From Pseudomonas tumuqii (lineage in GTDB: Bacteria; Pseudomonadota; Gammaproteobacteria; Pseudomonadales; Pseudomonadaceae), in contig NZ_JAAOJA010000011.1 in assembly GCF_013184545.1 (NCBI RefSeq), forward strand, positions 62,001 through 126,000: 64,000 nucleotides of DNA, in the 5' to 3' direction. Below are positions 1 through 64,000 of the stretch, in pieces. The position numbers and the translations under genes were made by a program. The notes beneath the pieces are model-generated. The model did no database searches, was not told the DNA's origin, and worked only from the letters and a program-made list of their open reading frames with translations. The first letter of the stretch is position 1; every line of letters starts with the position of its first letter.

Positions 1-501
1 CGTCTGCCGGATCAAGGTGCGCAGGTCGTCGCTGTAAGTCAGCTGGATCTGTCCCGCCTCGATACCCTGCTGGTAACCCCAGGGAGTCCAGCCGCTGACC
101 ATGCCCAGACGCTTGAGCTGCTCCAACGCTTGCCCCTGACGCTGCGGTGCGACCAGCACGCCATCGACATAGGCGACCACCGCCTGGCTGTAGTGCAGGC
201 CCTTGCCGAGCTTTTGGGTCTGCGCCCAGTTGTCGCTGTCCGGGTACTTGAAGTCCACCTCGCCCTGCAGCAGGGCCGGCAGCAAGCGCGCCACCGGCAG
301 CGCCTGGTAGCTCAACTGCACACCGCTGTGCGTCGCGAACAGATCGAACAACTCACGGGCAAAGCCCTGGTATTGCCCCTGCTGGTCGACACTGTAATGC
401 GGCGCGAACGCCATCTTCTCGACGCCGATGACATAGCTTTCGGCCTGGCTGGCGGTGCAGAACAGCAAGGTGAACAAACTGCAGACACGAGTAGGCTTCA
501 C
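1..501 (-). CDS. Periplasmic substrate-binding protein, C-terminus cut by window edge
   Basis: Reads leftward from a GTG at 499-501 with AGGAGG six bases upstream; 167 codons are visible and the frame is open to the left edge. The first about 20 residues form a signal peptide (MKPTRVCSLF... ending near CTASQA/ES). The mature start (YVIGVEKMAFAPHYSVD) and the later AVVAYVDGVLVAPQ region resemble the first lobe of solute-binding proteins family 3 (amino-acid type periplasmic binding proteins). No permease gene is visible beside it, so it may be a stand-alone binding protein or belong to genes left of the window. The ligand cannot be told. It is transcribed in the same direction as moaA, with an 85-base gap, so co-transcription is possible. 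Confidence 0.72.
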   Translation of the reverse strand, partial: MKPTRVCSLFTLLFCTASQAESYVIGVEKMAFAPHYSVDQQGQYQGFARELFDLFATHSGVQLSYQALPVARLLPALLQGEVDFKYPDSDNWAQTQKLGKGLHYSQAVVAYVDGVLVAPQRQGQALEQLKRLGMVSGWTPWGYQQGIEAGQIQLTYSDDLRTLIRQT

Positions 502-586
502 CGCAACCCTCCTGATTATTGTTGGTTTGGTCTAACCGGTTTGATCGGCCAACGGCCGGCCACGACCGCGGATCTCGCGCGGCGGC

Positions 587-1582
587 TCAGCCGCCGGTCA
601 CGCTCATGAAGCGCAGCACCTGGACCTGCTCGTCGCGATCGAAGTGATGGCGTTCGGGCTTGAGGCGCAAGGCACCGACCAGGGCGTCGCGCAGGCGTTG
701 GCTGTCCCCCGGATAACGGCGGATCAGGGCCTTGAGATCCAGCGCGTTGTCGTGCCCCAGACAGAGCACCAGCTTGCCCTCGGCGGTGACCCGCACGCGG
801 TTGCAATCGCCACAGAAGTTGTGACTGTGCGGCGAAATAAAGCCGACGTGCGTCCCGCTGCCCTGCACCCGCCAGTAGCGCGACGGCCCGCCGGTCTGCT
901 GGCTGCTGTGTACCAGTACGTAGCGCTGCTCGATGCGCGCGCGCACCTCGTCGCTGGAGCAGAAGGTGGCCTGACGCCGATGGCTGGAGACACTGCCCAG
1001 GGGCATCTCTTCGATAAAGCTGATATCCAGGCCGCGCGCCACAGCGAACTCGACCAGGTCGAGTACTTCATCGTCGTTGCGCCCCTTCTGCACCACGCTG
1101 TTCAGCTTGATCCGACTGAAGCCCGCTGCCCGCGCCGCCTCGATGCCGGCCAGCACCTGATCGAGCCGGTCACGCCGGGTGAAGGCGGCGAAACGCTCAC
1201 GGCGCAAGGAATCCAGGCTGATGTTCAAGCGCCTGACTCCGGCCGCGCGCAACTGCGGCGCCAGTTCGGCCAGTTGCGAGCCATTGCTGGTGATGGCCAG
1301 GTCTTCCAGCTCCGGGCGCTGGCCCAGGCGCGCCAGCAGGCTGAGCAGGTTCTTGCGCACCAGCGGCTCGCCACCGGTGACGCGGATGCGCTTGACCCCC
1401 AGGCCGATAAAGGCATCGGCCACGGCGTAGAGTTCTTCCAGGCTGAGGATCTGCGCCCGCGGGGCGAAGACCATGTCCTCGCTCATGCAATAGGTGCAAC
1501 GGAAGTCGCAGCGGTCGGTAACCGAGAGCCGCAGGTAGGTGATGCGCCGACCGAAGGGGTCGAGCAAGTGCGCGTGAGACAC
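587..1582 (-). CDS. moaA: GTP 3',8-cyclase MoaA
   Basis: Radical-SAM enzyme that starts molybdenum cofactor synthesis by converting GTP to 3',8-cyclo-GTP in the cytoplasm. It has 331 residues, a normal MoaA length. The radical-SAM cluster cysteines are C25, C29 and C32 (CDFRCTYC), the second 4Fe-4S cluster cysteines are C257, C260 and C274, and the C-terminus ends in the conserved GG tail needed for activity. Start is GTG with GAGGAG upstream. In P. aeruginosa (from memory) a second moaA lies in the same position beside a TetR gene and the gcl operon, so this is likely the non-operonic moaA copy. It is divergent from the TetR gene and shares its operator region. Association with purine catabolism (MoCo for xanthine dehydrogenase) is inference. 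Confidence 0.95.
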   Translation of the reverse strand: MSHAHLLDPFGRRITYLRLSVTDRCDFRCTYCMSEDMVFAPRAQILSLEELYAVADAFIGLGVKRIRVTGGEPLVRKNLLSLLARLGQRPELEDLAITSNGSQLAELAPQLRAAGVRRLNISLDSLRRERFAAFTRRDRLDQVLAGIEAARAAGFSRIKLNSVVQKGRNDDEVLDLVEFAVARGLDISFIEEMPLGSVSSHRRQATFCSSDEVRARIEQRYVLVHSSQQTGGPSRYWRVQGSGTHVGFISPHSHNFCGDCNRVRVTAEGKLVLCLGHDNALDLKALIRRYPGDSQRLRDALVGALRLKPERHHFDRDEQVQVLRFMSVTGG

Positions 1583-1662
1583 GGCGAGTCTCCTCTACTC
1601 AGGGAGTCGAGACATTTTTGTAATTAAATTCAGCGCACAGATAGAAACAGAAAAGTTATTTT

Positions 1663-1672
1663 TTGTACACAA
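1663..1672. promoter_or_regulatory. TTGTACACAA palindrome-like site
   Basis: TTGTACACAA followed by TAAA, upstream of moaA. The same GTACACAATAAA string recurs at 3197-3208, and a perfect 16-bp relative (core TTGTATACAA) sits at 3235-3250. Such sites resemble operators of GntR/FCD-type regulators; the regulator is unknown. Confidence 0.35.
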
Positions 1673-1696
1673 TAAACTGACCGCCTGGTCAGTTTA
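1673..1696. promoter_or_regulatory. RutR-like operator in the moaA/tetR divergent region
   Basis: Perfect inverted repeat: arms TAAACTGACC and GGTCAGTTTA around GCCT. Its core, CTGACCGCCTGGTCAG, closely matches the E. coli RutR consensus TTGACCAnnTGGTCAA. It lies between moaA (start 1582) and the TetR gene (start 1803), so it probably mediates autoregulation and control of moaA. Confidence 0.65.
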
Positions 1697-1802
1697 GTTA
1701 ACCAAACGCCCAGCCCGCGCCGGCTTGAGCCACGCGCAGGGCCGGTGCTACCATGCCCGACCGCCGCCCAGCGCCGGGCGGCACATGCAAGCACAGGGGC
1801 TT

Positions 1803-2447
1803 ATGACCAGTATTCGCGAGCGCAACAGAGAGCTGATTTTGCGCGCAGCCAGTGAAGAATTCGCCGACAAGGGCTTTGCCGCCAGCAAGACCAGCGATAT
1901 CGCCGCCAAGGCCGGTGTGCCCAAGCCCAACGTCTATTACTACTTCAAGTCGAAAGAGAACCTTTACCGCGAGGTGCTGGAAAGCATCATCGAACCGCTG
2001 CTGGAGGCCTCGGCGCCGTTCAATCAACCCGGCAACCCGGCGCAAGTGCTGACGGCCTATATCCGCTCGAAGATCCGCATTTCCCGCGAGCTGCCCTCCG
2101 CCTCCAAGGTATTCGCCAGCGAGATCATGCATGGCGCGCCGCACCTGTCCGCCGACCAGGCCGAACAGCTCAACGCCCAGGCCCAGCACAACATCGCCTG
2201 CATCCAGCGCTGGATCGACCAGGGCCTGATGGCCAAGATCGACCCGCATCACCTGATGTTCAGCATCTGGGCCGCGACCCAGACCTATGCCGACTTCGAT
2301 TGGCAGATCGCCACCGTCACCGGCAAGGCCAGCCTGGACGACGCCGACTACGAAGCCGCCGCCCAGACCATCATCCGCCTGGTGATCAAGGGCTGCGAGA
2401 TCGACGAAAAGCAGAGTGCCGCCTCCGAGCAAGTCACCCGCGCGTAA
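1803..2447 (+). CDS. TetR-family regulator, RutR-like
   Basis: DNA-binding repressor of 214 residues from the ATG at 1803. The N-terminal HTH (residues about 10-55, with SKTSDIAAKAGVPKPNVYYYFKSKENLY) is typical TetR, and the C-terminal half (VFASEIMHGAPHLS..., HHLMFSIWAATQTYADFDWQI) resembles the RutR/YcdC class that senses pyrimidines or purines. Longer in-frame starts at 1725 or 1785 exist, but residues before 1803 do not look like TetR N-termini; AGGGG lies just upstream at 1795-1799. A RutR-like palindrome at 1673-1696 precedes it, consistent with autoregulation. The ligand is unknown; location beside moaA and the glyoxylate operon suggests a nucleobase-degradation signal (inference). Confidence 0.85.
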   Translation: MTSIRERNRELILRAASEEFADKGFAASKTSDIAAKAGVPKPNVYYYFKSKENLYREVLESIIEPLLEASAPFNQPGNPAQVLTAYIRSKIRISRELPSASKVFASEIMHGAPHLSADQAEQLNAQAQHNIACIQRWIDQGLMAKIDPHHLMFSIWAATQTYADFDWQIATVTGKASLDDADYEAAAQTIIRLVIKGCEIDEKQSAASEQVTRA

Positions 2448-2499
2448 GCCTCAGTTATGCAGCCTACCCTCAGCTAAAAAACACAACGCCCACGCCGTC

Positions 2500-2536
2500 A
2501 AAACGGTGGATGCCTTTAAAGCCTCCACCGTTTTTT
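2500..2536 (+). terminator. Rho-independent terminator after the TetR gene
   Basis: Stem AACGGTGGA / TCCACCGTT with a 13-base loop, followed by a run of T from 2531. Placed 50 bases after the TetR stop codon. Confidence 0.85.
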
Positions 2537-2565
2537 ATGGCTATTTCGGGCTAACAACAGAAAAC

Positions 2566-2625
2566 GTGGGAGGCGCTTTAGCGGCGATTTTCCACGATGC
2601 TGATCGCGGCTAAAGCCCCTCCCAC
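2566..2625. repeat. Palindromic intergenic repeat (GTGGGAGG-GCTTTAGC type)
   Basis: Arms GTGGGAGGcGCTTTAGCgGCGA (2566 on) and TCGCGGCTAAAGCcCCTCCCAC (to 2625) around a 16-base loop, with about two mismatches. This sequence type is common between genes in Pseudomonas. Only one copy was seen in the window. Confidence 0.7.
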
Positions 2626-2657
2626 AGGCCAGCAGAATCAGCGGCCCGCACACAGCA

Positions 2658-3098
2658 TCAGGCCACCACACCCGCGTCGGCCTTGAGCCCCACCGCCTGC
2701 ACCGCGCCGATCGCGCATTGCTCGTCGATATCCGAAGTATCGCCGGTGATGCCGATGGCGCCGATCACCGCGCCGCGCTCATCGCGGATCAGCACGCCGC
2801 CCGCGGCGGGTACCAGCTTGCCGTCCGCCAGGTTGTTCAGCGCACCGATGAAGGCCGGCCGTTGCTGCGCATCGGCAGCGATGGCACGCGAGCCCTTGCC
2901 CAGCGCCACCGCGCCCCAGGCCTTGGCGATGGCGATCTGCGGGCGCAGCAGGCTGGCGCCGTCTTCACGCTGCAGGCTGATCAGGTGGCCACCGGCATCC
3001 AGCACGGCAACGGTCAAGGGCGCCGCGGACAGCTCCCGGCCAAGCGCCAGGGCGTGGTTGCTGATGGTGGTCGCGGTGTGCAGGTTCAAAGCGCTCAT
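2658..3098 (-). CDS. GlcG/HbpS-like (DUF336) protein
   Basis: Small cytoplasmic protein of 146 residues from the ATG at 3098, which has AGGAGGGC at good distance; an in-frame extension to 3164 lacks such a site. It carries the GlcG/HbpS signature: TVAVLDAGGHLISLQREDGA, ARAW-like KAWGAVALGKGSRA, VPAAGGVLIRDERGAVIGAIGITG and a SDIDEQCA motif near the C-terminus. Members are found next to glycolate/glyoxylate genes and some bind haem; the biochemical role is unsettled. The position between a RutR-like regulator and the gcl operon fits a link to glyoxylate metabolism. An AT-rich stretch with two TTGTAyACAA-like sites lies upstream. Confidence 0.82.
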   Translation of the reverse strand: MSALNLHTATTISNHALALGRELSAAPLTVAVLDAGGHLISLQREDGASLLRPQIAIAKAWGAVALGKGSRAIAADAQQRPAFIGALNNLADGKLVPAAGGVLIRDERGAVIGAIGITGDTSDIDEQCAIGAVQAVGLKADAGVVA

Positions 3099-3194
3099 AT
3101 CGGGAGCCCTCCTCGGACAATGGATGGAAACAGGGCCTGCACCCACGGTGTCAGTCGCCCGCAACGAACAGGCGGGACAAGCCCAGGGAACAAA

Positions 3195-3204
3195 CCGTAC
3201 ACAA
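3195..3204. promoter_or_regulatory. Second GTACACAATAAA site
   Basis: CCGTACACAA then TAAA, sharing a 12-base string with the site upstream of moaA. It lies about 100 bases before the GlcG-like gene. Confidence 0.3.
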
Positions 3205-3234
3205 TAAATAATATTTTTAGTACATTTAAATTAT

Positions 3235-3250
3235 TATTTGTATACAAATA
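3235..3250. promoter_or_regulatory. Perfect 16-bp palindrome TATTTGTATACAAATA
   Basis: Perfect dyad in an AT-rich patch (3200-3250) that stands out from the GC-rich surroundings, between the 3' end of the LysR gene and the GlcG-like gene. Likely operator for the GlcG-like gene; the protein that binds is unknown. Confidence 0.45.
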
Positions 3251-3260
3251 TCGTTCTGCT

Positions 3261-4166
3261 TCATCCTTCCCAATACCCCGGGGTGTTGTAGATCGCTTTC
3301 AGGTAGTCGATGAAAAAACGCACCTTGGCCGGCAGATAGCGCTGCTGCGGATAGACCGCCTGGATGTCGTAGGCCGGCACGGCGAACTGGTCGAGCACCG
3401 TTACCAGCTGCCCGCGCTTGAGTTCGGCCTGGATCTCCCAGGTCGAGCGCCAGCCGATGCCCAGGCCCTGTTTCACCCAGTCGTAGAGGAGTTCGCCGTC
3501 ATTGCAATCGAGATTGCCGGAAACCTTGACCGCCACCTGTTTGCCGTCGCGCAGGAAGGTCCAGCCGCGCTGCTGGCCGCCCTGCAGGTTGAACGCCAGG
3601 CAGTTGTGCTGGGCCAGGTCCTCGAGGGCCTGGGGTGCGGGATGGCGCTGAAAATAGTCCGGCGAGCCGCAGACCACCCGCCGATTGGGGAACAGCTTGA
3701 CCGCCACGTAGTTGGGGTCGGTCACCTCGCCGATGCGAATGCCCATGTCGTAGCCCTGGCGCACCAGGTCGACCACGCTGTCGGTCAGGTTGAACGACAG
3801 GTTCAGCTCCGGATAACGCGCCTGGAACGCCGGCGCATGGGGCGCGATATGCCGACGGCCGAACGCCGCCGGCGCCGACACCACCAGGTGTCCGCTCACC
3901 GAATGGCTGCCGTGGGTGATGCTGGCGTCGGCCTCGGCGAAATCGCGCAGCAAACCGCGGGCCCGCTCCAGATATTGCTCGCCCAGATCGGTCAGCGACA
4001 GGCCGCGGGTCGAGCGGTGCATCAGCTTGACCCCCAGGTGGCGCTCGAGCATGTCGAGGCGCCGGCCCATCACCACCGGGGTCACCCCTTCGACCAGGGC
4101 GGCGGCGGCGAAGCTGCCGTGATCGGCCACCAGAACGAAACTGTGCAAAGCCGTATAACGGTCCAT
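3261..4166 (-). CDS. LysR-type regulator divergent from gcl
   Basis: A 301-residue LTTR. The N-terminal winged HTH (residues 1-60: MDRYTALHSFVLVADHGSFAAAA ... MLERHLGVKLMHRSTRGLSLTDLG) is canonical, followed by the two-lobe effector domain (SGHLVVSAPAAFGRRHIAPHAP ... YDMGIRIGEV ... GIGWRSTWEIQ). It belongs to the CrgA/DmlR-like branch by overall look. Start ATG has GGAGTA upstream. It is divergent from gcl across 116 bases, the classical arrangement for an LTTR controlling the neighbouring operon, so control of gcl-hyi-glxR-ttuD-pyk is likely but inferred. A 7-bp inverted repeat GCTTTAG-N20-CTAAAGC (4234-4267) lies in the shared region. Confidence 0.9.
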   Translation of the reverse strand: MDRYTALHSFVLVADHGSFAAAALVEGVTPVVMGRRLDMLERHLGVKLMHRSTRGLSLTDLGEQYLERARGLLRDFAEADASITHGSHSVSGHLVVSAPAAFGRRHIAPHAPAFQARYPELNLSFNLTDSVVDLVRQGYDMGIRIGEVTDPNYVAVKLFPNRRVVCGSPDYFQRHPAPQALEDLAQHNCLAFNLQGGQQRGWTFLRDGKQVAVKVSGNLDCNDGELLYDWVKQGLGIGWRSTWEIQAELKRGQLVTVLDQFAVPAYDIQAVYPQQRYLPAKVRFFIDYLKAIYNTPGYWEG

Positions 4167-4282
4167 TCGATACTCCTGATACCGACAGAAATGCGGAATC
4201 CTGCAATTTACCCGATTAACTCTCTGCCTTCATGCTTTAGGCATGTAGAAAAAATATCGACTAAAGCCTGGAGGATTTGTTC

Positions 4283-6058
<1,776 letters not shown>

Positions 6059-6073
6059 CTTTCCCGTTAACCC

Positions 6074-6129
6074 GTAGCCCGGATGCAAGCCCGGGGAACC
6101 TAGAAGCCCCCGGATTACATCCGGGCTAC
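6074..6129. repeat. GTAGCCCGGATG palindromic repeat between gcl and hyi
   Basis: Arms GTAGCCCGGATG (6074-6085) and CATCCGGGCTAC (6118-6129), perfectly complementary, with a second inner hairpin of AGCCCGGGG / CCCCCGG type. A shorter relative occurs at 13084-13109. It lies inside the operon, 19 bases before hyi. Confidence 0.75.
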
Positions 6130-6147
6130 TCGAACAAGGAGCATCAC

Positions 6148-6930
6148 ATGCCCCGTTTTGCCGCCAACCTGTCCATGCTGTTCACCGAAGTGGACTTCCT
6201 GGAGCGCTTCGCCGCTGCCGCCGACGCCGGCTTCAGCGGTGTCGAGTACCTGTTCCCCTACGATTTCCCGGCCGAGGCGATCAAGGCGCGCCTGGACGCC
6301 AACGGCCTGACCCAGGTGCTGTTCAACCTGCCGGCCGGCGACTGGGGCAAGGGCGAGCGCGGTATCGCCTGCCACCCGGATCGGGTCGAGGAATTCCGTG
6401 CCGGCGTCGACCAGGCCATCGCCTACGCCAAGGTCCTAGGCAATACGCAGATCAACTGCCTGGCCGGCATTCGCCCACAGGGCTTCGACTGCGCGACCGT
6501 CGAGCAGTGCTTCGTCGACAACCTGAAATTCGCCGCCGACAAGCTGGAACAGGCCGGGATCAAGCTGGTCATGGAAATGATCAACACCCGCGACATCCCC
6601 GGCTTCTACCTGAGCAACACCCGCCAGGCCCTGGAGATTCGCGACAAGGTCGGCAGCAGCAACCTGTTCCTGCAGTACGACATCTACCACATGCAAATCA
6701 TGGAAGGGGATCTGGCCCGCACCCTGGAAAGCAACCTGGCGCTGATCAACCACGTGCAACTGGCCGACAACCCGGGCCGCCACGAGCCGGGCACCGGCGA
6801 GATCAACTACCGCTTCCTGTTCGAGCACCTGGACCGCATCGGCTACCAGGGCTGGATCGGCTGTGAATACAAGCCGGCCACCACCACCGCTGCCGGCCTG
6901 GGCTGGATGAAAACCCATAACGCGATTTGA
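6148..6930 (+). CDS. hyi: Hydroxypyruvate isomerase
   Basis: TIM-barrel enzyme of the AP-endonuclease-2/xylose-isomerase-like fold that interconverts hydroxypyruvate and tartronate semialdehyde. It has 260 residues, the standard length. Motifs visible include MPRFAANLSMLFTEVDFLERF, VEYLFPYDF, NCLAGIRPQG, LVMEMINTRDIPGFYL, LQYDIYHMQIMEGDL, HVQLADNPGRHEPGTGEINY and GCEYKPA, which contain the metal-binding E, D, H and E residues. Start ATG has AAGGAG upstream. Second gene of the glyoxylate operon, separated from gcl by a palindromic repeat. Confidence 0.95.
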   Translation: MPRFAANLSMLFTEVDFLERFAAAADAGFSGVEYLFPYDFPAEAIKARLDANGLTQVLFNLPAGDWGKGERGIACHPDRVEEFRAGVDQAIAYAKVLGNTQINCLAGIRPQGFDCATVEQCFVDNLKFAADKLEQAGIKLVMEMINTRDIPGFYLSNTRQALEIRDKVGSSNLFLQYDIYHMQIMEGDLARTLESNLALINHVQLADNPGRHEPGTGEINYRFLFEHLDRIGYQGWIGCEYKPATTTAAGLGWMKTHNAI

Positions 6931-7048
6931 AAAACGTCGCGAGCGAAGGCTAGGCAAGGCGAAACCAGCCGAGAAAGCGGAGTTTGCAATTGCAAATGAG
7001 CATTTCGAGGCTGGCTTCAACGACGCCTAGCCGAGCGCAGCAGTTTTT
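6931..7048. repeat. Structured intergenic repeat, copy 1 (hairpin core TTTGCAATTGCAAA)
   Basis: The hyi-glxR gap is filled by a long imperfect palindrome: left arm GCGAAGGCTAGGC...GCG...CCAGCC, right arm GGCTGG...CGACGCCTAGCCGAGCG. Its centre carries GGAGTTT and the palindrome TTTGCAATTGCAAA (6983-6996). A second copy at 15179-15332 has the same plan with TTTGGCGAGCCAAA in the core, so the hairpin is kept although its bases changed. Confidence 0.6.
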
Positions 7049-7087
7049 GAAGCGCGTTTAACGCCATCTAATCAGAGGAAATCTCTC

Positions 7088-7978
7088 ATGGCTAAAATCG
7101 GATTTATCGGCACCGGCATCATGGGCAAGCCCATGGCGCAGAACCTGCAGAACGCCGGCCACACCCTGCTGCTCTCCGCGCATCACGACCCGGCCCCGAC
7201 CGACCTGATCGCCGCCGGCGCCATCGCCCTGGCCAACCCGCAGGAAGTCGCCCAGGAAGCCGAGTTCATCATCGTCATGGTGCCCGATACCCCGCAGGTC
7301 GAGGACGTGCTGTTCCGCCAGGACGGCGTGGCCGCAGGCATTGGCGCCGGCAAGGTGGTGATCGACATGAGTTCGATCTCCCCCACCGCGACCAAGCAGT
7401 TCGCCGAGAAGATCAAGGCCACCGGTGCGCAGTACCTCGACGCGCCGGTCTCCGGCGGCGAGGTCGGCGCCAAGGCCGCGACCCTGAGCATCATGGTCGG
7501 TGGTTGCGAGCAGACCTTCGACCGCGCCCTGCCGCTGTTCCAGGCGATGGGCAAGAACATCACCCGGGTCGGCGGCAACGGTGACGGCCAGACCGCCAAG
7601 GTCGCCAACCAGATCATCGTCGCCCTGAACATCCAGGCGGTGGCCGAGGCATTGTTGTTCGCCGCCAGGAACGGTGCCGACCCGGCCAAGGTACGCGAGG
7701 CGCTGATGGGCGGCTTCGCCGGCTCGAAGATCCTCGAGGTGCACGGCGAGCGCATGATCAAGGGTACCTTCGACCCGGGCTTCCGCATCAGCCTGCACCA
7801 GAAGGACCTCAACCTGGCCCTGGCCGGCGCCCGCGAGCTGGGCCTCAATCTGCCCAACACCGCCAATGCCCAGCAGGTGTTCAGCACCTGCGCGGCCATC
7901 GGCGGCAGCAACTGGGACCATTCGGCGCTGATCAAAGGGCTGGAACACATGGCCAACTTTTCGATCCGTAAGGAGTAA
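7088..7978 (+). CDS. glxR: 2-hydroxy-3-oxopropionate (tartronate semialdehyde) reductase
   Basis: NAD(P)H-dependent reductase making D-glycerate from tartronate semialdehyde; beta-hydroxyacid dehydrogenase family. It has 296 residues. The Rossmann motif is GFIGTGIMGKPMA (residues 5-17), the substrate motif DAPVSGGEVGA (118-128) and the catalytic lysine K171 in GQTAKVANQ. The C-terminal helical domain is complete (GFRISLHQKDLNLALAGARE). Start ATG has AGAGGA upstream. Third gene of the glyoxylate operon, fed by Gcl/Hyi and feeding TtuD. Confidence 0.96.
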   Translation: MAKIGFIGTGIMGKPMAQNLQNAGHTLLLSAHHDPAPTDLIAAGAIALANPQEVAQEAEFIIVMVPDTPQVEDVLFRQDGVAAGIGAGKVVIDMSSISPTATKQFAEKIKATGAQYLDAPVSGGEVGAKAATLSIMVGGCEQTFDRALPLFQAMGKNITRVGGNGDGQTAKVANQIIVALNIQAVAEALLFAARNGADPAKVREALMGGFAGSKILEVHGERMIKGTFDPGFRISLHQKDLNLALAGARELGLNLPNTANAQQVFSTCAAIGGSNWDHSALIKGLEHMANFSIRKE

Positions 7979-8000
7979 GGTTTTACGTCAGGCGATCTAC

Positions 8001-8124
8001 CCGTAGGTTGGCGTTGAGCGAAGCGATACCCAACATGAAGCGCTCAGCGCTCCCCACAACGGGGTGCGTTGGCCGGTTCTGCGAACCGGTTGTTGGGTAT
8101 CGCAGGCTCAACCCAACCTACGGG
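8001..8124. repeat. GTAGGTTGGGTTGAGC-type palindromic repeat between glxR and ttuD
   Basis: Outer arms CCGTAGGTTGG...TTGAGCG..GCGATACCCAACA and TGTTGGGTATCGC..GCTCAACCCAACCTACGG, with an inner hairpin AACCGG..CCGGTT near 8080-8090. The same family, with T-to-A changes (GTAGGATGGGTTGAGC), occupies the phhA-phhB gap at 25184-25257. Confidence 0.75.
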
Positions 8125-8189
8125 GAACTGTGTCTGCCCCCTTTCGACCGCCCGGCAGAAGGTGTCACGGCCCGCCTGCCGGGATGGTC

Positions 8190-8236
8190 GATTCTAGTGC
8201 GCAGCGTCTGCCGAGCGGACGCTGCGCACTAGAATC
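8190..8236. repeat. Perfect 19-bp hairpin 33 bases before ttuD
   Basis: Arms GATTCTAGTGCGCAGCGTC (8190-8208) and its exact reverse complement (8218-8236) around a 9-base loop. No T-run follows on the plus strand. It could stabilise the upstream mRNA end or attenuate read-through into ttuD-pyk. Confidence 0.6.
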
Positions 8237-8269
8237 AACCTTGCTCCCGCGATCACAAGAGAACCCGCC

Positions 8270-9544
8270 ATGCCTATCGATCCGCAAAGCCTGTTGCGCG
8301 AGCTGTTCGCCAGCGCCATCGACGCCGCCCACCCACGCCAGGTGCTGGCCGACTACCTGCCCGCTGACCGCAGTGGCCGGGTCATCGTCATCGGCGCCGG
8401 CAAGGCCGCCGCGGCCATGGCCGAGGTGATCGAGCGCGAGTGGCAGGGCGAAGTCTCCGGCCTGGTGGTGACCCGCTACGATCACGGCGCCAACTGCAGG
8501 AAAATCGAGGTGGTGGAAGCCGCTCACCCGGTCCCGGACGACGCCGGCGAACGGGTCGCCCGCCGCGTGCTGGCGCTGGTCAGCAACCTGACGGAAAGTG
8601 ATCGGGTGATCTTCCTGCTCTCCGGCGGCGGCTCTTCCCTGCTGGCCCTGCCGGCCGACGGCATCAGCCTCAAGGACAAGCAGGCGATCAACAAGGAGCT
8701 GCTCAAATCCGGCGCCTCGATCGGCGAGATGAACTGCGTGCGCAAGCACCTCTCGGCGATCAAGGGCGGTCGCCTGGCCAAGGCCTGCTGGCCGGCCAGC
8801 GTCTACACCTACGCGATTTCCGACGTGCCGGGCGATGAAGCCACGGTGATCGCCTCCGGCCCGACCGTGGCCGACCCGACCACCTCGGCCCAGGCCCTGG
8901 CGATCCTCAGCCGCTACGCCATCGAGATCCCGAGCAAGGTCGGCGCCTGGTTGCAAAACCCGGCCTCGGAAACCGTCAAACCTGGCGATCCCTGCCTGTC
9001 GCGCAGCCACTTCCAGCTGATCGCCGCGCCGCAGCAGTCGCTCGACGCCGCTGCCGCCAGGGCCGAGGCCGCCGGTTTTGCCACGCTGATCCTCGGCGAT
9101 CTGGAGGGCGAGTCGCGCGAGGTGGCCAAGGTGCATGCCGGCATCGCCAAACAGGTGCTGCTGCATGGCCAACCGATCAAGCCGCCCTGCGTAATCCTCT
9201 CCGGCGGCGAGACCACCGTGACGGTGCGCGGCCACGGGCGTGGCGGGCGCAACGCCGAATTCCTGCTGAGCCTGACCGACAGCCTCAAGGGCCTGCCCGG
9301 GGTCTATGCCCTGGCCGGCGACACCGATGGCATCGACGGCTCGGAAGACAACGCCGGCGCGCTGATGACCCCGGACAGCTATGCCCGCGCCGCCCAGCTG
9401 GGCCTGAGTGCCGGCGACGAACTGCATGACAACAACGGCTATGGCTATTTCGCCGCCCTCGATGCGCTGATCGTCACCGGCCCGACCCGTACCAACGTCA
9501 ACGATTTCCGCGCCATTCTGATTCTCGAGAGTCCTGCCCCATGA
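8270..9544 (+). CDS. ttuD: Glycerate 2-kinase, MOFRL family (annotated as hydroxypyruvate reductase TtuD)
   Basis: Phosphorylates D-glycerate to 2-phosphoglycerate. It has 424 residues in two parts: an N-terminal GckA/TtuD domain (VIGAGKAAAAMAEVIE, FLLSGGGSSLLALPADGISL, EMNCVRKHLSAIKGGRLA, ISDVPGDEATVIASGPTVADPTT) and a C-terminal MOFRL domain (SGGETTVTVRGHGRGGRNAEFLL, ALAGDTDGIDG, NDFRAIL). Family members were historically named hydroxypyruvate reductase, but the operon context makes the kinase reaction more likely. Its ATGA stop overlaps the pyk start, indicating translational coupling. The first codon follows a CACAAGAGAA stretch. Confidence 0.92.
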   Translation: MPIDPQSLLRELFASAIDAAHPRQVLADYLPADRSGRVIVIGAGKAAAAMAEVIEREWQGEVSGLVVTRYDHGANCRKIEVVEAAHPVPDDAGERVARRVLALVSNLTESDRVIFLLSGGGSSLLALPADGISLKDKQAINKELLKSGASIGEMNCVRKHLSAIKGGRLAKACWPASVYTYAISDVPGDEATVIASGPTVADPTTSAQALAILSRYAIEIPSKVGAWLQNPASETVKPGDPCLSRSHFQLIAAPQQSLDAAAARAEAAGFATLILGDLEGESREVAKVHAGIAKQVLLHGQPIKPPCVILSGGETTVTVRGHGRGGRNAEFLLSLTDSLKGLPGVYALAGDTDGIDGSEDNAGALMTPDSYARAAQLGLSAGDELHDNNGYGYFAALDALIVTGPTRTNVNDFRAILILESPAP

Positions 9545-10956
9545 GTCCTGATAAGAAAGTCAAAATCCTTGCCACCCTTGGCCCAGCCGTCGCAGGCATC
9601 GACGACATCCGTCAACTGGTCGAGGCCGGGGTCAACCTGTTCCGCCTCAACTTCAGTCACGGCGAACATGCCGACCACGCCCAGCGCTACGCCTGGGTGC
9701 GCGAAGTGGAGCGGCAGCTGGACACACCGATCGGCATCCTCATGGACCTGCAAGGACCGAAACTGCGGGTCGGCCGTTTTGCCGCCGGCAAGGTCAATCT
9801 GCAGCGGGGCCAAGCCTTTCGCCTGGACCTGGACAGCACCCCGGGCGACGTGCGCCGGGTCAACCTGCCGCACCCGGAAATCATCGAAGCCCTGCAGCCG
9901 GGCATGAGCCTGCTGCTCGATGACGGGCGCCTGCGCCTGAAGGTGACCGCCAAGGAACACGACGCGGTGATCACCGAAGTGATCGCCGGCGGCGAGCTGT
10001 CGGATCGCAAGGGCGTCAACGTGCCCGAAGCGGTGCTGCAACTGAGCCCGCTGACCGAGAAGGATCGCCGCGACCTGGCCTTCGGCCTGGAACTGGGGGT
10101 GGACTGGGTCGCCCTGTCGTTCGTCCAGCGCCCCGAAGACATCGTCGAGGCCCGTCAGTTGATCGGCGATCGCGCCTTGCTGATGGCCAAGATCGAGAAG
10201 CCTTCGGCGGTCATTCACCTGGAAGAAATTGCCCGTCTGTGCGACGCGATCATGGTCGCCCGTGGCGACCTGGGCGTGGAAGTGCCGGCGGAGAACGTGC
10301 CGCGCATCCAGAAGGACATCATCCGCACCTGCCGCCAGCTCGGCAAACCGGTGGTGGTGGCCACCCAGATGCTCGAATCCATGCGCTTCTCGCCGGCACC
10401 GACCCGCGCCGAAGTCACCGACGTGGCCAATGCCGTGGCCGAAGGCAGCGATGCGCTGATGCTCTCGGCCGAGACCGCCTCCGGCGACTACCCGCTGGAA
10501 GCGGTGCAGATGATGAGCAAGATCATCCGCCAGGTGGAAAACGGCCCGGACTTCCAGGCCCAGCTCGACGTCGGCAGGCCGCAGGCCGAAGCCACCGCAT
10601 CGGACGCGATCAGCTGCGCGATCCGCCGGATCAGTTCGATTCTGCCGGTGGCCGCGCTGGTCAATTACAGCGAATCCGGCGCCTCCAGCCTGCGCGCCTC
10701 GCGCGAACGACCGACGGCGCCGATCCTCAGCCTGACCCCGAACCTGGATACCGCACGGCGCCTGACGGTAGCCTGGGGCATCTATTCAGTGGTCAACCAG
10801 CGTCTGCACCAGGTCGAGGAAGTCACCAGCACCGCCCTGGAAATCGCCCAGGCGCAAGGCATGGCCAGGCGCGGCGACACCCTGGTGATCACCGCCGGCG
10901 AACCCTTCGGCCAGCCCGGCAGCACCAACAGCCTGCGGATCGAAACCCTGGGCTGA
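9541..10956 (+). CDS. pyk: Pyruvate kinase
   Basis: Converts PEP and ADP to pyruvate and ATP. It has 471 residues. Conserved elements are KVKILATLGPA at the N-terminus, LFRLNFSHG, ILMDLQGPKLRVG, the substrate lysine region LLMAKIEKPSAV, the signature IMVARGDLGVEVP (from about residue 237), KPVVVATQMLESM and the C-terminal allosteric domain. The start overlaps ttuD by four bases. This is the operon-linked isozyme (PykF in P. aeruginosa, from memory), positioned to finish glyoxylate to 2-phosphoglycerate to pyruvate; enolase must be elsewhere. Confidence 0.96.
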   Translation: MSPDKKVKILATLGPAVAGIDDIRQLVEAGVNLFRLNFSHGEHADHAQRYAWVREVERQLDTPIGILMDLQGPKLRVGRFAAGKVNLQRGQAFRLDLDSTPGDVRRVNLPHPEIIEALQPGMSLLLDDGRLRLKVTAKEHDAVITEVIAGGELSDRKGVNVPEAVLQLSPLTEKDRRDLAFGLELGVDWVALSFVQRPEDIVEARQLIGDRALLMAKIEKPSAVIHLEEIARLCDAIMVARGDLGVEVPAENVPRIQKDIIRTCRQLGKPVVVATQMLESMRFSPAPTRAEVTDVANAVAEGSDALMLSAETASGDYPLEAVQMMSKIIRQVENGPDFQAQLDVGRPQAEATASDAISCAIRRISSILPVAALVNYSESGASSLRASRERPTAPILSLTPNLDTARRLTVAWGIYSVVNQRLHQVEEVTSTALEIAQAQGMARRGDTLVITAGEPFGQPGSTNSLRIETLG

Positions 10957-10997
10957 GCGGCGCACCCCACAATCCCACGCTGGCTTTGCCAGTTTGC

Positions 10998-11023
10998 AGG
11001 CGCCCTGATCGGCGCCTCTTTTT
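10998..11023 (+). terminator. Terminator of the gcl-pyk operon
   Basis: Stem AGGCGCC / GGCGCCT with a 6-base loop followed by CTTTTT, 41 bases after the pyk stop and before the urea transporter. Confidence 0.85.
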
Positions 11024-11040
11024 ATCCAGGCCGAGCGTGC

Positions 11041-11946
11041 ATGCACCAGCTGTCTCCACCACCCCACGTGCTGCGTGGCTTGCGCGCCCTGCTCAACGGC
11101 TTCAGCCAGATTTTCCTGCTCAGCCACGCCGGTTGCGGCCTGCTGGTGCTGCTGGCGATCCTGATCGGCGCGCCGCATTTGCTGGGCGGCGCCTTGCTCG
11201 GCGCTTTCAGCAGCATGCTCACGGCGCAGCGCCGGGGTTGCCCGCAGGCCGACATCGACGCCGGACTGTACGGCTACAACGGCATCCTTCTGGGGCTGCT
11301 GGTCAGCGTGCAATTCAGTTGGTCGCCACTGTTGCCGCTGCCGATCATCCTCGGTGCAGGCCTGTCCAGCCTGATTCTCGCGCCCTGGCTGCGCTGCATG
11401 CGCCAGCACCAGTGGCTGCCGGCCCTCACCTTTCCCTTCGTCGTCCTGAGCTGGCTGCTGTTGTGCCTGGTGCAACCACTGCAACTGCAGATGCCCAGCT
11501 ACCCTGTCACGGCGATGCATAGCCTCGACTGGCTCGCCAGCCTGCAGGCACTGCTGCGCGGCCTGGGCCAGGTGATCTTCCTCGACCAGCCGCTAGCCGG
11601 GCTGTGCCTGTGGCTCGGCTTACTGCTGGCCGACCGCCGCGCCGCGCTCTGGGCCCTGCTCGGCTCCGCCGCTGGCTTGAGCCTGGCGCTGCAGCAGGGT
11701 TGGGAACAGCACAGCGCCCTCGCCGGCTTATATGGTTACAACGCGGCGCTGGCGGCCATCGCCTTGAACCAGGTGCATCGCCAGCCGTGGGCACCGTTGC
11801 TGGGCATCATCCTCGCCCTGCTCCTGCAGCCGGGCTTCGGCGCCCTCGGCCTGCCGCCACTGACGATGCCGTTCATCCTCGCCTGCTGGCTGATCCAGGC
11901 CAGCCGGCGTGTGCTGCGTCAGGCCGCCGTCGACTGCACGCCATGA
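11041..11946 (+). CDS. Urea transporter, UT family
   Basis: Inner-membrane urea channel of 301 residues with about ten hydrophobic segments and an internal duplication typical of the UT family. Each half carries the LYGYN signature: GLYGYNGILLGLLV near residue 77 and LYGYNAALAAIALN near residue 231. The start at 11041 lies only 18 bases after the pyk terminator T-run, and upstream AGGCCGAG is a weak ribosome site, so expression may depend on read-through or a promoter inside the pyk 3' end. Placement after the glyoxylate operon is consistent with uptake or release of urea formed in allantoin breakdown (inference). Confidence 0.88.
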   Translation: MHQLSPPPHVLRGLRALLNGFSQIFLLSHAGCGLLVLLAILIGAPHLLGGALLGAFSSMLTAQRRGCPQADIDAGLYGYNGILLGLLVSVQFSWSPLLPLPIILGAGLSSLILAPWLRCMRQHQWLPALTFPFVVLSWLLLCLVQPLQLQMPSYPVTAMHSLDWLASLQALLRGLGQVIFLDQPLAGLCLWLGLLLADRRAALWALLGSAAGLSLALQQGWEQHSALAGLYGYNAALAAIALNQVHRQPWAPLLGIILALLLQPGFGALGLPPLTMPFILACWLIQASRRVLRQAAVDCTP

Positions 11947-12037
11947 ACACCTGAGAGCTTGCATTGCAGCGCTAGAACTCCCTAGGCTGACGCACAGAGT
12001 CGTTGTCAGCCGCGCCGATAGGGAACGCCAATCCACC

Positions 12038-12877
12038 ATGAGTCACTCACCCGACTGGCGCCAGCGCCTGTACATCATCATCTTCCACACCGACACCCCA
12101 GCCGGGCAGCGCTTCGATCGCTGGCTGTTGCTGACCATCCTGGCCAGCCTGGTCGTGGTGATGTTCGACAGCATCGACAGCATTCACAGCCAGTACGGCG
12201 CGCAACTGCTCGGCCTGGAATGGGGCTTCACCGCACTGTTCGCCATCGAGTACATCACGCGCCTGTATTGCTCGCCCAAACCGCTGCGCTATGCCTTCAG
12301 CTTCTTCGGCCTGGTCGACCTGCTGGCGGTGCTGCCGGCGATCCTCGCCCTGCTGTTCGCCGACGCCCAGTACCTGCTGATGATCCGGGTGATCCGCATG
12401 CTGCGGGTATTCCGCGTACTCAAGCTCGGCCCCTATCTGAACCAGGCCAACTTCCTCCTCACCGCGCTGCGCGGCAGTCGGCAGAAGATCATCGTGTTCT
12501 TCGTCGGCATCGCCACCCTGGTCACGGTGTACGGCACCCTGATGTACGTGATCGAAGGCCCGGCGAACGGCTTCACCAGTATCCCGATCAGCATCTACTG
12601 GGCCGTGGTGACCCTGACCACCGTCGGCTTCGGCGACATCACCCCGAAAACCGCGCTCGGCCAAGCCATGGCGACCCTGGTGATGATCACCGGCTACTCG
12701 ATCATCGCTGTGCCCACCGGCATATTCACCGCGGAACTGGCCACGGTGATGCGCGCCGACGACCAACTCGAACATGACTGCCCGCACTGCCACAAAGACC
12801 GGCATGACAGCGCTGCGGCCTTCTGTAACCGTTGCGGCAGTCCGCTGTATCCAGCGCAGCCGCATGAGCAAGCTTGA
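12038..12877 (+). CDS. Voltage-gated-type K+ channel with C-terminal zinc ribbon
   Basis: Six-TM ion channel of 279 residues. S1-S3 lie within about 29-108, the S4 voltage sensor is RVIRMLRVFRVLKL (117-130) with regularly spaced arginines, and the pore helix and filter are VTLTTVGFGDITP (filter TVGFGD, 195-200). After S6 (about 208-237) the tail holds C248-x2-C251 and C263-x2-C266, a predicted zinc ribbon (CPHC...CNRC) in place of the usual RCK or cyclic-nucleotide domain. Longer in-frame starts from 11909 overlap the urea transporter and are unlikely; the ATG at 12038 begins the normal N-terminus. What the zinc ribbon does is unknown. A homologue sits in the same place in P. aeruginosa (from memory). 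Confidence 0.9.
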   Translation: MSHSPDWRQRLYIIIFHTDTPAGQRFDRWLLLTILASLVVVMFDSIDSIHSQYGAQLLGLEWGFTALFAIEYITRLYCSPKPLRYAFSFFGLVDLLAVLPAILALLFADAQYLLMIRVIRMLRVFRVLKLGPYLNQANFLLTALRGSRQKIIVFFVGIATLVTVYGTLMYVIEGPANGFTSIPISIYWAVVTLTTVGFGDITPKTALGQAMATLVMITGYSIIAVPTGIFTAELATVMRADDQLEHDCPHCHKDRHDSAAAFCNRCGSPLYPAQPHEQA

Positions 12878-13083
12878 CCCGGCGCGCGTGGACGCGCACT
12901 GGCAGGTCTCGGGGGCAACGCCTGGCCAGGTCGAACCGGCGCTCTGCACCCAACGCCAGGACAACGAAGCCAGCGACGGCGGATACGTCCGGGGCCCCGA
13001 ACCGCTCTGCGCCACCGGCTGGACCTCCCGCCACTAGCGGAGCGCGGGGAAGCGCTGACACGGGAGAATCTGCAAGCGGAACC

Positions 13084-13109
13084 GTAGCCCGGATCAGCCT
13101 CCGGGCTAC
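13084..13109. repeat. Short GTAGCCCGGA palindrome
   Basis: GTAGCCCGGA - tcagcc - TCCGGGCTAC, perfect 10-bp stem; short relative of the repeat at 6074-6129. It lies just beyond the 3' end of the repeat lipoprotein gene on the minus strand and may act as its transcript end. Confidence 0.65.
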
Positions 13110-13123
13110 CTCCTGCGTTCGGA

Positions 13124-13915
13124 TCAATACAGCTCCTGGCCCCGGCCTTTGCCCTGGCCCTGGTTTTGCTGCTGCCATTGGCCACCCTTGTTGTCACCAC
13201 CCTGGTTGCTGGGCTGGCCTTGCGGAACACGCTTAATCGAGCCCTTGCCTTGCTGCTGGCTGTTGATCTGTCCTTGCGCCCTGCCCTGGTCCTGGTAACG
13301 GGGATCGCCCTGGCCTCGCTCCCCGCCCTGGCCCTGGTTGCGGGGATCGCCCTGGCCTTGATAACGGGGATCGCCCTGGCCTCGCTCACGGCCCTGGTCC
13401 TGGTAACGGGGATCGCCCTGGCCTCGCTCCCGGCCCTGGCCCTGGTAACGGGGATCGCCCTGCCCTCGCTCCCGGCCCTGGCCCTGGTAACGGGGATCAC
13501 CCTGCCCTCGCTCCCGGCCCTGGTCCTGGTAACGGGGATCGCCCTGCCCTCGACTGTTGCCTTGACCCTGGTAGCGATCGCCGGGGCTCTTTCCATACCC
13601 CGGAGCGCCCCTTGGCGCGGGGTATTTCTTGTACAGGGCAGGCGGAACATGGCGATAGTCACGCACCTGCCAGGGGCCGTCGTAGCGGCTGGACCAGTAC
13701 CAGCCGCCGTCGCGCCAGCGGTAGTAGTAGCGGTCGCCGAAGTAGAGGTCGGCGTGGCCGAGGCTCACGTAGACACTCAGGCCCGGATCCCAGCGCCATT
13801 GGCCGTACGGGGGTGGATCGTAGGGCGGCCGATAGCCGCCGTAACCCCCTGAATATACGGTGCAGGCAGTCAGCGGCAGGAGCAGGACAAACAGCAGCAG
13901 CAAGCGAAACTTCAT
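13124..13915 (-). CDS. Lipoprotein with 14-residue tandem repeats
   Basis: Predicted lipoprotein of 263 residues. Residues 1-18 are a signal with lipobox LTAC (lipidated C18). Residues 19-105 form a Tyr/Trp-rich domain (WRWDPGLSVYVSLGHADLYFGDRYYYRWRDGGWYWS ... VPPALYKKYPAP, shown in separate parts) that is clearly paralogous to the lipoprotein at 34152-34487. Residues 122-213 are about six copies of RGQGDPRYQGQGRE with D/G variation, and the tail to 263 stays Gln/Gly-rich. The repeat tail is likely disordered and basic/polar. Function is unknown; an envelope or surface role is inferred from the signal. The paralogue lacks the repeats, so the tail was added in this copy. Confidence 0.8.
   Translation of the reverse strand: MKFRLLLLFVLLLPLTACTVYSGGYGGYRPPYDPPPYGQWRWDPGLSVYVSLGHADLYFGDRYYYRWRDGGWYWSSRYDGPWQVRDYRHVPPALYKKYPAPRGAPGYGKSPGDRYQGQGNSRGQGDPRYQDQGRERGQGDPRYQGQGRERGQGDPRYQGQGRERGQGDPRYQDQGRERGQGDPRYQGQGDPRNQGQGGERGQGDPRYQDQGRAQGQINSQQQGKGSIKRVPQGQPSNQGGDNKGGQWQQQNQGQGKGRGQELY
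13277..13552 (-). repeat. 42-bp tandem repeats coding the lipoprotein tail
   Basis: About six direct copies of a 42-bp unit (RGQGDPRYQ-G/D-QGRE), one of them disrupted (GDPRNQGQGGE). Copy number is likely variable between strains by slippage, and every 42-bp change keeps the frame. Confidence 0.85.
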
Positions 13916-14166
13916 GGACGGGACTCCATCGTGGCACCTGCTGAGTTTGACAACAAAAGAAACAGCAAAGTGCTATCACGGCGAAGCGGGCTGACCGCCG
14001 GCCGGGCCGCTGATTAGGGCTCCGACGGCTTGGTCGACCTGCTGGGCGCGATCTGGATCGGTGGGCACGCCCATGGCGCCGCCCATGCAGGCAGGATCGC
14101 TGAGTCGATTCGCCTCGGAGCGATGACCGGACCGAGTCAGGCGCCGCTGTCGAGGGTTAAAACGGT
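13916..14166. other. Gap between the repeat lipoprotein and argR
   Basis: No supported gene. A minus-strand reading frame (ATG at 14089, ending at 13979) could code 36 residues but has no recognisable ribosome site or family. The lipoprotein promoter must lie in the part next to 13916. Confidence 0.4.
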
Positions 14167-15147
14167 CTAGCCGCGCTCGACCGGCGCCGAGGTCAGCTCG
14201 AAGGGGCTGTTGCTGCGCCGCTGGTTGCGGTCTTCGCGCGGGGTGGCGCCGAAGAAGTTGCGGTAGGCGCTGGAGAAGTGCGGGCCGGAGGAGAAGCCGC
14301 AGGACAGACCGATCTGGATGATCGACTTGCTGGTCTGCATCAGCAGCTGGCGCGCCTTGTTCAGGCGCAGCTCCAGGTAGTACTGGCTGGGCACCCGATT
14401 CAGGTACTGCTTGAAGATGCGCTCCAGCTGGCGGCGCGAGACGCAGACATGCTGGGCGATTTCGTCGGTGGTCAGCGGCTCTTCGATATTCGCCTCCATC
14501 AACAGCACCGCCTGGGTCAGCTTGGGATGGCTGGAGCCCAAACGGTTCTGCAACGGAATGCGCTGGCGCTCGCTGCCCTCGCGAATACGCTCGACCACCA
14601 GTTCTTCCGACACCGCGCCGGACAGCTCGGCGCCGTGATCACGGGCCAGCAAAGCCAGCAGCAAGTCGAGCACGGCCAGGCCGCCACACGCGCTGAGGCG
14701 ATCACGGTCCCAGTCGAACAGGTGGCTGGTAGCGATGACCTTGGGGAAGCGTTCGCTGAAATCGTCCTGCCAGCGCCAGTGCACGGCGGCGCGGTAACCA
14801 TCGAGCAGGCCCAGCTGCGCTAGGGGATAGACCCCGGCGGAGATGCCGCCGATCACGCAACCGGCACGCACCAGCTGCTTGAGTGCGCTGGACAAGGCCA
14901 GGGGCATGGGCCCAGGTGGCTCGTCGGCGAGCAGGAAGAGTTTTTGCAAACCCTCCAGCTTGCCTACCCAGGCTTCTCCCGGCAGACGCCAGGCACCTTC
15001 GACCGGGGTCTCAGCCTGGATGAACGACAGTTCGTAGACCACGTCCGGGTGGACACGCTGGGCAACGCGCAAGGCCTCTTCGGCCAACGCCAAGGTCAGA
15101 GGTTTGCAGTTGGGCCAAAGCAGGAAGCCGATTCGATGGGCAGTCAT
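14167..15147 (-). CDS. argR: Arginine-responsive regulator ArgR (AraC family)
   Basis: Activator/repressor of arginine uptake and catabolism in Pseudomonas, unrelated to E. coli ArgR. It has 326 residues from the ATG at 15147. The N-terminal domain (about 1-190) is DJ-1/PfpI-like (IGFLLWPNCKPLTLALAEEALRVA, CVIGGISAGVYPLAQLGLL, SACGGLAVLDLLLALLAR), and the C-terminal AraC HTH (about 215-305) contains TTDEIAQHVCVSRRQLERIF and IGLSCGFSSGPHFSSAYRNFFG. It follows the aot genes as in P. aeruginosa, but here a 222-base gap holding a structured repeat separates it from aotP. An in-frame upstream extension to 15324 lies inside that repeat and is not expected to be coding. Confidence 0.93.
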   Translation of the reverse strand: MTAHRIGFLLWPNCKPLTLALAEEALRVAQRVHPDVVYELSFIQAETPVEGAWRLPGEAWVGKLEGLQKLFLLADEPPGPMPLALSSALKQLVRAGCVIGGISAGVYPLAQLGLLDGYRAAVHWRWQDDFSERFPKVIATSHLFDWDRDRLSACGGLAVLDLLLALLARDHGAELSGAVSEELVVERIREGSERQRIPLQNRLGSSHPKLTQAVLLMEANIEEPLTTDEIAQHVCVSRRQLERIFKQYLNRVPSQYYLELRLNKARQLLMQTSKSIIQIGLSCGFSSGPHFSSAYRNFFGATPREDRNQRRSNSPFELTSAPVERG

Positions 15148-15178
15148 GGGGGACAGTTTAGGCTCAAAGGCTGGGAAA

Positions 15179-15332
15179 ATATCGAAGGCCGTCGCGAGAG
15201 CGCCGTCGGGCGAGCGAAACAAGGCGCGCGACGTGAAAACGAGGGAGTTTGGCGAGCCAAATGACCGAAGTTTTTGCGTAGCGCAACGCAGTTGCAGCCG
15301 CCCGGCGACGGTCGCAGCAGGCAAGCGATTTT
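15179..15332. repeat. Structured intergenic repeat, copy 2 (hairpin core TTTGGCGAGCCAAA)
   Basis: Occupies most of the aotP-argR gap. Outer arms include CCGTCG (15190 on) and CGACGG (about 15313), and the centre reads GGAGTTTGGCGAGCCAAATGA (core palindrome 15248-15261), matching the GGAGTTTGCAATTGCAAATGA plan of copy 1. Its left end, ATATCGAAGGCCGTCGCGAG, recurs with two changes at 56745-56768. Confidence 0.6.
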
Positions 15333-15369
15333 TTCACAGCCTCTATGTTGGCGGGCAAGGGCATGCCGC

Positions 15370-16134
15370 TCACTTAAGGCTACCAGAGAGGAACTGCTGG
15401 AGGCGTTCCGATTGTGGATTGACCAACACTTCGCGCGGGTCGCCACGCTCCTCGACCACACCCTTGTGGAGGAATACCAATTGATTGGACACCTCGCGGG
15501 CGAAGCCCATTTCGTGGGTGACCACCACCATGGTGCGGCCTTCCTGGGCCAGATCCTGCATGACCTTGAGCACCTCGCCGACCAGCTCGGGGTCGAGGGC
15601 CGAGGTCGGTTCGTCGAACAGCATCACCTCCGGCTCCATGGCCAGGGCGCGGGCGATCGCCACGCGCTGCTGCTCGCCGCCGGACATATGCGCCGGGTAG
15701 GCATCCTTGCGATGGGCCACGCCGACCTTGTTCAGGTAATGCTCGGCTTTTTCCCGGGCTTCGGCCTTGGCGATACCGAGCACATGCACCGGCGCCTCCA
15801 TGACGTTTTCCAGGGCGCTCATATGCGACCACAGGTTGAAATGCTGGAACACCATGGCCAGGCGCGAGCGCAGGCGCTGCAACTGCTTGGGGTCGGCGGC
15901 CTTGAGCGCGCCTTCCTTGTTGGCTACCAGCTTCAGCTCCTCGCCGTTGAGCAGGATCTTGCCGCCGTGGGGCTGTTCGAGCAGGTTGATGCAGCGCAGG
16001 AAGGTACTCTTGCCCGAGCCGCTGGAGCCGATGATGCTGATCACGTCACCGGCCTTGGCCGCCAGGGACACGCCCTTGAGCACTTCGTGGCTGCCGTAGC
16101 GCTTGTGCAGATCCTGAACTTCGAGTTTGTACAT
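15370..16134 (-). CDS. aotP: Arginine/ornithine ABC importer ATP-binding protein AotP
   Basis: Cytoplasmic ATPase of 254 residues driving the Aot importer. Walker A is GSSGSGKST (36-44), the signature is [16 protein letters not shown], Walker B is [12 protein letters not shown] and the switch His lies in [12 protein letters not shown]. The start is the ATG at 16134 ([14 protein letters not shown]), matching P. aeruginosa AotP as I remember it; a GTG three codons upstream is possible. It belongs to the operon aotJ-aotQ-aotM-(aspartoacylase)-aotP read leftward, with only 18 bases to the preceding gene. Confidence 0.96.
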
Positions 16135-16152
16135 GGTTTCCACTCTCTTGAA

Positions 16153-17265
16153 TCAGTCGCTGAGCAAGCGACCCTGGCGAATAGGGGTACGACCGGCAAC
16201 CTTGGCCAGCCATAGACCGGGCTGGGCGAAGCGCATCCGTTCACGAACGTAAAGCACACCATCGGTCGAGGCGCAGACGGTGCTGTGGCGATCGCTGAGC
16301 GGATCGATCACCTCGAACAGCGGATCGCCGGCCTTGACCCGCGCCCCCACCGGCTGCAGAAAACTCACCACGCCGGCATGTGGCGCGCAGGCATATTCGG
16401 TGCCCTCGAACGGCGTGGCCTCGCAGCAGTCTTCCGGCGCGGCCGGCCAATCGCCGGCGATCAGGCCCTGCTCGGCGAGAAACGCCAGAATGCTCTCGGC
16501 ACTGACGGCGGCCTGCTCCTTGCCGGTATCGGCCATGCCTCCCAGCTCGACCGTCGCGGCCAGGCAAGCCAGCGGGATAGCCGCCTCGGGGAAATGCCGA
16601 GCCAGGTCCAACCAGGGCAGCGAGCAGGATTCGTCGAACGAACTGCCCCCGCCATCTTCGGTCACCAGCACCGCACCGGCCTGCAGGCGGGCAGCCAGCG
16701 GGCGCAATTGCGCCCATTGCTGCGGCAATGTGTACAGATGCACCAGCGCCTCGAAGTCGCAGTGCAGATCCAACACCACATCGGCATCGCAGGCATGCTT
16801 GAGCAACAGGCGCTGCAAGGCCTGCAACTCGGAAGTCGGCGCCGGCAGCACCTCCAGCGCGGCCAGCATCGCCGCACGGATCAGGCGCACATTGGCCGGG
16901 CCATCCCCGCCCAGGCAGCCTTCGAGTGCCGGGGCAATGGCCTCGGCCAGGGCGAAGAAGTCACGGTTGAAATTCTTGCCGCTGGCAAACTCGAAGCGGC
17001 CCTGCTGGGTCGCCTGAAACAACTGACCCAGGCCAATCGGATTGGCCACCGGCACCAGTTCGATGACACCGGTCAGGCGGCCCTGGGCTTCGAGTTCGCG
17101 CAGGCGCCGCTTGAGTTCCACGGCAACCCGCATACCCGGCATCTCATCGGCATGCAGCGCGGCCTGGATATAGGCCTTGCACGGGCCGCTGCCATAGCGC
17201 AAGACACTTAAACGCCGTTCCGTGCCGGGGCAGTTCCAGGGCAACACATGATCGATCCGTTGCAT
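16153..17265 (-). CDS. Succinylglutamate desuccinylase/aspartoacylase family protein
   Basis: Zinc-dependent carboxypeptidase-like amidohydrolase of 370 residues. The zinc ligands are visible in AALHADEMPG (H and E) and LDLHCDFEALVHLY (H); FNRDFF and TVELGG are also family motifs. Start ATG at 17265 has GAGGAGC upstream. It sits inside the aot operon between aotM and aotP, as in P. aeruginosa (from memory), so it probably acts on an N-acylated or otherwise modified arginine/ornithine compound that enters through the transporter. The exact substrate is unknown, and it is distinct from catabolic AstE because no ast genes are nearby. Confidence 0.87.
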   Translation of the reverse strand: MQRIDHVLPWNCPGTERRLSVLRYGSGPCKAYIQAALHADEMPGMRVAVELKRRLRELEAQGRLTGVIELVPVANPIGLGQLFQATQQGRFEFASGKNFNRDFFALAEAIAPALEGCLGGDGPANVRLIRAAMLAALEVLPAPTSELQALQRLLLKHACDADVVLDLHCDFEALVHLYTLPQQWAQLRPLAARLQAGAVLVTEDGGGSSFDESCSLPWLDLARHFPEAAIPLACLAATVELGGMADTGKEQAAVSAESILAFLAEQGLIAGDWPAAPEDCCEATPFEGTEYACAPHAGVVSFLQPVGARVKAGDPLFEVIDPLSDRHSTVCASTDGVLYVRERMRFAQPGLWLAKVAGRTPIRQGRLLSD

Positions 17266-17275
17266 GTTCAGCTCC

Positions 17276-17974
17276 TCAGGCCTTGCGTGGGGCCAGATAG
17301 GCCAGCCAGCGGCGCTCGGCATGTTTGAACAGGCGCACCAGGACGAAGGTCAGGCACAGGTAGAACAGCCCGGCGGTGATGAACGCCTCGAACGGCAGGT
17401 AATGCTGCGAACTGACGGTGCGGGCCGCGCCGGTGATATCGATCAGGGTGACGATCGACGCCAGGCTGGTGGTGTGCAGCATCATGATCACTTCGTTGCT
17501 GTATTGCGGCAGTGCCCGGCGCAATGCCGACGGCAGGAGAATGCGCCGGTACAGCTTGGCCCGCGACATGCCCATGGCCTTGGCCGCTTCGATCTCGCCA
17601 TGCGGGGTCGACTTGAGGCTACCGGCGAGGATTTCCGCGCTGTAGGCACTGGTGTTGATGCCAAATGCCAGGCAGGCACAGAAGGTCGCGCTGGAGAAAT
17701 ACGGCCAGAGGAAACTCTCACGCACCGCGTCGAACTGGGCCAGGCCGTAGTAGATCAGGAACAACTGCACCAGCATCGGCGTGCCGCGGATCACATAGGT
17801 ATAGAGCCAGGCCGGAAAATTCAGCAGCGCCGACTTGGACACCCGCATCAACCCCAGCGGAATCGCCAGCGCCAGGCCGAAGGCCAGGGAAATCAGGAGC
17901 AGCTTGAGGGTCACCAGTACGCCACCGAGATACAGCGGCAGGTTTTCCCAGATCACGTTGTAGTCGAAGATCAT
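17276..17974 (-). CDS. aotM: Arginine/ornithine ABC importer permease AotM
   Basis: Inner-membrane permease of 232 residues, HisM-like. About five TM segments are visible, beginning with YLGGVLVTLKLLLISLAFGLALAIPLGLM in parts, and the EAA loop contacting AotP is GEIEAAKAMGMSRAKLYRRILLP. RGTPMLVQLFLIYYG is the conserved polar-amino-acid permease motif. Start is the ATG at 17974 (MIFDYNV); the in-frame extension to 18037 overlaps aotQ. Ten bases separate its stop from the next gene, so transcription is joint. Confidence 0.95.
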   Translation of the reverse strand: MIFDYNVIWENLPLYLGGVLVTLKLLLISLAFGLALAIPLGLMRVSKSALLNFPAWLYTYVIRGTPMLVQLFLIYYGLAQFDAVRESFLWPYFSSATFCACLAFGINTSAYSAEILAGSLKSTPHGEIEAAKAMGMSRAKLYRRILLPSALRRALPQYSNEVIMMLHTTSLASIVTLIDITGAARTVSSQHYLPFEAFITAGLFYLCLTFVLVRLFKHAERRWLAYLAPRKA

Positions 17975-17990
17975 GCGTTCGCTCCCATGC

Positions 17991-18680
17991 TCACAGATCG
18001 GCGGCTTTGGTGCCGACCGAGTAGCGCTTATCCACATAGCGCAGCACCAGCAGGGACACGCTGGTCAGCACCAGATAGAGGGCGCCGACCGCCAGGTAAA
18101 AGGTAAACGGTTCACGGGTGGCATCGGCCGCGCTTTTCGCCTTGAACATCATGTCCTGCAGGCCCACCACCGAAATCAACGCGGTGGCCTTGGTCAGCAC
18201 CAGCCAGTTGTTGGTGAAGCCCGGAATGGCGAAACGGATCATCTGCGGCACCAGGATGCGGAAGAACACCTTGATACCACTCATGCCGTAAGCGGCGCCC
18301 GCCTCGCTCTGGCCTTTGGGGATGGCCATGAAGGCGCCGCGAAAGGTCTCCGACAGGTAGGCGCCGAAGATGAAGCCCATGGTGAAGACACCGGCGATAA
18401 ACGGATTAATATCGATATATTCGTCATAACCCAGCAGCGGCGCCACCCGATTCACCAGGTCCTGACCGCCATAGAAAATCAGCAGGATCAGCACCAGGTC
18501 GGGAATGCCGCGAATCACCGTGGCATAGGTTTCACCGAGGATCGCCAACCACCTGATCGGCGACAGACGGAACGCCGCACCGAGCAAGCCGAGGAAGATG
18601 GCCACCGTAACGGATGACAGAGCCAGCATCAGGGTGAGCCAGGCGCCTTCGAGAATGGTCGAGCCGTAGCCGTCAAGCAT
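17991..18680 (-). CDS. aotQ: Arginine/ornithine ABC importer permease AotQ
   Basis: Second inner-membrane permease, 229 residues, HisQ-like. It carries RGIPDLVLILLIFYGGQ, the EAA loop GQSEAGAAYGMSGIKVFFRILVP and the ending RYSVGTKAADL, closely matching P. aeruginosa AotQ from memory. The ATG at 18680 (MLDGYGSTILEG) is chosen; ATG codons at 18695 and earlier in-frame codons would add residues not seen in the family. It pairs with AotM to form the channel. Confidence 0.95.
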   Translation of the reverse strand: MLDGYGSTILEGAWLTLMLALSSVTVAIFLGLLGAAFRLSPIRWLAILGETYATVIRGIPDLVLILLIFYGGQDLVNRVAPLLGYDEYIDINPFIAGVFTMGFIFGAYLSETFRGAFMAIPKGQSEAGAAYGMSGIKVFFRILVPQMIRFAIPGFTNNWLVLTKATALISVVGLQDMMFKAKSAADATREPFTFYLAVGALYLVLTSVSLLVLRYVDKRYSVGTKAADL

Positions 18681-18796
18681 GCTCAAGTACCTCATGCAGG
18701 CGCCGGGCGGCGCCGAGGAGCACAACGGAAAAGTGGCACAAGCGCGCTATCTGCCTGTTTGCGCCACTCTCGATGATAAGGACTCGCTTGCAGCAG

Positions 18797-19576
18797 TCAG
18801 TCGCCGTAGACGTCGAAGCTGAAGTATTTGTCCTGCACCGCCTTGTACTTGCCGTTGGCGCGGATGCCGGCAATGGCTGCCGTAAATTTGTCGGCCAGCG
18901 CCGTGTCGCCCTTGCGCACGGCAATGCCGGCGCCTTCCCCGAAGTACTTCTGCTCATTGAAGTCCGGCCCGACCAGCGCATAGCCCTTGCCGGCATCGGT
19001 CTTGAGGAAGCCATCGTCGATGTTCACCGAATCGGCCAGGGTCGCGTCCAGGCGACCGGCGGTCAGGTCGAGGAAGATCTCGTTCTGCGAGCCGTAACGC
19101 ACCACTTCGACACCAGCCGGCGCGAACACGTCGGTGGCGTAGCGGTCGTAGATCGATGCGCGCTGCACGCCGACTTTCTTGCCCTTGAGGTCGACCAGCG
19201 GATCGTTGATCTGGGTGCCGGCCTTCATCGCCAGCTTGGCCGGGGTGTGGTAGTACTTCTTGGAGAAGTCGACGGACTTCAGGCGATCTTCGGTGATGGT
19301 CATCGACGACAGCACGGCATCGAACTTGCGCACCTTCAGCGCCGGGATCAGGCCATCGAACTCCTGTTCGATCCACTGACACTTGACCTTCATCTCTTCA
19401 CACAGGGCATTGCCGATGTCGTAATCGAAGCCGGTGATGTTGCCTTCGGGAGTCTTGTAGGCGAACGGCGGGTAAGCCGCTTCGATACCGATGCGCAGGG
19501 GCTTGCTCTCTTCAGCCATGGCCAGCGGCGACAGCACGGATAGCGCCAGTGCGCCGAGAAGTGCAATCTTCTTCAT
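18797..19576 (-). CDS. aotJ: Arginine/ornithine-binding periplasmic protein AotJ
   Basis: Family 3 solute-binding protein of 259 residues. The signal peptide is MKKIALLGALALSVLSPLAMA with cleavage before EESK. The mature protein has GIEAAYPPFAYKTPEGNITGFDYDIGNALC in parts, the SSMTITEDRLKSVDFSKKYY region and GQ-type ligand motifs typical of lysine/arginine/ornithine binders. Start ATG has AGGAG seven bases upstream. First gene of the aot operon; a TGTCGC-N8-AA ArgR half-site lies about 170 bases upstream. Confidence 0.95.
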   Translation of the reverse strand: MKKIALLGALALSVLSPLAMAEESKPLRIGIEAAYPPFAYKTPEGNITGFDYDIGNALCEEMKVKCQWIEQEFDGLIPALKVRKFDAVLSSMTITEDRLKSVDFSKKYYHTPAKLAMKAGTQINDPLVDLKGKKVGVQRASIYDRYATDVFAPAGVEVVRYGSQNEIFLDLTAGRLDATLADSVNIDDGFLKTDAGKGYALVGPDFNEQKYFGEGAGIAVRKGDTALADKFTAAIAGIRANGKYKAVQDKYFSFDVYGD

Positions 19577-20043
19577 CTTGTGACTCCTTCGAATGGGAAT
19601 GGATGCGGCAGGCAGTAATCTGTGAGCGCATATGCATCCAGCCATGGATAAATTGTAGAGAACGTCGCCGTCTTTGCTGGCTAACAGGCAGAGACAAACG
19701 GTTCCGGCTGGGTGAGCGGCATTCTAGCGACAGGTCGAAAGTCGATATTTCTTCAATGCGACAAGTAATTACAAAAGACCCGGACGGGCACTGCGGACGT
19801 ATTGACAGCCTCCGGCAAACATGCAGAGACAGGATAGAAATGTAACCGATCAATAAAGCAATTAGCGCGCCTGACTTTAGCAAAGCCTTTATTTTCGGTA
19901 CCTGCAGGGTATTTACAGGATTCAAGACCCTACCAGCCAGCACGGGATTGGAACGAAAACGTTTCCATCCATCCCAGAAAAGTGCGCAGCGTTACCGACC
20001 AGGTGACAGCGTCAACCCCGCAGGATATTCCGACAGCCCAAAC
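19577..20043. other. aotJ upstream region
   Basis: Non-coding stretch between aotJ and the acsA terminator, more AT-rich than its surroundings. It holds the candidate ArgR sites; no further gene or repeat was recognised. Confidence 0.5.
19748..19763 (-). promoter_or_regulatory. Candidate ArgR half-site upstream of aotJ
   Basis: On the minus strand TGTCGC-ATTGAAGA-AA matches the Pseudomonas ArgR half-site consensus TGTCGC-N8-AA. A second TGTCGC (19727-19732) follows 31 bases downstream but lacks the AA. ArgR autoregulates this operon in P. aeruginosa (known). Confidence 0.55.
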
Positions 20044-20080
20044 AAAAACGCCCCGCCTCGGTTCGTGGCCGAGGCGGGGC
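20044..20080 (-). terminator. Terminator after acsA
   Basis: On the minus strand GCCCCGCCTCGG - ccacgaa - CCGAGGCGGGGC, then GTTTTTGTTT; a perfect 12-bp stem about 20 bases beyond the acsA stop. Confidence 0.92.
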
Positions 20081-20098
20081 GCGATTTGCCGGTGCCGG

Positions 20099-22054
<1,956 letters not shown>

Positions 22055-22125
22055 TGGATAGACCTCGGTGGGTAGTTGTTTTTCTATGGGGCATTTTGTA
22101 ACCAGATACCCCTACTAGGGCCATT

Positions 22126-22159
22126 CGACCATGGTATTACCGCTCTACAACCATGGTCG
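22126..22159. promoter_or_regulatory. Paired ACCATGGT palindromes upstream of acsA
   Basis: CGACCATGGT (22126-22135) and ACCATGGTCG (22150-22159) form a perfect 10-bp inverted repeat, and each contains the 8-bp palindrome ACCATGGT; centres are 22 bases apart. A CCCTA-C-TAGGG dyad (22110-22120) lies nearer the gene. Candidate activator binding sites; no binding protein is assigned. Confidence 0.35.
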
Positions 22160-22376
22160 TGCACCGCTGACAGCCGGCAAAAGCTCTGCAAGCATGCCTC
22201 AGCGGCGGTGAAAAAATCGCACGTCAGCAGCGGATGCCTGCTGGCGGTCACAGTAGGCGAGAGTGTTTCATAGCCCCTCAAGTAAAGCAGTTGTACGATC
22301 CGCTGCCAGGCGCCGTTGCAACCACAACCGTGCCGCTGACCGGCCGTCAAAGCGCTCGACGGGTAGTTTGCAGGCG
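22160..22376. other. Non-coding spacer between acsA control region and phhR terminator
   Basis: Reading frames here are short and lack ribosome sites; I see no gene or known repeat. Confidence 0.4.
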
Positions 22377-22402
22377 AAAAAAAGGCGACCCAGAGGCCGC
22401 CT
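22377..22402 (-). terminator. Probable terminator of phhR
   Basis: On the minus strand AGGCGGCC-tct-GGGTCGCCT followed by seven T. The stem has an imperfect centre. It lies about 180 bases beyond the phhR stop. Confidence 0.6.
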
Positions 22403-22410
22403 ACCCAAAC

Positions 22411-22426
22411 ATTCCGCAAGCGGAAT
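22411..22426. promoter_or_regulatory. Orphan palindrome ATTCCGCAAGCGGAAT
   Basis: Perfect 7-bp arms with a 2-base centre, between the phhR stop and its terminator. It looks like a regulator operator but precedes no gene start on either strand. Confidence 0.3.
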
Positions 22427-22581
22427 GGAGAACCACTTACATCCAAATCACGCAGGATCCGAACGCAGCCAGTCTCGCCCGCCACCACGCCCGCCAGCAA
22501 TTGCACCAAGGTCGTAGGCCAGTCGCAGGCCTCTCTTGTAGGAACGAGGGGGGACGCCCAGTCCTGCACTCGGCTCGCCAC

Positions 22582-24135
<1,554 letters not shown>

Positions 24136-24262
24136 GGCAGGCCCCGGGCACATTTTTTGGTCGGCAGAGCGTCGCAAATCGACGAATTCGACTAATTTTT
24201 CGTCAAGAATATGTGACAGATTAGCCCGACAGCAAGGCGATAGCTGGCCGCATCGCCAGCAA

Positions 24263-24280
24263 CGTAACCTTTTCTTTACG
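24263..24280. promoter_or_regulatory. PhhR (TyrR) box between phhR and phhA
   Basis: CGTAAC-CTTTTC-TTTACG fits the TyrR/PhhR consensus TGTAAA-N6-TTTACA, with the GTAA and TTAC cores intact. It is centred about 118 bases before the phhA ATG and 136 before the phhR ATG. Confidence 0.65.
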
Positions 24281-24389
24281 AAATTCCGCCCTTGGCCCTC
24301 TGCCACAGGCGCATTCACCGCTGCGCAAGCTCACAACCTGGGGTATCCATTGTCCAACATAATAACGACAGCCCCAGCAGGAGGCAGTG

Positions 24390-25175
24390 ATGAAGAGCAC
24401 GCAGTATGTGGCTCGGCAACCGGATGAAAGCGGTTTTATCCACTACGGCGAAGCCGAGCATCAGGTGTGGAATACCCTGATCACCCGGCAACTCAAGGTG
24501 ATCGAAGGGCGCGCTTGCCAGGAGTATCTGGACGGCATCGAGCAACTCGGCCTGCCCCATGAGCGGATTCCCCAACTCGATGAAGTCAATCGGGTATTGC
24601 AAGGCGCTACCGGTTGGCGCGTCGCCCGGGTGCCGGCATTGATTCCGTTCCAGACCTTTTTCGAACTGCTGGCCAGCCAGCAATTCCCGGTGGCCACTTT
24701 TATCCGCAGCCCCGAGGAACTGGACTACCTGCAGGAGCCGGACATCTTTCACGAGATCTTCGGTCACTGTCCGTTGCTGACCAACCCCTGGTTCGCCGAG
24801 TTCACTCACACCTACGGCAAGCTCGGCCTCAAGGCCAGCAAAGAACAGCGCGTCTACCTCGCCCGCCTGTACTGGCTGACCATCGAGTTCGGCCTGGTCG
24901 ACACCAGCCAGGGCCGCAGGATCTATGGCGGCGGCATCCTCTCCTCACCGAAGGAAACCGTCTACAGCCTGTCCGGGGAACCCGAGCACCTGCCGTTCGA
25001 TCCGATCGAGGCCATGCGCACGCCTTACCGCATCGACATCCTGCAACCGCTGTACTACGTCTTGCCGGAACTCAAGCACCTGTTCGAACTGGCGCACCAG
25101 GACATCATGGGCATGGTCCATCAGGCCATGCAGATGGGCCTGCACGCGCCGAAGTTTCCGCCGAAAGCGGCATAG
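24390..25175 (+). CDS. phhA: Phenylalanine 4-hydroxylase
   Basis: Pterin- and iron-dependent enzyme converting phenylalanine to tyrosine, 261 residues. The iron ligands are H121 and H126 in PDIFHEIFGHCPLL and E166 in YWLTIEFGLV. Start ATG has AGGAGG upstream; a GTG directly before it is less likely. First gene of phhABC. A PhhR box lies upstream. A weak sigma-54-like GGC-N-C ... GC pair is at 24308-24321 (GG and GC ten bases apart, otherwise poor). Confidence 0.97.
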   Translation: MKSTQYVARQPDESGFIHYGEAEHQVWNTLITRQLKVIEGRACQEYLDGIEQLGLPHERIPQLDEVNRVLQGATGWRVARVPALIPFQTFFELLASQQFPVATFIRSPEELDYLQEPDIFHEIFGHCPLLTNPWFAEFTHTYGKLGLKASKEQRVYLARLYWLTIEFGLVDTSQGRRIYGGGILSSPKETVYSLSGEPEHLPFDPIEAMRTPYRIDILQPLYYVLPELKHLFELAHQDIMGMVHQAMQMGLHAPKFPPKAA

Positions 25176-25183
25176 CTGCTTTT

Positions 25184-25257
25184 GTAGGATGGGTTGAGCA
25201 TCGCGATACCCATCATTTGCCGGTTTGATGGGTATCGCTGCGCTCAACCCATCCTAC
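25184..25257. repeat. GTAGGATGGGTTGAGC palindromic repeat between phhA and phhB
   Basis: Arms GTAGGATGGGTTGAGCatcGCGATACCCATCA and its near-complement ending at 25257 (TGATGGGTATCGCtgcGCTCAACCCATCCTAC, quoted in parts), with a short loop. Related to the repeat at 8001-8124. Confidence 0.8.
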
Positions 25258-25287
25258 TCTCCCCTCCCTGAACCCTGGAGAATCCCT

Positions 25288-25641
25288 ATGAGCCTTGCCC
25301 AAGCCCAATGCGAAGCCTGCCGCGCCGACGCCCCGAAAGTCTCGGACGAGGAGCTGGCCGAGCTGATCCGCGAGATCCCCGACTGGAACATCGAAGTGCG
25401 TGACGACCACATGGAGCTGGAGCGAGTGTTCCAGTTCAAGAACTTCCGCCATGCCCTGGCCTTCACCAACGCGGTCGGCGCCATCGCCGAGGAAGTCGGC
25501 CACCACCCGGCCCTGCTCACCGAATGGGGCAAGGTCACCGTGACCTGGTGGAGCCACGAGATGCGCGGCCTGCACCGCAACGACTTCATCATGGCCGCGC
25601 GCACCGATGTGCTCGCCGCTGGCGCCGAGGGCCGCAAGTGA
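25288..25641 (+). CDS. phhB: Pterin-4a-carbinolamine dehydratase
   Basis: Recycles the 4a-hydroxy-tetrahydropterin made by PhhA, 117 residues. Conserved residues are in [43 protein letters not shown] (shown by positions 47-89 roughly), with the active-site histidines of the HHP motif and the later H. Start ATG at 25288 has a CCTGGAGAA site upstream; an earlier in-frame ATG at 25225 lies in the repeat. The stop overlaps the phhC GTG start (GTGA). Confidence 0.95.
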
Positions 25642-26840
25642 GCCATTTCGCCCGGATTGCCCGAGTGCCCGGCGACCCGATTCTCGGCCTGATGGAGGCC
25701 TATCGCAGCGACCGCAACCCAGCCAAGCTCGACCTGGGTGTCGGCGTGTACAAGGACGCCCAGGGCCTGACGCCGATCCCGCGGGCGGTCAAGCTGGCCG
25801 AGCAGCGCCTGGTCGACGGCGAAACCAGCAAGAGCTACATCGGCGGCCACGGCGATGCCTTGTTTTGCAGCCACCTGGCCAGGCTGGTACTCGGCGCCGC
25901 CAGCCCCTTGCTCGCCGCGCAGCGCGCGGCCGCCAGCCAGACGCCTGGCGGCACCGGTGCGTTGCGGCTGGCCGCCGACTTTATCGGCCACTGCCTGCCT
26001 GGCCGCGGGATCTGGCTGAGCGATCCGACCTGGCCGATCCATGAAACCATCTTTGCCGAGGCCGGGTTGCGCGTCGGCCATTACCCCTATGTCGGCGCCG
26101 ACAATCGGCTCAACGTCGAGGCGATGATCGCCACGCTCAGCCACCTGCCCCAGGGCGACGTGGTGCTGCTGCACGCCTGTTGCCATAACCCCACCGGTTT
26201 CGACCTCGCTGAGGACGACTGGCGCCGTGTGCTGGAGGTGATCAAGGCGCGCGAACTGCTGCCGCTGATCGACTTCGCCTATCAGGGCTTCGGCGCCGGC
26301 CTGGAGCAGGACGCCTGGGCCGTGCGTCTGTTCGCCAGCGAGCTGCCCGAGCTGCTGATCACCGGCTCCTGCTCGAAGAACTTCGGCCTCTACCGCGAGC
26401 GCACCGGCGCCCTGATCGTCTGCAGCAGCGAGGCGGAAAAACTCCTGGATGTGCGCAGCCAACTGGCCGCCATCGCCCGCAACCTGTGGTCGACACCACC
26501 GGCCCACGGCGCCGCGGTGGTCGCCACTATCCTCGACGATGGCGAACTCATGCCCCTGTGGCGCGATGAACTGGAGGCCATGCGCCAGCGGGTCGCCGGC
26601 CTGCGCCTGGGCCTGGTCGAGGCCTTGCGCCCCTACGGCCTGGCCGAGCGCTTCGCGCATATCGCCGAGCAGCGCGGGATGTTCTCCTACACCGGTTTGT
26701 CGCCCCAACAGGTGCAACGCCTGCGCGATGAATACAGCGTGTATATGGTCGGCAGCGGCCGGGCCAACGTCGCCGGCCTGGATGGCGAACGCCTGGCTCA
26801 ACTGGCACGGGCCATTGCCCAGGTGTGCACGACCCCGTAG
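25638..26840 (+). CDS. phhC: Aromatic amino acid aminotransferase
   Basis: PLP enzyme of aspartate aminotransferase class I, 400 residues, transaminating tyrosine made by PhhA. The PLP lysine is K247 in [14 protein letters not shown]; other motifs are [50 protein letters not shown] and the C-terminal GRANVAGL. Start is GTG at 25638, overlapping the phhB stop by four bases, and gives the N-terminus [18 protein letters not shown] expected for the family. Last gene of phhABC. Confidence 0.95.
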
Positions 26841-26847
26841 GAGCCGC

Positions 26848-26896
26848 CCATGGCCGCGAACCCCTATGCCCGATGGCGAAGAATTCGCGGCCATGG
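26848..26896 (+). terminator. Hairpin after phhC
   Basis: CCATGGCCGCGAA (26848-26860) pairs perfectly with TTCGCGGCCATGG (26884-26896) across a 23-base loop, starting 8 bases after the phhC stop. There is no T-run, so a transcript-end stabiliser is as likely as a terminator. Confidence 0.5.
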
Positions 26897-27062
26897 GGCC
26901 GGGCGTTGCCGCCGCGCTTGCAACAGCGCTACACGGTGAAATATGCGCCTGCCGGTATGCCCCACGATGGAGCAATGCCCCTGCCCATAAAATCAAAAGA
27001 CCGTTTGTCTATAAAAATAACCGTTTTAAAACAACAACTTGACTACACGACCCACCACCTCG

Positions 27063-27078
27063 TGGCGCGATTCCTGCT
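27063..27078 (+). promoter_or_regulatory. Sigma-54-like promoter of the MFS transporter gene
   Basis: TGGCGCG-ATTC-CTGCT fits the -24/-12 consensus TGGCACG-N4-TTGCA, with GG and GC ten bases apart. The expected start of transcription is near 27089, 26 bases before the ATG. An AT-rich stretch (about 26978-27040) lies upstream, where an activator or IHF could bind. Confidence 0.6.
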
Positions 27079-27114
27079 TGCTATCAAGGCCATAGTCCCC
27101 TAGGGTAGTTCGCC

Positions 27115-28404
27115 ATGTGGTCCCTGATTGCCCCTATCAGCTCATTGCTCGGTGGGGTTGCTTTACTCCTCCTCGGCAATGGCCTGCTCAACACCCTACT
27201 GACCCTGCGTGGCGTCGCCGAAGGCTACTCCACCGGGATGCTCGGACTGATCATGTCCGGGTACTTCGTCGGTTTTCTCCTTGGCACCTGGCTAGCGATT
27301 CCGCTGGTTCGTCGCGTTGGGCATATCCGTGCGTTTGCCTTTTGTGCCGCGCTGGCCGCCATCACCGCCCTGCTCCACGTCCTGATCATCGACCCCTGGG
27401 TCTGGCTGGGGTTACGCGTGCTCTATGGCCTGGCGCTGGTCAGCCTGTACATGGTGATCGAGAGCTGGCTCAACGCCCAGGTGCCCAATGGCAAACGCGG
27501 TCAGGTGTTCGCCGTGTACATGGCGGTCAACCTCGGCGCCCTGGCGGCGGCGCAGCAGTTGCTCAACCTGGCCGACCCCAGCGATTTCGTGCTGTTCGTC
27601 CTCGCGGCGATGTTGATCAGCGCGGCGCTGATGCCGATCGCCCTGACCCGCCAGCCGCAGCCCAGCGTGCCGGAAACCCTGCACACCAACCTGCGCCAGC
27701 TGGTCGGTATCGCGCCTTTGGCGATTGCCGCCGCCGGCCTTTCCGGCCTGGCCCTGGGTGCGTTCTGGGGCATGGCGCCGGTGTATGCCAGCCTCAGCGG
27801 CTTCGATGCCACCGGCGTCGGCCTGCTGATGAGCGGTGCGATTCTCGGCGGCGCCCTGCTGCAGTGGCCGATCGGCATTTATTCCGACAAGCATGACCGG
27901 CGCCTGGTGCTGTTCTGGGTGGTGGCGCTGTCGGTGGCGGTGGCCCTGCTGATGAGCGTGCTGCCGGCCGGGCGCTTGCTGCTCGCGGCGATCTTCGTCT
28001 GGGGCGGTTTGGCCTTTGCCATTTACCCGATTGCCGTGGCGCAGTTGATCGACCAGTTGCACAGCGATGAAATTCTCGCCGGTTCCAGCAGTCTACTGAT
28101 GGTTAACGGTATCGGTTCTGTGTGCGGCCCATTGCTGGCCGGCTTGCTCATGCAGCATTTGGGCGCCCAGGCACTGCCGCTGTATTTTGCCGCCACCCTC
28201 GGCGCGCTCGCCGCTTATACCTTCTACCGCTTGCGCCACGTCACCGACCTGGTCAGCGAGCCGCATGCGCATTTCATGCCGATGCTGCGCACCAGCCATA
28301 CGGTGCTGGAATTGATGCCCGATGCGCCGCCATCGGACGACATCAGCGAGGACCCCGTAACCGAATCAGCGCAGGAGCCGAACGAACGATCTGCTCCCGC
28401 ATAA
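27115..28404 (+). CDS. MFS transporter, YcaD-like
   Basis: Inner-membrane transporter of 429 residues with 12 predicted TM segments in two halves (first half to about 165, second from about 195) and a polar C-terminal tail of about 50 residues (PDAPPSDDISEDPVTESAQEP in part). The MFS motif between TM2 and TM3 is AIPLVRRVGHIRAFAF, and VIESWLNAQVPNGKRGQVFAVYMAVN resembles YcaD-type carriers. The substrate is unknown. A sigma-54-like promoter precedes it. It is followed after 88 bases by ggpPS, so a link to glucosylglycerol or another osmolyte is possible but unproven. Confidence 0.88.
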   Translation: MWSLIAPISSLLGGVALLLLGNGLLNTLLTLRGVAEGYSTGMLGLIMSGYFVGFLLGTWLAIPLVRRVGHIRAFAFCAALAAITALLHVLIIDPWVWLGLRVLYGLALVSLYMVIESWLNAQVPNGKRGQVFAVYMAVNLGALAAAQQLLNLADPSDFVLFVLAAMLISAALMPIALTRQPQPSVPETLHTNLRQLVGIAPLAIAAAGLSGLALGAFWGMAPVYASLSGFDATGVGLLMSGAILGGALLQWPIGIYSDKHDRRLVLFWVVALSVAVALLMSVLPAGRLLLAAIFVWGGLAFAIYPIAVAQLIDQLHSDEILAGSSSLLMVNGIGSVCGPLLAGLLMQHLGAQALPLYFAATLGALAAYTFYRLRHVTDLVSEPHAHFMPMLRTSHTVLELMPDAPPSDDISEDPVTESAQEPNERSAPA

Positions 28405-28492
28405 CAAAAGAGGCGACCGCTGCAAAGCGAGGACGCCCGATACTTAGCACGTCGGCCCATGTCGGCGCGTCAACTGCATAAGGAGACTGCGC

Positions 28493-30760
28493 ATGTTACT
28501 TGCCACCGATCTCGATGGAACCTTTCTTTCCGGCGATCCCGAGGATCGCCTGAGCCTCTACCAGACCATCGCCGCCCACCCGGAAATCCGCCTGGCCTAT
28601 GTCACCGGCCGCAGCCTGGAGTCGGTATTGCCACTGCTGGCCGACCCGACCCTGCCGCAGCCTGACTTCATCATTTCCGACGTCGGCGCCAGCTTTACCC
28701 ACGGCGACACCCTGCAGCCGATCCAGCCGCTGCAAAGCCTGGTCGATGCGCTCTGGCCCGGCGAAAGCCAGGTCGCCAGCGCCATCGAAGGCTTCGACCT
28801 GGAACGCCAGGACGTGCCGCAGATGCGCCGCTGCTCGTACTTCTGCACGCCCGAACAGGCTGCCAATCCGGCCCTGCTGGCCGCCGCCCAAGCGCTCGGC
28901 TGCGACCTGTTGTATTCCGCCGATCGCTACCTGGATTTCCTGCCCCAGGGCGTCAACAAGGGCAGCAGCCTGCAAGCCCTGGCCGACTGGCTGGAGCTGG
29001 ACAACGACCAGGTGCTGGCCGCTGGTGACACCCTCAACGACCTGAGCATGCTCAATGGCACCTTCAACAGTGTCTGCGTCGGCGACTCCGAAGCCGGCCT
29101 GCTGGAGGCCACCGAACAGCACTCGCGCACCCTGCATGCCAGCCGCCCGGGTTGCGGCGGGATTCTCCAGGCGTTCGCCCACTTCGGTTTCCTCGGCGAG
29201 CACGGCATCGCCGCCGAACGGCGAATCGCCGCCGCACCGGGCAAGTCGGAGCTGGTGATGGTCTACCACCGCCTGCCCTATGAAGAGCACCGGGTCGACG
29301 GCAAACTGCAACGCCGCCGGCCGACCTCGCCGAACGGCATCATCCCGACCCTGCTGAGCTTCTTCGGCGACGGCCGCCCCGGTTCCTGGGTCGCCTGGGC
29401 CGTGCATGAGGAAGCCGATGAAAGCTTCGACATCCACACCAGCGTGGACGCCGAGCGCTACCCCAAGCTCAAGGCCGCGCGGGTCAAGCTGAGCAAGGAA
29501 GAGGTCGACATCTTCTACAAGCGCTTCTCCAAGGAAGCCTTCTGGCCGACCCTGCATACCTTCTGGGAGCGCGCCACCTTCAACGAAGACGACTGGCAGG
29601 TGTTCCTCAAGGTCAACCGCGCCTTCGCCGAGCGCACCGCCCTGGAAGCCGCCGAAGGTGCCATCGTCTGGCTGCATGACTACAACCTGTGGATGGTGCC
29701 CGGTTATCTGCGCGAGTTGCGCCCGGACCTGCGCATCGCCTTCTTCCACCACACCTACTTCCCCTCGGCGGATGTGTTCAACGTGCTGCCGTGGCGCAAG
29801 CAGATCATCGGCAGCCTGCTGCAATGCGACTACATCGGCTTTCACATCCCGCGCCAGGTGGAAAACTTCGTCGACGTCGCACGCGGCGTGACCCCGCTGC
29901 AGACCGTCAGCCGGCAGAACTGTGCGCCGCGCTTCATCACCTATGGCTGCGCCGTGGGCCTGGAGCGCATGACCACCGCGGTGGACACCGGTAGCCGGAT
30001 CGTCAAACTCGGCGCCCACCCGGTCGGCCTGGATATCGGCCGGATCAGCAGCGCCCTGGCCCAGCCGAAGATCCAGGAGCAGATGGCCAACCTGCGCAAG
30101 GAACTCAGCGGGCTGAAACTGATTCTTTCGGTCGAGCGTCTCGACTACACCAAGGGCATCCTGGAAAAACTCCAGGCCTTCGAGCGTCTGCTGGCGGACA
30201 ACCCGGAACTGCTGGGCAAGATCACCCTGGTCAGCATCTGCGTCCCAGCCGCACGCGAGATGACCATCTATGACGAACTGCAAGCGCAGATCGAACAGGC
30301 TGTCGGCCGTATCAACGGGCGCTTCGCCCACATTGGCTGGACCCCGGTGCAGTTCTTCTTCCGCAGCTTCCCGTTCGAGCAGGTGGTGGCCTGGTATGCG
30401 ATGGCCGACGTGATGTGGATCACTCCGCTGCGCGACGGTCTCAACCTGGTGGCCAAGGAGTTCGTCGCCGTCCAGGGCCTGCTCGAAGGCCATGGTGTGC
30501 TGGTTCTCTCGGAGTTCGCCGGCGCCGCCGCCGAACTCAAGGGCGCGCTGCTGACCAACCCGCACGACACCGCGGACCTGGCCAGCACCTGCTACCTGGC
30601 GCTGAACATGCCCCAGGCCGAAGCCCAGGCACGCCTGCGCGAACTGTTCGACATCGTCAACTACAACGACATCCGCCGCTGGGGCGACGAATTCCTCGCC
30701 GGCGTAGCCGAGCCGGAGCCGGAACAACAGGCGCAAGCAACGCTGACCCTGGTCAGCTAA
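28493..30760 (+). CDS. ggpPS: Glucosylglycerol-phosphate phosphatase/synthase fusion
   Basis: Bifunctional enzyme of 755 residues for the compatible solute glucosylglycerol. Residues about 1-235 are a HAD phosphatase (nucleophile motif DLDGT at 6-10, VTGRS, K in VNKGSSLQALADWL, and AAGDTLNDLSML). Residues about 250-735 are a GT20 synthase related to trehalose-phosphate synthase (WLHDYNLWMVPGYLRELRPDLRI in part, FFHHTYFPSADVF, SVERLDYTKGILEKLQAFE, and TPLRDGLNLVAKEFVAVQ). The phosphatase-first fusion is the arrangement known from Pseudomonas GgpPS, not the order of OtsA/OtsB fusions. A trehalose-type product cannot be excluded from sequence alone. AAGGAG precedes the ATG. Confidence 0.85.
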   Translation: MLLATDLDGTFLSGDPEDRLSLYQTIAAHPEIRLAYVTGRSLESVLPLLADPTLPQPDFIISDVGASFTHGDTLQPIQPLQSLVDALWPGESQVASAIEGFDLERQDVPQMRRCSYFCTPEQAANPALLAAAQALGCDLLYSADRYLDFLPQGVNKGSSLQALADWLELDNDQVLAAGDTLNDLSMLNGTFNSVCVGDSEAGLLEATEQHSRTLHASRPGCGGILQAFAHFGFLGEHGIAAERRIAAAPGKSELVMVYHRLPYEEHRVDGKLQRRRPTSPNGIIPTLLSFFGDGRPGSWVAWAVHEEADESFDIHTSVDAERYPKLKAARVKLSKEEVDIFYKRFSKEAFWPTLHTFWERATFNEDDWQVFLKVNRAFAERTALEAAEGAIVWLHDYNLWMVPGYLRELRPDLRIAFFHHTYFPSADVFNVLPWRKQIIGSLLQCDYIGFHIPRQVENFVDVARGVTPLQTVSRQNCAPRFITYGCAVGLERMTTAVDTGSRIVKLGAHPVGLDIGRISSALAQPKIQEQMANLRKELSGLKLILSVERLDYTKGILEKLQAFERLLADNPELLGKITLVSICVPAAREMTIYDELQAQIEQAVGRINGRFAHIGWTPVQFFFRSFPFEQVVAWYAMADVMWITPLRDGLNLVAKEFVAVQGLLEGHGVLVLSEFAGAAAELKGALLTNPHDTADLASTCYLALNMPQAEAQARLRELFDIVNYNDIRRWGDEFLAGVAEPEPEQQAQATLTLVS

Positions 30761-30806
30761 AGCGAACGCTGTAAAGCGCTTGCTGGTCCAGTATCGGGGT
30801 ATCCAC

Positions 30807-30861
30807 GGTGCGCACGGCGCACCCTACGGGTATTCGGTCCGTAGGGTGCGCCGTGCGCACC
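30807..30861. repeat. REP element (GTGCGC family), pair
   Basis: GGTGCGCACGGCGCACCCTA and its exact reverse complement with two further pairs, around a 9-base loop; about 23-bp perfect arms. It lies between the convergent ggpPS and the VOC gene. Confidence 0.85.
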
Positions 30862-30876
30862 AATGTGCCAGCAAAC

Positions 30877-31296
30877 TCAACCCATCTGGCTGTCCACCGC
30901 GCAGTTGATCATCCAGGACACACCGAAACGGTCGGTGAGCATGGCGAAGCGCGTGGCCCAGAAGGTCTGTTGCAGTTCCATCTGCACCGAACCCTGGGCA
31001 GACAATGCAGCGTACAGGCGCTCGGCTTCGGGCACGTTGTCCACCTGCAGCGAGATCGAACAGCCCTTGATGCCCTCGTACGGAGACTGCGGCAGGGTGT
31101 CGGAGGCCATCAGCAACTGGTCACCCACCGTCAGGCAGACATGCATGATGCGCTGCTGGAACTCCGCCGGAACCCCCATATCCTCAGGGCTGTCGGCGTA
31201 GCGCATCATCTCCAGGGTGCCACCCAGGCACTCGGCGTAGAAGTTGAACGCGGCCTCGCACTGGCCGTCGAACATCAGGTAGGCATGGATCTTCAT
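30877..31296 (-). CDS. VOC-superfamily (PhnB/glyoxalase-like) protein
   Basis: Small protein of 139 residues, PhnB-like branch of the vicinal-oxygen-chelate fold. The sequence MKIHAYLMFDGQCEAAFNFYAECLGG starts a typical first beta-alpha-beta unit (quoted in part), with VCLTVGDQLLMASD and the second repeat SISLQVDNVPEAERLYAALS and DRFGVSWMINC. Start is the ATG at 31296 with GAGGAG upstream. Substrate unknown. It follows the YciI-like gene by 11 bases; such pairs (YciI/DGPF plus VOC) are common and sometimes accompany ECF sigma factors, none of which is visible here. Confidence 0.85.
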   Translation of the reverse strand: MKIHAYLMFDGQCEAAFNFYAECLGGTLEMMRYADSPEDMGVPAEFQQRIMHVCLTVGDQLLMASDTLPQSPYEGIKGCSISLQVDNVPEAERLYAALSAQGSVQMELQQTFWATRFAMLTDRFGVSWMINCAVDSQMG

Positions 31297-31307
31297 AAGA
31301 ACTCTCC

Positions 31308-31733
31308 TCATTCGTGAAGGTCGATGCGCGCGCGAAGACGGGCTTCCTGCTCGCGCAACTCGGGGGTGAATTCGGCGCCAAAATCTTCGGCTTCGAAGAT
31401 CTGACGAATCTCGATCTCCGACTCACCTGGCATCGGATTGGGACAGCGCTTGACCCAGTCGATGCACTCTTGCAATGAAGCTACTTGGAAGATCCAGAAA
31501 CCGGCGATCAGTTCCTTGGTCTCGATGAAAGGGCCATCGGTCACGCTGCGCTGGTTGCCGGAGAACTTCACTCGCACGCCCTTGGCGCTGGGGTGCAGAC
31601 CCTCGCCGGCGAGCATCACGCCGGCCTCGACCAGTTCTTCGTTGTAGCGACCCATGGCCGCCAGCAGCTCCTCACTGGGCATCACCCCGGCTTCGGAATC
31701 TGCGGTTGCCTTGACTATCACCATAAAACGCAT
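31308..31733 (-). CDS. YciI-like (DGPF domain) protein
   Basis: Protein of 141 residues with the YciI-related ferredoxin-like fold. MRFMVIVKATADSEAG starts the first strand and the namesake motif is VTDGPFIETKELIAGFWIF. Start ATG at 31733 has GAGGAGATACGACG upstream; an in-frame extension to 31790 is unlikely. It is co-directional and nearly adjacent with the VOC gene, so the two form an operon. The function is not known. Confidence 0.85.
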   Translation of the reverse strand: MRFMVIVKATADSEAGVMPSEELLAAMGRYNEELVEAGVMLAGEGLHPSAKGVRVKFSGNQRSVTDGPFIETKELIAGFWIFQVASLQECIDWVKRCPNPMPGESEIEIRQIFEAEDFGAEFTPELREQEARLRARIDLHE

Positions 31734-31874
31734 CGTCGTATCTCCTCGCAGGGACAAAGCCACGCGACCAGTGGCGTGGCGTCTGCCCATTAGTCGAACG
31801 CCGCATGCGCGAATCGACAGACTGCAGCGACTTTTTTTGCCCCACCACTTTGCTTGCCGGGGCCTGGCGCGCCT

Positions 31875-33977
31875 TCAGCCGGACTTCTTGAGGATGGCCG
31901 CGGCAATATGCGCCGGAGCCTCGGCGTAACGGGCAAACTCCATGGAAAAACTGGCACGTCCCTGGGACATCGAACGCACGTCGGTGGCGTAGCCAAACAT
32001 CTCGCCCAGCGGCACTTCGGCGCGCACGATGCGCCCCGTCACGGCTTCCTCGGTGCCATGGATCAGGCCGCGGCGGCGATTGAGGTCGCCCATGATGTCG
32101 CCCATATATTCCTCGGGCGTGACCACCTCGAGGCGCATCACCGGCTCCAGCAGCACCGCCCCGCCCTGCTGCGCCAACTGCCGGGTGGCCGTCGAGGCGG
32201 CAATCTTGTAGGCCAGCTCGCTGGAATCGACGTCATGGGTGGAGCCGTCGAACACCGCGGCCTTGAGCCCGAGCAACGGATAACCGGCGAGCACGCCGTT
32301 CTTCATCTGTTCCTCGATGCCTTTCTGGATCGCCGGAATGTATTCGCGCGGGATCACCCCGCCGACGATCTCGTTGCTGAACTGCAGCCCCTCCTGGCCC
32401 TCGTCGGCCGGTGCGAAGCGGATCCAGCAGTGGCCATACTGGCCGTGCCCGCCGGTCTGGCGGACGAACTTGCCCTCGATCTCGCAGGTATTGCGGATGG
32501 TCTCGCGATAGGCCACCTGCGGCTTGCCGGTGTTGGCCTCGACGCCGAACTCGCGGCGCAGGCGGTCGACGATGATGTCCAAGTGCAACTCGCCCATGCC
32601 GGAGATGATGGTCTGGGTGGTTTCCTCATCGGTGCGCACCCGGAACGAAGGATCTTCCTGGGCCAGCCGGCTCAGGGCGACGCCCATCTTCTCCTGATCG
32701 GCCTTGGTCTTGGGCTCCACGGCGATGGAGATCACCGGCTCGGGAAAATCCATGCGTTCGAGCACGATCGGTTTGTTCAGGTCGCACAGGGTGTCGCCGG
32801 TGGTGACATCCTTGATGCCGATCAGCGCGGCAATGTCGCCGGCGCGCACCTCCTTGATCTCGGCGCGGTGATTGGCGTGCATCTGCACCATGCGCCCGAC
32901 CCGTTCCTTCTTGCCCTTGACCGAGTTGAGCACCGCATCGCCGGAGTTGAGCACCCCGGAATACACGCGAATAAAGGTCAGGGTGCCGACGAAAGGATCG
33001 CTGGCGATCTTGAACGCCAGCGCCGCGAACGGCTCGTCGTCATCGGCGTGGCGCTCGTCTTCGCGCTCCGGGTAGTCCGGGTGGGTGCCGCGGATCGCGG
33101 GAATCTCGGTGGGCGCCGGCAGCAGTTCGACCACCGCATCGAGCACCAGCGGCACACCCTTGTTCTTGAACGAGGAGCCGCACACCGCCGGCACCACCTC
33201 GCAGGACAGGGTACGCAGGCGCAGGCCAGTCTTGATCTCGTCCTCCGACAGTTCGCCACCCTCCAGGTACTTGTTGAGCAGCTCTTCGCTGGCCTCGGCG
33301 GCGACCTCGAGCAGATTGGCGCGCCAGTGTTGCGCCTGCTCCAGCAGCTCGGGCGGAATCTCCTCTTCGCGCCCACTCATGCCCTGATCCTCGGCGCTCC
33401 AGTAGATGGCCTTCATGCGGATCAGGTCGATCTGTCCGCGGAAGTCCTCCTCCTGGCCGATCGGCAACTGGATCGGCACCGGCGTATGGCCCAGGCGCTG
33501 CTTGATCTGCCCGACCACGCGGAGGAAGTCGGCGCCGGCGCGGTCCATCTTGTTGACGTAGGCGATGCGCGGCACCTGGTACTTGTCGGCCTGCCGCCAG
33601 ACCGTCTCCGATTGCGGCTCGACCCCGTCGGCGCCGCTGAACACCACCACCGCGCCGTCCAGCACGCGCAACGAACGTTCCACCTCGATGGTGAAGTCGA
33701 CGTGGCCGGGGGTGTCGATGATGTTGATCCGGTACTTGTCCAGTTGCTTGCGCGAGCCGGTCCAGAACGCCGTGGTCGCCGCCGAGGTGATGGTGATGCC
33801 ACGTTCCTGCTCCTGCACCATCCAGTCCATGGTCGCGGCGCCGTCATGCACCTCGCCCATCTTGTAGTTGACCCCGGTGTAGAACAGGATCCGCTCGGTA
33901 GTGGTGGTCTTGCCGGCATCCACGTGCGCCACTATGCCGATATTGCGGTAATGGCTGATGGATGTAGTGCGAGCCAT
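31875..33977 (-). CDS. fusA2: Elongation factor G, second copy (FusA2-like)
   Basis: Translational GTPase of 700 residues with all five EF-G domains. G1 is AHVDAGKTT (17-25), G2 lies in [15 protein letters not shown]3 is DTPGHVDF and G4 is NKMD. It is not linked to rpsL, rpsG or tuf, so it is the additional EF-G found in many pseudomonads (FusA2 in P. aeruginosa, from memory) rather than the str-operon gene. Such paralogues may specialise in translocation or ribosome recycling; sequence alone does not decide. Start ATG has GGAGGTAA upstream. Confidence 0.93.
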
Positions 33978-34151
33978 GACGATTACCTCCAGGACTGGCT
34001 AAGCGATGCGCAGGAAGTCGGACTGCGAGGAGCGGCGCAACAACCGCCGCCCACATCTGAACGCTAGCACCCCTGCCAACCTCTGCAGACGCGATGCAGC
34101 GCCGCCTATCGGGAGAGCCGCCAGGACGTCGGCAAACCAGCCCGTCCCCGC

Positions 34152-34487
34152 CTAATAACCGGCACCGCCAGAGGAACGCCGCGGTTTCCCGTACTTCTTG
34201 CTCAAGCCGGGCGGCAACTGCTTGCGCCCCTGGTTCCAGCCGCCATCATGTCGGTCGGACCAGTACCAGCCATCATGATCGTGCCAGCGGTAATAGATCC
34301 GATCCCGGTAATACAGATGCGGCCAGCCGAGTACGACAAAGACGTCGAGATCGGGATCCCAGCGCCACTCGACCTGGGGCGGCGGTGCATACGGCGGAGC
34401 CGCGTACCCGCGATCCCCATCGACGTGCAGGGTGCAGGCTGCCAGCGGCAACACCAGACCCAGGTACAACAGATAGCGCAGCTTCAT
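34152..34487 (-). CDS. Small Tyr/Trp-rich lipoprotein, paralogue of the repeat lipoprotein
   Basis: 111 residues from the ATG at 34487. The lipobox LAAC gives C18, the same position as in the paralogue at 13124-13915. Shared features are WRWDPDLDVFVVLGWPHLYYRDRIYYRW (compare WRWDPGLSVYVSLGHADLYFGDRYYYRW; strings quoted in parts here for comparison), DGWYWSDRHDGGW and LPPGLSKKYGKP. The protein ends soon after this region, without the 14-residue repeats. It is probably an envelope lipoprotein of unknown function. It lies downstream of nothing obvious and is read toward fusA2, with 174 bases between. Confidence 0.78.
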   Translation of the reverse strand: MKLRYLLYLGLVLPLAACTLHVDGDRGYAAPPYAPPPQVEWRWDPDLDVFVVLGWPHLYYRDRIYYRWHDHDGWYWSDRHDGGWNQGRKQLPPGLSKKYGKPRRSSGGAGY

Positions 34488-34736
34488 CACGCAGCCCCTC
34501 TTGCAGGTTATACCTGTCAGATTAGACCCAGGCGGCCGTGGACGGTTTCCGGATGACAATGCGGGCATTGCGCACTACGCGCGGAGCGAATGGCCGAACC
34601 TGGCCTGGTGATTCGGCGAGACGGGCATAAGCTGAACATTGGGGCAGCCGCGTCGCTGGCGATTCGCAGCAGACCGTCGCGGCGCCCAGCGGAACGGGCC
34701 TCCCGCACGAGTCAGGCTCGCGATAGGAGGCAAAAG

Positions 34737-35225
34737 ATGAACACCCAGCCCGAGACATTCGAAGGCGGTTGCACCTGCCGCTTCGTACGCTATCGCCTAG
34801 TCTCACCGCCACTGATCGTGCATTGCTGTCACTGCCGCTGGTGTCAACGCGAAAGCGGCGCCGCCTTTGCACAGAACGCCCTGATCGAGGCCGACCGGGT
34901 GCAGTTGCTCGATGGCGATGTCGAGGTGATCACCACCCCCTCGCAGAGTGGCCAGGGCCAGAAGATCGCACGCTGCCCCAAATGCCACATCGCCGTGTGG
35001 AGCAACTACCACCAGGGCGGCGACGCCATCCGCTTCATTCGCGTCGGCACCCTCGACGAGCCGGACCGCTTTCCGCCCGACATCCATATCTACACCGCGT
35101 CCAAGCAACCCTGGGTCGTTATTCCGCCGGGCGCTGTGGCCGTGGCCGAGCTGTACAGCGTGCGCGAACTATGGCCCAAGGAGAGCCTTGAGCGCATGGC
35201 CCAAGCCCGGGCGCAGAAACCCTAG
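34737..35225 (+). CDS. GFA-family (glutathione-dependent formaldehyde-activating-like) protein
   Basis: Zinc-binding protein of 162 residues with the CENP-V/GFA fold. Ligands are visible as GGCTCRFVRY (C-x-C), HCCHCRWCQRESGAAF (C-x2-C-x2-C) and RCPKCHIAVWSNY (C-x2-C). Start ATG at 34737 has AGGAGG six bases upstream; an in-frame extension to 34590 has no support. GFA members were named for a disputed glutathione-formaldehyde reaction, so the function here is open. Confidence 0.88.
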   Translation: MNTQPETFEGGCTCRFVRYRLVSPPLIVHCCHCRWCQRESGAAFAQNALIEADRVQLLDGDVEVITTPSQSGQGQKIARCPKCHIAVWSNYHQGGDAIRFIRVGTLDEPDRFPPDIHIYTASKQPWVVIPPGAVAVAELYSVRELWPKESLERMAQARAQKP

Positions 35226-35878
35226 CGCCACCCGAGGTTGGCGACCGCCGCCGCGTTCAGCCCTGGGGGCGCTGCCGCTCCTGCATGCCGGCGCCCACTC
35301 GTTGTTCGACCTGCCGCCCGGTGTTCTCTGCGGCGACCAGGACACTGCCAGCGCAAAGCAATGGAGGTGAACACCCTGGTGCGACGGCATCCGCACAACG
35401 CCTTGAAATATCGATCACCACGGGCATGCAGGTGTCTGCCAGAAACCTCGACTTAACGGGCCGATGTTCCTTTGGCTTGGCTGTTTGAACGACCAATCCG
35501 CCGCAGCCCAGTTTCGCGCGGTATAACGCACGGCTCGTCGAAATAACGCGTCTGCGTTCTTGCATACGCGGGAGTCGCCTGCTTAAATCCGACCCCATGG
35601 TCTATTGGTGACCAACTAGTCACATCGATCATCTAAGCGCGCCCGCGCTGCTGCTTGCCTGCTCTGCCGCTGCCTGACCGAACCGGAGGGATCCCATGCT
35701 TCGCCACACGGAAATCGCCCCGATAAATCTTTGCAACTAATTGAGCATAAACAAGTCGTTTATTCGTTCGTCTGGTATTTGAGTATCAGGTCCAGGCGTT
35801 CCGCTGTCTGCTATATGGCCCGGCGACCAGCCGCTCAGGCTGTCCGCTGAGCCCAACTTGTGCCAGGAGGCTAACGAC
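35226..35878. other. Long spacer upstream of phaG
   Basis: No gene recognised. It contains a GTGAC-N6-GTCAC dyad (35608-35623) and a tiny frame at 35696-35740 (14 codons, MLRHTEIAPINLCN) with a strong GGAGGG site, which might be a leader peptide. An AT-rich stretch at 35725-35775 is a likely promoter area for phaG. Confidence 0.4.
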
Positions 35879-36784
35879 ATGAGGCCGGAAACTGCCATCG
35901 TCGAGATTCACAGTAAGTACAGGGTCTATACCGAACGCTACCTCAACGCCGCCGCTGACAAGACCATCATCCTGGTCAACGGCTCGCTCGCAACCATCGC
36001 ATCCTTCGCCCAAACGCTGCGTTACCTGCAACCGCGCTTCAATGTGGTGCTCTACGACCAGCCCTACGCCGGCCAGTCGAGACTGCACAATCGCCACGAC
36101 CAGCCGATCCGCAAGGAAGACGAGGCCGAGATACTCCTGGAGTTGATCGAACACTTCCGCGCAGACCATGTGCTGTCCTTCTCCTGGGGCGGCGCGGCCA
36201 CGCTGCTGGCACTGGCCCAGCGGCCGCGCCGGATCGAGAAGGCCGTGATCGGTTCATTCGCGGCGCGGATCAATCGGCCGATGCGCGACTATCTGGAGCG
36301 CGGCCTGGACCTGCTCATGGCCCGCGACCGCTTCAACGTCGGCCACCTGATCAACGACACCATCGGCAAGCACCTGCCGTCGCTGTTCAAGCGCTTCAAC
36401 TACCGCCATGTCAGCAGCCTGGCCGAGCACGAATACCTGCAGATGCACTTTCATATCCACGAGGTGCTGGCGCAGGACACCCAGTGCTACGTCGCCTGTG
36501 CCGAAGCCATCGACATCCCACTGCTGTTCGTCAACGGCGAGTGGGACGAGTACACCACGGCGGGCGACGCCCGCCTTTTCGCCGGCCATGCCCCTCAGTG
36601 CCAGTTCAGCACCATCAAGAACACCGGGCACTTCCTCGATCTGGAACACAAGGCGGCTTGGCACGACACCCAGCAGGCCTTGCTCGGCTTCCTGCAGCCG
36701 GTATCCAACCCGGCCAAGCCGAAGAGCGAGCAGCAGTCGGACAAACCATACCGCTATACCGCCAGAGAACGCATAGCCACTTGA
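35879..36784 (+). CDS. phaG: (R)-3-hydroxyacyl-ACP thioesterase/transacylase PhaG
   Basis: Alpha/beta-hydrolase of 301 residues that diverts (R)-3-hydroxyacyl groups from fatty acid synthesis toward medium-chain PHA. It matches P. putida PhaG closely from memory (MRPE start, YRVYTERYLN, INGSLAT-like LVNGSLATIASFAQTLRYL, FNVVLYDQPYAGQS, and GKHLPSLFKRFNYRHVSSL). Nucleophile S102 is in FSWGGAAT, the acid is in NGEWDEYT and His in NTGHFLDLEHK. The close relative RhlA makes rhamnolipid precursors, but the PhaG-like stretches and the adjacent phaC favour PhaG. Start ATG has CCAGGAGG upstream. Confidence 0.88.
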   Translation: MRPETAIVEIHSKYRVYTERYLNAAADKTIILVNGSLATIASFAQTLRYLQPRFNVVLYDQPYAGQSRLHNRHDQPIRKEDEAEILLELIEHFRADHVLSFSWGGAATLLALAQRPRRIEKAVIGSFAARINRPMRDYLERGLDLLMARDRFNVGHLINDTIGKHLPSLFKRFNYRHVSSLAEHEYLQMHFHIHEVLAQDTQCYVACAEAIDIPLLFVNGEWDEYTTAGDARLFAGHAPQCQFSTIKNTGHFLDLEHKAAWHDTQQALLGFLQPVSNPAKPKSEQQSDKPYRYTARERIAT

Positions 36785-36903
36785 CCATTAACCGGAGCCT
36801 GTCTACGGCTTACTGCTTCGCGACGATTTGGCTGCAACAGTGCGCCGTGCTGGCAGCCCTTTCTGTTCGGCTCTATGCCAATGACAACGGAGTGTAATTT
36901 TCA

Positions 36904-38589
36904 ATGCGAGAGAAACCAGCGTCGGGCACCTTGCCCGTACCCGCAACCTTTGTGAATGCAGAACAAGGCGCCATGGCCGACTTACGCGGCCGCAGCCTGG
37001 TCTCCACCCTGCGCACCGTGGCCCTGCAGGGTCTCAGGCAGCCGATTCACAGTACCCGCCATGTTCTGGCCCTCGGCGGCCAGCTGGGTCGTGTGCTGCG
37101 TGGCGACACGGTGCATCAGCCCAACGTCCAGGATGCGCGCTTCCGGGATCCGTCCTGGCAGCTCAACCCGTTCTACCGACGCAGCTTGCAGGCCTATCTG
37201 GCCTGGCAAAAGCAGCTCAACGCCTGGGTCGATGAGAGCGATCTGGCTGCCGACGACCGCGCCCGTGCGCGCTTCGTCCTGGCAATGCTGGGCGATGCCA
37301 TGGCGCCCTCCAATACCCTGCTCAACCCGCTGGCGCTCAAGGAGCTGTTCAATTCCGGCGGTTCCAGTCTGCTCAAGGGCATCGGCCACCTGCTCGACGA
37401 CCTGCGGCACAACGGCGGCATGCCCAGCCAGGTGAGCAAGCAGGCCTTCGAGGTCGGCCGCAACCTGGCGGTCACCCCGGGTTCGGTGGTGTTTCGCAAT
37501 GAACTGCTGGAGCTGATCCAGTACCAGCCGATGAGCGAGCAGCAGTACGCGCGGCCGTTGCTGATCGTGCCGCCGCAGATCAACAAGTACTACATCTTCG
37601 ACCTGTCGCCAGACAAGAGCTTCGTCCAGTACGCCCTGAAGAACGGCCTGCAGACCTTCATCATCAGCTGGCGCAACCCCGATGCACGGCACCGCGAATG
37701 GGGCCTGTCGAGCTATGTGCAGGCGGTCGAGGAAGCCATCGACGCCTGCCGGGCGATCACCGCCAGCAAGGACGTCAACCTGCTGGGCGCCTGCGCCGGC
37801 GGCCTGACCATCGCCGCCCTGCAGGGGCACCTGCAAGCCAAGCGCCAGCTGCGCAAGGTGACCAGCGCCACCTACCTGGTCAGCCTGCTCGACTGCCAGG
37901 TGGATAGCCCCGCGGCGCTGTTCGTTGACGAACAGACCCTCGAGGCGGCCAAGCGCCGCTCCTACCAGCAAGGCGTGCTGAATGGTCGCGACATGGCCAA
38001 GATGTTCGCCTGGATGCGCCCCAACGACCTGATCTGGAATTACTGGGTCAACAACTACCTGCTCGGCAAGCAGCCACCGGCCTTCGACATTCTCTACTGG
38101 AACAACGACAACACCCATCTGCCTGCCGCCCTGCATCGCGACCTGATCGACTTCTTCAAACACAACCCGCTGATCCATGCCGGCGGCCTGGAAGTCTGCG
38201 GCACCCCGATCGACCTGCAGAAGGTCACGGTGGACAGCTTCAACGTCGCCGGCATCAACGACCACATCACCCCCTGGGACGCGGTTTACCGCTCGACCCT
38301 GCTGATCGGCGGCGAACGGCGCTTCGTGCTGTCCAATAGCGGGCACATCCAGAGCATTCTCAACCCGCCGGGCAACCCCAAGGCCAACTACCTCGAGAGC
38401 GGCAAGCTCAGCTCCGACCCACGCGCCTGGTACCACGACGCGCAGAAGCATGATGGTAGCTGGTGGCCAGAGTGGCTGAGCTGGATCCAGGCGCGCTCCG
38501 ACGAACAGCGCCAGACCCGGCCGGCCCTGGGTAATCGGAAGCACCCGCCGATGGAGGCCGCACCCGGCACCTATGTGCATGTGCGCTAA
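36904..38589 (+). CDS. phaC: Class II (medium-chain) PHA synthase
   Basis: Polymerises (R)-3-hydroxyacyl-CoA into medium-chain polyhydroxyalkanoate. It has 561 residues, the class II size. The triad is C297 in LLGACAGG (lipase-like box), D453 in INDHITPW and H481 in NSGHIQSILNPPGNPKA. It also has RPLLIVPPQINKYYIFDLSPDKS and WNYWVNNYLLGKQPPAFDILYWNND in parts. It is not next to phaZ/phaD/phaF/phaI, so it is outside the standard pha cluster; phaG lies 119 bases upstream in the same direction. ATG has GGAGTG upstream. Confidence 0.93.
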   Translation: MREKPASGTLPVPATFVNAEQGAMADLRGRSLVSTLRTVALQGLRQPIHSTRHVLALGGQLGRVLRGDTVHQPNVQDARFRDPSWQLNPFYRRSLQAYLAWQKQLNAWVDESDLAADDRARARFVLAMLGDAMAPSNTLLNPLALKELFNSGGSSLLKGIGHLLDDLRHNGGMPSQVSKQAFEVGRNLAVTPGSVVFRNELLELIQYQPMSEQQYARPLLIVPPQINKYYIFDLSPDKSFVQYALKNGLQTFIISWRNPDARHREWGLSSYVQAVEEAIDACRAITASKDVNLLGACAGGLTIAALQGHLQAKRQLRKVTSATYLVSLLDCQVDSPAALFVDEQTLEAAKRRSYQQGVLNGRDMAKMFAWMRPNDLIWNYWVNNYLLGKQPPAFDILYWNNDNTHLPAALHRDLIDFFKHNPLIHAGGLEVCGTPIDLQKVTVDSFNVAGINDHITPWDAVYRSTLLIGGERRFVLSNSGHIQSILNPPGNPKANYLESGKLSSDPRAWYHDAQKHDGSWWPEWLSWIQARSDEQRQTRPALGNRKHPPMEAAPGTYVHVR

Positions 38590-38601
38590 ACCTTGAACAG
38601 C

Positions 38602-38624
38602 CTGGCCGGGGATCTCCCGGCCAG
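38602..38624 (+). terminator. Hairpin after phaC
   Basis: CTGGCCGGG-gatct-CCCGGCCAG, perfect 9-bp stem 13 bases beyond the phaC stop; no T-run follows. Confidence 0.5.
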
Positions 38625-39054
38625 CGAGGTGGCCCGGATGGCCACACTTTCTGTTCACCCAGGCTCTACGACTAACCGCACCGGGTCGGCAGCAGCCGGT
38701 CACGAACGACTGGAGGCGCCCCGTTGCTGACGCCCAGCAGCATCAATATCGTGGTCACCGATTGTTTTCGCACGCCCCCCTTCCTTAAAACACGAATTTT
38801 GATGCCCAAATGGGCTGTCCAAGCGGTTATTTGGCCATTCTCTTTCGATGTTGTTCTTTTCAGTCAAGCAGTTACCTGAGTCCGCCCCTCTGCGCTTCGA
38901 TGCACCTCGCCCTGCGTTGAACCGCTAGTCACGACTGGCGGCAGGAGCGCCGAAGAAGAAGACCAGCGGCCACCTCCGCGACCGGGGACGACTCACCTCC
39001 TCACGACCTAGCTGGCCGCCCTGCCCCGAGCCCTGACTGGCCTCCGCGATGTCC
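38625..39054. other. Non-coding stretch between phaC and the glgX remnant
   Basis: Mixed composition with a lower-GC block around 38770-38870 and no supported gene. The right part may be further decayed glgX sequence too damaged to read. Confidence 0.4.
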
Positions 39055-39540
39055 GCGTGCTCGCTGTACTACTGGGTCGCGGAGATGCGCCTGGATGGTT
39101 TGCGCTTCGACCTGGCGACCAGCCTCGGGCGCGAGCCGAAGGGCTTCGACGAGCACCTACCTGATCGGCGCCTACAATAAATAGCTAGGCGCAAGGACGT
39201 TGCCCGGCTGGCACCCAGCGGCGAGGAGATGAGCACCGAGCAGTGGCACGCTGACCAGGGCCGTTGCCTGGGCATGCTCCTCGACGACCGCGCGCAACCC
39301 AGCGGCATCCGCCGCAGCGGTTCGGACAGCCCCTGCGGCTGATCGCCAATGCGCCTTACCAGCCGATCGGCTTCCGCCTGCTGCAAGTGCCCCAGGGCAA
39401 CGGCTGGCGCCGCCTGCTCGATACGGCACGGGGCGGCGGCGATCGGGAAGTTTTCCCCTTCGACCGGGAATAGCCGGTCGGCGAGCGGACGCCGTTGCTG
39501 TTCGAACTGAGTCGCACGCGGACGCGCAACCAGGAGCAGA
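39055..39540 (+). pseudogene. glgX: Decayed glgX (glycogen debranching enzyme) remnant
   Basis: Three fragments that match GlgX in order. At 39061-39180: [20 protein letters not shown] then [10 protein letters not shown], the GH13 nucleophile region (D in RFDLA), ending in stop codons. At 39199-39345: PSGEEMSTEQWHADQGRCLG then MLLDDRA, a C-terminal GlgX stretch in the same frame, with most of the protein between them deleted. From 39315, in another frame: LRLIANAPYQPIGFRL, GNGWRRLLDTAR and, after an in-frame TAG, TPLLFELSRT, the extreme C-terminus. Deletion, frameshift and stops show the gene is dead. In P. aeruginosa (from memory) glgX belongs to the same glycogen/trehalose region as the ybhP-clsB-ybhN genes that follow here. 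Confidence 0.82.
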
Positions 39541-39543
39541 CAT

Positions 39544-40344
39544 GTGAAAACCGATAGCGCAAGGCAAGGCCGCGGCGGGCAACCCCCGGAGCATGCCGAG
39601 CCGGTGCACAGCCTGCGGATCTTGACGGTGAACACGCACAAGGGCTTCACCCTGTTCAACCGCCGCTTCATCCTCCATGAGCTGCGCGAGGCGGTGCGCA
39701 ACGTTTCGGCGGAAGTGGTGTTCCTGCAAGAGGTGCAGGGGGCCCATGCACGGCACTCGCGGCGCGTTCACAACTGGCCACAGGCGCCGCAGTACGAGTT
39801 TCTCGCCGACAGCATATGGAGCGACTTCGCCTATGGCCGCAATGCGGTCTACCCGGACGGCGATCACGGCAACGCCCTGCTGTCGAAGTTCCCCATCGTC
39901 AGCGAGCGCAACATCGACATCTCGATCGCCGGACCGGAGTGCCGCGGCCTGCTCCACTGCGTCCTGCAGTTGCCCGCGCAACGCGAGTTGCACGCCATCT
40001 GCGTGCACCTGGGCCTGCGCGAGCAGCACCGCCAGCAGCAGCTGCAGCTGCTCTGCGAACTGCTCGGCAGCTTGCCGGCCCAGGCGCCGGTGGTGGTGGC
40101 CGGGGACTTCAACGACTGGCGGCTGCGCGCCACGCGTCTGCTGGAGGGCGAGGTCGGCCTGCACGAAGTATTCGAGCGCGCCCATGGCGTGTTCGCCCGG
40201 AGTTTTCCGGCGCGCTGGCCGTTGCTGCGCCTGGACCGCATCTACGTTCGCAACGCCAGCAGCCATGAGCCGCGGATACTCTCGACCCGCCCCTGGTCGC
40301 ACCTGTCCGACCACCTGCCGCTGGCGGTGGAGATCCGCCTATGA
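39544..40344 (+). CDS. ybhP: Endonuclease/exonuclease/phosphatase family protein (YbhP-like)
   Basis: EEP-fold protein of 266 residues. Metal and catalytic motifs are LTVNTHKG, VVFLQEVQG, GNALLSKFPI, VHLGLREQHR, VVAGDFNDW and WSHLSDHLPLAVEI. The start is GTG at 39544 with AGGAG upstream; the overlapping ATG is followed directly by a stop. The stop overlaps clsB by four bases. The order ybhP-clsB-ybhN is conserved with E. coli, so it is likely to serve phospholipid metabolism, although its substrate is not known. Confidence 0.88.
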   Translation: MKTDSARQGRGGQPPEHAEPVHSLRILTVNTHKGFTLFNRRFILHELREAVRNVSAEVVFLQEVQGAHARHSRRVHNWPQAPQYEFLADSIWSDFAYGRNAVYPDGDHGNALLSKFPIVSERNIDISIAGPECRGLLHCVLQLPAQRELHAICVHLGLREQHRQQQLQLLCELLGSLPAQAPVVVAGDFNDWRLRATRLLEGEVGLHEVFERAHGVFARSFPARWPLLRLDRIYVRNASSHEPRILSTRPWSHLSDHLPLAVEIRL

Positions 40345-41588
40345 CGTTTCCCTGGCGCGCAGGCAACCGGCTGAGCCTGCTGATAAACGGCGAAGGGTTT
40401 TTCCCCCGGGTGTTCGCGGCCATCCGCGCGGCCGAACGGCAGGTGCTGATCGAGACCTTCATCCTCTTCGAGGACAAGGTCGGCAGCCAGCTGCAGGCCG
40501 AACTGATTGCCGCCGCCGCACGCGGGGTCAGCGTCGAATTGACGGTGGATGGTTTCGGCTCCGCCGATCTCAGCGGCGCGTTCGTCACGGCCATGAGCGA
40601 GGTTGGCGTGCGCGTGCATATGTTCGACCCACAGCCCCGTCTGCTGGGCATGCGCACCAACCCGTTCCGCCGCATGCACCGCAAACTGGTGGTCATCGAT
40701 GGCCGCCAGGCCTTCGTCGGCGGGATCAATTTTTCCGCCGACCACCTGGCCGATTACGGCCCCGAAGCCAAGCAGGATTACGCCGTCGAGGTCGAAGGCC
40801 CGGTGGTCCACGATATCCAGCAGTTCGTCCTGGCCATGCTGGCGCCGACCGAGCGACGCCGCCGCGGCTGGCTGCGACGGGCCAGAGCGAAGCCGGACAG
40901 CCAGGCCACCGCCCAGGAGGACGCGGGCTCGGGCCAGGCGCAGTTGACCATCCGCGACAACCACAAACACCGCAACGACATCGAGCAGCAATATCTGCAG
41001 GCCATCCGCAGCGCACGCCAGCGCCTGCTGATCGCCAATGCCTACTTCTTTCCCGGCTATCGGCTGCTGCACGAGATTCGCCGCGCGGCGCTGCGCGGGG
41101 TCAGGGTCGAGCTGATCCTGCAGGGCCAGCCGGACATGCCGATCGCCCGCTTCAGTGCCCGGATCCTCTACGATTACCTGCTGCGGGGCGGCGTGAGCAT
41201 CCTCGAATACAACTGCCGGCCGCTGCACGGCAAGGTGGCCCTGGTCGATGACGAGTGGGCCACCGTCGGCTCCAGCAATCTGGACCCGCTGAGCCTGTCG
41301 CTGAACCTGGAGGCCAACCTGATCATCCGCGACCGTACCTTCAATCGGCAGTTGTTCGAGCACCTGCAGGCATTGGCCAGCGAGCATTGCCAGGCAATCA
41401 GTCAGGCACATTTGGCGCGCTGGACCTTCTGGCGGATGCCGCTGGTGTTTCTCGGTTTCCACTTGCTGCGGCACTTTCCGGCCTGGACCGGCTGGCTCCC
41501 GGCGCACACCCCGAAACTCACCCTGCTGCAGTCCCATGAGCAGGCCAAGGCGGCCCGCAGCGACGCCCTGCGGCGCGAGCGACAATGA
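40341..41588 (+). CDS. clsB: Cardiolipin synthase B-type phospholipase D enzyme
   Basis: Membrane-associated transphosphatidylase of 415 residues with two HKD motifs: HRKLVVIDGRQAFVGGINFS near residue 112 and HGKVALVDDEWATVGSSNLD near residue 297. The lack of N-terminal TM helices and the length (E. coli ClsB is about 413) place it with ClsB rather than ClsA. It makes cardiolipin and, in E. coli, can form phosphatidylglycerol from phosphatidylethanolamine and glycerol (known). Both ends overlap neighbouring genes by four bases (ATGA), indicating translational coupling. Confidence 0.93.
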   Translation: MTFPWRAGNRLSLLINGEGFFPRVFAAIRAAERQVLIETFILFEDKVGSQLQAELIAAAARGVSVELTVDGFGSADLSGAFVTAMSEVGVRVHMFDPQPRLLGMRTNPFRRMHRKLVVIDGRQAFVGGINFSADHLADYGPEAKQDYAVEVEGPVVHDIQQFVLAMLAPTERRRRGWLRRARAKPDSQATAQEDAGSGQAQLTIRDNHKHRNDIEQQYLQAIRSARQRLLIANAYFFPGYRLLHEIRRAALRGVRVELILQGQPDMPIARFSARILYDYLLRGGVSILEYNCRPLHGKVALVDDEWATVGSSNLDPLSLSLNLEANLIIRDRTFNRQLFEHLQALASEHCQAISQAHLARWTFWRMPLVFLGFHLLRHFPAWTGWLPAHTPKLTLLQSHEQAKAARSDALRRERQ

Positions 41589-42586
41589 GCAAGCCGCGCC
41601 GTCTGGCAGCCACCTCGAGCGCCAGGCGCGACTGGCCGGCGCTCGGCAAACGCCTGCTGGGCCTGGCGCTCTTCATCCTGGTGCTGGGCCTGCTGATCGC
41701 TCTCAGCCGCCGCCTGGACTGGCAGGAACTGCTCGCGGCGCTGCGCGGCTACCGCACCAGCACCTTGCTCCTGGCCGCGGCCACCGCCTTCGCCAGCTAC
41801 GCGCTGTACAGCTGCTTCGACCTGATCGGCCGCGCCTACACCCGCCATCGCCTACCGCTCTGGCAGGTCCTGCCGGTCACCTTCGTCTGTTACGCGTTCA
41901 GCCTGAACCTCGGCGCCTGGATCGGCAGTATCGGCCTGCGCTTTCGCCTCTATTCGCAGCTTGGCCTGCGTCCGTCCGTGATCACCAAGGTGCTCACCCT
42001 CAGCCTGATGACCAACTGGTTGAGCTACATCGGCCTGCTCGGGGTGGTCCTGACCCTCGGCCTGGTCGTGCCGCCGGCGGGCTGGGAACTCGGCCTCCCG
42101 GGCTTGCGCCTGCTCGGTGGCGGACTGCTGATCCTGCTGCTGGGCTATCTGCTGCTCTGTGCCTTCTCGCGCCGGCGCTACTGGACGATTCGCGGCCACA
42201 AGGTCTATCTGCCCTCGCTGCGCATGGGTCTGCTGCAGATCGTCCTCGGCGCCTGCAACTGGGCGCTGATGGCCCTGCTGCTCGACATCCTGCTGCCGGC
42301 CCAACTCGGCTACCCGGCCGTGCTTGGCGCCCTGCTGGTCAGCGCCTTCGCCGGGGTAATCACCCACATCCCGGCCGGTCTCGGCGTACTGGAGGTGGTG
42401 TTTATCGCCCTGCTGCAGCAGCAGGCCTCGATCGGCGTCCTGCTGGCGGGGCTGATCGGCTACCGGGTGGTCTATTACCTGCTGCCGCTGGCGCTGGCCG
42501 GGCTCGGCTATGCGCTGCTCGAGATGCGCGCCAAGCGCATGCAGCAGAGCAACCAGCGTAAGCAGACGGCACTCGACAAGCCTTGA
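41585..42586 (+). CDS. ybhN: YbhN/UPF0104-type membrane protein
   Basis: Integral membrane protein of 333 residues with about eight hydrophobic segments, related to the flippase part of lysylphosphatidylglycerol synthases. Characteristic stretches are YALYSCFDLIGRAYTRH, SLNLGAWIGSIGLRFRLYSQLGL, LGACNWALMALLLDILLP and FAGVITHIPAGLGVLEVVFIAL, quoted in part. Start ATG overlaps the clsB stop. Third gene of ybhP-clsB-ybhN; a lipid transport role is inferred from family and context. Confidence 0.87.
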   Translation: MSKPRRLAATSSARRDWPALGKRLLGLALFILVLGLLIALSRRLDWQELLAALRGYRTSTLLLAAATAFASYALYSCFDLIGRAYTRHRLPLWQVLPVTFVCYAFSLNLGAWIGSIGLRFRLYSQLGLRPSVITKVLTLSLMTNWLSYIGLLGVVLTLGLVVPPAGWELGLPGLRLLGGGLLILLLGYLLLCAFSRRRYWTIRGHKVYLPSLRMGLLQIVLGACNWALMALLLDILLPAQLGYPAVLGALLVSAFAGVITHIPAGLGVLEVVFIALLQQQASIGVLLAGLIGYRVVYYLLPLALAGLGYALLEMRAKRMQQSNQRKQTALDKP

Positions 42587-42628
42587 GCAAGGCCGTTGAA
42601 AAACTCCCTGCTAGAGAGCAATTCCCTC

Positions 42629-43744
42629 TCAGCCGTAGATCGCCGGCTCGCGATAGTGCCGTGGGCAGGCCTGGCCGTCGGCGCGGAACAGGTGGCATTT
42701 GCTCGCCATCAGGCCGGCGGCGAAGGTCTGCCCGACCGCGACTCGCAGGTTGCCGTCGCCGCGGACCGTGACCATCTCATCGACCCCTTCCAGGGTCAGG
42801 TAGATCAGATTGTGGTCGCCCAGGCGCTCGGCCACGGCGACCTCGCCGTGGAAGGCAAAATCGGCCTGTTCGGGGGCGACGAAATGCTCCGGGCGCACGC
42901 CCAGGGTCATCTCTTCGCCGACTTCCACGCCACCGCCGTCGACCAGCACCGGCATGCGGTAGCCGCCGGGCATCTCGATCTCCACCGCCTCGCTGCTGGC
43001 ACTCAGCGCCCTGACCTTGAGGAAGTTCATCTGCGGCGAGCCGAGGAAGCCGGCGACGAACTGGCTCTGCGGATAATGGTAGAGCTGCAGCGGCTGGCCG
43101 ATCTGCACGATCTCTCCAGCGTTGAGTACCACGATCTTGTCGGCCATGGTCATGGCTTCGACCTGGTCGTGGGTGACGTAGACCATGGTGGCCTTGAGGC
43201 GCTGGTGCAGGCGCGAGATCTCGATACGCATCTGCACCCGCAGGGAGGCATCGAGGTTCGACAGCGGCTCGTCGAACAGGAACACCTTGGGCTCGCGCAC
43301 CAGGGTGCGACCGATGGCCACGCGCTGGCGCTGGCCGCCGGAGAGGTCCTTGGGCCGGCGCTCGAGCAGCTGGTCGAGCTGCAGGATGCGCGACACCTCG
43401 GCGACCTTGCGCTGAATCGCGGCCTTGTCGACCTTGGCCAGCTTGAGGCCGAAGGCCATGTTCTCGGCCACCGTCATGTGCGGATAGAGCGCGTAGGACT
43501 GGAACACCATGCCCACCGACCTGTCCATCGGCGGCAGCTCGTTGACCCGCTGGCCGTCGATCAGCAGGTCGCCGGAGCTGATGTCCTCGAGGCCGGCGAT
43601 CAAGCGCAACAGGGTCGACTTGCCGCAGCCGGAAGGACCGACGAAGACCACGAACTCGCCGTCCTCGATGTCCAGATTGATATCGCGGGTGATCGCGGTG
43701 CCGTCGTAGCTCTTGCAGATATTGCGCAGGGTGAGGCTAGCCAT
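42629..43744 (-). CDS. malK: Maltose/maltodextrin ABC importer ATPase MalK
   Basis: ATPase of 371 residues. Walker A GPSGCGKST (36-44), Q-loop in VFQSYALYPHMTV, signature LSGGQRQRVAIGRTLV, Walker B VFLFDEPLSNLDA and the switch His in VYVTHDQVEAMT. The C-terminal regulatory TOBE domain (about 240-371, LGVRPEHF) is present, as in MalK/UgpC. Start ATG precedes TLRNICKSYDG. It is read leftward after the alpha-glucosidase gene (75-base gap), away from malEFG, with which it must work. Expression is likely under MalT through the boxes at 45509-45565. Confidence 0.92.
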   Translation of the reverse strand: MASLTLRNICKSYDGTAITRDINLDIEDGEFVVFVGPSGCGKSTLLRLIAGLEDISSGDLLIDGQRVNELPPMDRSVGMVFQSYALYPHMTVAENMAFGLKLAKVDKAAIQRKVAEVSRILQLDQLLERRPKDLSGGQRQRVAIGRTLVREPKVFLFDEPLSNLDASLRVQMRIEISRLHQRLKATMVYVTHDQVEAMTMADKIVVLNAGEIVQIGQPLQLYHYPQSQFVAGFLGSPQMNFLKVRALSASSEAVEIEMPGGYRMPVLVDGGGVEVGEEMTLGVRPEHFVAPEQADFAFHGEVAVAERLGDHNLIYLTLEGVDEMVTVRGDGNLRVAVGQTFAAGLMASKCHLFRADGQACPRHYREPAIYG

Positions 43745-43818
43745 ATGATTTCTCTCGAACAGGGCCCGCTCGAATTGCTTCGACCAGGCCGGAACCCTTT
43801 ATAAATGTGTAGGAGCCA

Positions 43819-45447
43819 TCACCCCAGCAGGCGGGCGAAACCGAAACCGTGGGCCGGCAAGTTTACCCAGCTGCCGAGAAACTCGGCAGTGCTGGCCGGT
43901 ACGCCATCGAGCGGCTCGACCATCAGAGGCAGGTCGTAGCGGCGCGCGCTGGCGCTCAGGTTGAACAGACACAGCCAGGCTTGCTCGCCCAGCCGTCGCT
44001 CGAACACCAGCAGGGCGTCGTCGTGATGGCGCATCTGGATCTCGCCTTCGATCAGCAGCGGCTGCTGCTGGCGCCAGGCGAGAAATTGCCGATAGCTGTT
44101 GAGCATCGACTGCGGATCCTGCTCCTGCACATCCACCGCCAGCGCTCGATGGCGCTCGGCCAGCGGCAACCAGGGCTGCTGCGCGGAGAAGCCGGCATAG
44201 TCGCCCTCGCGGGTCCAGGGCATCGGCGTGCGGCAGCCATCGCGGCCCTTGAAGTCCGGCCAGAAGCGGATGCCATAGGGGTCGACCAGGTCTTCATAGG
44301 CCAGCTCGGCTTCGCCCAGGCCCAGCTCCTCGCCCTGGTACAGGCAGACGCTGCCGCGTAGCGACAACAGCAAGGCCATCAGCAAGCGTGCGCGCGCCGG
44401 GCTTTCCTCGCCGGCCAGCGCCCAGCGGCTGATCACCCGCACCACGTCGTGGTTGCCCACCGACCAGCAGGGCCAGCCGTCGCCCAGTTCGCGCTCGATG
44501 TTCTCCACCGTGTGGCGGATGAACGCCGGGCTGCACTGGGCGGTCAGCAGGTCGAAGGAATAGGCCATGTGCAGGGTGTTGCCGCCACCGGTGTAGGCGG
44601 CCATGGTGCGCAGGGAGTTGTCGCAGCCGATCTCCGCCACCGTGGCCGTGCCCGGATAAGCGTCCATCAGCGCGCGCAGGCGGCGCAGGAAGGCGAGGTT
44701 TTCCGGCTGGGTCTTGTCGTACAGGTGGCGCTGGTAGGCGTAGGGGTTGTCGACGCGCACGCCGATGCCGCCTTCGCGGATATCCGGGTTCGGCGGATTG
44801 CTGCGCAGCTGCCGGTCATGGAAGTAGAAGTTGGCCGCATCCAGGCGGAAGCCGTCGACCCCCAGTTCGAGCCAGAAGCGCATGTCGTCGAGCAACTGCT
44901 GCTGCACCGCCTCGCAATGGAAGTTCAGGTCCGGCTGGCTGGCCAGGAAGTTGTGCAGGTAATACTGCTTGCGCCGGCCATCCCAGCTCCAGGCGGAACC
45001 GCCGAACACCGACAGCCAGTTGTTCGGTGGCGTGCCGTCCGGGTTGGGCTCGGCCCAGACGAACCAGTCGGCCTTGGGGTTGTCGCGGCTGGTACGGCTT
45101 TCCTTGAACCACTCATGCTGATCCGAGCAGTGGTTGAGCACCTGATCGATGATGATGCGCAGCCCCCGCTCGTGGGCGACGGCGACCAGCGTCTGGAAGT
45201 CCTCCAGAGTACCGAACAGCGGATCGACCCCGCGGTAGTCGCTGACGTCGTAACCGAAATCCTTCATCGGCGAGGTGAAGAACGGCGACAGCCAGATGGC
45301 ATCGACATTCAGGCTGGCGATGTAGTCGAGCTTGAGCAGCACGCCGGGCAGATCGCCGACACCGTCGTCGTTGCTGTCGAAGAAACTGCGCGGGTAAACC
45401 TGATAGATGACGCCACCGCGCCACCAGTCCTTGCGGATAACAGCCAT
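43819..45447 (-). CDS. Alpha-glucosidase, GH13
   Basis: Cytoplasmic (no signal peptide) exo-enzyme of 542 residues releasing glucose from maltose and maltodextrins. The (beta/alpha)8 motifs are DQVLNHCSD, GVDGFRLDAANF with nucleophile D203, TVAEIGCD with acid/base E272 and VGNHDVVR with D334. WWRGGVIYQVYPRSFFDSN is the typical start of oligo-1,6-/alpha-glucosidases, so activity on alpha-1,6 bonds or trehalose is an alternative. Leads the aglA-type/malK operon; MalT boxes lie upstream. Confidence 0.9.
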   Translation of the reverse strand: MAVIRKDWWRGGVIYQVYPRSFFDSNDDGVGDLPGVLLKLDYIASLNVDAIWLSPFFTSPMKDFGYDVSDYRGVDPLFGTLEDFQTLVAVAHERGLRIIIDQVLNHCSDQHEWFKESRTSRDNPKADWFVWAEPNPDGTPPNNWLSVFGGSAWSWDGRRKQYYLHNFLASQPDLNFHCEAVQQQLLDDMRFWLELGVDGFRLDAANFYFHDRQLRSNPPNPDIREGGIGVRVDNPYAYQRHLYDKTQPENLAFLRRLRALMDAYPGTATVAEIGCDNSLRTMAAYTGGGNTLHMAYSFDLLTAQCSPAFIRHTVENIERELGDGWPCWSVGNHDVVRVISRWALAGEESPARARLLMALLLSLRGSVCLYQGEELGLGEAELAYEDLVDPYGIRFWPDFKGRDGCRTPMPWTREGDYAGFSAQQPWLPLAERHRALAVDVQEQDPQSMLNSYRQFLAWRQQQPLLIEGEIQMRHHDDALLVFERRLGEQAWLCLFNLSASARRYDLPLMVEPLDGVPASTAEFLGSWVNLPAHGFGFARLLG

Positions 45448-45508
45448 ACATCAAAGCCTTATATGTTCGTGATGACGGCTTCACTCTAGGCAAGCATGAC
45501 TCCCGTCA

Positions 45509-45518
45509 CATCCTCCCC
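45509..45518 (-). promoter_or_regulatory. MalT box before the alpha-glucosidase/malK operon
   Basis: Minus strand GGGGAGGATG, a perfect fit to the MalT consensus GGGGAKGAKG, continuing as TG. CTACGCC (complement of 45534-45540) lies 15 bases upstream. The gene begins 61 bases further on. Confidence 0.75.
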
Positions 45519-45555
45519 GCCGGGCTTTTCGCGGGCGTAGCTTGCGCCCGACGAG

Positions 45556-45565
45556 GGGGAGGAGT
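45556..45565 (+). promoter_or_regulatory. Second MalT-like box, opposite strand
   Basis: GGGGAGGAGT on the plus strand, nine of ten matches to GGGGAKGAKG. It may be a distal box for the same operon. Confidence 0.5.
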
Positions 45566-45597
45566 TTTTTCGCAACGATCATGCGCGGTGGAGGCCT

Positions 45598-45652
45598 GGT
45601 GCGCACGGCGCCCGCCTACACAGCGGACCGCGTAGGGTGCGTCGCGCGCACC
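45598..45652. repeat. REP element (GTGCGC family), degenerate pair
   Basis: GGTGCGCACGGCGCCCGCCTAC and GTAGGGTGCGTCGCGCGCACC (parts of 45598-45652) with several mismatches. Located between the malT 3' end and the alpha-glucosidase promoter. Confidence 0.75.
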
Positions 45653-45685
45653 GGGGCGGGGGAAATCGCGCAGGAGTACCCCGCC

Positions 45686-48430
45686 CTACTCGCCCTGGAT
45701 CTTGCTCAGCAGGCTGCGCGCCAGCTGTACCGCCTCGCTGCGCTGGGTGATGGCGAGCTTCTGGTAGAGGCTGCGGATATGGGTCTTGATGGTGGTCGGG
45801 GCGACGTTGAGGTGTTCGGAGATCTGCTCGTTGGACAGCCCGGCGTGGATCAGGCTGAGCACCTGCCATTCGCGCCGGGTCAGCGGTGAGTGGCGGATCA
45901 GCTCGGGCACGTCGGGGCGGTTGATGATGTCCTGGATCACCGCCTCGTCGAGGGTGATGCGGATCGCCCGGCTGAAGTCGCGCTGCTGCTGGGCCAGCTG
46001 GATCAGGCGGTCGGCGCGCTGGCCTTCCAGCTCGTCAAGCTGGCGTTCGTGCTGCAGGCCCTTGAGCATCGCGATCAGCGGTTTACCGATGCGCAGGAAG
46101 CTGCCGATCACCCCGGTGCTGCTGGCCAGGCTCAAGGCCTGGTGCAGATGGTCGAGGGCCGCCTGGCGCTCCTCGCGCTGCCAGAACAGCTGAGCCAGGA
46201 GGATATGATTGCGGTTCTGGTCCATCACCAGCTGGTGGCGCTCGGCGTCCACCTGCAACTGGCGCAGGATCGGCAGCGCGCGCTCGCCCTGGTTCAACGC
46301 CAGGTAGGCGCGCACATGGTTGCGCGCATTGCCCTGGGCGAAGTGGTTGGCCCCCGGTTTGAGCGGCGGCGCGGTGCTCAGCCACTGGCGGATGCTGTCC
46401 TTGTCCTGGGTCGAGTCCCAGTAGGTGAGCATCACCGCATGGGCATTGGCCAGCCAGTCGATATGGTAGTTGTCGCCGGCCAGCAGGCTCTGGATCTTGC
46501 CGATATAGTCGGCGCACACGCTCTGCTGGCCGCGGGCGTGAGCGACCCGGGCGAGCAGCACATAGCACTGCAAAAACCAGTGATCGCCCACCGCATCGAG
46601 GATTTCCAGGCCCTGCAGGGCGCACTGCTCCACCGCATCCAGGTGGTGCCACTCGAGCAGCACCTGGCCACGCACGCGGTGGATGAACTCCATGATCGGG
46701 GTCACCGGCAGCTGCTCCTGCTCGATGTACTGCAGCGCCCGTTCCTGCAGGTTGTAGGCCTTCTGCAGATGGCCCTGGGCGATGGCGATCTCCGACAACT
46801 GGCCGAGGCTCCACAGCACCGGGTGGGTGGCATCGATCTGCTGCGCGCGGCGCACGGTTTCCTCGTGCTGCTGCTGGGCCTGCTGCAGCTCGCCCTGGAC
46901 GAAATGCACCTCGGCCAGCACCGACATCGCCGCCACCCGCGAGGTGCGCATGGTCAACGGTTCGAAGGCCAGGGCCTCACGGGCGAAGGCCACGGCCTGC
47001 TGCAGATCGCCCTGGTTGATCGCCACCTGGGCGCGCACCGCCTTGAAATCCGCCTCGATGCGCTGCCACTGCTCAGGGCTGTGCAGGCCCTTCTGCGCCG
47101 CTTCGCCGGCCTGCAGCCAGCGCTCGACCTGGTCGCTCTGGTACTGGTTCTGCGAGGCCCAGGCCTGCAACAGGGTGAACAGCGGCGACTCGGCGATGGC
47201 GCTTTCCGGCAATACCGCCAGGCAGCGCTGCAGCAGGGCCAGGCGGCCCTGGCGATAGAACTGGCGACCGTGCGCCTCGAGGATCTGGGTCAGCCGCTGC
47301 GGATCGCGGGCGAGTACCGCGTGGCGCGCCGCCTCCTCCGGCATCTGCTCCTCCAGCAGCGCCTCGGCGGCGCGCAGGTGCAGTTCGGCGACGCGCTGTG
47401 GCTGATGGGTGCTCAGCTCGTTCTGCAGAAAGCAGGCGAACAGCGGATGGTAGGCGAACCACTGGCGCAGGCTGTCGACGGGCTGGATAAACAGGCCGGC
47501 ACGCTCCAGCGCCTCGAGCATCTCGCGGCCGTTGCAGCTCTCGGTCAGGCGGTCGGCCAGGGCCGCGCTGAAACGCTCGAGCAGGCAGGTGGCCTGGAGG
47601 AATTCCTGGGTCGGCGCGTCCAGCCCATCGAGCACCTGCTCGCGCAGGTAATCGCGGATATAGGGATGGCCGAGCTGCAGGCTCTCGAGGAACAGGTCCA
47701 TGCCGCGCCCGGTCTGTACTTCCTGCTGGGCCAGTTGCAGGGCGCAGGGCCAGCCGCCGATGCGCCGGTTGAGGCGCTCGACCTGCTCGCGGTTGATCGC
47801 GATCGGCAGGCCCAGCGCCAGCAGCTGCTGCACCTCGTCGTGCTCGAAGGCCAGCAGGCCGGCATCCAGCGCCAGCAGCTGGCGCTTGACCCGCAGTTCG
47901 GCGACACCGAGTTCCGGCAGGCCGCGGCTGCACACCAGCAGGGTCAGCCATGCCGGGCTGTTGCGCAGGAAGAAACGCAGCGCGGCGATCAGCTCGGGGT
48001 TGCGCAGCACCTCGAACTCGTCGAGTACCAGCAGCAGCGGCGGGTGTTCGGCCGGCAACTCGGCGAGCAGGCGGGTAAGCAGGCCGTCGAGGTCCTCCTC
48101 GCCCCGCTCGGCACGGGCCAGGCTTTGCGCACAACCGCCGTCGAGGCGGGCATGCAGGGCGTTGAGCAGGTAGCGGCCGAACTGGCGCGGGTTGTTGTCC
48201 TTGTCATCCAGGTTGACCCAGGCCACCGCACCGGCGAAGGCCGAGGCCCACTGGCTGGCCAGCACCGTCTTGCCGAAACCGCTGGGGGCCTGCAGCACGG
48301 CCAGGCGGACCTGGGGCAGGCGCTGCAGCCACTCGTCGAAACGCGGCCTGGCGAGCAGCCCGGGATGCAGGGCCGGCGCACAGAGCTTGGCCGGAATCAG
48401 CGGCAGCGGCTGAGCTAATGCAGCATTCAT
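45686..48430 (-). CDS. malT: Maltose regulon activator MalT
   Basis: STAND-family ATP- and maltotriose-dependent activator of 914 residues. The N-terminal NTPase has Walker A APSGFGKT (48-55) and Walker B-like LLLVLDEFEVL; a winged helix and a superhelical TPR-like domain fill about 240-840; the C-terminal LuxR-type HTH (about 848-905) reads LTRREWQVLSLIHAGLSNEQISEHLNVAPTTIKTHIRSLYQKL (given as landmarks). ATG has GGGAGTG upstream. It is encoded within the island it should control, and GGGGAGGATG boxes precede the alpha-glucosidase, malE and lamB genes. Similar LuxR-LAL regulators exist, but the context makes MalT firm. Confidence 0.93.
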   Translation of the reverse strand: MNAALAQPLPLIPAKLCAPALHPGLLARPRFDEWLQRLPQVRLAVLQAPSGFGKTVLASQWASAFAGAVAWVNLDDKDNNPRQFGRYLLNALHARLDGGCAQSLARAERGEEDLDGLLTRLLAELPAEHPPLLLVLDEFEVLRNPELIAALRFFLRNSPAWLTLLVCSRGLPELGVAELRVKRQLLALDAGLLAFEHDEVQQLLALGLPIAINREQVERLNRRIGGWPCALQLAQQEVQTGRGMDLFLESLQLGHPYIRDYLREQVLDGLDAPTQEFLQATCLLERFSAALADRLTESCNGREMLEALERAGLFIQPVDSLRQWFAYHPLFACFLQNELSTHQPQRVAELHLRAAEALLEEQMPEEAARHAVLARDPQRLTQILEAHGRQFYRQGRLALLQRCLAVLPESAIAESPLFTLLQAWASQNQYQSDQVERWLQAGEAAQKGLHSPEQWQRIEADFKAVRAQVAINQGDLQQAVAFAREALAFEPLTMRTSRVAAMSVLAEVHFVQGELQQAQQQHEETVRRAQQIDATHPVLWSLGQLSEIAIAQGHLQKAYNLQERALQYIEQEQLPVTPIMEFIHRVRGQVLLEWHHLDAVEQCALQGLEILDAVGDHWFLQCYVLLARVAHARGQQSVCADYIGKIQSLLAGDNYHIDWLANAHAVMLTYWDSTQDKDSIRQWLSTAPPLKPGANHFAQGNARNHVRAYLALNQGERALPILRQLQVDAERHQLVMDQNRNHILLAQLFWQREERQAALDHLHQALSLASSTGVIGSFLRIGKPLIAMLKGLQHERQLDELEGQRADRLIQLAQQQRDFSRAIRITLDEAVIQDIINRPDVPELIRHSPLTRREWQVLSLIHAGLSNEQISEHLNVAPTTIKTHIRSLYQKLAITQRSEAVQLARSLLSKIQGE

Positions 48431-48553
48431 ACAATCACTCCCGTTAATTGTCTTTGTATCGGGTAGCGGCAGATCTTACGCAACTTGCAGGCTCAAGCCT
48501 GCGCTATAAACGGCAAAAACCGGCATGCCCCGATAGCGGGTATGCAGGTGCCT

Positions 48554-48574
48554 GTAGGGTGCGCTGTGCGCACC
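48554..48574. repeat. REP element (GTGCGC family), single unit
   Basis: GTAGGGTGCGCTGTGCGCAC then C, one hairpin unit between malT and malG. Confidence 0.8.
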
Positions 48575-48631
48575 AATGGAGCCGTGACGCCACGACCTGG
48601 GCGCAATCAATGGCCACAGAGTTCATCCCAT

Positions 48632-48656
48632 GGTGCGCACGGCCTAGGCGGCCCCA
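48632..48656. repeat. REP variant with GGCCTAGGCGGCC insertion
   Basis: GGTGCGCACGGCCTAGGCGG then CCCC. The same variant appears inverted at 54766-54791, showing that a changed form has itself been copied. It faces the unit at 48554. Confidence 0.7.
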
Positions 48657-48681
48657 CACACCCCACAGCCAGGTTCAGTCC

Positions 48682-49572
48682 CTACCCCTTCACCCCGCCC
48701 GCGGTCAGGCCACCGACTATCCACTTCTGGCAGTAGAGAAACACCGCGGTGATCGGCAGGCCGGAGAGCACGGCGGCGGCGGCGAAGTCGCCCCACAGGT
48801 AGTTCTGCTCGTAGAGATACTGCTGGGCACCGACCGACAGGGTCAGTTTGTCGACGTCCATCAGCAATACCGAGGCAATCGGGTATTCGGTGATGCTGGT
48901 GATAAAGGCAAGGATAAACACCACGGCGAGAATCGGCACGCTCATCGGCAGCAGGATGTGCACGAAGGCCTGCCAGGTGGTCGCGCCGTCGACGATGGCG
49001 GCTTCCTCCAGGGAGGCGTCGATGCTCTCGAAATAGCCCTTGATGGTCCAGATATGCAGGGCCATGCCGCCCAGGGAGGCGACTATCACCGCGCCGTGGC
49101 TGTTCACCCCGAGCCAGCCGGCGTGCTTGCCCAACTGGTCGAACAGGGCGTAGATGGCCACCAGCGACAGCACCGGCGGGAACATCTGGAAGATCAGCAT
49201 GCCCTTGAGGATCGGCCCCTTGCCGGCGAAGCGCATGCGCGCAAAGGCGTAGGCGCTGGTGGTCGACAGCATCAGGATCAGCAGCGAGCTGATCAGGGCG
49301 ATCTTCAGCGAGTTCCACAGCCAGGTCAGCACCGGGAACGGCGGGTTGAGCAGCGTGCCGTTGTCCAGGGTGTAGGGAATGCCCAGGGCCAGCGACCAGT
49401 GTTCCAGGGTCGGCTGGTCCGGCAGCAGGCTGCCGGTGGCGAAGTTGCCCTCGCGGAAACTGATCGACACCACCATCAGCAACGGAAACACGATCAGGGC
49501 GATAAACCCGAGCAGCCCGGCGTGGGTCAGCCAGAGGCGGTATTTCACGGATTGCGGTTGCACCATGGCCAT
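48682..49572 (-). CDS. malG: Maltose/maltodextrin permease MalG
   Basis: Inner-membrane permease of 296 residues with about six TM segments. The EAA loop contacting MalK is [23 protein letters not shown], and the ending ([11 protein letters not shown]) is the conserved MalG C-terminus that reaches into the MalK dimer. Start ATG at 49572 has GAGGAGG eight bases upstream. Third gene of malEFG, 12 bases after malF. Confidence 0.95.
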
Positions 49573-49584
49573 CGGCGGGCCTCC

Positions 49585-51150
49585 TCAGACTTTGACTTTC
49601 GAGAGTTTCAGGTTGAGCCAGGCCATGCCGCCGACCACCAGGAAGATCAGGGTGGCGATGGCCGCCGCCAGGGCGAAGTTCTGCCCTGAGTCCTGGAACG
49701 CGATGCGGTAGGTGTAGCTCACCAGCAGGTCGGTGGTACCGGCCGGGGTGGTTGCGCCGATGATGTCCGGACCGCCGCGGGTGAGCAGGGTAATCAGCAC
49801 GAAGTTGTTGAAGTTGAAGGCGAAGCTGGCGATCAGCAGCGGCGCCAGCGGCTTGATCAGCAGCGGCAGGGTGATCTTCAGCAGGTTGTCCAGGGGCGTC
49901 GCGCCATCCATCGCCGAGGCCTCGTAGAGGTCGCGCGGGATCGCCTGCAACAGGCCCATGCTCAGCAGCAGCATGTAGGGATAACCGAGCCAGGTGTTGA
50001 CGATCAGGATCATGCTGCGCGCCAGGGTCGGGTCGCTGAACCAGTCCGGGCGCACGCCGAACAGGCTGTCGAGCAGCAGGTTGATCTCGCCGAAGTTCTG
50101 GTTGAACAGGCCGCGAAATACCAGGATCGAGATGAAGGCCGGCACCGCATACGGCAGGATCAACATGACCCGGTAGAACGCCTTGCCGCGCACCAGGTCC
50201 CACTGCAGCAGGCTGGCCAGGCCCAGGCCCAGGGCCAGGGTGAAGAGCACGGTGAGGCCGGCGAAGGCCACGGTCCAGACGAAGATTTCGAGGAAGGGAT
50301 CGCGGATGCTCGGCTCGCTCAGCACCCGGGCGAAGTTGCTCCAGCCGGCGTACACGGTGAAACCGGGGGCCACCTTGCTGCCGTGGCTGTCGACATAGAA
50401 GCCGCTGCCCTGATCGGCCTCCAGGCGCTCATTGCTGCGGGTATTGAGCAGGTCGCCATTGTCCAGCAGGCGGTACAGCGGCTTGACCGCCGCCACCTCG
50501 CGCAGGCCATAGAGGCGCAGCAACTCGCCGTCGGCGCCGCGCAACACCCACTGTTCCAGTTCAGCGCGGCGTTGGATCACCTCGCGCAGCGGCAGGGCTT
50601 CGGCCAGGCTCACGGCGCTGTCCGGCAGCAGCTCCAGCGGCTCGCTGAGCAGCGGATCGCCCTGCAGCGGCGGCGAGACAAACACGCCCTGCTCGCCCTG
50701 GTCCACCCGCAGGCGCAGTGCGCCGGCGTCATCCGCGTGCAGGCTGAAGGCGAAGCGCTCGCCGGCCAGGTAAGTCTGATTGAGGTGATAACGCTGCACC
50801 TGCTCGAAACTCAGCAGATTGGTCGCGCTGTAGTTGGTAAAGCCGATGCCCACCGTGTACAGCAGCGGAAAGATCACAAACACCAGCATGCCCGCCACCG
50901 CCGGGTAGATATAACGGTGGGCATAGGCTTTCTTGCTGATAAAAACGTAACTGGCGATACCGGTAACCACCAACCCGAGCAGGGCGAAGGCGACCTGCTG
51001 TTGGGCGTAAAGCGCCACCACCAGGTACAGCGCCAGGGCGTTGAACAGCCCCCAGACAGACCAGCGCAGGGGCTGACGCAGGTACGCAAAAGCGGATGTT
51101 CGGGTCATGGCAGGGCTGACCGGTGCGATTGAAAATTCCAGGGCTGACAT
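49585..51150 (-). CDS. malF: Maltose/maltodextrin permease MalF
   Basis: Inner-membrane permease of 521 residues. About eight TM segments are present, with a large periplasmic loop (about 150-290) between TM3 and TM4, the P2 loop that contacts MalE in E. coli. The EAA loop is DLYEASAMDGATPLDNLLKITLPLL. Start ATG at 51150 is preceded by TTGAGG; an ATG at 51108 is an alternative. Co-transcribed with malE (58-base gap) and malG. Confidence 0.94.
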   Translation of the reverse strand: MSALEFSIAPVSPAMTRTSAFAYLRQPLRWSVWGLFNALALYLVVALYAQQQVAFALLGLVVTGIASYVFISKKAYAHRYIYPAVAGMLVFVIFPLLYTVGIGFTNYSATNLLSFEQVQRYHLNQTYLAGERFAFSLHADDAGALRLRVDQGEQGVFVSPPLQGDPLLSEPLELLPDSAVSLAEALPLREVIQRRAELEQWVLRGADGELLRLYGLREVAAVKPLYRLLDNGDLLNTRSNERLEADQGSGFYVDSHGSKVAPGFTVYAGWSNFARVLSEPSIRDPFLEIFVWTVAFAGLTVLFTLALGLGLASLLQWDLVRGKAFYRVMLILPYAVPAFISILVFRGLFNQNFGEINLLLDSLFGVRPDWFSDPTLARSMILIVNTWLGYPYMLLLSMGLLQAIPRDLYEASAMDGATPLDNLLKITLPLLIKPLAPLLIASFAFNFNNFVLITLLTRGGPDIIGATTPAGTTDLLVSYTYRIAFQDSGQNFALAAAIATLIFLVVGGMAWLNLKLSKVKV

Positions 51151-51208
51151 CTTGTTATAGCCTCAAGCAAGGCGGTTGCCGACGTTCGGCGTCGGCAACC
51201 GCCGGTTG

Positions 51209-52396
<1,188 letters not shown>

Positions 52397-52498
52397 TGGG
52401 TGAGAGTCCTCGTGGCTTCTTGTTGTTGATCCACAACCGCTGCAGGCCGGTGAATGGTCGCGCAGCCCTTGCATCCTCGGACAGAACCACAAGCGCCA

Positions 52499-52508
52499 CA
52501 TCCTCCCC
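52499..52508 (-). promoter_or_regulatory. MalT box before malEFG
   Basis: Minus strand GGGGAGGATG (perfect consensus) continuing TGGCG. Two CTACGCC elements (complements of 52525-52531 and 52539-52545) stand upstream, 16 bases away and 7 apart. Confidence 0.78.
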
Positions 52509-52652
52509 CGGCGCAGCTCGCGAGGGCGTAGAGACGGGGGCGTAGTCTGCCAGCCGCCAGCGAAAAAAAGTATGCGCACCGGCCCTTTCCACGCCTGCCG
52601 CAGACGGCAAAAACCGACTTCAATGGCGGCTCAACCGTACCGGGAGAAGTTC

Positions 52653-54713
52653 ATGCGCCGCTCGTCACCGCTGCTCGCCAGTCTGCTTATCGCCATGCTC
52701 AGTCCTCTTGCCCAGGCAGCCCCGCAGTTGCAGGCCTGGCTCGACCAGCAGCCGCTGCAGCTGCTCTGGCACAGCGAAGCTAGGCAGCGTTACAGCAGCG
52801 AACTGGAGCTGCAGCCCGGCCTGCTGACCCTGCGCGGCCCCGCCAGCGTGGAGCCGGCGCAGGCCCTGGCGCTCTACCAGCGCCAGGCCTGGCAGGCCGA
52901 CAGTCACCTGAGCCTGCAGGTACCGACGGCCGGACGCTATCGTTTGCTGTTCCAGGACGGCGACGACGCGCACCTGCGCCTGCTGCCGATCAAGGCGGCG
53001 GCCGTCAGTCAGGTCGCCTGCACAGCTTGGCAGGGCCAGGCCCTGAGCGTCGATGTCAGCCGGGTATTCGCCGACGGCCAACAGCTGCGCGATGGCTATA
53101 GCGGACAACTGGCGACGGTCGAAGACGGCCAGGTGCGGATGACCCCGGCCCCCCACAGCGGCGGCCTGCTGTTGCTCGAAGCCGCCGCGGCGCAAGCCAA
53201 GCCGGCCCACGACTGGCGCAACGCCACGGTGTATTTCGCCCTCACCGATCGCTTCGCCAACGGCGACCCGAGCAACGACCGCAGCTACGGTCGCCAGCCC
53301 GACGGCGAGCAGGAAATCGGCACCTTCCACGGCGGCGACCTCAAGGGCCTGACCGGCCAGCTCGACTACCTGCAGCAGCTTGGGATCAGTGCGCTGTGGA
53401 TCAGCGCGCCCATTGAACAGATCCACGGCTGGGTCGGCGGCGGCGACCAGGGCGACTTTCGTCACTACGCCTATCACGGCTACTACGCCCTGGATTTCAC
53501 CCGCCTGGACGCCAATATGGGCAGCGAGGACGACCTGCGCGAGCTGATCGCCCAGGCCCACGCCCGCGGCATCCGCGTGCTGTTCGACGTGGTGCTCAAC
53601 CACCCCGGCTACTCGACCCTGGCCGATATGCAGGAACTCGGCTTCGGCGGCCTGCGCGACGGCATGGCCCAGTACCTGCCGCAGCGCTGGAGCGACTGGC
53701 AGCCGGAGAGCTACGAGAACCTGCACGCCTACCACAACCTGCTCGACTACCAGCACCCGGACTGGAAGCAATGGTGGGGCAAGGACTGGCTGCGGGCCGG
53801 CATCGCCGACTACGACAGCCCGCCGAGCGTGCTGGTCGATCCGCTCAAGGGCCTGCTGGCGTTCCTTCCCGACTTCAAGACCGAAAGTGAGCAGGCCGTG
53901 ACGCTGCCGCCCTTTCTGCTGCGCAAGGCCGATACTCGTGCGGTGCCGCGCGAGGGCTACCGGGTGCGTGACTATCTGGTGGAATGGCTGACGTTCTGGG
54001 TACGCGAGTTCGGCGTCGACGGTTTTCGCGCCGACACCGTCAGGCATGTCGAGCTGGACAGCTGGGCGGCGCTACGCCAGGCGGCCGACCAGGCCCGCGC
54101 CGAGTGGTCGGCCGCCAACCCCCTTGATCCCATGAGCGGCAGTCCGTTCTGGATGGTTGGCGAAGTATTCGGCCACGGCCCCCAGGCCAACGTCTACCAG
54201 AGCAACGGCTTCGACGCCCTGATCAACTTCGCCTTCCAGGGCGAACTGGCGGCCAAGGCCAGCGACTGCCTGAGCCAGGCCGATAGCGGCTACGACGAAT
54301 ACGCCGGGCTGCTGCAGAACAGCCCTGGGCACAACTTCATGAGCTACGCCTCGTCCCACGACACCTCGCTGTTCTTCGCCGAACAGCACAATGACCTGAC
54401 GCGCCAACAGGGCCTGGCCGCGGCCCTGCTGCTCAGCCCCGGCGCGGTGCAGATCTACTACGGCGACGAAAGCGCCCGCCGCCTCGGCCCCAGCAGCTCC
54501 GACCCGTATCAGGGCACGCGCTCGTCGATGAACTGGGCGGCGCACCAGCAGCCGCCCATCGCCGCCCTGCTCGACCACTGGCGCATCCTCGGCCAGTTCC
54601 GCGCGCGCCACCCCGCCATCGGGGCCGGCAGCCACCAACGGCTATCCAGCCAGCCCTACGCCTTCGCCCGCCGCCTCGGCGAAGACAAGGTGGTGATCGT
54701 TCAAGGGCCGTAA
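52653..54713 (+). CDS. malS: Periplasmic alpha-amylase, MalS-like
   Basis: GH13 enzyme of 686 residues. Signal peptide MRRSSPLLASLLIAMLSPLAQA, cleaved before APQ. An N-terminal beta-rich region (about 25-180) is followed by the barrel: YFALTDRFANGDPSND, FDVVLNHPGYS, GVDGFRADTVRHVE with nucleophile D461, WMVGEVFGHG with E504 and YASSHDTSLFF with D570. This layout is that of E. coli MalS (676 residues), which trims maltodextrins in the periplasm. The C-terminus ends abruptly at VVIVQGP, just before a REP element. ATG at 52653 has GGGAGAAG upstream; divergent from malE. Confidence 0.87.
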   Translation: MRRSSPLLASLLIAMLSPLAQAAPQLQAWLDQQPLQLLWHSEARQRYSSELELQPGLLTLRGPASVEPAQALALYQRQAWQADSHLSLQVPTAGRYRLLFQDGDDAHLRLLPIKAAAVSQVACTAWQGQALSVDVSRVFADGQQLRDGYSGQLATVEDGQVRMTPAPHSGGLLLLEAAAAQAKPAHDWRNATVYFALTDRFANGDPSNDRSYGRQPDGEQEIGTFHGGDLKGLTGQLDYLQQLGISALWISAPIEQIHGWVGGGDQGDFRHYAYHGYYALDFTRLDANMGSEDDLRELIAQAHARGIRVLFDVVLNHPGYSTLADMQELGFGGLRDGMAQYLPQRWSDWQPESYENLHAYHNLLDYQHPDWKQWWGKDWLRAGIADYDSPPSVLVDPLKGLLAFLPDFKTESEQAVTLPPFLLRKADTRAVPREGYRVRDYLVEWLTFWVREFGVDGFRADTVRHVELDSWAALRQAADQARAEWSAANPLDPMSGSPFWMVGEVFGHGPQANVYQSNGFDALINFAFQGELAAKASDCLSQADSGYDEYAGLLQNSPGHNFMSYASSHDTSLFFAEQHNDLTRQQGLAAALLLSPGAVQIYYGDESARRLGPSSSDPYQGTRSSMNWAAHQQPPIAALLDHWRILGQFRARHPAIGAGSHQRLSSQPYAFARRLGEDKVVIVQGP

Positions 54714-54720
54714 AAACCTT

Positions 54721-54791
54721 GGTGCGCACAGCGCACCCTGCGACAACGCGAACCCCGTAGGGTGCGCGGGGCCGCCTAGGCCGTGCGCACC
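54721..54791. repeat. REP element pair with variant right unit
   Basis: Left unit GGTGCGCACAGCGCACCCTG; right unit GTAGGGTGCGCGGGGCCGCC then TAGGCCGTGCGCACC, carrying the GGCCGCCTAGGCC variation also seen at 48632. It starts 7 bases after the malS-like stop and ends 21 bases before the next ATG. Confidence 0.82.
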
Positions 54792-54812
54792 AGCTCCCCC
54801 AGAGGTACCGAT

Positions 54813-55892
54813 ATGACCCCGGAACAACAACGCCAGCAGGCCCAACTGGCCTTCGCCGCCAGCAACGCCGACATCCAGGTCGGCCAGGCCGCCGACTGTC
54901 CGCTGCCCATCGAACAACTGCTGCTGACCACGGCCGCCAGCCCCTGGGTGCGTCGCCACTTCGCCAGCGGCCTGACCGCCGAGGTCTACCAGATCGAGGC
55001 CGACGGCAGACTCTGGACGCTCAAGCGCGCGCGGGCGCACTGCAAGGTGCAGAACCTCAACGGCCAAACCTCCTTTCTCAACGAGGTGCAGCGCCGCGCC
55101 GAACTGCAGGCCCTGAAACAGCAACCGGCCTGGGCCGCGGCGCTAAGCGGGATAGTCGCCACCCAGTACGCCAGCTATCGCCAGGGCCTGCTGCTGTCGC
55201 CCTGGATCGCCGGCGAAGCCGTACAGGAGTGGGACGAGCGCCGCCTGCTGCAGCTGTTCGCCAGCCTCTCGGCGCTATTGCAACTGGGCTTCTTCGACTG
55301 GGACCTGTGCCCGGGCAACCTGCTCGACGACGGCCAGATCCGCCTGTTCGACTTCGGCTATATGTACCGCTTCGACCCCTTGCGCGCCTGCAACAGCAAC
55401 GGCCTGCTGACCCCGCAGTGCCACGCCGCCGAACGCTTCGAAACCCGCAGCTACTACGCCTACCTGCTCGAGCTGGAACAGCGCCGGGGTAGCGCCGCCG
55501 CCCTCAGCGCCCTGGAACTGGAAAAACGCATCGCCCTGGAGTGCTACCAGCACCTGCGCCACACCCTGGCCCGGTGCGGGGCATGCCACGACGTATTGAC
55601 CTGGCTGGATGGCATCATCGGCGACTGGCAACAGGCCCTGCGCCACGACCTCGCCCGCCTCTACCTGCGCGAAGCCTGGCGCTCGCACTGGAGCGACCTG
55701 GACGACGACCTGCAAGGCCAGACCTGCACCCCCCTGACCCTGCAACGCCTGGATTGGCTGACGGAATGCCTGGACGCTCAGGGCTCGGAGTTACAACGCC
55801 TGGACCTGCTGCAAGACAGGCCCGTGGCTGCCTGGCGACAACAACTCGAACAGGCACGGGAACAGGCCCTGGCCTGGCAGGTCGGTGGTTAA
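54813..55892 (+). CDS. Protein-kinase-fold phosphotransferase of unknown substrate
   Basis: 359 residues, soluble, no signal. It shows a degenerate eukaryotic-like/aminoglycoside kinase fold: ATP lysine candidate K71 in WTLKRARA, helix-C Glu near 93 (LNEVQRRAEL), catalytic loop FFDWDLCPGNLL with D164 and N169, and the magnesium motif FDFGYMY with D180-F-G. The C-terminal third (about 215-359) is helical and Cys-containing (LARCGACHDVL). I do not recognise the family by name. It follows the malS-like gene by 99 bases in the same direction, so it may act on a maltodextrin or on a protein of the mal system, but no known maltokinase motif was recognised. ATG follows AGAGGTACCGAT. Confidence 0.6.
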   Translation: MTPEQQRQQAQLAFAASNADIQVGQAADCPLPIEQLLLTTAASPWVRRHFASGLTAEVYQIEADGRLWTLKRARAHCKVQNLNGQTSFLNEVQRRAELQALKQQPAWAAALSGIVATQYASYRQGLLLSPWIAGEAVQEWDERRLLQLFASLSALLQLGFFDWDLCPGNLLDDGQIRLFDFGYMYRFDPLRACNSNGLLTPQCHAAERFETRSYYAYLLELEQRRGSAAALSALELEKRIALECYQHLRHTLARCGACHDVLTWLDGIIGDWQQALRHDLARLYLREAWRSHWSDLDDDLQGQTCTPLTLQRLDWLTECLDAQGSELQRLDLLQDRPVAAWRQQLEQAREQALAWQVGG

Positions 55893-55922
55893 CCTACGAA
55901 AGAGCCCCCAGCAGCGCACGCC

Positions 55923-55943
55923 GTAGGGTGCGCCATGCGCACC
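55923..55943. repeat. REP element (GTGCGC family), single unit
   Basis: GTAGGGTGCGCCATGCGCAC then C, 30 bases after the kinase-like gene stop. Confidence 0.85.
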
Positions 55944-56032
55944 GCGACTTGCGCGATTCTTCGCCAAATGCCACCCCATTCTGCGACAGCAATTTGACCG
56001 GTCGCTAGCCTGACAGATCGGCGTTTAACCCC

Positions 56033-56117
56033 GGTGCGCACGGCGCACCCTACGGGACCGCTGCCAACCCAGCACCGCCGCAAGGCACCGCATTTCGTAG
56101 GGTGCGCCGTGCGCACC
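56033..56117. repeat. REP element pair downstream of the RAYT gene
   Basis: GGTGCGCACGGCGCACCCTA (56033-) and GTAGGGTGCGCCGTGCGCAC (56097-) in inverted orientation, 43 bases apart; ends 13 bases from the RAYT stop. Confidence 0.9.
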
Positions 56118-56130
56118 GCGGCTTGCGCGG

Positions 56131-56664
56131 TCACTCGCCGACCGCGCCCTCCGCGTCCCCGCCACCGCCCCAATCCGCCGGGTATACGCCTTCGCGCACC
56201 AGGCGGTGATAGCTCGACCAGGGCCAGTCGGCCACCCGCTCGACCAAACCATGGCGCACCGGGTTCCAGTGCAGATAGTCCAGGTGCCGGCGGTAATCCT
56301 CGTCATCGCGGATGCGGTGTTCCCAGAAGCGCCGTTGCCACAACCCGGACTCGCGGCGCAAGCAACGGCTCAGGCTGATCGCCCCCGGCGCGCGGGGTAG
56401 CGCCTGGCTGGTCAACCGCTTGATCAGCGACCAGCGCAGGCCGAAGTCGGCATCGCCCGCGGGCAGCTGCCACAGGCAATGCAGGTGATCGGGCAGCAGC
56501 ACCCAACCAGCAATAGTGAAGGGATAACGCTGACGCACCTGGACGATGGCCAGGCGCAGGGCTTCGCGCAGCCTCGGCTGGGTCAGCACGGGCTGGCGCT
56601 GGTGGGTCACTAGAGTGAAGAAATAGCAGGCACCCGGATCCCGGGCGCGGCGGTAGTCGGACAT
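56131..56664 (-). CDS. REP-associated tyrosine transposase (RAYT)
   Basis: IS200/IS605-like Y1 transposase domesticated to mobilise REP hairpins. It has 177 residues. The HUH metal motif is H60-L-H62 in LLPDHLHCLW, and the catalytic tyrosine is Y130 in HLDYLHWNPVRHGLV, followed by the WPWSSYHRL motif shared by RAYTs. Start ATG at 56664 is preceded by AGGCGACAGGGA; no IS ends flank it. GTAGGGTGCGC-type REP units border it on both sides (56033-56117, 56709-56729 and 56775-56837), as expected for a RAYT with its cognate REPs. Both catalytic motifs are intact, so it may be active. Confidence 0.9.
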   Translation of the reverse strand: MSDYRRARDPGACYFFTLVTHQRQPVLTQPRLREALRLAIVQVRQRYPFTIAGWVLLPDHLHCLWQLPAGDADFGLRWSLIKRLTSQALPRAPGAISLSRCLRRESGLWQRRFWEHRIRDDEDYRRHLDYLHWNPVRHGLVERVADWPWSSYHRLVREGVYPADWGGGGDAEGAVGE

Positions 56665-56708
56665 TCCCTGTCGCCTCAACGTTGATCGCCCCGCAAGGAT
56701 AGGCCATG

Positions 56709-56729
56709 GGGCGCACGGCGCACCCTACG
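56709..56729. repeat. REP element upstream of the RAYT gene
   Basis: GGGCGCACGGCGCACCCTAC then G, 45 bases upstream of the RAYT start, in opposite orientation to the unit at 56097. Confidence 0.82.
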
Positions 56730-56744
56730 CCAGAGCTTGTGAAC

Positions 56745-56768
56745 ATATCGAGCGCCGTCGCGAGAGCG
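56745..56768. repeat. Partial copy of the structured repeat (left end)
   Basis: ATATCGAGCGCCGTCGCGAG then AGCG matches 22 of 24 bases at 15179-15202. It stops where a REP unit begins, as if the REP had inserted into it. Confidence 0.5.
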
Positions 56769-56774
56769 TCTGCT

Positions 56775-56837
56775 GGTGCGCGCGGCGCAGCCGCCATATT
56801 GGTCGCGCCGGATGCCGTAGGGTGCGCCATGCGCACC
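56775..56837. repeat. REP element pair, left unit degenerate
   Basis: GGTGCGCGCGGCGCAGCC (56775 on) and GTAGGGTGCGCCATGCGCAC (56817 on), inverted. It ends 13 bases from the chemoreceptor stop. Confidence 0.82.
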
Positions 56838-56850
56838 GGGCGTTGCCCCC

Positions 56851-58890
56851 TCAGGTCAGGTAGCGGCCACACAGCGCCTGCTGTTCGGCGACCATTGCCG
56901 CCTGGCGCACACTGGTTTCGCTGATGCCGACGAGGCGCTGCATATTGCACTCGGCCACCGCGTGAATGGCATGCATGCTGCGCGTCACCTCCTCGGCCGC
57001 CTGTTGCTGCTGGGCGGTGGCCTGGCTGATCTGCCGCGACATGCCGGCGATATCGCCGACCTGCTCGCGAATCTGCTGCATCACGCCGTCGGCCTGACTG
57101 ACCTGGGCGAGGTTGGCCTGCATGCGCTGCCGGCTCAGCTCCACCGACTGCACCGCCACCTGGATACCCTGGACCAGACACTCGATACGCGACCGGATCT
57201 CCCCGGTCGAGCTGGCCGTACGCAGGGCCAGGTTGCGCACTTCATCGGCGACCACAGCGAAGCCTCGACCCTGTTCGCCGGCCCGGGCGGCCTCGATCGC
57301 GGCATTCAGGGCCAGCAGGTTGGTCTGCTCGGCGATGCCGCGAATCACCTCGAGGATCTGCCCGATCTGGGCACTGAAGGCTTCGACCTTGGCGATTTCG
57401 TCCACGCTGCCCTGCAGCTGCTCGGCCAGTTCGCGGGTGCTACCGATGGTGCCGGTCATGATGCGGCTGCCGTCGCTCACCCGATCCTCGACGCTGCCGA
57501 CCCGCTCGGCCGTGTCCTCGGCATGCCGGGCGACCTCGGCGAAGCTCGACTCCAGCTGGGTCAGGCTGGTCGCCAGCGCACCGATGCTCGAACGCTGCTG
57601 TTCCAGGCCCTCACGCGCCTCGGCGCAGGAACCGGTATTGCTGCGGGCGATGGCGTCCTGTTCGTTGGCGGCGTGGCCCAGCCGGGCCAGGGCATCGCGC
57701 AGGTTGCCGGCGACCCGGTTGACGTCCGCTGCGACCCGGCCGAATTCATCCGCACGGCGGTAATCGCACTGGCCGCGCAGGTCGCCCTCGGCCAGCCGGT
57801 TCAGGGCGCCGGAAACCGCGCCCAGGGCCCGGCGCATGGTGCGGCTGAGCCACACGCCCATGCCCAGGGCGATGCCGAGCGACAGCGCGGCCAGCCACAG
57901 CAGGCGGTCGAAACCGCTGCGGTAGGTCGCCCGCGCCTGCTCGAGTTGGGCCTGGGCGTCCCGCTCGCCCGCCTCGATCAGCCGCTCGACCTGCTCTCCC
58001 ACCTGCCCCTGCAGCCCCTGCAGCAGGCGCTTGCGCTCGTGGTTGCGCTGCTTGTCGGCGAGCCAGCCGGCGTACTGGCCCAGGGTACCCTGGCCGTCGA
58101 GGAGGATGTTGCGCTCGATCTCGGCGAATTCGCCCAGGTAGGTGTGGGCGTAGTCGGTGCGGCTGTCCTGGTGCGGCTTGAGGTCGTCGAGCACCCGGCC
58201 CAGCTTGTCGCGCAGGTTCGGCAGGCGTTCCCTGACCTTGACCTCGGCCTGCTCCAGGCGCTGCAACGATGCGCTGCCGACGGCATCGAAGATCAGCGCC
58301 TCGACCTGTTCCAGGGGAATGATGAACTGCTTGAGCGAGTAGGCCACGTAGTCGTCCTTGGTGCCGGCCTGCACCCTGAGCAGATCCTGCTTGAAGCGCG
58401 ACAGCTGCAGCTGCAGATCGCGCAGCGCCACCGCGGTCTTGTCGACCCGCTCCAGCAACTGACGCTGCGCCTGCAGCAGCGCCTGGCTCTGCGCATCTAG
58501 CTGCGGCAGCAGCTGCACCAGCAGCGCCAGGGCCGGCTGCTCCGGGCTGCTGCCGCTGCCGCGCATGCGCTCGAGGCGCGCGCCGACCTGCTCGGCGCGC
58601 TGCCGGTGTTCGGCGACGAACGCCTCGAGATCCTCGGCGCGCTCCGCACCCAGGGCATCGGAAATATTCTGGGTCAGGCCTTGCAGGGCGCTGAAAAAGT
58701 TCTGGCTGGCCTGCAGCCGCGCAGCGGTGCGCGCGAGGCGCTCACTGTTGCCCTGCAGGTCGGCGATGGCGGCCAGGCTGCTGCCGCCCAGCAACACCAG
58801 CAACAGGGCTAGCGCCGCGATAAGTAGGTAGAGCCGGGACAGGAAGCCGAACTCGAGCGCGGCGAACCTGTTGGCAATGGAGGACAACAT
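56851..58890 (-). CDS. Methyl-accepting chemotaxis protein
   Basis: Transmembrane chemoreceptor of 679 residues. TM1 is about residues 17-45, the periplasmic helical sensor domain about 46-325, TM2 about 328-350 ([20 protein letters not shown]), then HAMP (about 350-402) and the cytoplasmic coiled coil. The signalling tip [40 protein letters not shown] is canonical (given as landmark). The C-terminus has no CheR-binding pentapeptide. Start ATG at 58890; the TTG at 58902 is possible. It sits between the amylase genes, suggesting that it senses maltodextrins directly or through a binding protein (inference). Confidence 0.9.
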
Positions 58891-58947
58891 CCTTCTCTCC
58901 AATCGATAAGGGCCGGGCCGGCGGGTCGCCCCGTCGGCCCGGCAGGC

Positions 58948-60627
58948 TCAGAAGCTACCGCTGGTGGAGGCACCGGCGGCGCTGGTCAGGCTGTTGTTGG
59001 CACCCGGCTGCCAGCTCTTGACCTGGGTCGGGTTGCTTTCATTACGAATGATGCATTTCCATTCGAGGGCCTGCTGCGCGGGCAGGCTGATCGCACCGCG
59101 CCAGGTCGGATAGCCGCTGGTGTCGCTCAGCAGCACGGCGGCGGCCGGGCTCCAGTTGCCCAGTTCGCTGCTGTTGCCCACCGCATAGACGCTGTCACCC
59201 GGCTGGGTCACGCCGTTGTCGCAGCGAAAATTCACGCTGACCAGATCGCCGTCGCCACCACTGCCGGTGCCGGTGCCGGTGCCGGTGCGCCAGATGCGCA
59301 CCTGACCGTTGTCGCTGGTCAACGCCTGACTGAAGTCGCCACTGGCCACCTGGCCGGGGCCTTCGAGGTTGGAGTCGAGGGCGATCAGCAGTTGCTGCTG
59401 ACTACCGCTGACGGTCGCCACCAGGCCGCTGAACCCCGCGTGGAACTGGATCGCCGAGTCGGCCTTGATCCCCGCCGCACGGCGGATCTGGATCAGCTGG
59501 CGAATAAAGTCGCCGTACCCCCAGTCATACATGTGCGACCAATAGACCACCGGCATGCCGGGGCTGGCGAGGATATAGGCATAGGCCCGCTTGAGCAGGT
59601 GATCGGGCAACGGCCAGTGGTGCTGGCCGCCGTTGGGGCCGGGCGAATAGCCGGTGTCATGGTTGTCGACGAAGGTCACCGCCACCTCGCGCCAGCGTGG
59701 GTCGGGGTTGCCGTTCAGGCCATGACGCCAGTCGCTGACGCTGCCGTTCTGCATGCGTTCCTTGAGGGCGAAGTCGAAGATGGTGCACTTGGCCCGGTCC
59801 GACCAGTCCTTGAGGATCTGCTGCCAGCTCGCGCCGTTGCGCCAGTCCCAGCTCGGATACTCGCCCGGAGCCTTCCACAGCTCGCCGACGCAGAAGCCGT
59901 CGTCGTGGGCCTGGCCCATCCAGCTGTCGACCCGCTCGCCGGCGTAGCCACGGACGAAATCGAAGCGCAGCCCCGCGCCGCCGTAGTTGTTGCGCAGGTT
60001 GGCGAACTCCTGCTGGAACATCGCCTGGTTCTGCGGGTGACCGGTGTTGAGGTCGGCATCGCCGCCGACAAAGCGGTCGCCGTCGTCGCAGTCGTTGGGG
60101 TAGTTGCCGGGATCGGCGCAATCGTTGCGCCACAGGCCCTGGCCCGCCGGCAGGTTGATTTCCTTGTCCGGATAGCCGCGGTTCATGTGGTTGGGCACCA
60201 CGTCGTAGATCGGTTTGACCCCGGCACCGTTCAGCGCGCTGGCAGCCTGCTTGAGCAGGCTGTCGCTGCCGTAGCGGCCGTTCTTGTTGAAGTCGTGCCA
60301 GAAGTAGCCCTCGCCGCCGCCCGAGGTGCCGTTGCTGGAGTCGCTCCAGCTGGAGAAGTCGCGCCACGGCACCGGCATCCAGATGGCGCTGAAACCGTCC
60401 GCGGCGATGCTCGGTGCCATGCCGGCGAGGGTGCTGTACCAGTTGTTGGGAGCGGTGCGCACGACGTTCCAGTGAAAGCCTTGCAGGATGATTTCGTCGC
60501 CGCCGTGGTAGCGCACGCCATTCGGCGATTTGCCCGCGGCTTCGGCCGCCTCGAGCAGGCTGCCGTAGGGGTACGCCAAGGGCGTCAATGCCAGGACCAA
60601 CCCGGCAAGTCGCAGGTATCGTTTCAT
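58948..60627 (-). CDS. amyP: Secreted maltotetraose-forming alpha-amylase with CBM20
   Basis: Exo-acting G4-amylase cutting maltotetraose from starch ends, 559 residues. The signal peptide ends near residues 30-31 and the mature start AGKSPNGVRYHGGDEIILQG is nearly that of the P. stutzeri enzyme. Catalytic residues are D223 (GLRFDFVRGYA), E249 (CVGELWK) and D324 (FVDNHDTG). A Gly/Thr linker (448-461) leads to a CBM20 starch-binding domain (462-559, with YAVGNSSELGNWSP). Long identical stretches with P. stutzeri AmyP as I remember it make the specificity assignment firm. ATG at 60627; divergent from lamB. Confidence 0.94.
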   Translation of the reverse strand: MKRYLRLAGLVLALTPLAYPYGSLLEAAEAAGKSPNGVRYHGGDEIILQGFHWNVVRTAPNNWYSTLAGMAPSIAADGFSAIWMPVPWRDFSSWSDSSNGTSGGGEGYFWHDFNKNGRYGSDSLLKQAASALNGAGVKPIYDVVPNHMNRGYPDKEINLPAGQGLWRNDCADPGNYPNDCDDGDRFVGGDADLNTGHPQNQAMFQQEFANLRNNYGGAGLRFDFVRGYAGERVDSWMGQAHDDGFCVGELWKAPGEYPSWDWRNGASWQQILKDWSDRAKCTIFDFALKERMQNGSVSDWRHGLNGNPDPRWREVAVTFVDNHDTGYSPGPNGGQHHWPLPDHLLKRAYAYILASPGMPVVYWSHMYDWGYGDFIRQLIQIRRAAGIKADSAIQFHAGFSGLVATVSGSQQQLLIALDSNLEGPGQVASGDFSQALTSDNGQVRIWRTGTGTGTGSGGDGDLVSVNFRCDNGVTQPGDSVYAVGNSSELGNWSPAAAVLLSDTSGYPTWRGAISLPAQQALEWKCIIRNESNPTQVKSWQPGANNSLTSAAGASTSGSF

Positions 60628-60742
60628 CGTAGAGCTCCATTTTTTTAGTTGTAGAGAGCATCCGACTACAGGGGATGTGTTGCGCGGGCGGACACCTGGG
60701 TCCACTCAGCCGCGCCAGCTTGGCGCTGCGCGCGCCAGCGCC

Positions 60743-60752
60743 ATACCTCCCC
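60743..60752 (-). promoter_or_regulatory. Imperfect MalT box before the G4-amylase gene
   Basis: Minus strand GGGGAGGTAT (seven of ten to GGGGAKGAKG), then GGCG. CTACGCC elements (complements of 60768-60774 and 60781-60787) lie 15 bases upstream and 6 apart, the same layout as before malE and the alpha-glucosidase gene. Confidence 0.55.
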
Positions 60753-60861
60753 TGGGCACTTTCTTGCGGCGTAGCTGGCAGGCGTAGACGCCACCTCACC
60801 CCACCCCCTACCCGACTCCACGGCGCTACGCCCCGGACACTCAGCCTTGAAAAAAACTGCC

Positions 60862-60871
60862 GGGGAGGATG
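60862..60871 (+). promoter_or_regulatory. MalT box before lamB
   Basis: GGGGAGGATG (perfect) continuing TGGCG, with CTACGCC at 60826-60832, 29 bases upstream. The lamB ATG is 185 bases further on, so the leader would be about 150 bases. Confidence 0.72.
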
Positions 60872-60894
60872 TGGCGCGGGTGGCCGATCCATGA

Positions 60895-62328
<1,434 letters not shown>

Positions 62329-62430
62329 CAGCCTGCTGCTGAGCTGTCGCGCAACCCCTACCTGGCGGGCCCCCGTTGCATCCGGGGGCTTTAGCCGGTC
62401 GATGCTTCAAACGCTGCTCCAGTAGTTTTT

Positions 62431-62463
62431 GCCCCGGACCTGCAACAGGCCGGGGCCCTTTTT
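62431..62463 (+). terminator. Terminator after lamB
   Basis: GCCCCGG-a-CCTG - caa - CAGGCCGGGGC then CCTTTTTC. It may allow partial read-through into malM. Confidence 0.8.
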
Positions 62464-62536
62464 CGAAGAGGCCGCTCACCCATACCCAAGCGCGTGAACC
62501 GGGCTCACAGGCGTGAACACAATAAGAGGAACAACC

Positions 62537-63460
62537 ATGCCGCACTTCAAAACAACCAGCATCGCGCTGCTCGGACTGCTGCTGGCAGGCTGCGCCGGCG
62601 ATTCCCTGCGCCGTGTCGATGCCCTGAGCCAGGCACCCGCGCCCCTCAATATTTCCCAGGATTCGGCCGTGCAAGCCCTCAGGGCGGCGCCGAACTGCTG
62701 CAGCGGTCTCAGCACCCTGCCCTATACCCCGCTCGAACCCGGTTTCAGCGGCAACGTGGTGATCGATCGCCACGCCCCGGCCTTCGAGTTCAAGAGCGGC
62801 AAGAGCTTCTTCCGCGCATTCAAACTGCCGCAGCACAGCCGCTCCTTCGAGATCCGCCTGTACAGCCAGGCCGGCGATACCGTGCTGGCGCCCAACGCCA
62901 TGCTGCTCGACAGCCGGTTCCACACCACCCGCCTGCTCGGCGTGGAAGACTTCAGCTATGTACCCGCCCAGGGCCTCAAGGGCGACAGCCTGGATGCCCG
63001 CGTGCGGGTGGATCGCCTGTACCTGGACAACCCCGGCAACGAAAGCTACCTGGTGCTCTATACCAGCGCCGCGCAGATGGCCGGCAAAACCATCATCGAG
63101 CACCCGGCCAAGGCCTATGCCAAGGCCCGCGGCAACCAGCCGCCGAACATCCCCGACCTGATGGCCAAGCACGCGCCGGAAGGCATCATCAAGCTGGTGC
63201 TGATCGAGGATCAGAGTGGTGGCCAACAGGCCAACAGCTACGTGCCGCCACGCAGCATCGGCATGGAAATGGGCAATCAGGTTCCCAGCGTGCCTGCGCC
63301 GGCCGTGCTGCCGGAAACCCAGGCCTACTACCGCCAGGGCATCGACGCCGCATTGGCCAATCGCGACCTGGAGCGGGCCCTGCGCCTGGCCGACGAGGCC
63401 GCGCGGGTCGGTGACGACAGTGCCAAGGCCTATCTGCTCGAACGCATCCAGATCAAGTAA
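62537..63460 (+). CDS. malM: Maltose operon periplasmic protein MalM
   Basis: Lipoprotein-type member of the MalM family, 307 residues. Lipobox LAGC gives C19. Family stretches are SFFRAFKLPQHSRSFEIRLYSQ in part and the C-terminal AYYRQGIDAALANRDLERALRLADEA, a helical repeat-like region. The function is not settled: MalM is dispensable in E. coli although its gene is MalT-controlled with lamB. ATG at 62537 has AAGAGGAA upstream. Placed after lamB as in enterics (malK-lamB-malM). Confidence 0.92.
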   Translation: MPHFKTTSIALLGLLLAGCAGDSLRRVDALSQAPAPLNISQDSAVQALRAAPNCCSGLSTLPYTPLEPGFSGNVVIDRHAPAFEFKSGKSFFRAFKLPQHSRSFEIRLYSQAGDTVLAPNAMLLDSRFHTTRLLGVEDFSYVPAQGLKGDSLDARVRVDRLYLDNPGNESYLVLYTSAAQMAGKTIIEHPAKAYAKARGNQPPNIPDLMAKHAPEGIIKLVLIEDQSGGQQANSYVPPRSIGMEMGNQVPSVPAPAVLPETQAYYRQGIDAALANRDLERALRLADEAARVGDDSAKAYLLERIQIK

Positions 63461-63485
63461 GCGAATCCTCTCCAGGGATGCCTTG

Positions 63486-63513
63486 CGGGCGGCCATCGGC
63501 CGCCCGTTTTTTT
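63486..63513 (+). terminator. Terminator after malM
   Basis: CGGGCGGCC-atc-GGCCGCCCG followed by seven T. Confidence 0.93.
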
Positions 63514-63534
63514 ATTCCCCTGGCCCCTGAAACG

Positions 63535-63563
63535 CAACAGCCCGGCCAATGGCCGGGCTGTTG
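63535..63563 (-). terminator. Hairpin after the glycine-rich gene
   Basis: CAACAGCCCGGCC and GGCCGGGCTGTTG around aat, perfect 13-bp stem, 22 bases beyond the stop of the minus-strand gene. The T-run on that strand is weak. Confidence 0.7.
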
Positions 63564-63584
63564 CAGGGGATTACCGCGTTCGAT

Positions 63585-64000
63585 TTACTCGACTTCGACC
63601 TCTGCGTCGACACTGCCCACGATTGCGGGCTCATCGGCGAGGTCCTTGGCGGCCTGCTTGTCGGCCGCGCTCTGCAAACCCAGAGCCGCCGCCAATGCCG
63701 CTGGCGTGCTGGCGACCACGGCCATGGCCTTGGCCAGGCCGGTGGTTTCATCGGACTTGGCCACGGCCGAGGTGGTGGCTCCGCGATTGTCGCTGCGGCT
63801 GGCCTCGGCCTTGCCATTGGCTGCACCCAGCCCGGCCGCCGCACTGGCTCGGCCGACACCTAAACCGCCAGAACCCTCCGCACCGCCGCCATCGGCGCCA
63901 CCACGGCCGCCCGCGCCACCGCCACTGCCACCAGCGCCACCACCTCCTGCGCCACCGCTGCCACCGCCACCACCTCCTGCGCCACCGCCACCGCCGCCAC
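63585..64000 (-). CDS. Glycine-rich protein, N-terminus cut by window edge
   Basis: The stop TAA is at 63585-63587 and the frame is open to the right edge, giving the last 137 residues. The first about 45 visible residues are almost only Gly with Ala/Ser (GGGAGGGGAGGSGGG type), followed by GGLGVGRASAAAGLGAANGK, an Ala-rich helical stretch (TTGLAKAMAVVASTPAALAA) and an acidic end EVEVE. Low-complexity glycine tails of this kind occur in bacterial secreted or surface proteins, but the N-terminus needed to judge export is missing. No family recognised. Confidence 0.6.
   Translation of the reverse strand, partial: GGGGGGAGGGGGGSGGAGGGGAGGSGGGAGGRGGADGGGAEGSGGLGVGRASAAAGLGAANGKAEASRSDNRGATTSAVAKSDETTGLAKAMAVVASTPAALAAALGLQSAADKQAAKDLADEPAIVGSVDAEVEVE

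What the first reader, a model, noticed from the sequence alone, without database searches (positions are those of the whole stretch)
45509..60871. MalT regulon with a conserved promoter layout: CTACGCC, N6-7, CTACGCC, N15-16, GGGGAGGATG
Perfect MalT boxes precede the alpha-glucosidase, malE and lamB genes, and a weaker one precedes amyP. Three of the four also carry CTACGCC 15-16 bases before the box, doubled at malE and amyP. The CTACGCC element is not part of the E. coli MalT consensus; it could be a second, inverted MalT recognition form or a site for another regulator.
Basis: partly seen in the sequence, partly recalled or inferred. Interest (0 to 1): 0.6.

Follow-up and report, generated by a model that had tools for sequence, protein, structure and literature searches.

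The report
MalT promoters with variant upstream sites
In this bacterium the CTACGCC elements in front of the maltose and starch genes sit exactly where E. coli's maltose activator MalT has its upstream binding sites, so they are most likely MalT sites in a second spelling rather than sites for an unknown regulator.

Summary
Perfect GGGGAGGATG boxes precede aglA, malE and lamB; GGGGAGGTAT precedes amyP. CTACGCC lies upstream in fixed register. With the box hexamer as 0, TACGCC starts at -23 (aglA), -38/-24 (malE), -36/-23 (amyP) and -37 (lamB, whose -23 site reads TCAGCC). E. coli malP has TCATCC at -36, TCCTCC at -23 and CAAACT at +28; window amyP has TACGCC, TACGCC and CAAGCT at the same three places. 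CTACGCC thus fills the slots of the inverted upstream MalT sites. In the window plus 17 Pseudomonadaceae loci, 62 of 62 extracted mal promoters carry TACGCC in one or both slots, 33 in both. Outside that group, exactly 13 bp upstream of TACGCC stand canonical TCATCC/TCCTCC in 14 aglA promoters or intermediate TACTCC in 22 malE cases, among 49 regions. In 298 genomes of the genus, 6 of 6 with MalT have the spaced pattern, beside mal genes; 11 of 292 without MalT have a hit, none beside mal genes. The layout is known from E. coli; the lineage-wide spelling is a modest variant. MalT binding is inferred, not shown.

The parts
43819..45447 (-). alpha-glucosidase gene (GH13, called aglA here), first gene with the layout
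   Evidence: Pfam Alpha-amylase 2.3e-121
45483..45488 (-). putative -10 of aglA, TAGAGT, 28 bp after the start of the box hexamer
   Evidence: TAGAGT at +28 in 14 of 15 aglA promoters
45509..45518 (-). promoter-proximal MalT box of aglA, GGGGAGGATG
   Evidence: hexamer GGAGGA = position 0
45534..45540 (-). inner upstream site of aglA, CTACGCC (hexamer at -23)
45686..48430 (-). malT, the proposed activator
   Evidence: TPR_MalT 1.6e-79, GerE (LuxR HTH) 1.3e-18, AAA_16 6.6e-08
48682..49572 (-). malG
   Evidence: BPD_transp_1 4.7e-16; place after malF
49585..51150 (-). malF
   Evidence: MalF_P2 6.3e-36
51209..52396 (-). malE
   Evidence: SBP_bac_1 1.7e-38; the 80 loci listed are 58-94% identical
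52473..52478 (-). putative -10 of malE, GAGGAT, 28 bp after the start of the box hexamer
   Evidence: GAGGAT (12) or GAGTAT (6) in 18 of 18 malE promoters
52499..52508 (-). promoter-proximal MalT box of malE, GGGGAGGATG
52525..52531 (-). inner upstream site of malE, CTACGCC (hexamer at -24)
52539..52545 (-). outer upstream site of malE, CTACGCC (hexamer at -38)
58948..60627 (-). amyP, maltotetraose-forming amylase gene
   Evidence: AMT4_dom_C 2.9e-34, CBM_20 1.2e-22
60717..60722 (-). putative -10 of amyP, CAAGCT, 28 bp after the start of the box hexamer (E. coli malP: CAAACT)
60743..60752 (-). weaker promoter-proximal MalT box of amyP, GGGGAGGTAT
60768..60774 (-). inner upstream site of amyP, CTACGCC (hexamer at -23)
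60781..60787 (-). outer upstream site of amyP, CTACGCC (hexamer at -36)
60826..60832 (+). outer upstream site of lamB, CTACGCC (hexamer at -37)
60840..60846 (+). degenerate inner upstream site of lamB, CTCAGCC (hexamer at -23)
   Evidence: best match in this slot is CTCAGCC (2), CTCCGCC (5) or CTGCGCC (7) in 14 lamB promoters
60862..60871 (+). promoter-proximal MalT box of lamB, GGGGAGGATG
61057..62328 (+). lamB, maltoporin gene
   Evidence: LamB 1.4e-122
62540..63460 (+). malM-like gene downstream of lamB
   Evidence: MalM 1.5e-32

Best explanation
The four promoters are MalT-activated promoters of the same build as E. coli malP. One MalT protomer binds the promoter-proximal box GGGGAGGATG, whose hexamer starts 28 bp before the -10 and so covers the -35 region. 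Two further protomers bind a direct repeat of inverted sites 13-14 bp apart, about 23 and 36 bp upstream. In this lineage those two sites are spelled TACGCC (read from the other strand, GGCGTA) instead of TCCTCC or TCATCC (GGAGGA or GGATGA). Both spellings fit one degenerate hexamer, GG[A/C][G/T][G/T]A. Maltotriose-activated MalT would multimerise and hold the sites cooperatively, the near one recruiting RNA polymerase. Shown here: the register, its conservation, the interchange of spellings within one slot, and the tie to malT. Inferred: that MalT binds TACGCC, and that the sites are needed.
For: (1) Same slots as E. coli malP: TCATCC -36, TCCTCC -23, -10-like CAAACT +28; window amyP TACGCC -36, TACGCC -23, CAAGCT +28. 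(2) Conservation: 62 of 62 extracted promoters of aglA, malE, lamB and amyP (4 of the window, 58 of 17 Pseudomonas, Stutzerimonas and Atopomonas loci) have TACGCC in one or both slots; 45 inner, 50 outer, 33 both; 1000 shuffles of the upstream 100 bp give 0.29 promoters on average with either, maximum 3. The spacers between the sites differ. (3) Interchange: among 49 promoter regions outside the Pseudomonadaceae, exactly 13 bp upstream of TACGCC there is TCATCC (7) or TCCTCC (7) in 14 aglA promoters, and TACTCC, one letter from each form, in 22 malE cases. Within the Pseudomonadaceae, Stutzerimonas nosocomialis aglA (L030) has TCCTCC in the inner slot. (4) E. coli malE has GGCGTA 13 bp before GGAGGA, with GAAACT at +28. 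(5) In 298 genomes of the genus, malT is in 6. CTACGCC-N15-16-GGGGANGA is in 6 of those 6, all 9 hits beside mal genes, and in 11 of the 292 others, 11 hits, none with a match to nine mal proteins in the 3 kb fetched; reversed control pattern 6 hits in 6 genomes; Fisher p 1.3e-8. (6) The MalT HTH is nearly the same in E. coli and the window: ATTIKTHIRNLYQKL against PTTIKTHIRSLYQKL.
Against: TACGCC differs from TCCTCC at 2 of 6 positions, so a consensus scan would not call it. No binding or expression data exist here for this lineage. Of five E. coli promoters looked at, only malP shows both slots; malS has one (-24); malK has inverted canonical hexamers at -27, -37 and -40, a different register; malE has its second site in direct orientation; malZ shows no such arrangement with strict hexamers. 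The amyP proximal hexamer is GGAGGT and the lamB inner site TCAGCC, both imperfect. Outside the Pseudomonadaceae, 18 of 49 promoter regions (all malE) have no canonical proximal box, and of the 31 with one, 26 have TACGCC in the inner slot and 5 do not. Loci are related, so counts are not independent events. That the malP hexamers and GGCGTA of E. coli malE are proven MalT sites is my recall, not a tool result.
Confidence: 0.9

Rival explanations
1. CTACGCC is the site of a second regulator that acts together with MalT, for example a carbon-status or starch regulator.
For: The word differs from the published MalT hexamer, and in the Pseudomonadaceae loci the -36/-23 slots hold TACGCC or a drifted form, with a strict canonical hexamer in one case only (L030 aglA), while the proximal box is canonical or GGAGGT (the box was the anchor, so its own constancy is partly by choice).
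Against: The slots coincide to the base with the E. coli malP upstream slots; canonical MalT hexamers and one-letter intermediates stand in the same slot in relatives; hits in malT-less genomes are not near mal genes; among the 12 proteins of the cluster that were scanned, only MalT has a known DNA-binding domain.
Confidence: 0.07
2. CTACGCC in the promoters is a by-product of repetitive or skewed sequence: REP elements (which contain CCCTACG) or the common Tyr-Ala codon pair TAC GCC.
For: CTACGCC is over-represented window-wide, 30 against 8 expected; 22 of 30 are in a TAC GCC reading frame and one lies in a REP-like repeat.
Against: The six promoter copies lie between genes, without the flanking REP letters, and the same word sits in fixed register to the box in 62 of 62 promoters with unlike spacers.
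Confidence: 0.02
3. The CTACGCC sites are old MalT sites that are decaying: once TCCTCC, now TACGCC, with little or no binding.
For: Two positions off consensus; lamB inner and amyP outer slots drift (CTCAGCC, CTCCGCC, CTGCGCC, TTCCGCC).
Against: TACGCC is the commonest and most uniform spelling, in both slots of malE in 18 of 18 promoters, while spacers diverge; decay would give varied letters.
Confidence: 0.04

Closest known systems
E. coli K-12 malPQ promoter (malPp)
   Same: Proximal GGATGA in sense orientation, two inverted hexamers at -23 and -36 (13 bp direct repeat), -10-like CAAACT at +28
   Different: Upstream hexamers are canonical TCCTCC and TCATCC; here TACGCC
E. coli K-12 malEFG promoter (malEp)
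   Same: Has GGCGTA, the reverse complement of TACGCC, 13 bp from a canonical GGAGGA
   Different: There it stands in the same orientation as the proximal box, not inverted
E. coli K-12 malS promoter
   Same: Inverted TCATCC at -24 and CAAACT at +28, like the single inner site of window aglA
   Different: Canonical hexamer
malPp800, a mimic of the Klebsiella pulA promoter with four MalT sites (PMC10427625, passages seen)
   Same: More than two upstream sites per promoter, as in aglA and lamB of Stutzerimonas
   Different: Site sequences and spacing were not seen
Actinoplanes sp. SE50/110 MalT motif TCATCC-5 nt-GGATGA (PMC7567727, passages seen)
   Same: Inverted canonical hexamer upstream of a sense hexamer over the -35
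   Different: One inverted site, 5 nt spacer, and MalT there does not activate the mal genes
[quoted passage not shown] only the title seen, in a reference list)
   Same: The title states the direct repeat as a motif of all maltose regulon promoters of E. coli and K. pneumoniae
   Different: Text not held; whether it lists GGCGTA as a site was not seen

Membership tests
MalT-dependent promoters | A MalT homologue (STAND ATPase, MalT TPR sensor, LuxR-type HTH) encoded in the genome | tested here: met
   window 45686-48430, TPR_MalT 1.6e-79, GerE 1.3e-18, AAA_16 6.6e-08; HTH near-identical to E. coli
MalT-dependent promoters | Promoter-proximal hexamer GGA(T/G)GA over the -35, starting 28 bp before the -10 | tested here: met
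   GGAGGA in aglA, malE, lamB; amyP has GGAGGT, so 3 of 4 strictly. -10-like hexamer at +28 in aglA, malE, amyP and at +29 in lamB. Transcription starts not mapped.
MalT-dependent promoters | Further MalT sites in direct repeat, about 13 bp apart | tested here: met
   malE 14 bp, amyP 13 bp, lamB 14 bp with one degenerate copy; window aglA does not meet it, having TACGCC and TCCTCC 24 bp apart. 33 of 62 promoters have exact TACGCC in both slots
MalT-dependent promoters | Every site matches GGA(T/G)GA (not defining: E. coli malE has GGCGTA at -13) | tested here: not met
   Upstream sites are TACGCC = GGCGTA, 4 of 6 letters
MalT-dependent promoters | MalT protects the sites in a footprint | not testable with these tools
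   Needs purified protein
MalT-dependent promoters | Induction by maltose or maltotriose that depends on malT | not testable with these tools
   Needs expression data

The most novel reading that the evidence does not exclude
MalT reads two distinct hexamer words, GGA(T/G)GA and GGCGTA, with one HTH, and in Pseudomonadaceae the words have been sorted by position: GGAGGA where MalT meets RNA polymerase, GGCGTA in the inverted -36/-23 pair, as if the word sets the affinity or the posture of the protomer in the array. (Canonical inverted hexamers still occur further out, at -46/-47 in aglA and lamB of some loci.)
Probability: 0.35. Interest if true: 0.5.

Novelty: new variant of a known kind. Interest (0 to 1): 0.3.

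Why it matters
It widens the MalT site from GGA(T/G)GA to GG[A/C][G/T][G/T]A with a promoter grammar (-36, -23, 0, -10 at +28). A scan with that grammar should find maltose and starch regulons in Pseudomonas, Stutzerimonas, Marinobacter and relatives that a consensus scan half misses. It also gives a natural series of site swaps (TCATCC, TCCTCC, TACTCC, TACGCC in one slot) for asking how a multimeric STAND activator reads asymmetric sites in both orientations.

Tried and rejected
Word counting alone: CTACGCC is over-represented window-wide for other reasons (22 of 30 in TAC GCC frames, one REP copy), so counts prove little. REP origin of the promoter copies: rejected on register and flanks.

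A search for more regulon members in the own genome with TACGCC-N14-18-GGAKGAT gave two cluster promoters (aglA, malE) and one further hit on contig C3, not followed up. The pattern cannot see amyP (GGAGGT) or lamB (degenerate inner site), so it is not a full regulon scan. malK was not looked for by protein search and was not located.

A class-wide search for MalT (369 genomes, E below 1e-60) found 4 genomes, three of them not the own one. I scanned the 5.7 kb locus of the most similar (L123, 44% identical MalT) for the layout and found no match; the rest of that genome was not searched. Aeromonas malE upstream regions (500 bp, 17 loci) show isolated hexamers in 5 and no array; how malE is regulated there was not pursued. 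I could not test conservation of GGCGTA in malE of other enterobacteria.

Literature: eight searches. Among the entries listed I saw no paper on MalT sites in Pseudomonas or on CTACGCC/GGCGTAG as a MalT site. Searches listed only the top 10-20 of 641, 88, 561, 35 and 69 papers; one search used a cut-off word with whole-word matching and so tests nothing; the classical MalT papers are not held as far as tried. I saw passages only, of PMC4381067, PMC10427625, PMC3726413, PMC8265627, PMC7567727 and PMC6468293.

Promoters were extracted only from L026-L072 and L093; one, aglA of L044, was dropped because its match began at residue 127. The 49 regions leave out malE of L068-L071 (53 regions), which show no such sites and have no MalT match in the locus; many Marinobacter loci that I kept have no MalT match in the locus either, since the flank may not reach it. 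malE of L073-L092 and L094-L105 was only scanned for hexamers. In one search anchors were loose (69 anchors for 62 promoters); one search picked a wrong anchor for amyP of L031, and one search mended this by requiring the GGAGGT type for amyP. The proximal box is used as anchor, so its own conservation is not evidence. L067 malE counts as anchored, but its anchor (GGATGA at -247) is not the mal box.

Full report
What is there. Window 43819-63460 holds a maltose and starch cluster: alpha-glucosidase (aglA here), malT, malG, malF, malE, an alpha-amylase gene, amyP (maltotetraose-forming amylase with starch-binding domain), lamB and malM. GGGGAGGATG occurs exactly three times in the window, before aglA, malE and lamB; amyP has GGGGAGGTAT. 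CTACGCC stands upstream of all four.

Register. With the box hexamer as 0, the upstream hexamers start at: aglA TACGCC -23 and TCCTCC -47; malE TACGCC -24 and -38; amyP TACGCC -23 and -36; lamB TACGCC -37 and TCAGCC -23. A -10-like hexamer starts at +28 in aglA (TAGAGT), malE (GAGGAT) and amyP (CAAGCT) and at +29 in lamB (GACGCT).

E. coli comparison. In K-12, malP has TCATCC -36, TCCTCC -23 and CAAACT +28. malS has TCATCC -24 and CAAACT +28. malE has GGCGTA -13 in direct orientation and GAAACT +28. malK has inverted canonical hexamers at -27, -37 and -40 of its GGAGGA, and malZ shows no such arrangement with strict hexamers (sequences). So one of five K-12 promoters is superimposable on window amyP and one more shares one slot. 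That the malP upstream hexamers are proven MalT sites, and that GGCGTA of malE is one, is recalled; here I saw only the title of the 1991 paper on direct-repeat MalT sites and the consensus GGA(T/G)GA with flanking G residues (PMC7567727, passage).

Conservation. A malE search gave the best 80 of 584 loci. In the window plus 17 Pseudomonas, Stutzerimonas and Atopomonas loci there are 62 extracted promoters (malE 18, aglA 15, amyP 15, lamB 14). All 62 have TACGCC in the inner (-25 to -21) or outer (-39 to -34) heptamer slot: inner 45, outer 50, both 33. Shuffling 100 bp upstream 1000 times gave on average 0.29 promoters with either (maximum 3) and 0.001 with both. Between -120 and +47, TACGCC outside these slots is limited to a third upstream position: hexamer -60 in aglA (9 of 15) and -56 in lamB (7 of 14). 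The spacers differ between loci.

Interchange of spellings. Outside the Pseudomonadaceae, in 49 promoter regions of Marinobacter, Marinobacterium, Hahella, Balneatrix and others, exactly 13 bp upstream of TACGCC stand TCATCC (7 aglA promoters), TCCTCC (7 aglA promoters) or TACTCC (22 cases, all malE; 23 malE loci if 12-14 bp is allowed). Within the Pseudomonadaceae, 29 TACGCC pairs are 13 bp and 4 are 14 bp apart. Stutzerimonas nosocomialis aglA has TCCTCC in the inner slot itself. One slot, four spellings, two of them canonical MalT hexamers: the simplest account is one protein, and one degenerate hexamer GG[A/C][G/T][G/T]A covers them.

Against. In 18 of those 49 regions, all malE, no canonical proximal hexamer was found; of the 31 with one, 26 have TACGCC in the inner slot and 5 (lamB of L044, L045, L093; malE of L067, L072) do not. 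In the 8 malE regions printed in full, GGCTGA, GGGTGA or GGGGGA stands where the box should be. So the proximal box also drifts, and the neat rule 'canonical near, TACGCC far' is not universal. The loci are related; counts are not independent.

Tie to malT. In 298 genomes of the genus, 6 have MalT at E below 1e-100. CTACGCC-N15-16-GGGGANGA hits 17 genomes: all 6 with MalT (9 hits, each with aglA, malT, malE or the amylase gene in the 3 kb fetched) and 11 of 292 without (11 hits, none with a match to nine mal proteins in the 3 kb fetched). The reversed control pattern gave 6 hits in 6 genomes, so single hits in malT-less genomes are near the chance level. Fisher p is 1.3e-8. The MalT HTH is nearly the same from E. 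coli to the window, so no change of protein specificity is needed to explain the spelling.

Mechanism. Most likely, maltotriose-activated MalT multimers bind the inverted direct repeat and the proximal box together and recruit RNA polymerase, as described for E. coli (multimerisation and cooperative binding: PMC4381067, passage). The step from sequence to binding is inferred.

Verdict. The layout is known from E. coli, the systematic TACGCC spelling is a modest variant, interest 0.3.

Noticed in passing
window 45558-45564 (-): Canonical inverted MalT hexamer CTCCTCC further upstream of aglA (hexamer -47), also at -46/-47 in L026-L028; 9 of 15 aglA promoters, all Stutzerimonas-type loci, have TACGCC at -60 instead, so aglA promoters seem to carry a third site about 24 bp beyond one of the pair.
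   Followed up: partly
window 55900-56850: A small Y1 transposase-like gene (56131-56679, Pfam Y1_Tnp 4.1e-05) beside inverted GTGCGCACGGCGCACCCTACG repeats (56029-56054 and 56096-56121; further GCGCACCCTAC copies at 56718, 56827 and elsewhere): looks like a RAYT with its REP elements, inside the mal cluster.
   Followed up: partly
window 60717-60871: amyP and lamB are divergent and share a short intergenic region in which the two site arrays face away from each other.
   Followed up: no
L073-L075, L077-L089, L091 (17 Aeromonas loci): malE upstream regions (500 bp) show no MalT-type array (isolated hexamers in 5 of 17) although MalE is about 58-61% identical; regulation there may differ.
   Followed up: no
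L047-L050, L052-L059, L061-L066 (mostly Marinobacter malE): 18 malE promoters lack a canonical proximal box; in the 8 malE regions printed (7 of these 18 plus L067), CTACGCC and/or CTACTCC sites are followed by GGCTGA, GGGTGA or GGGGGA in the box position.
   Followed up: partly
window 54813-55892 (+): A conserved gene between the amylase gene and the REP region, which I labelled a kinase in scripts without any Pfam match; best matches 52-74% identical in the Pseudomonadaceae loci that have it.
   Followed up: no
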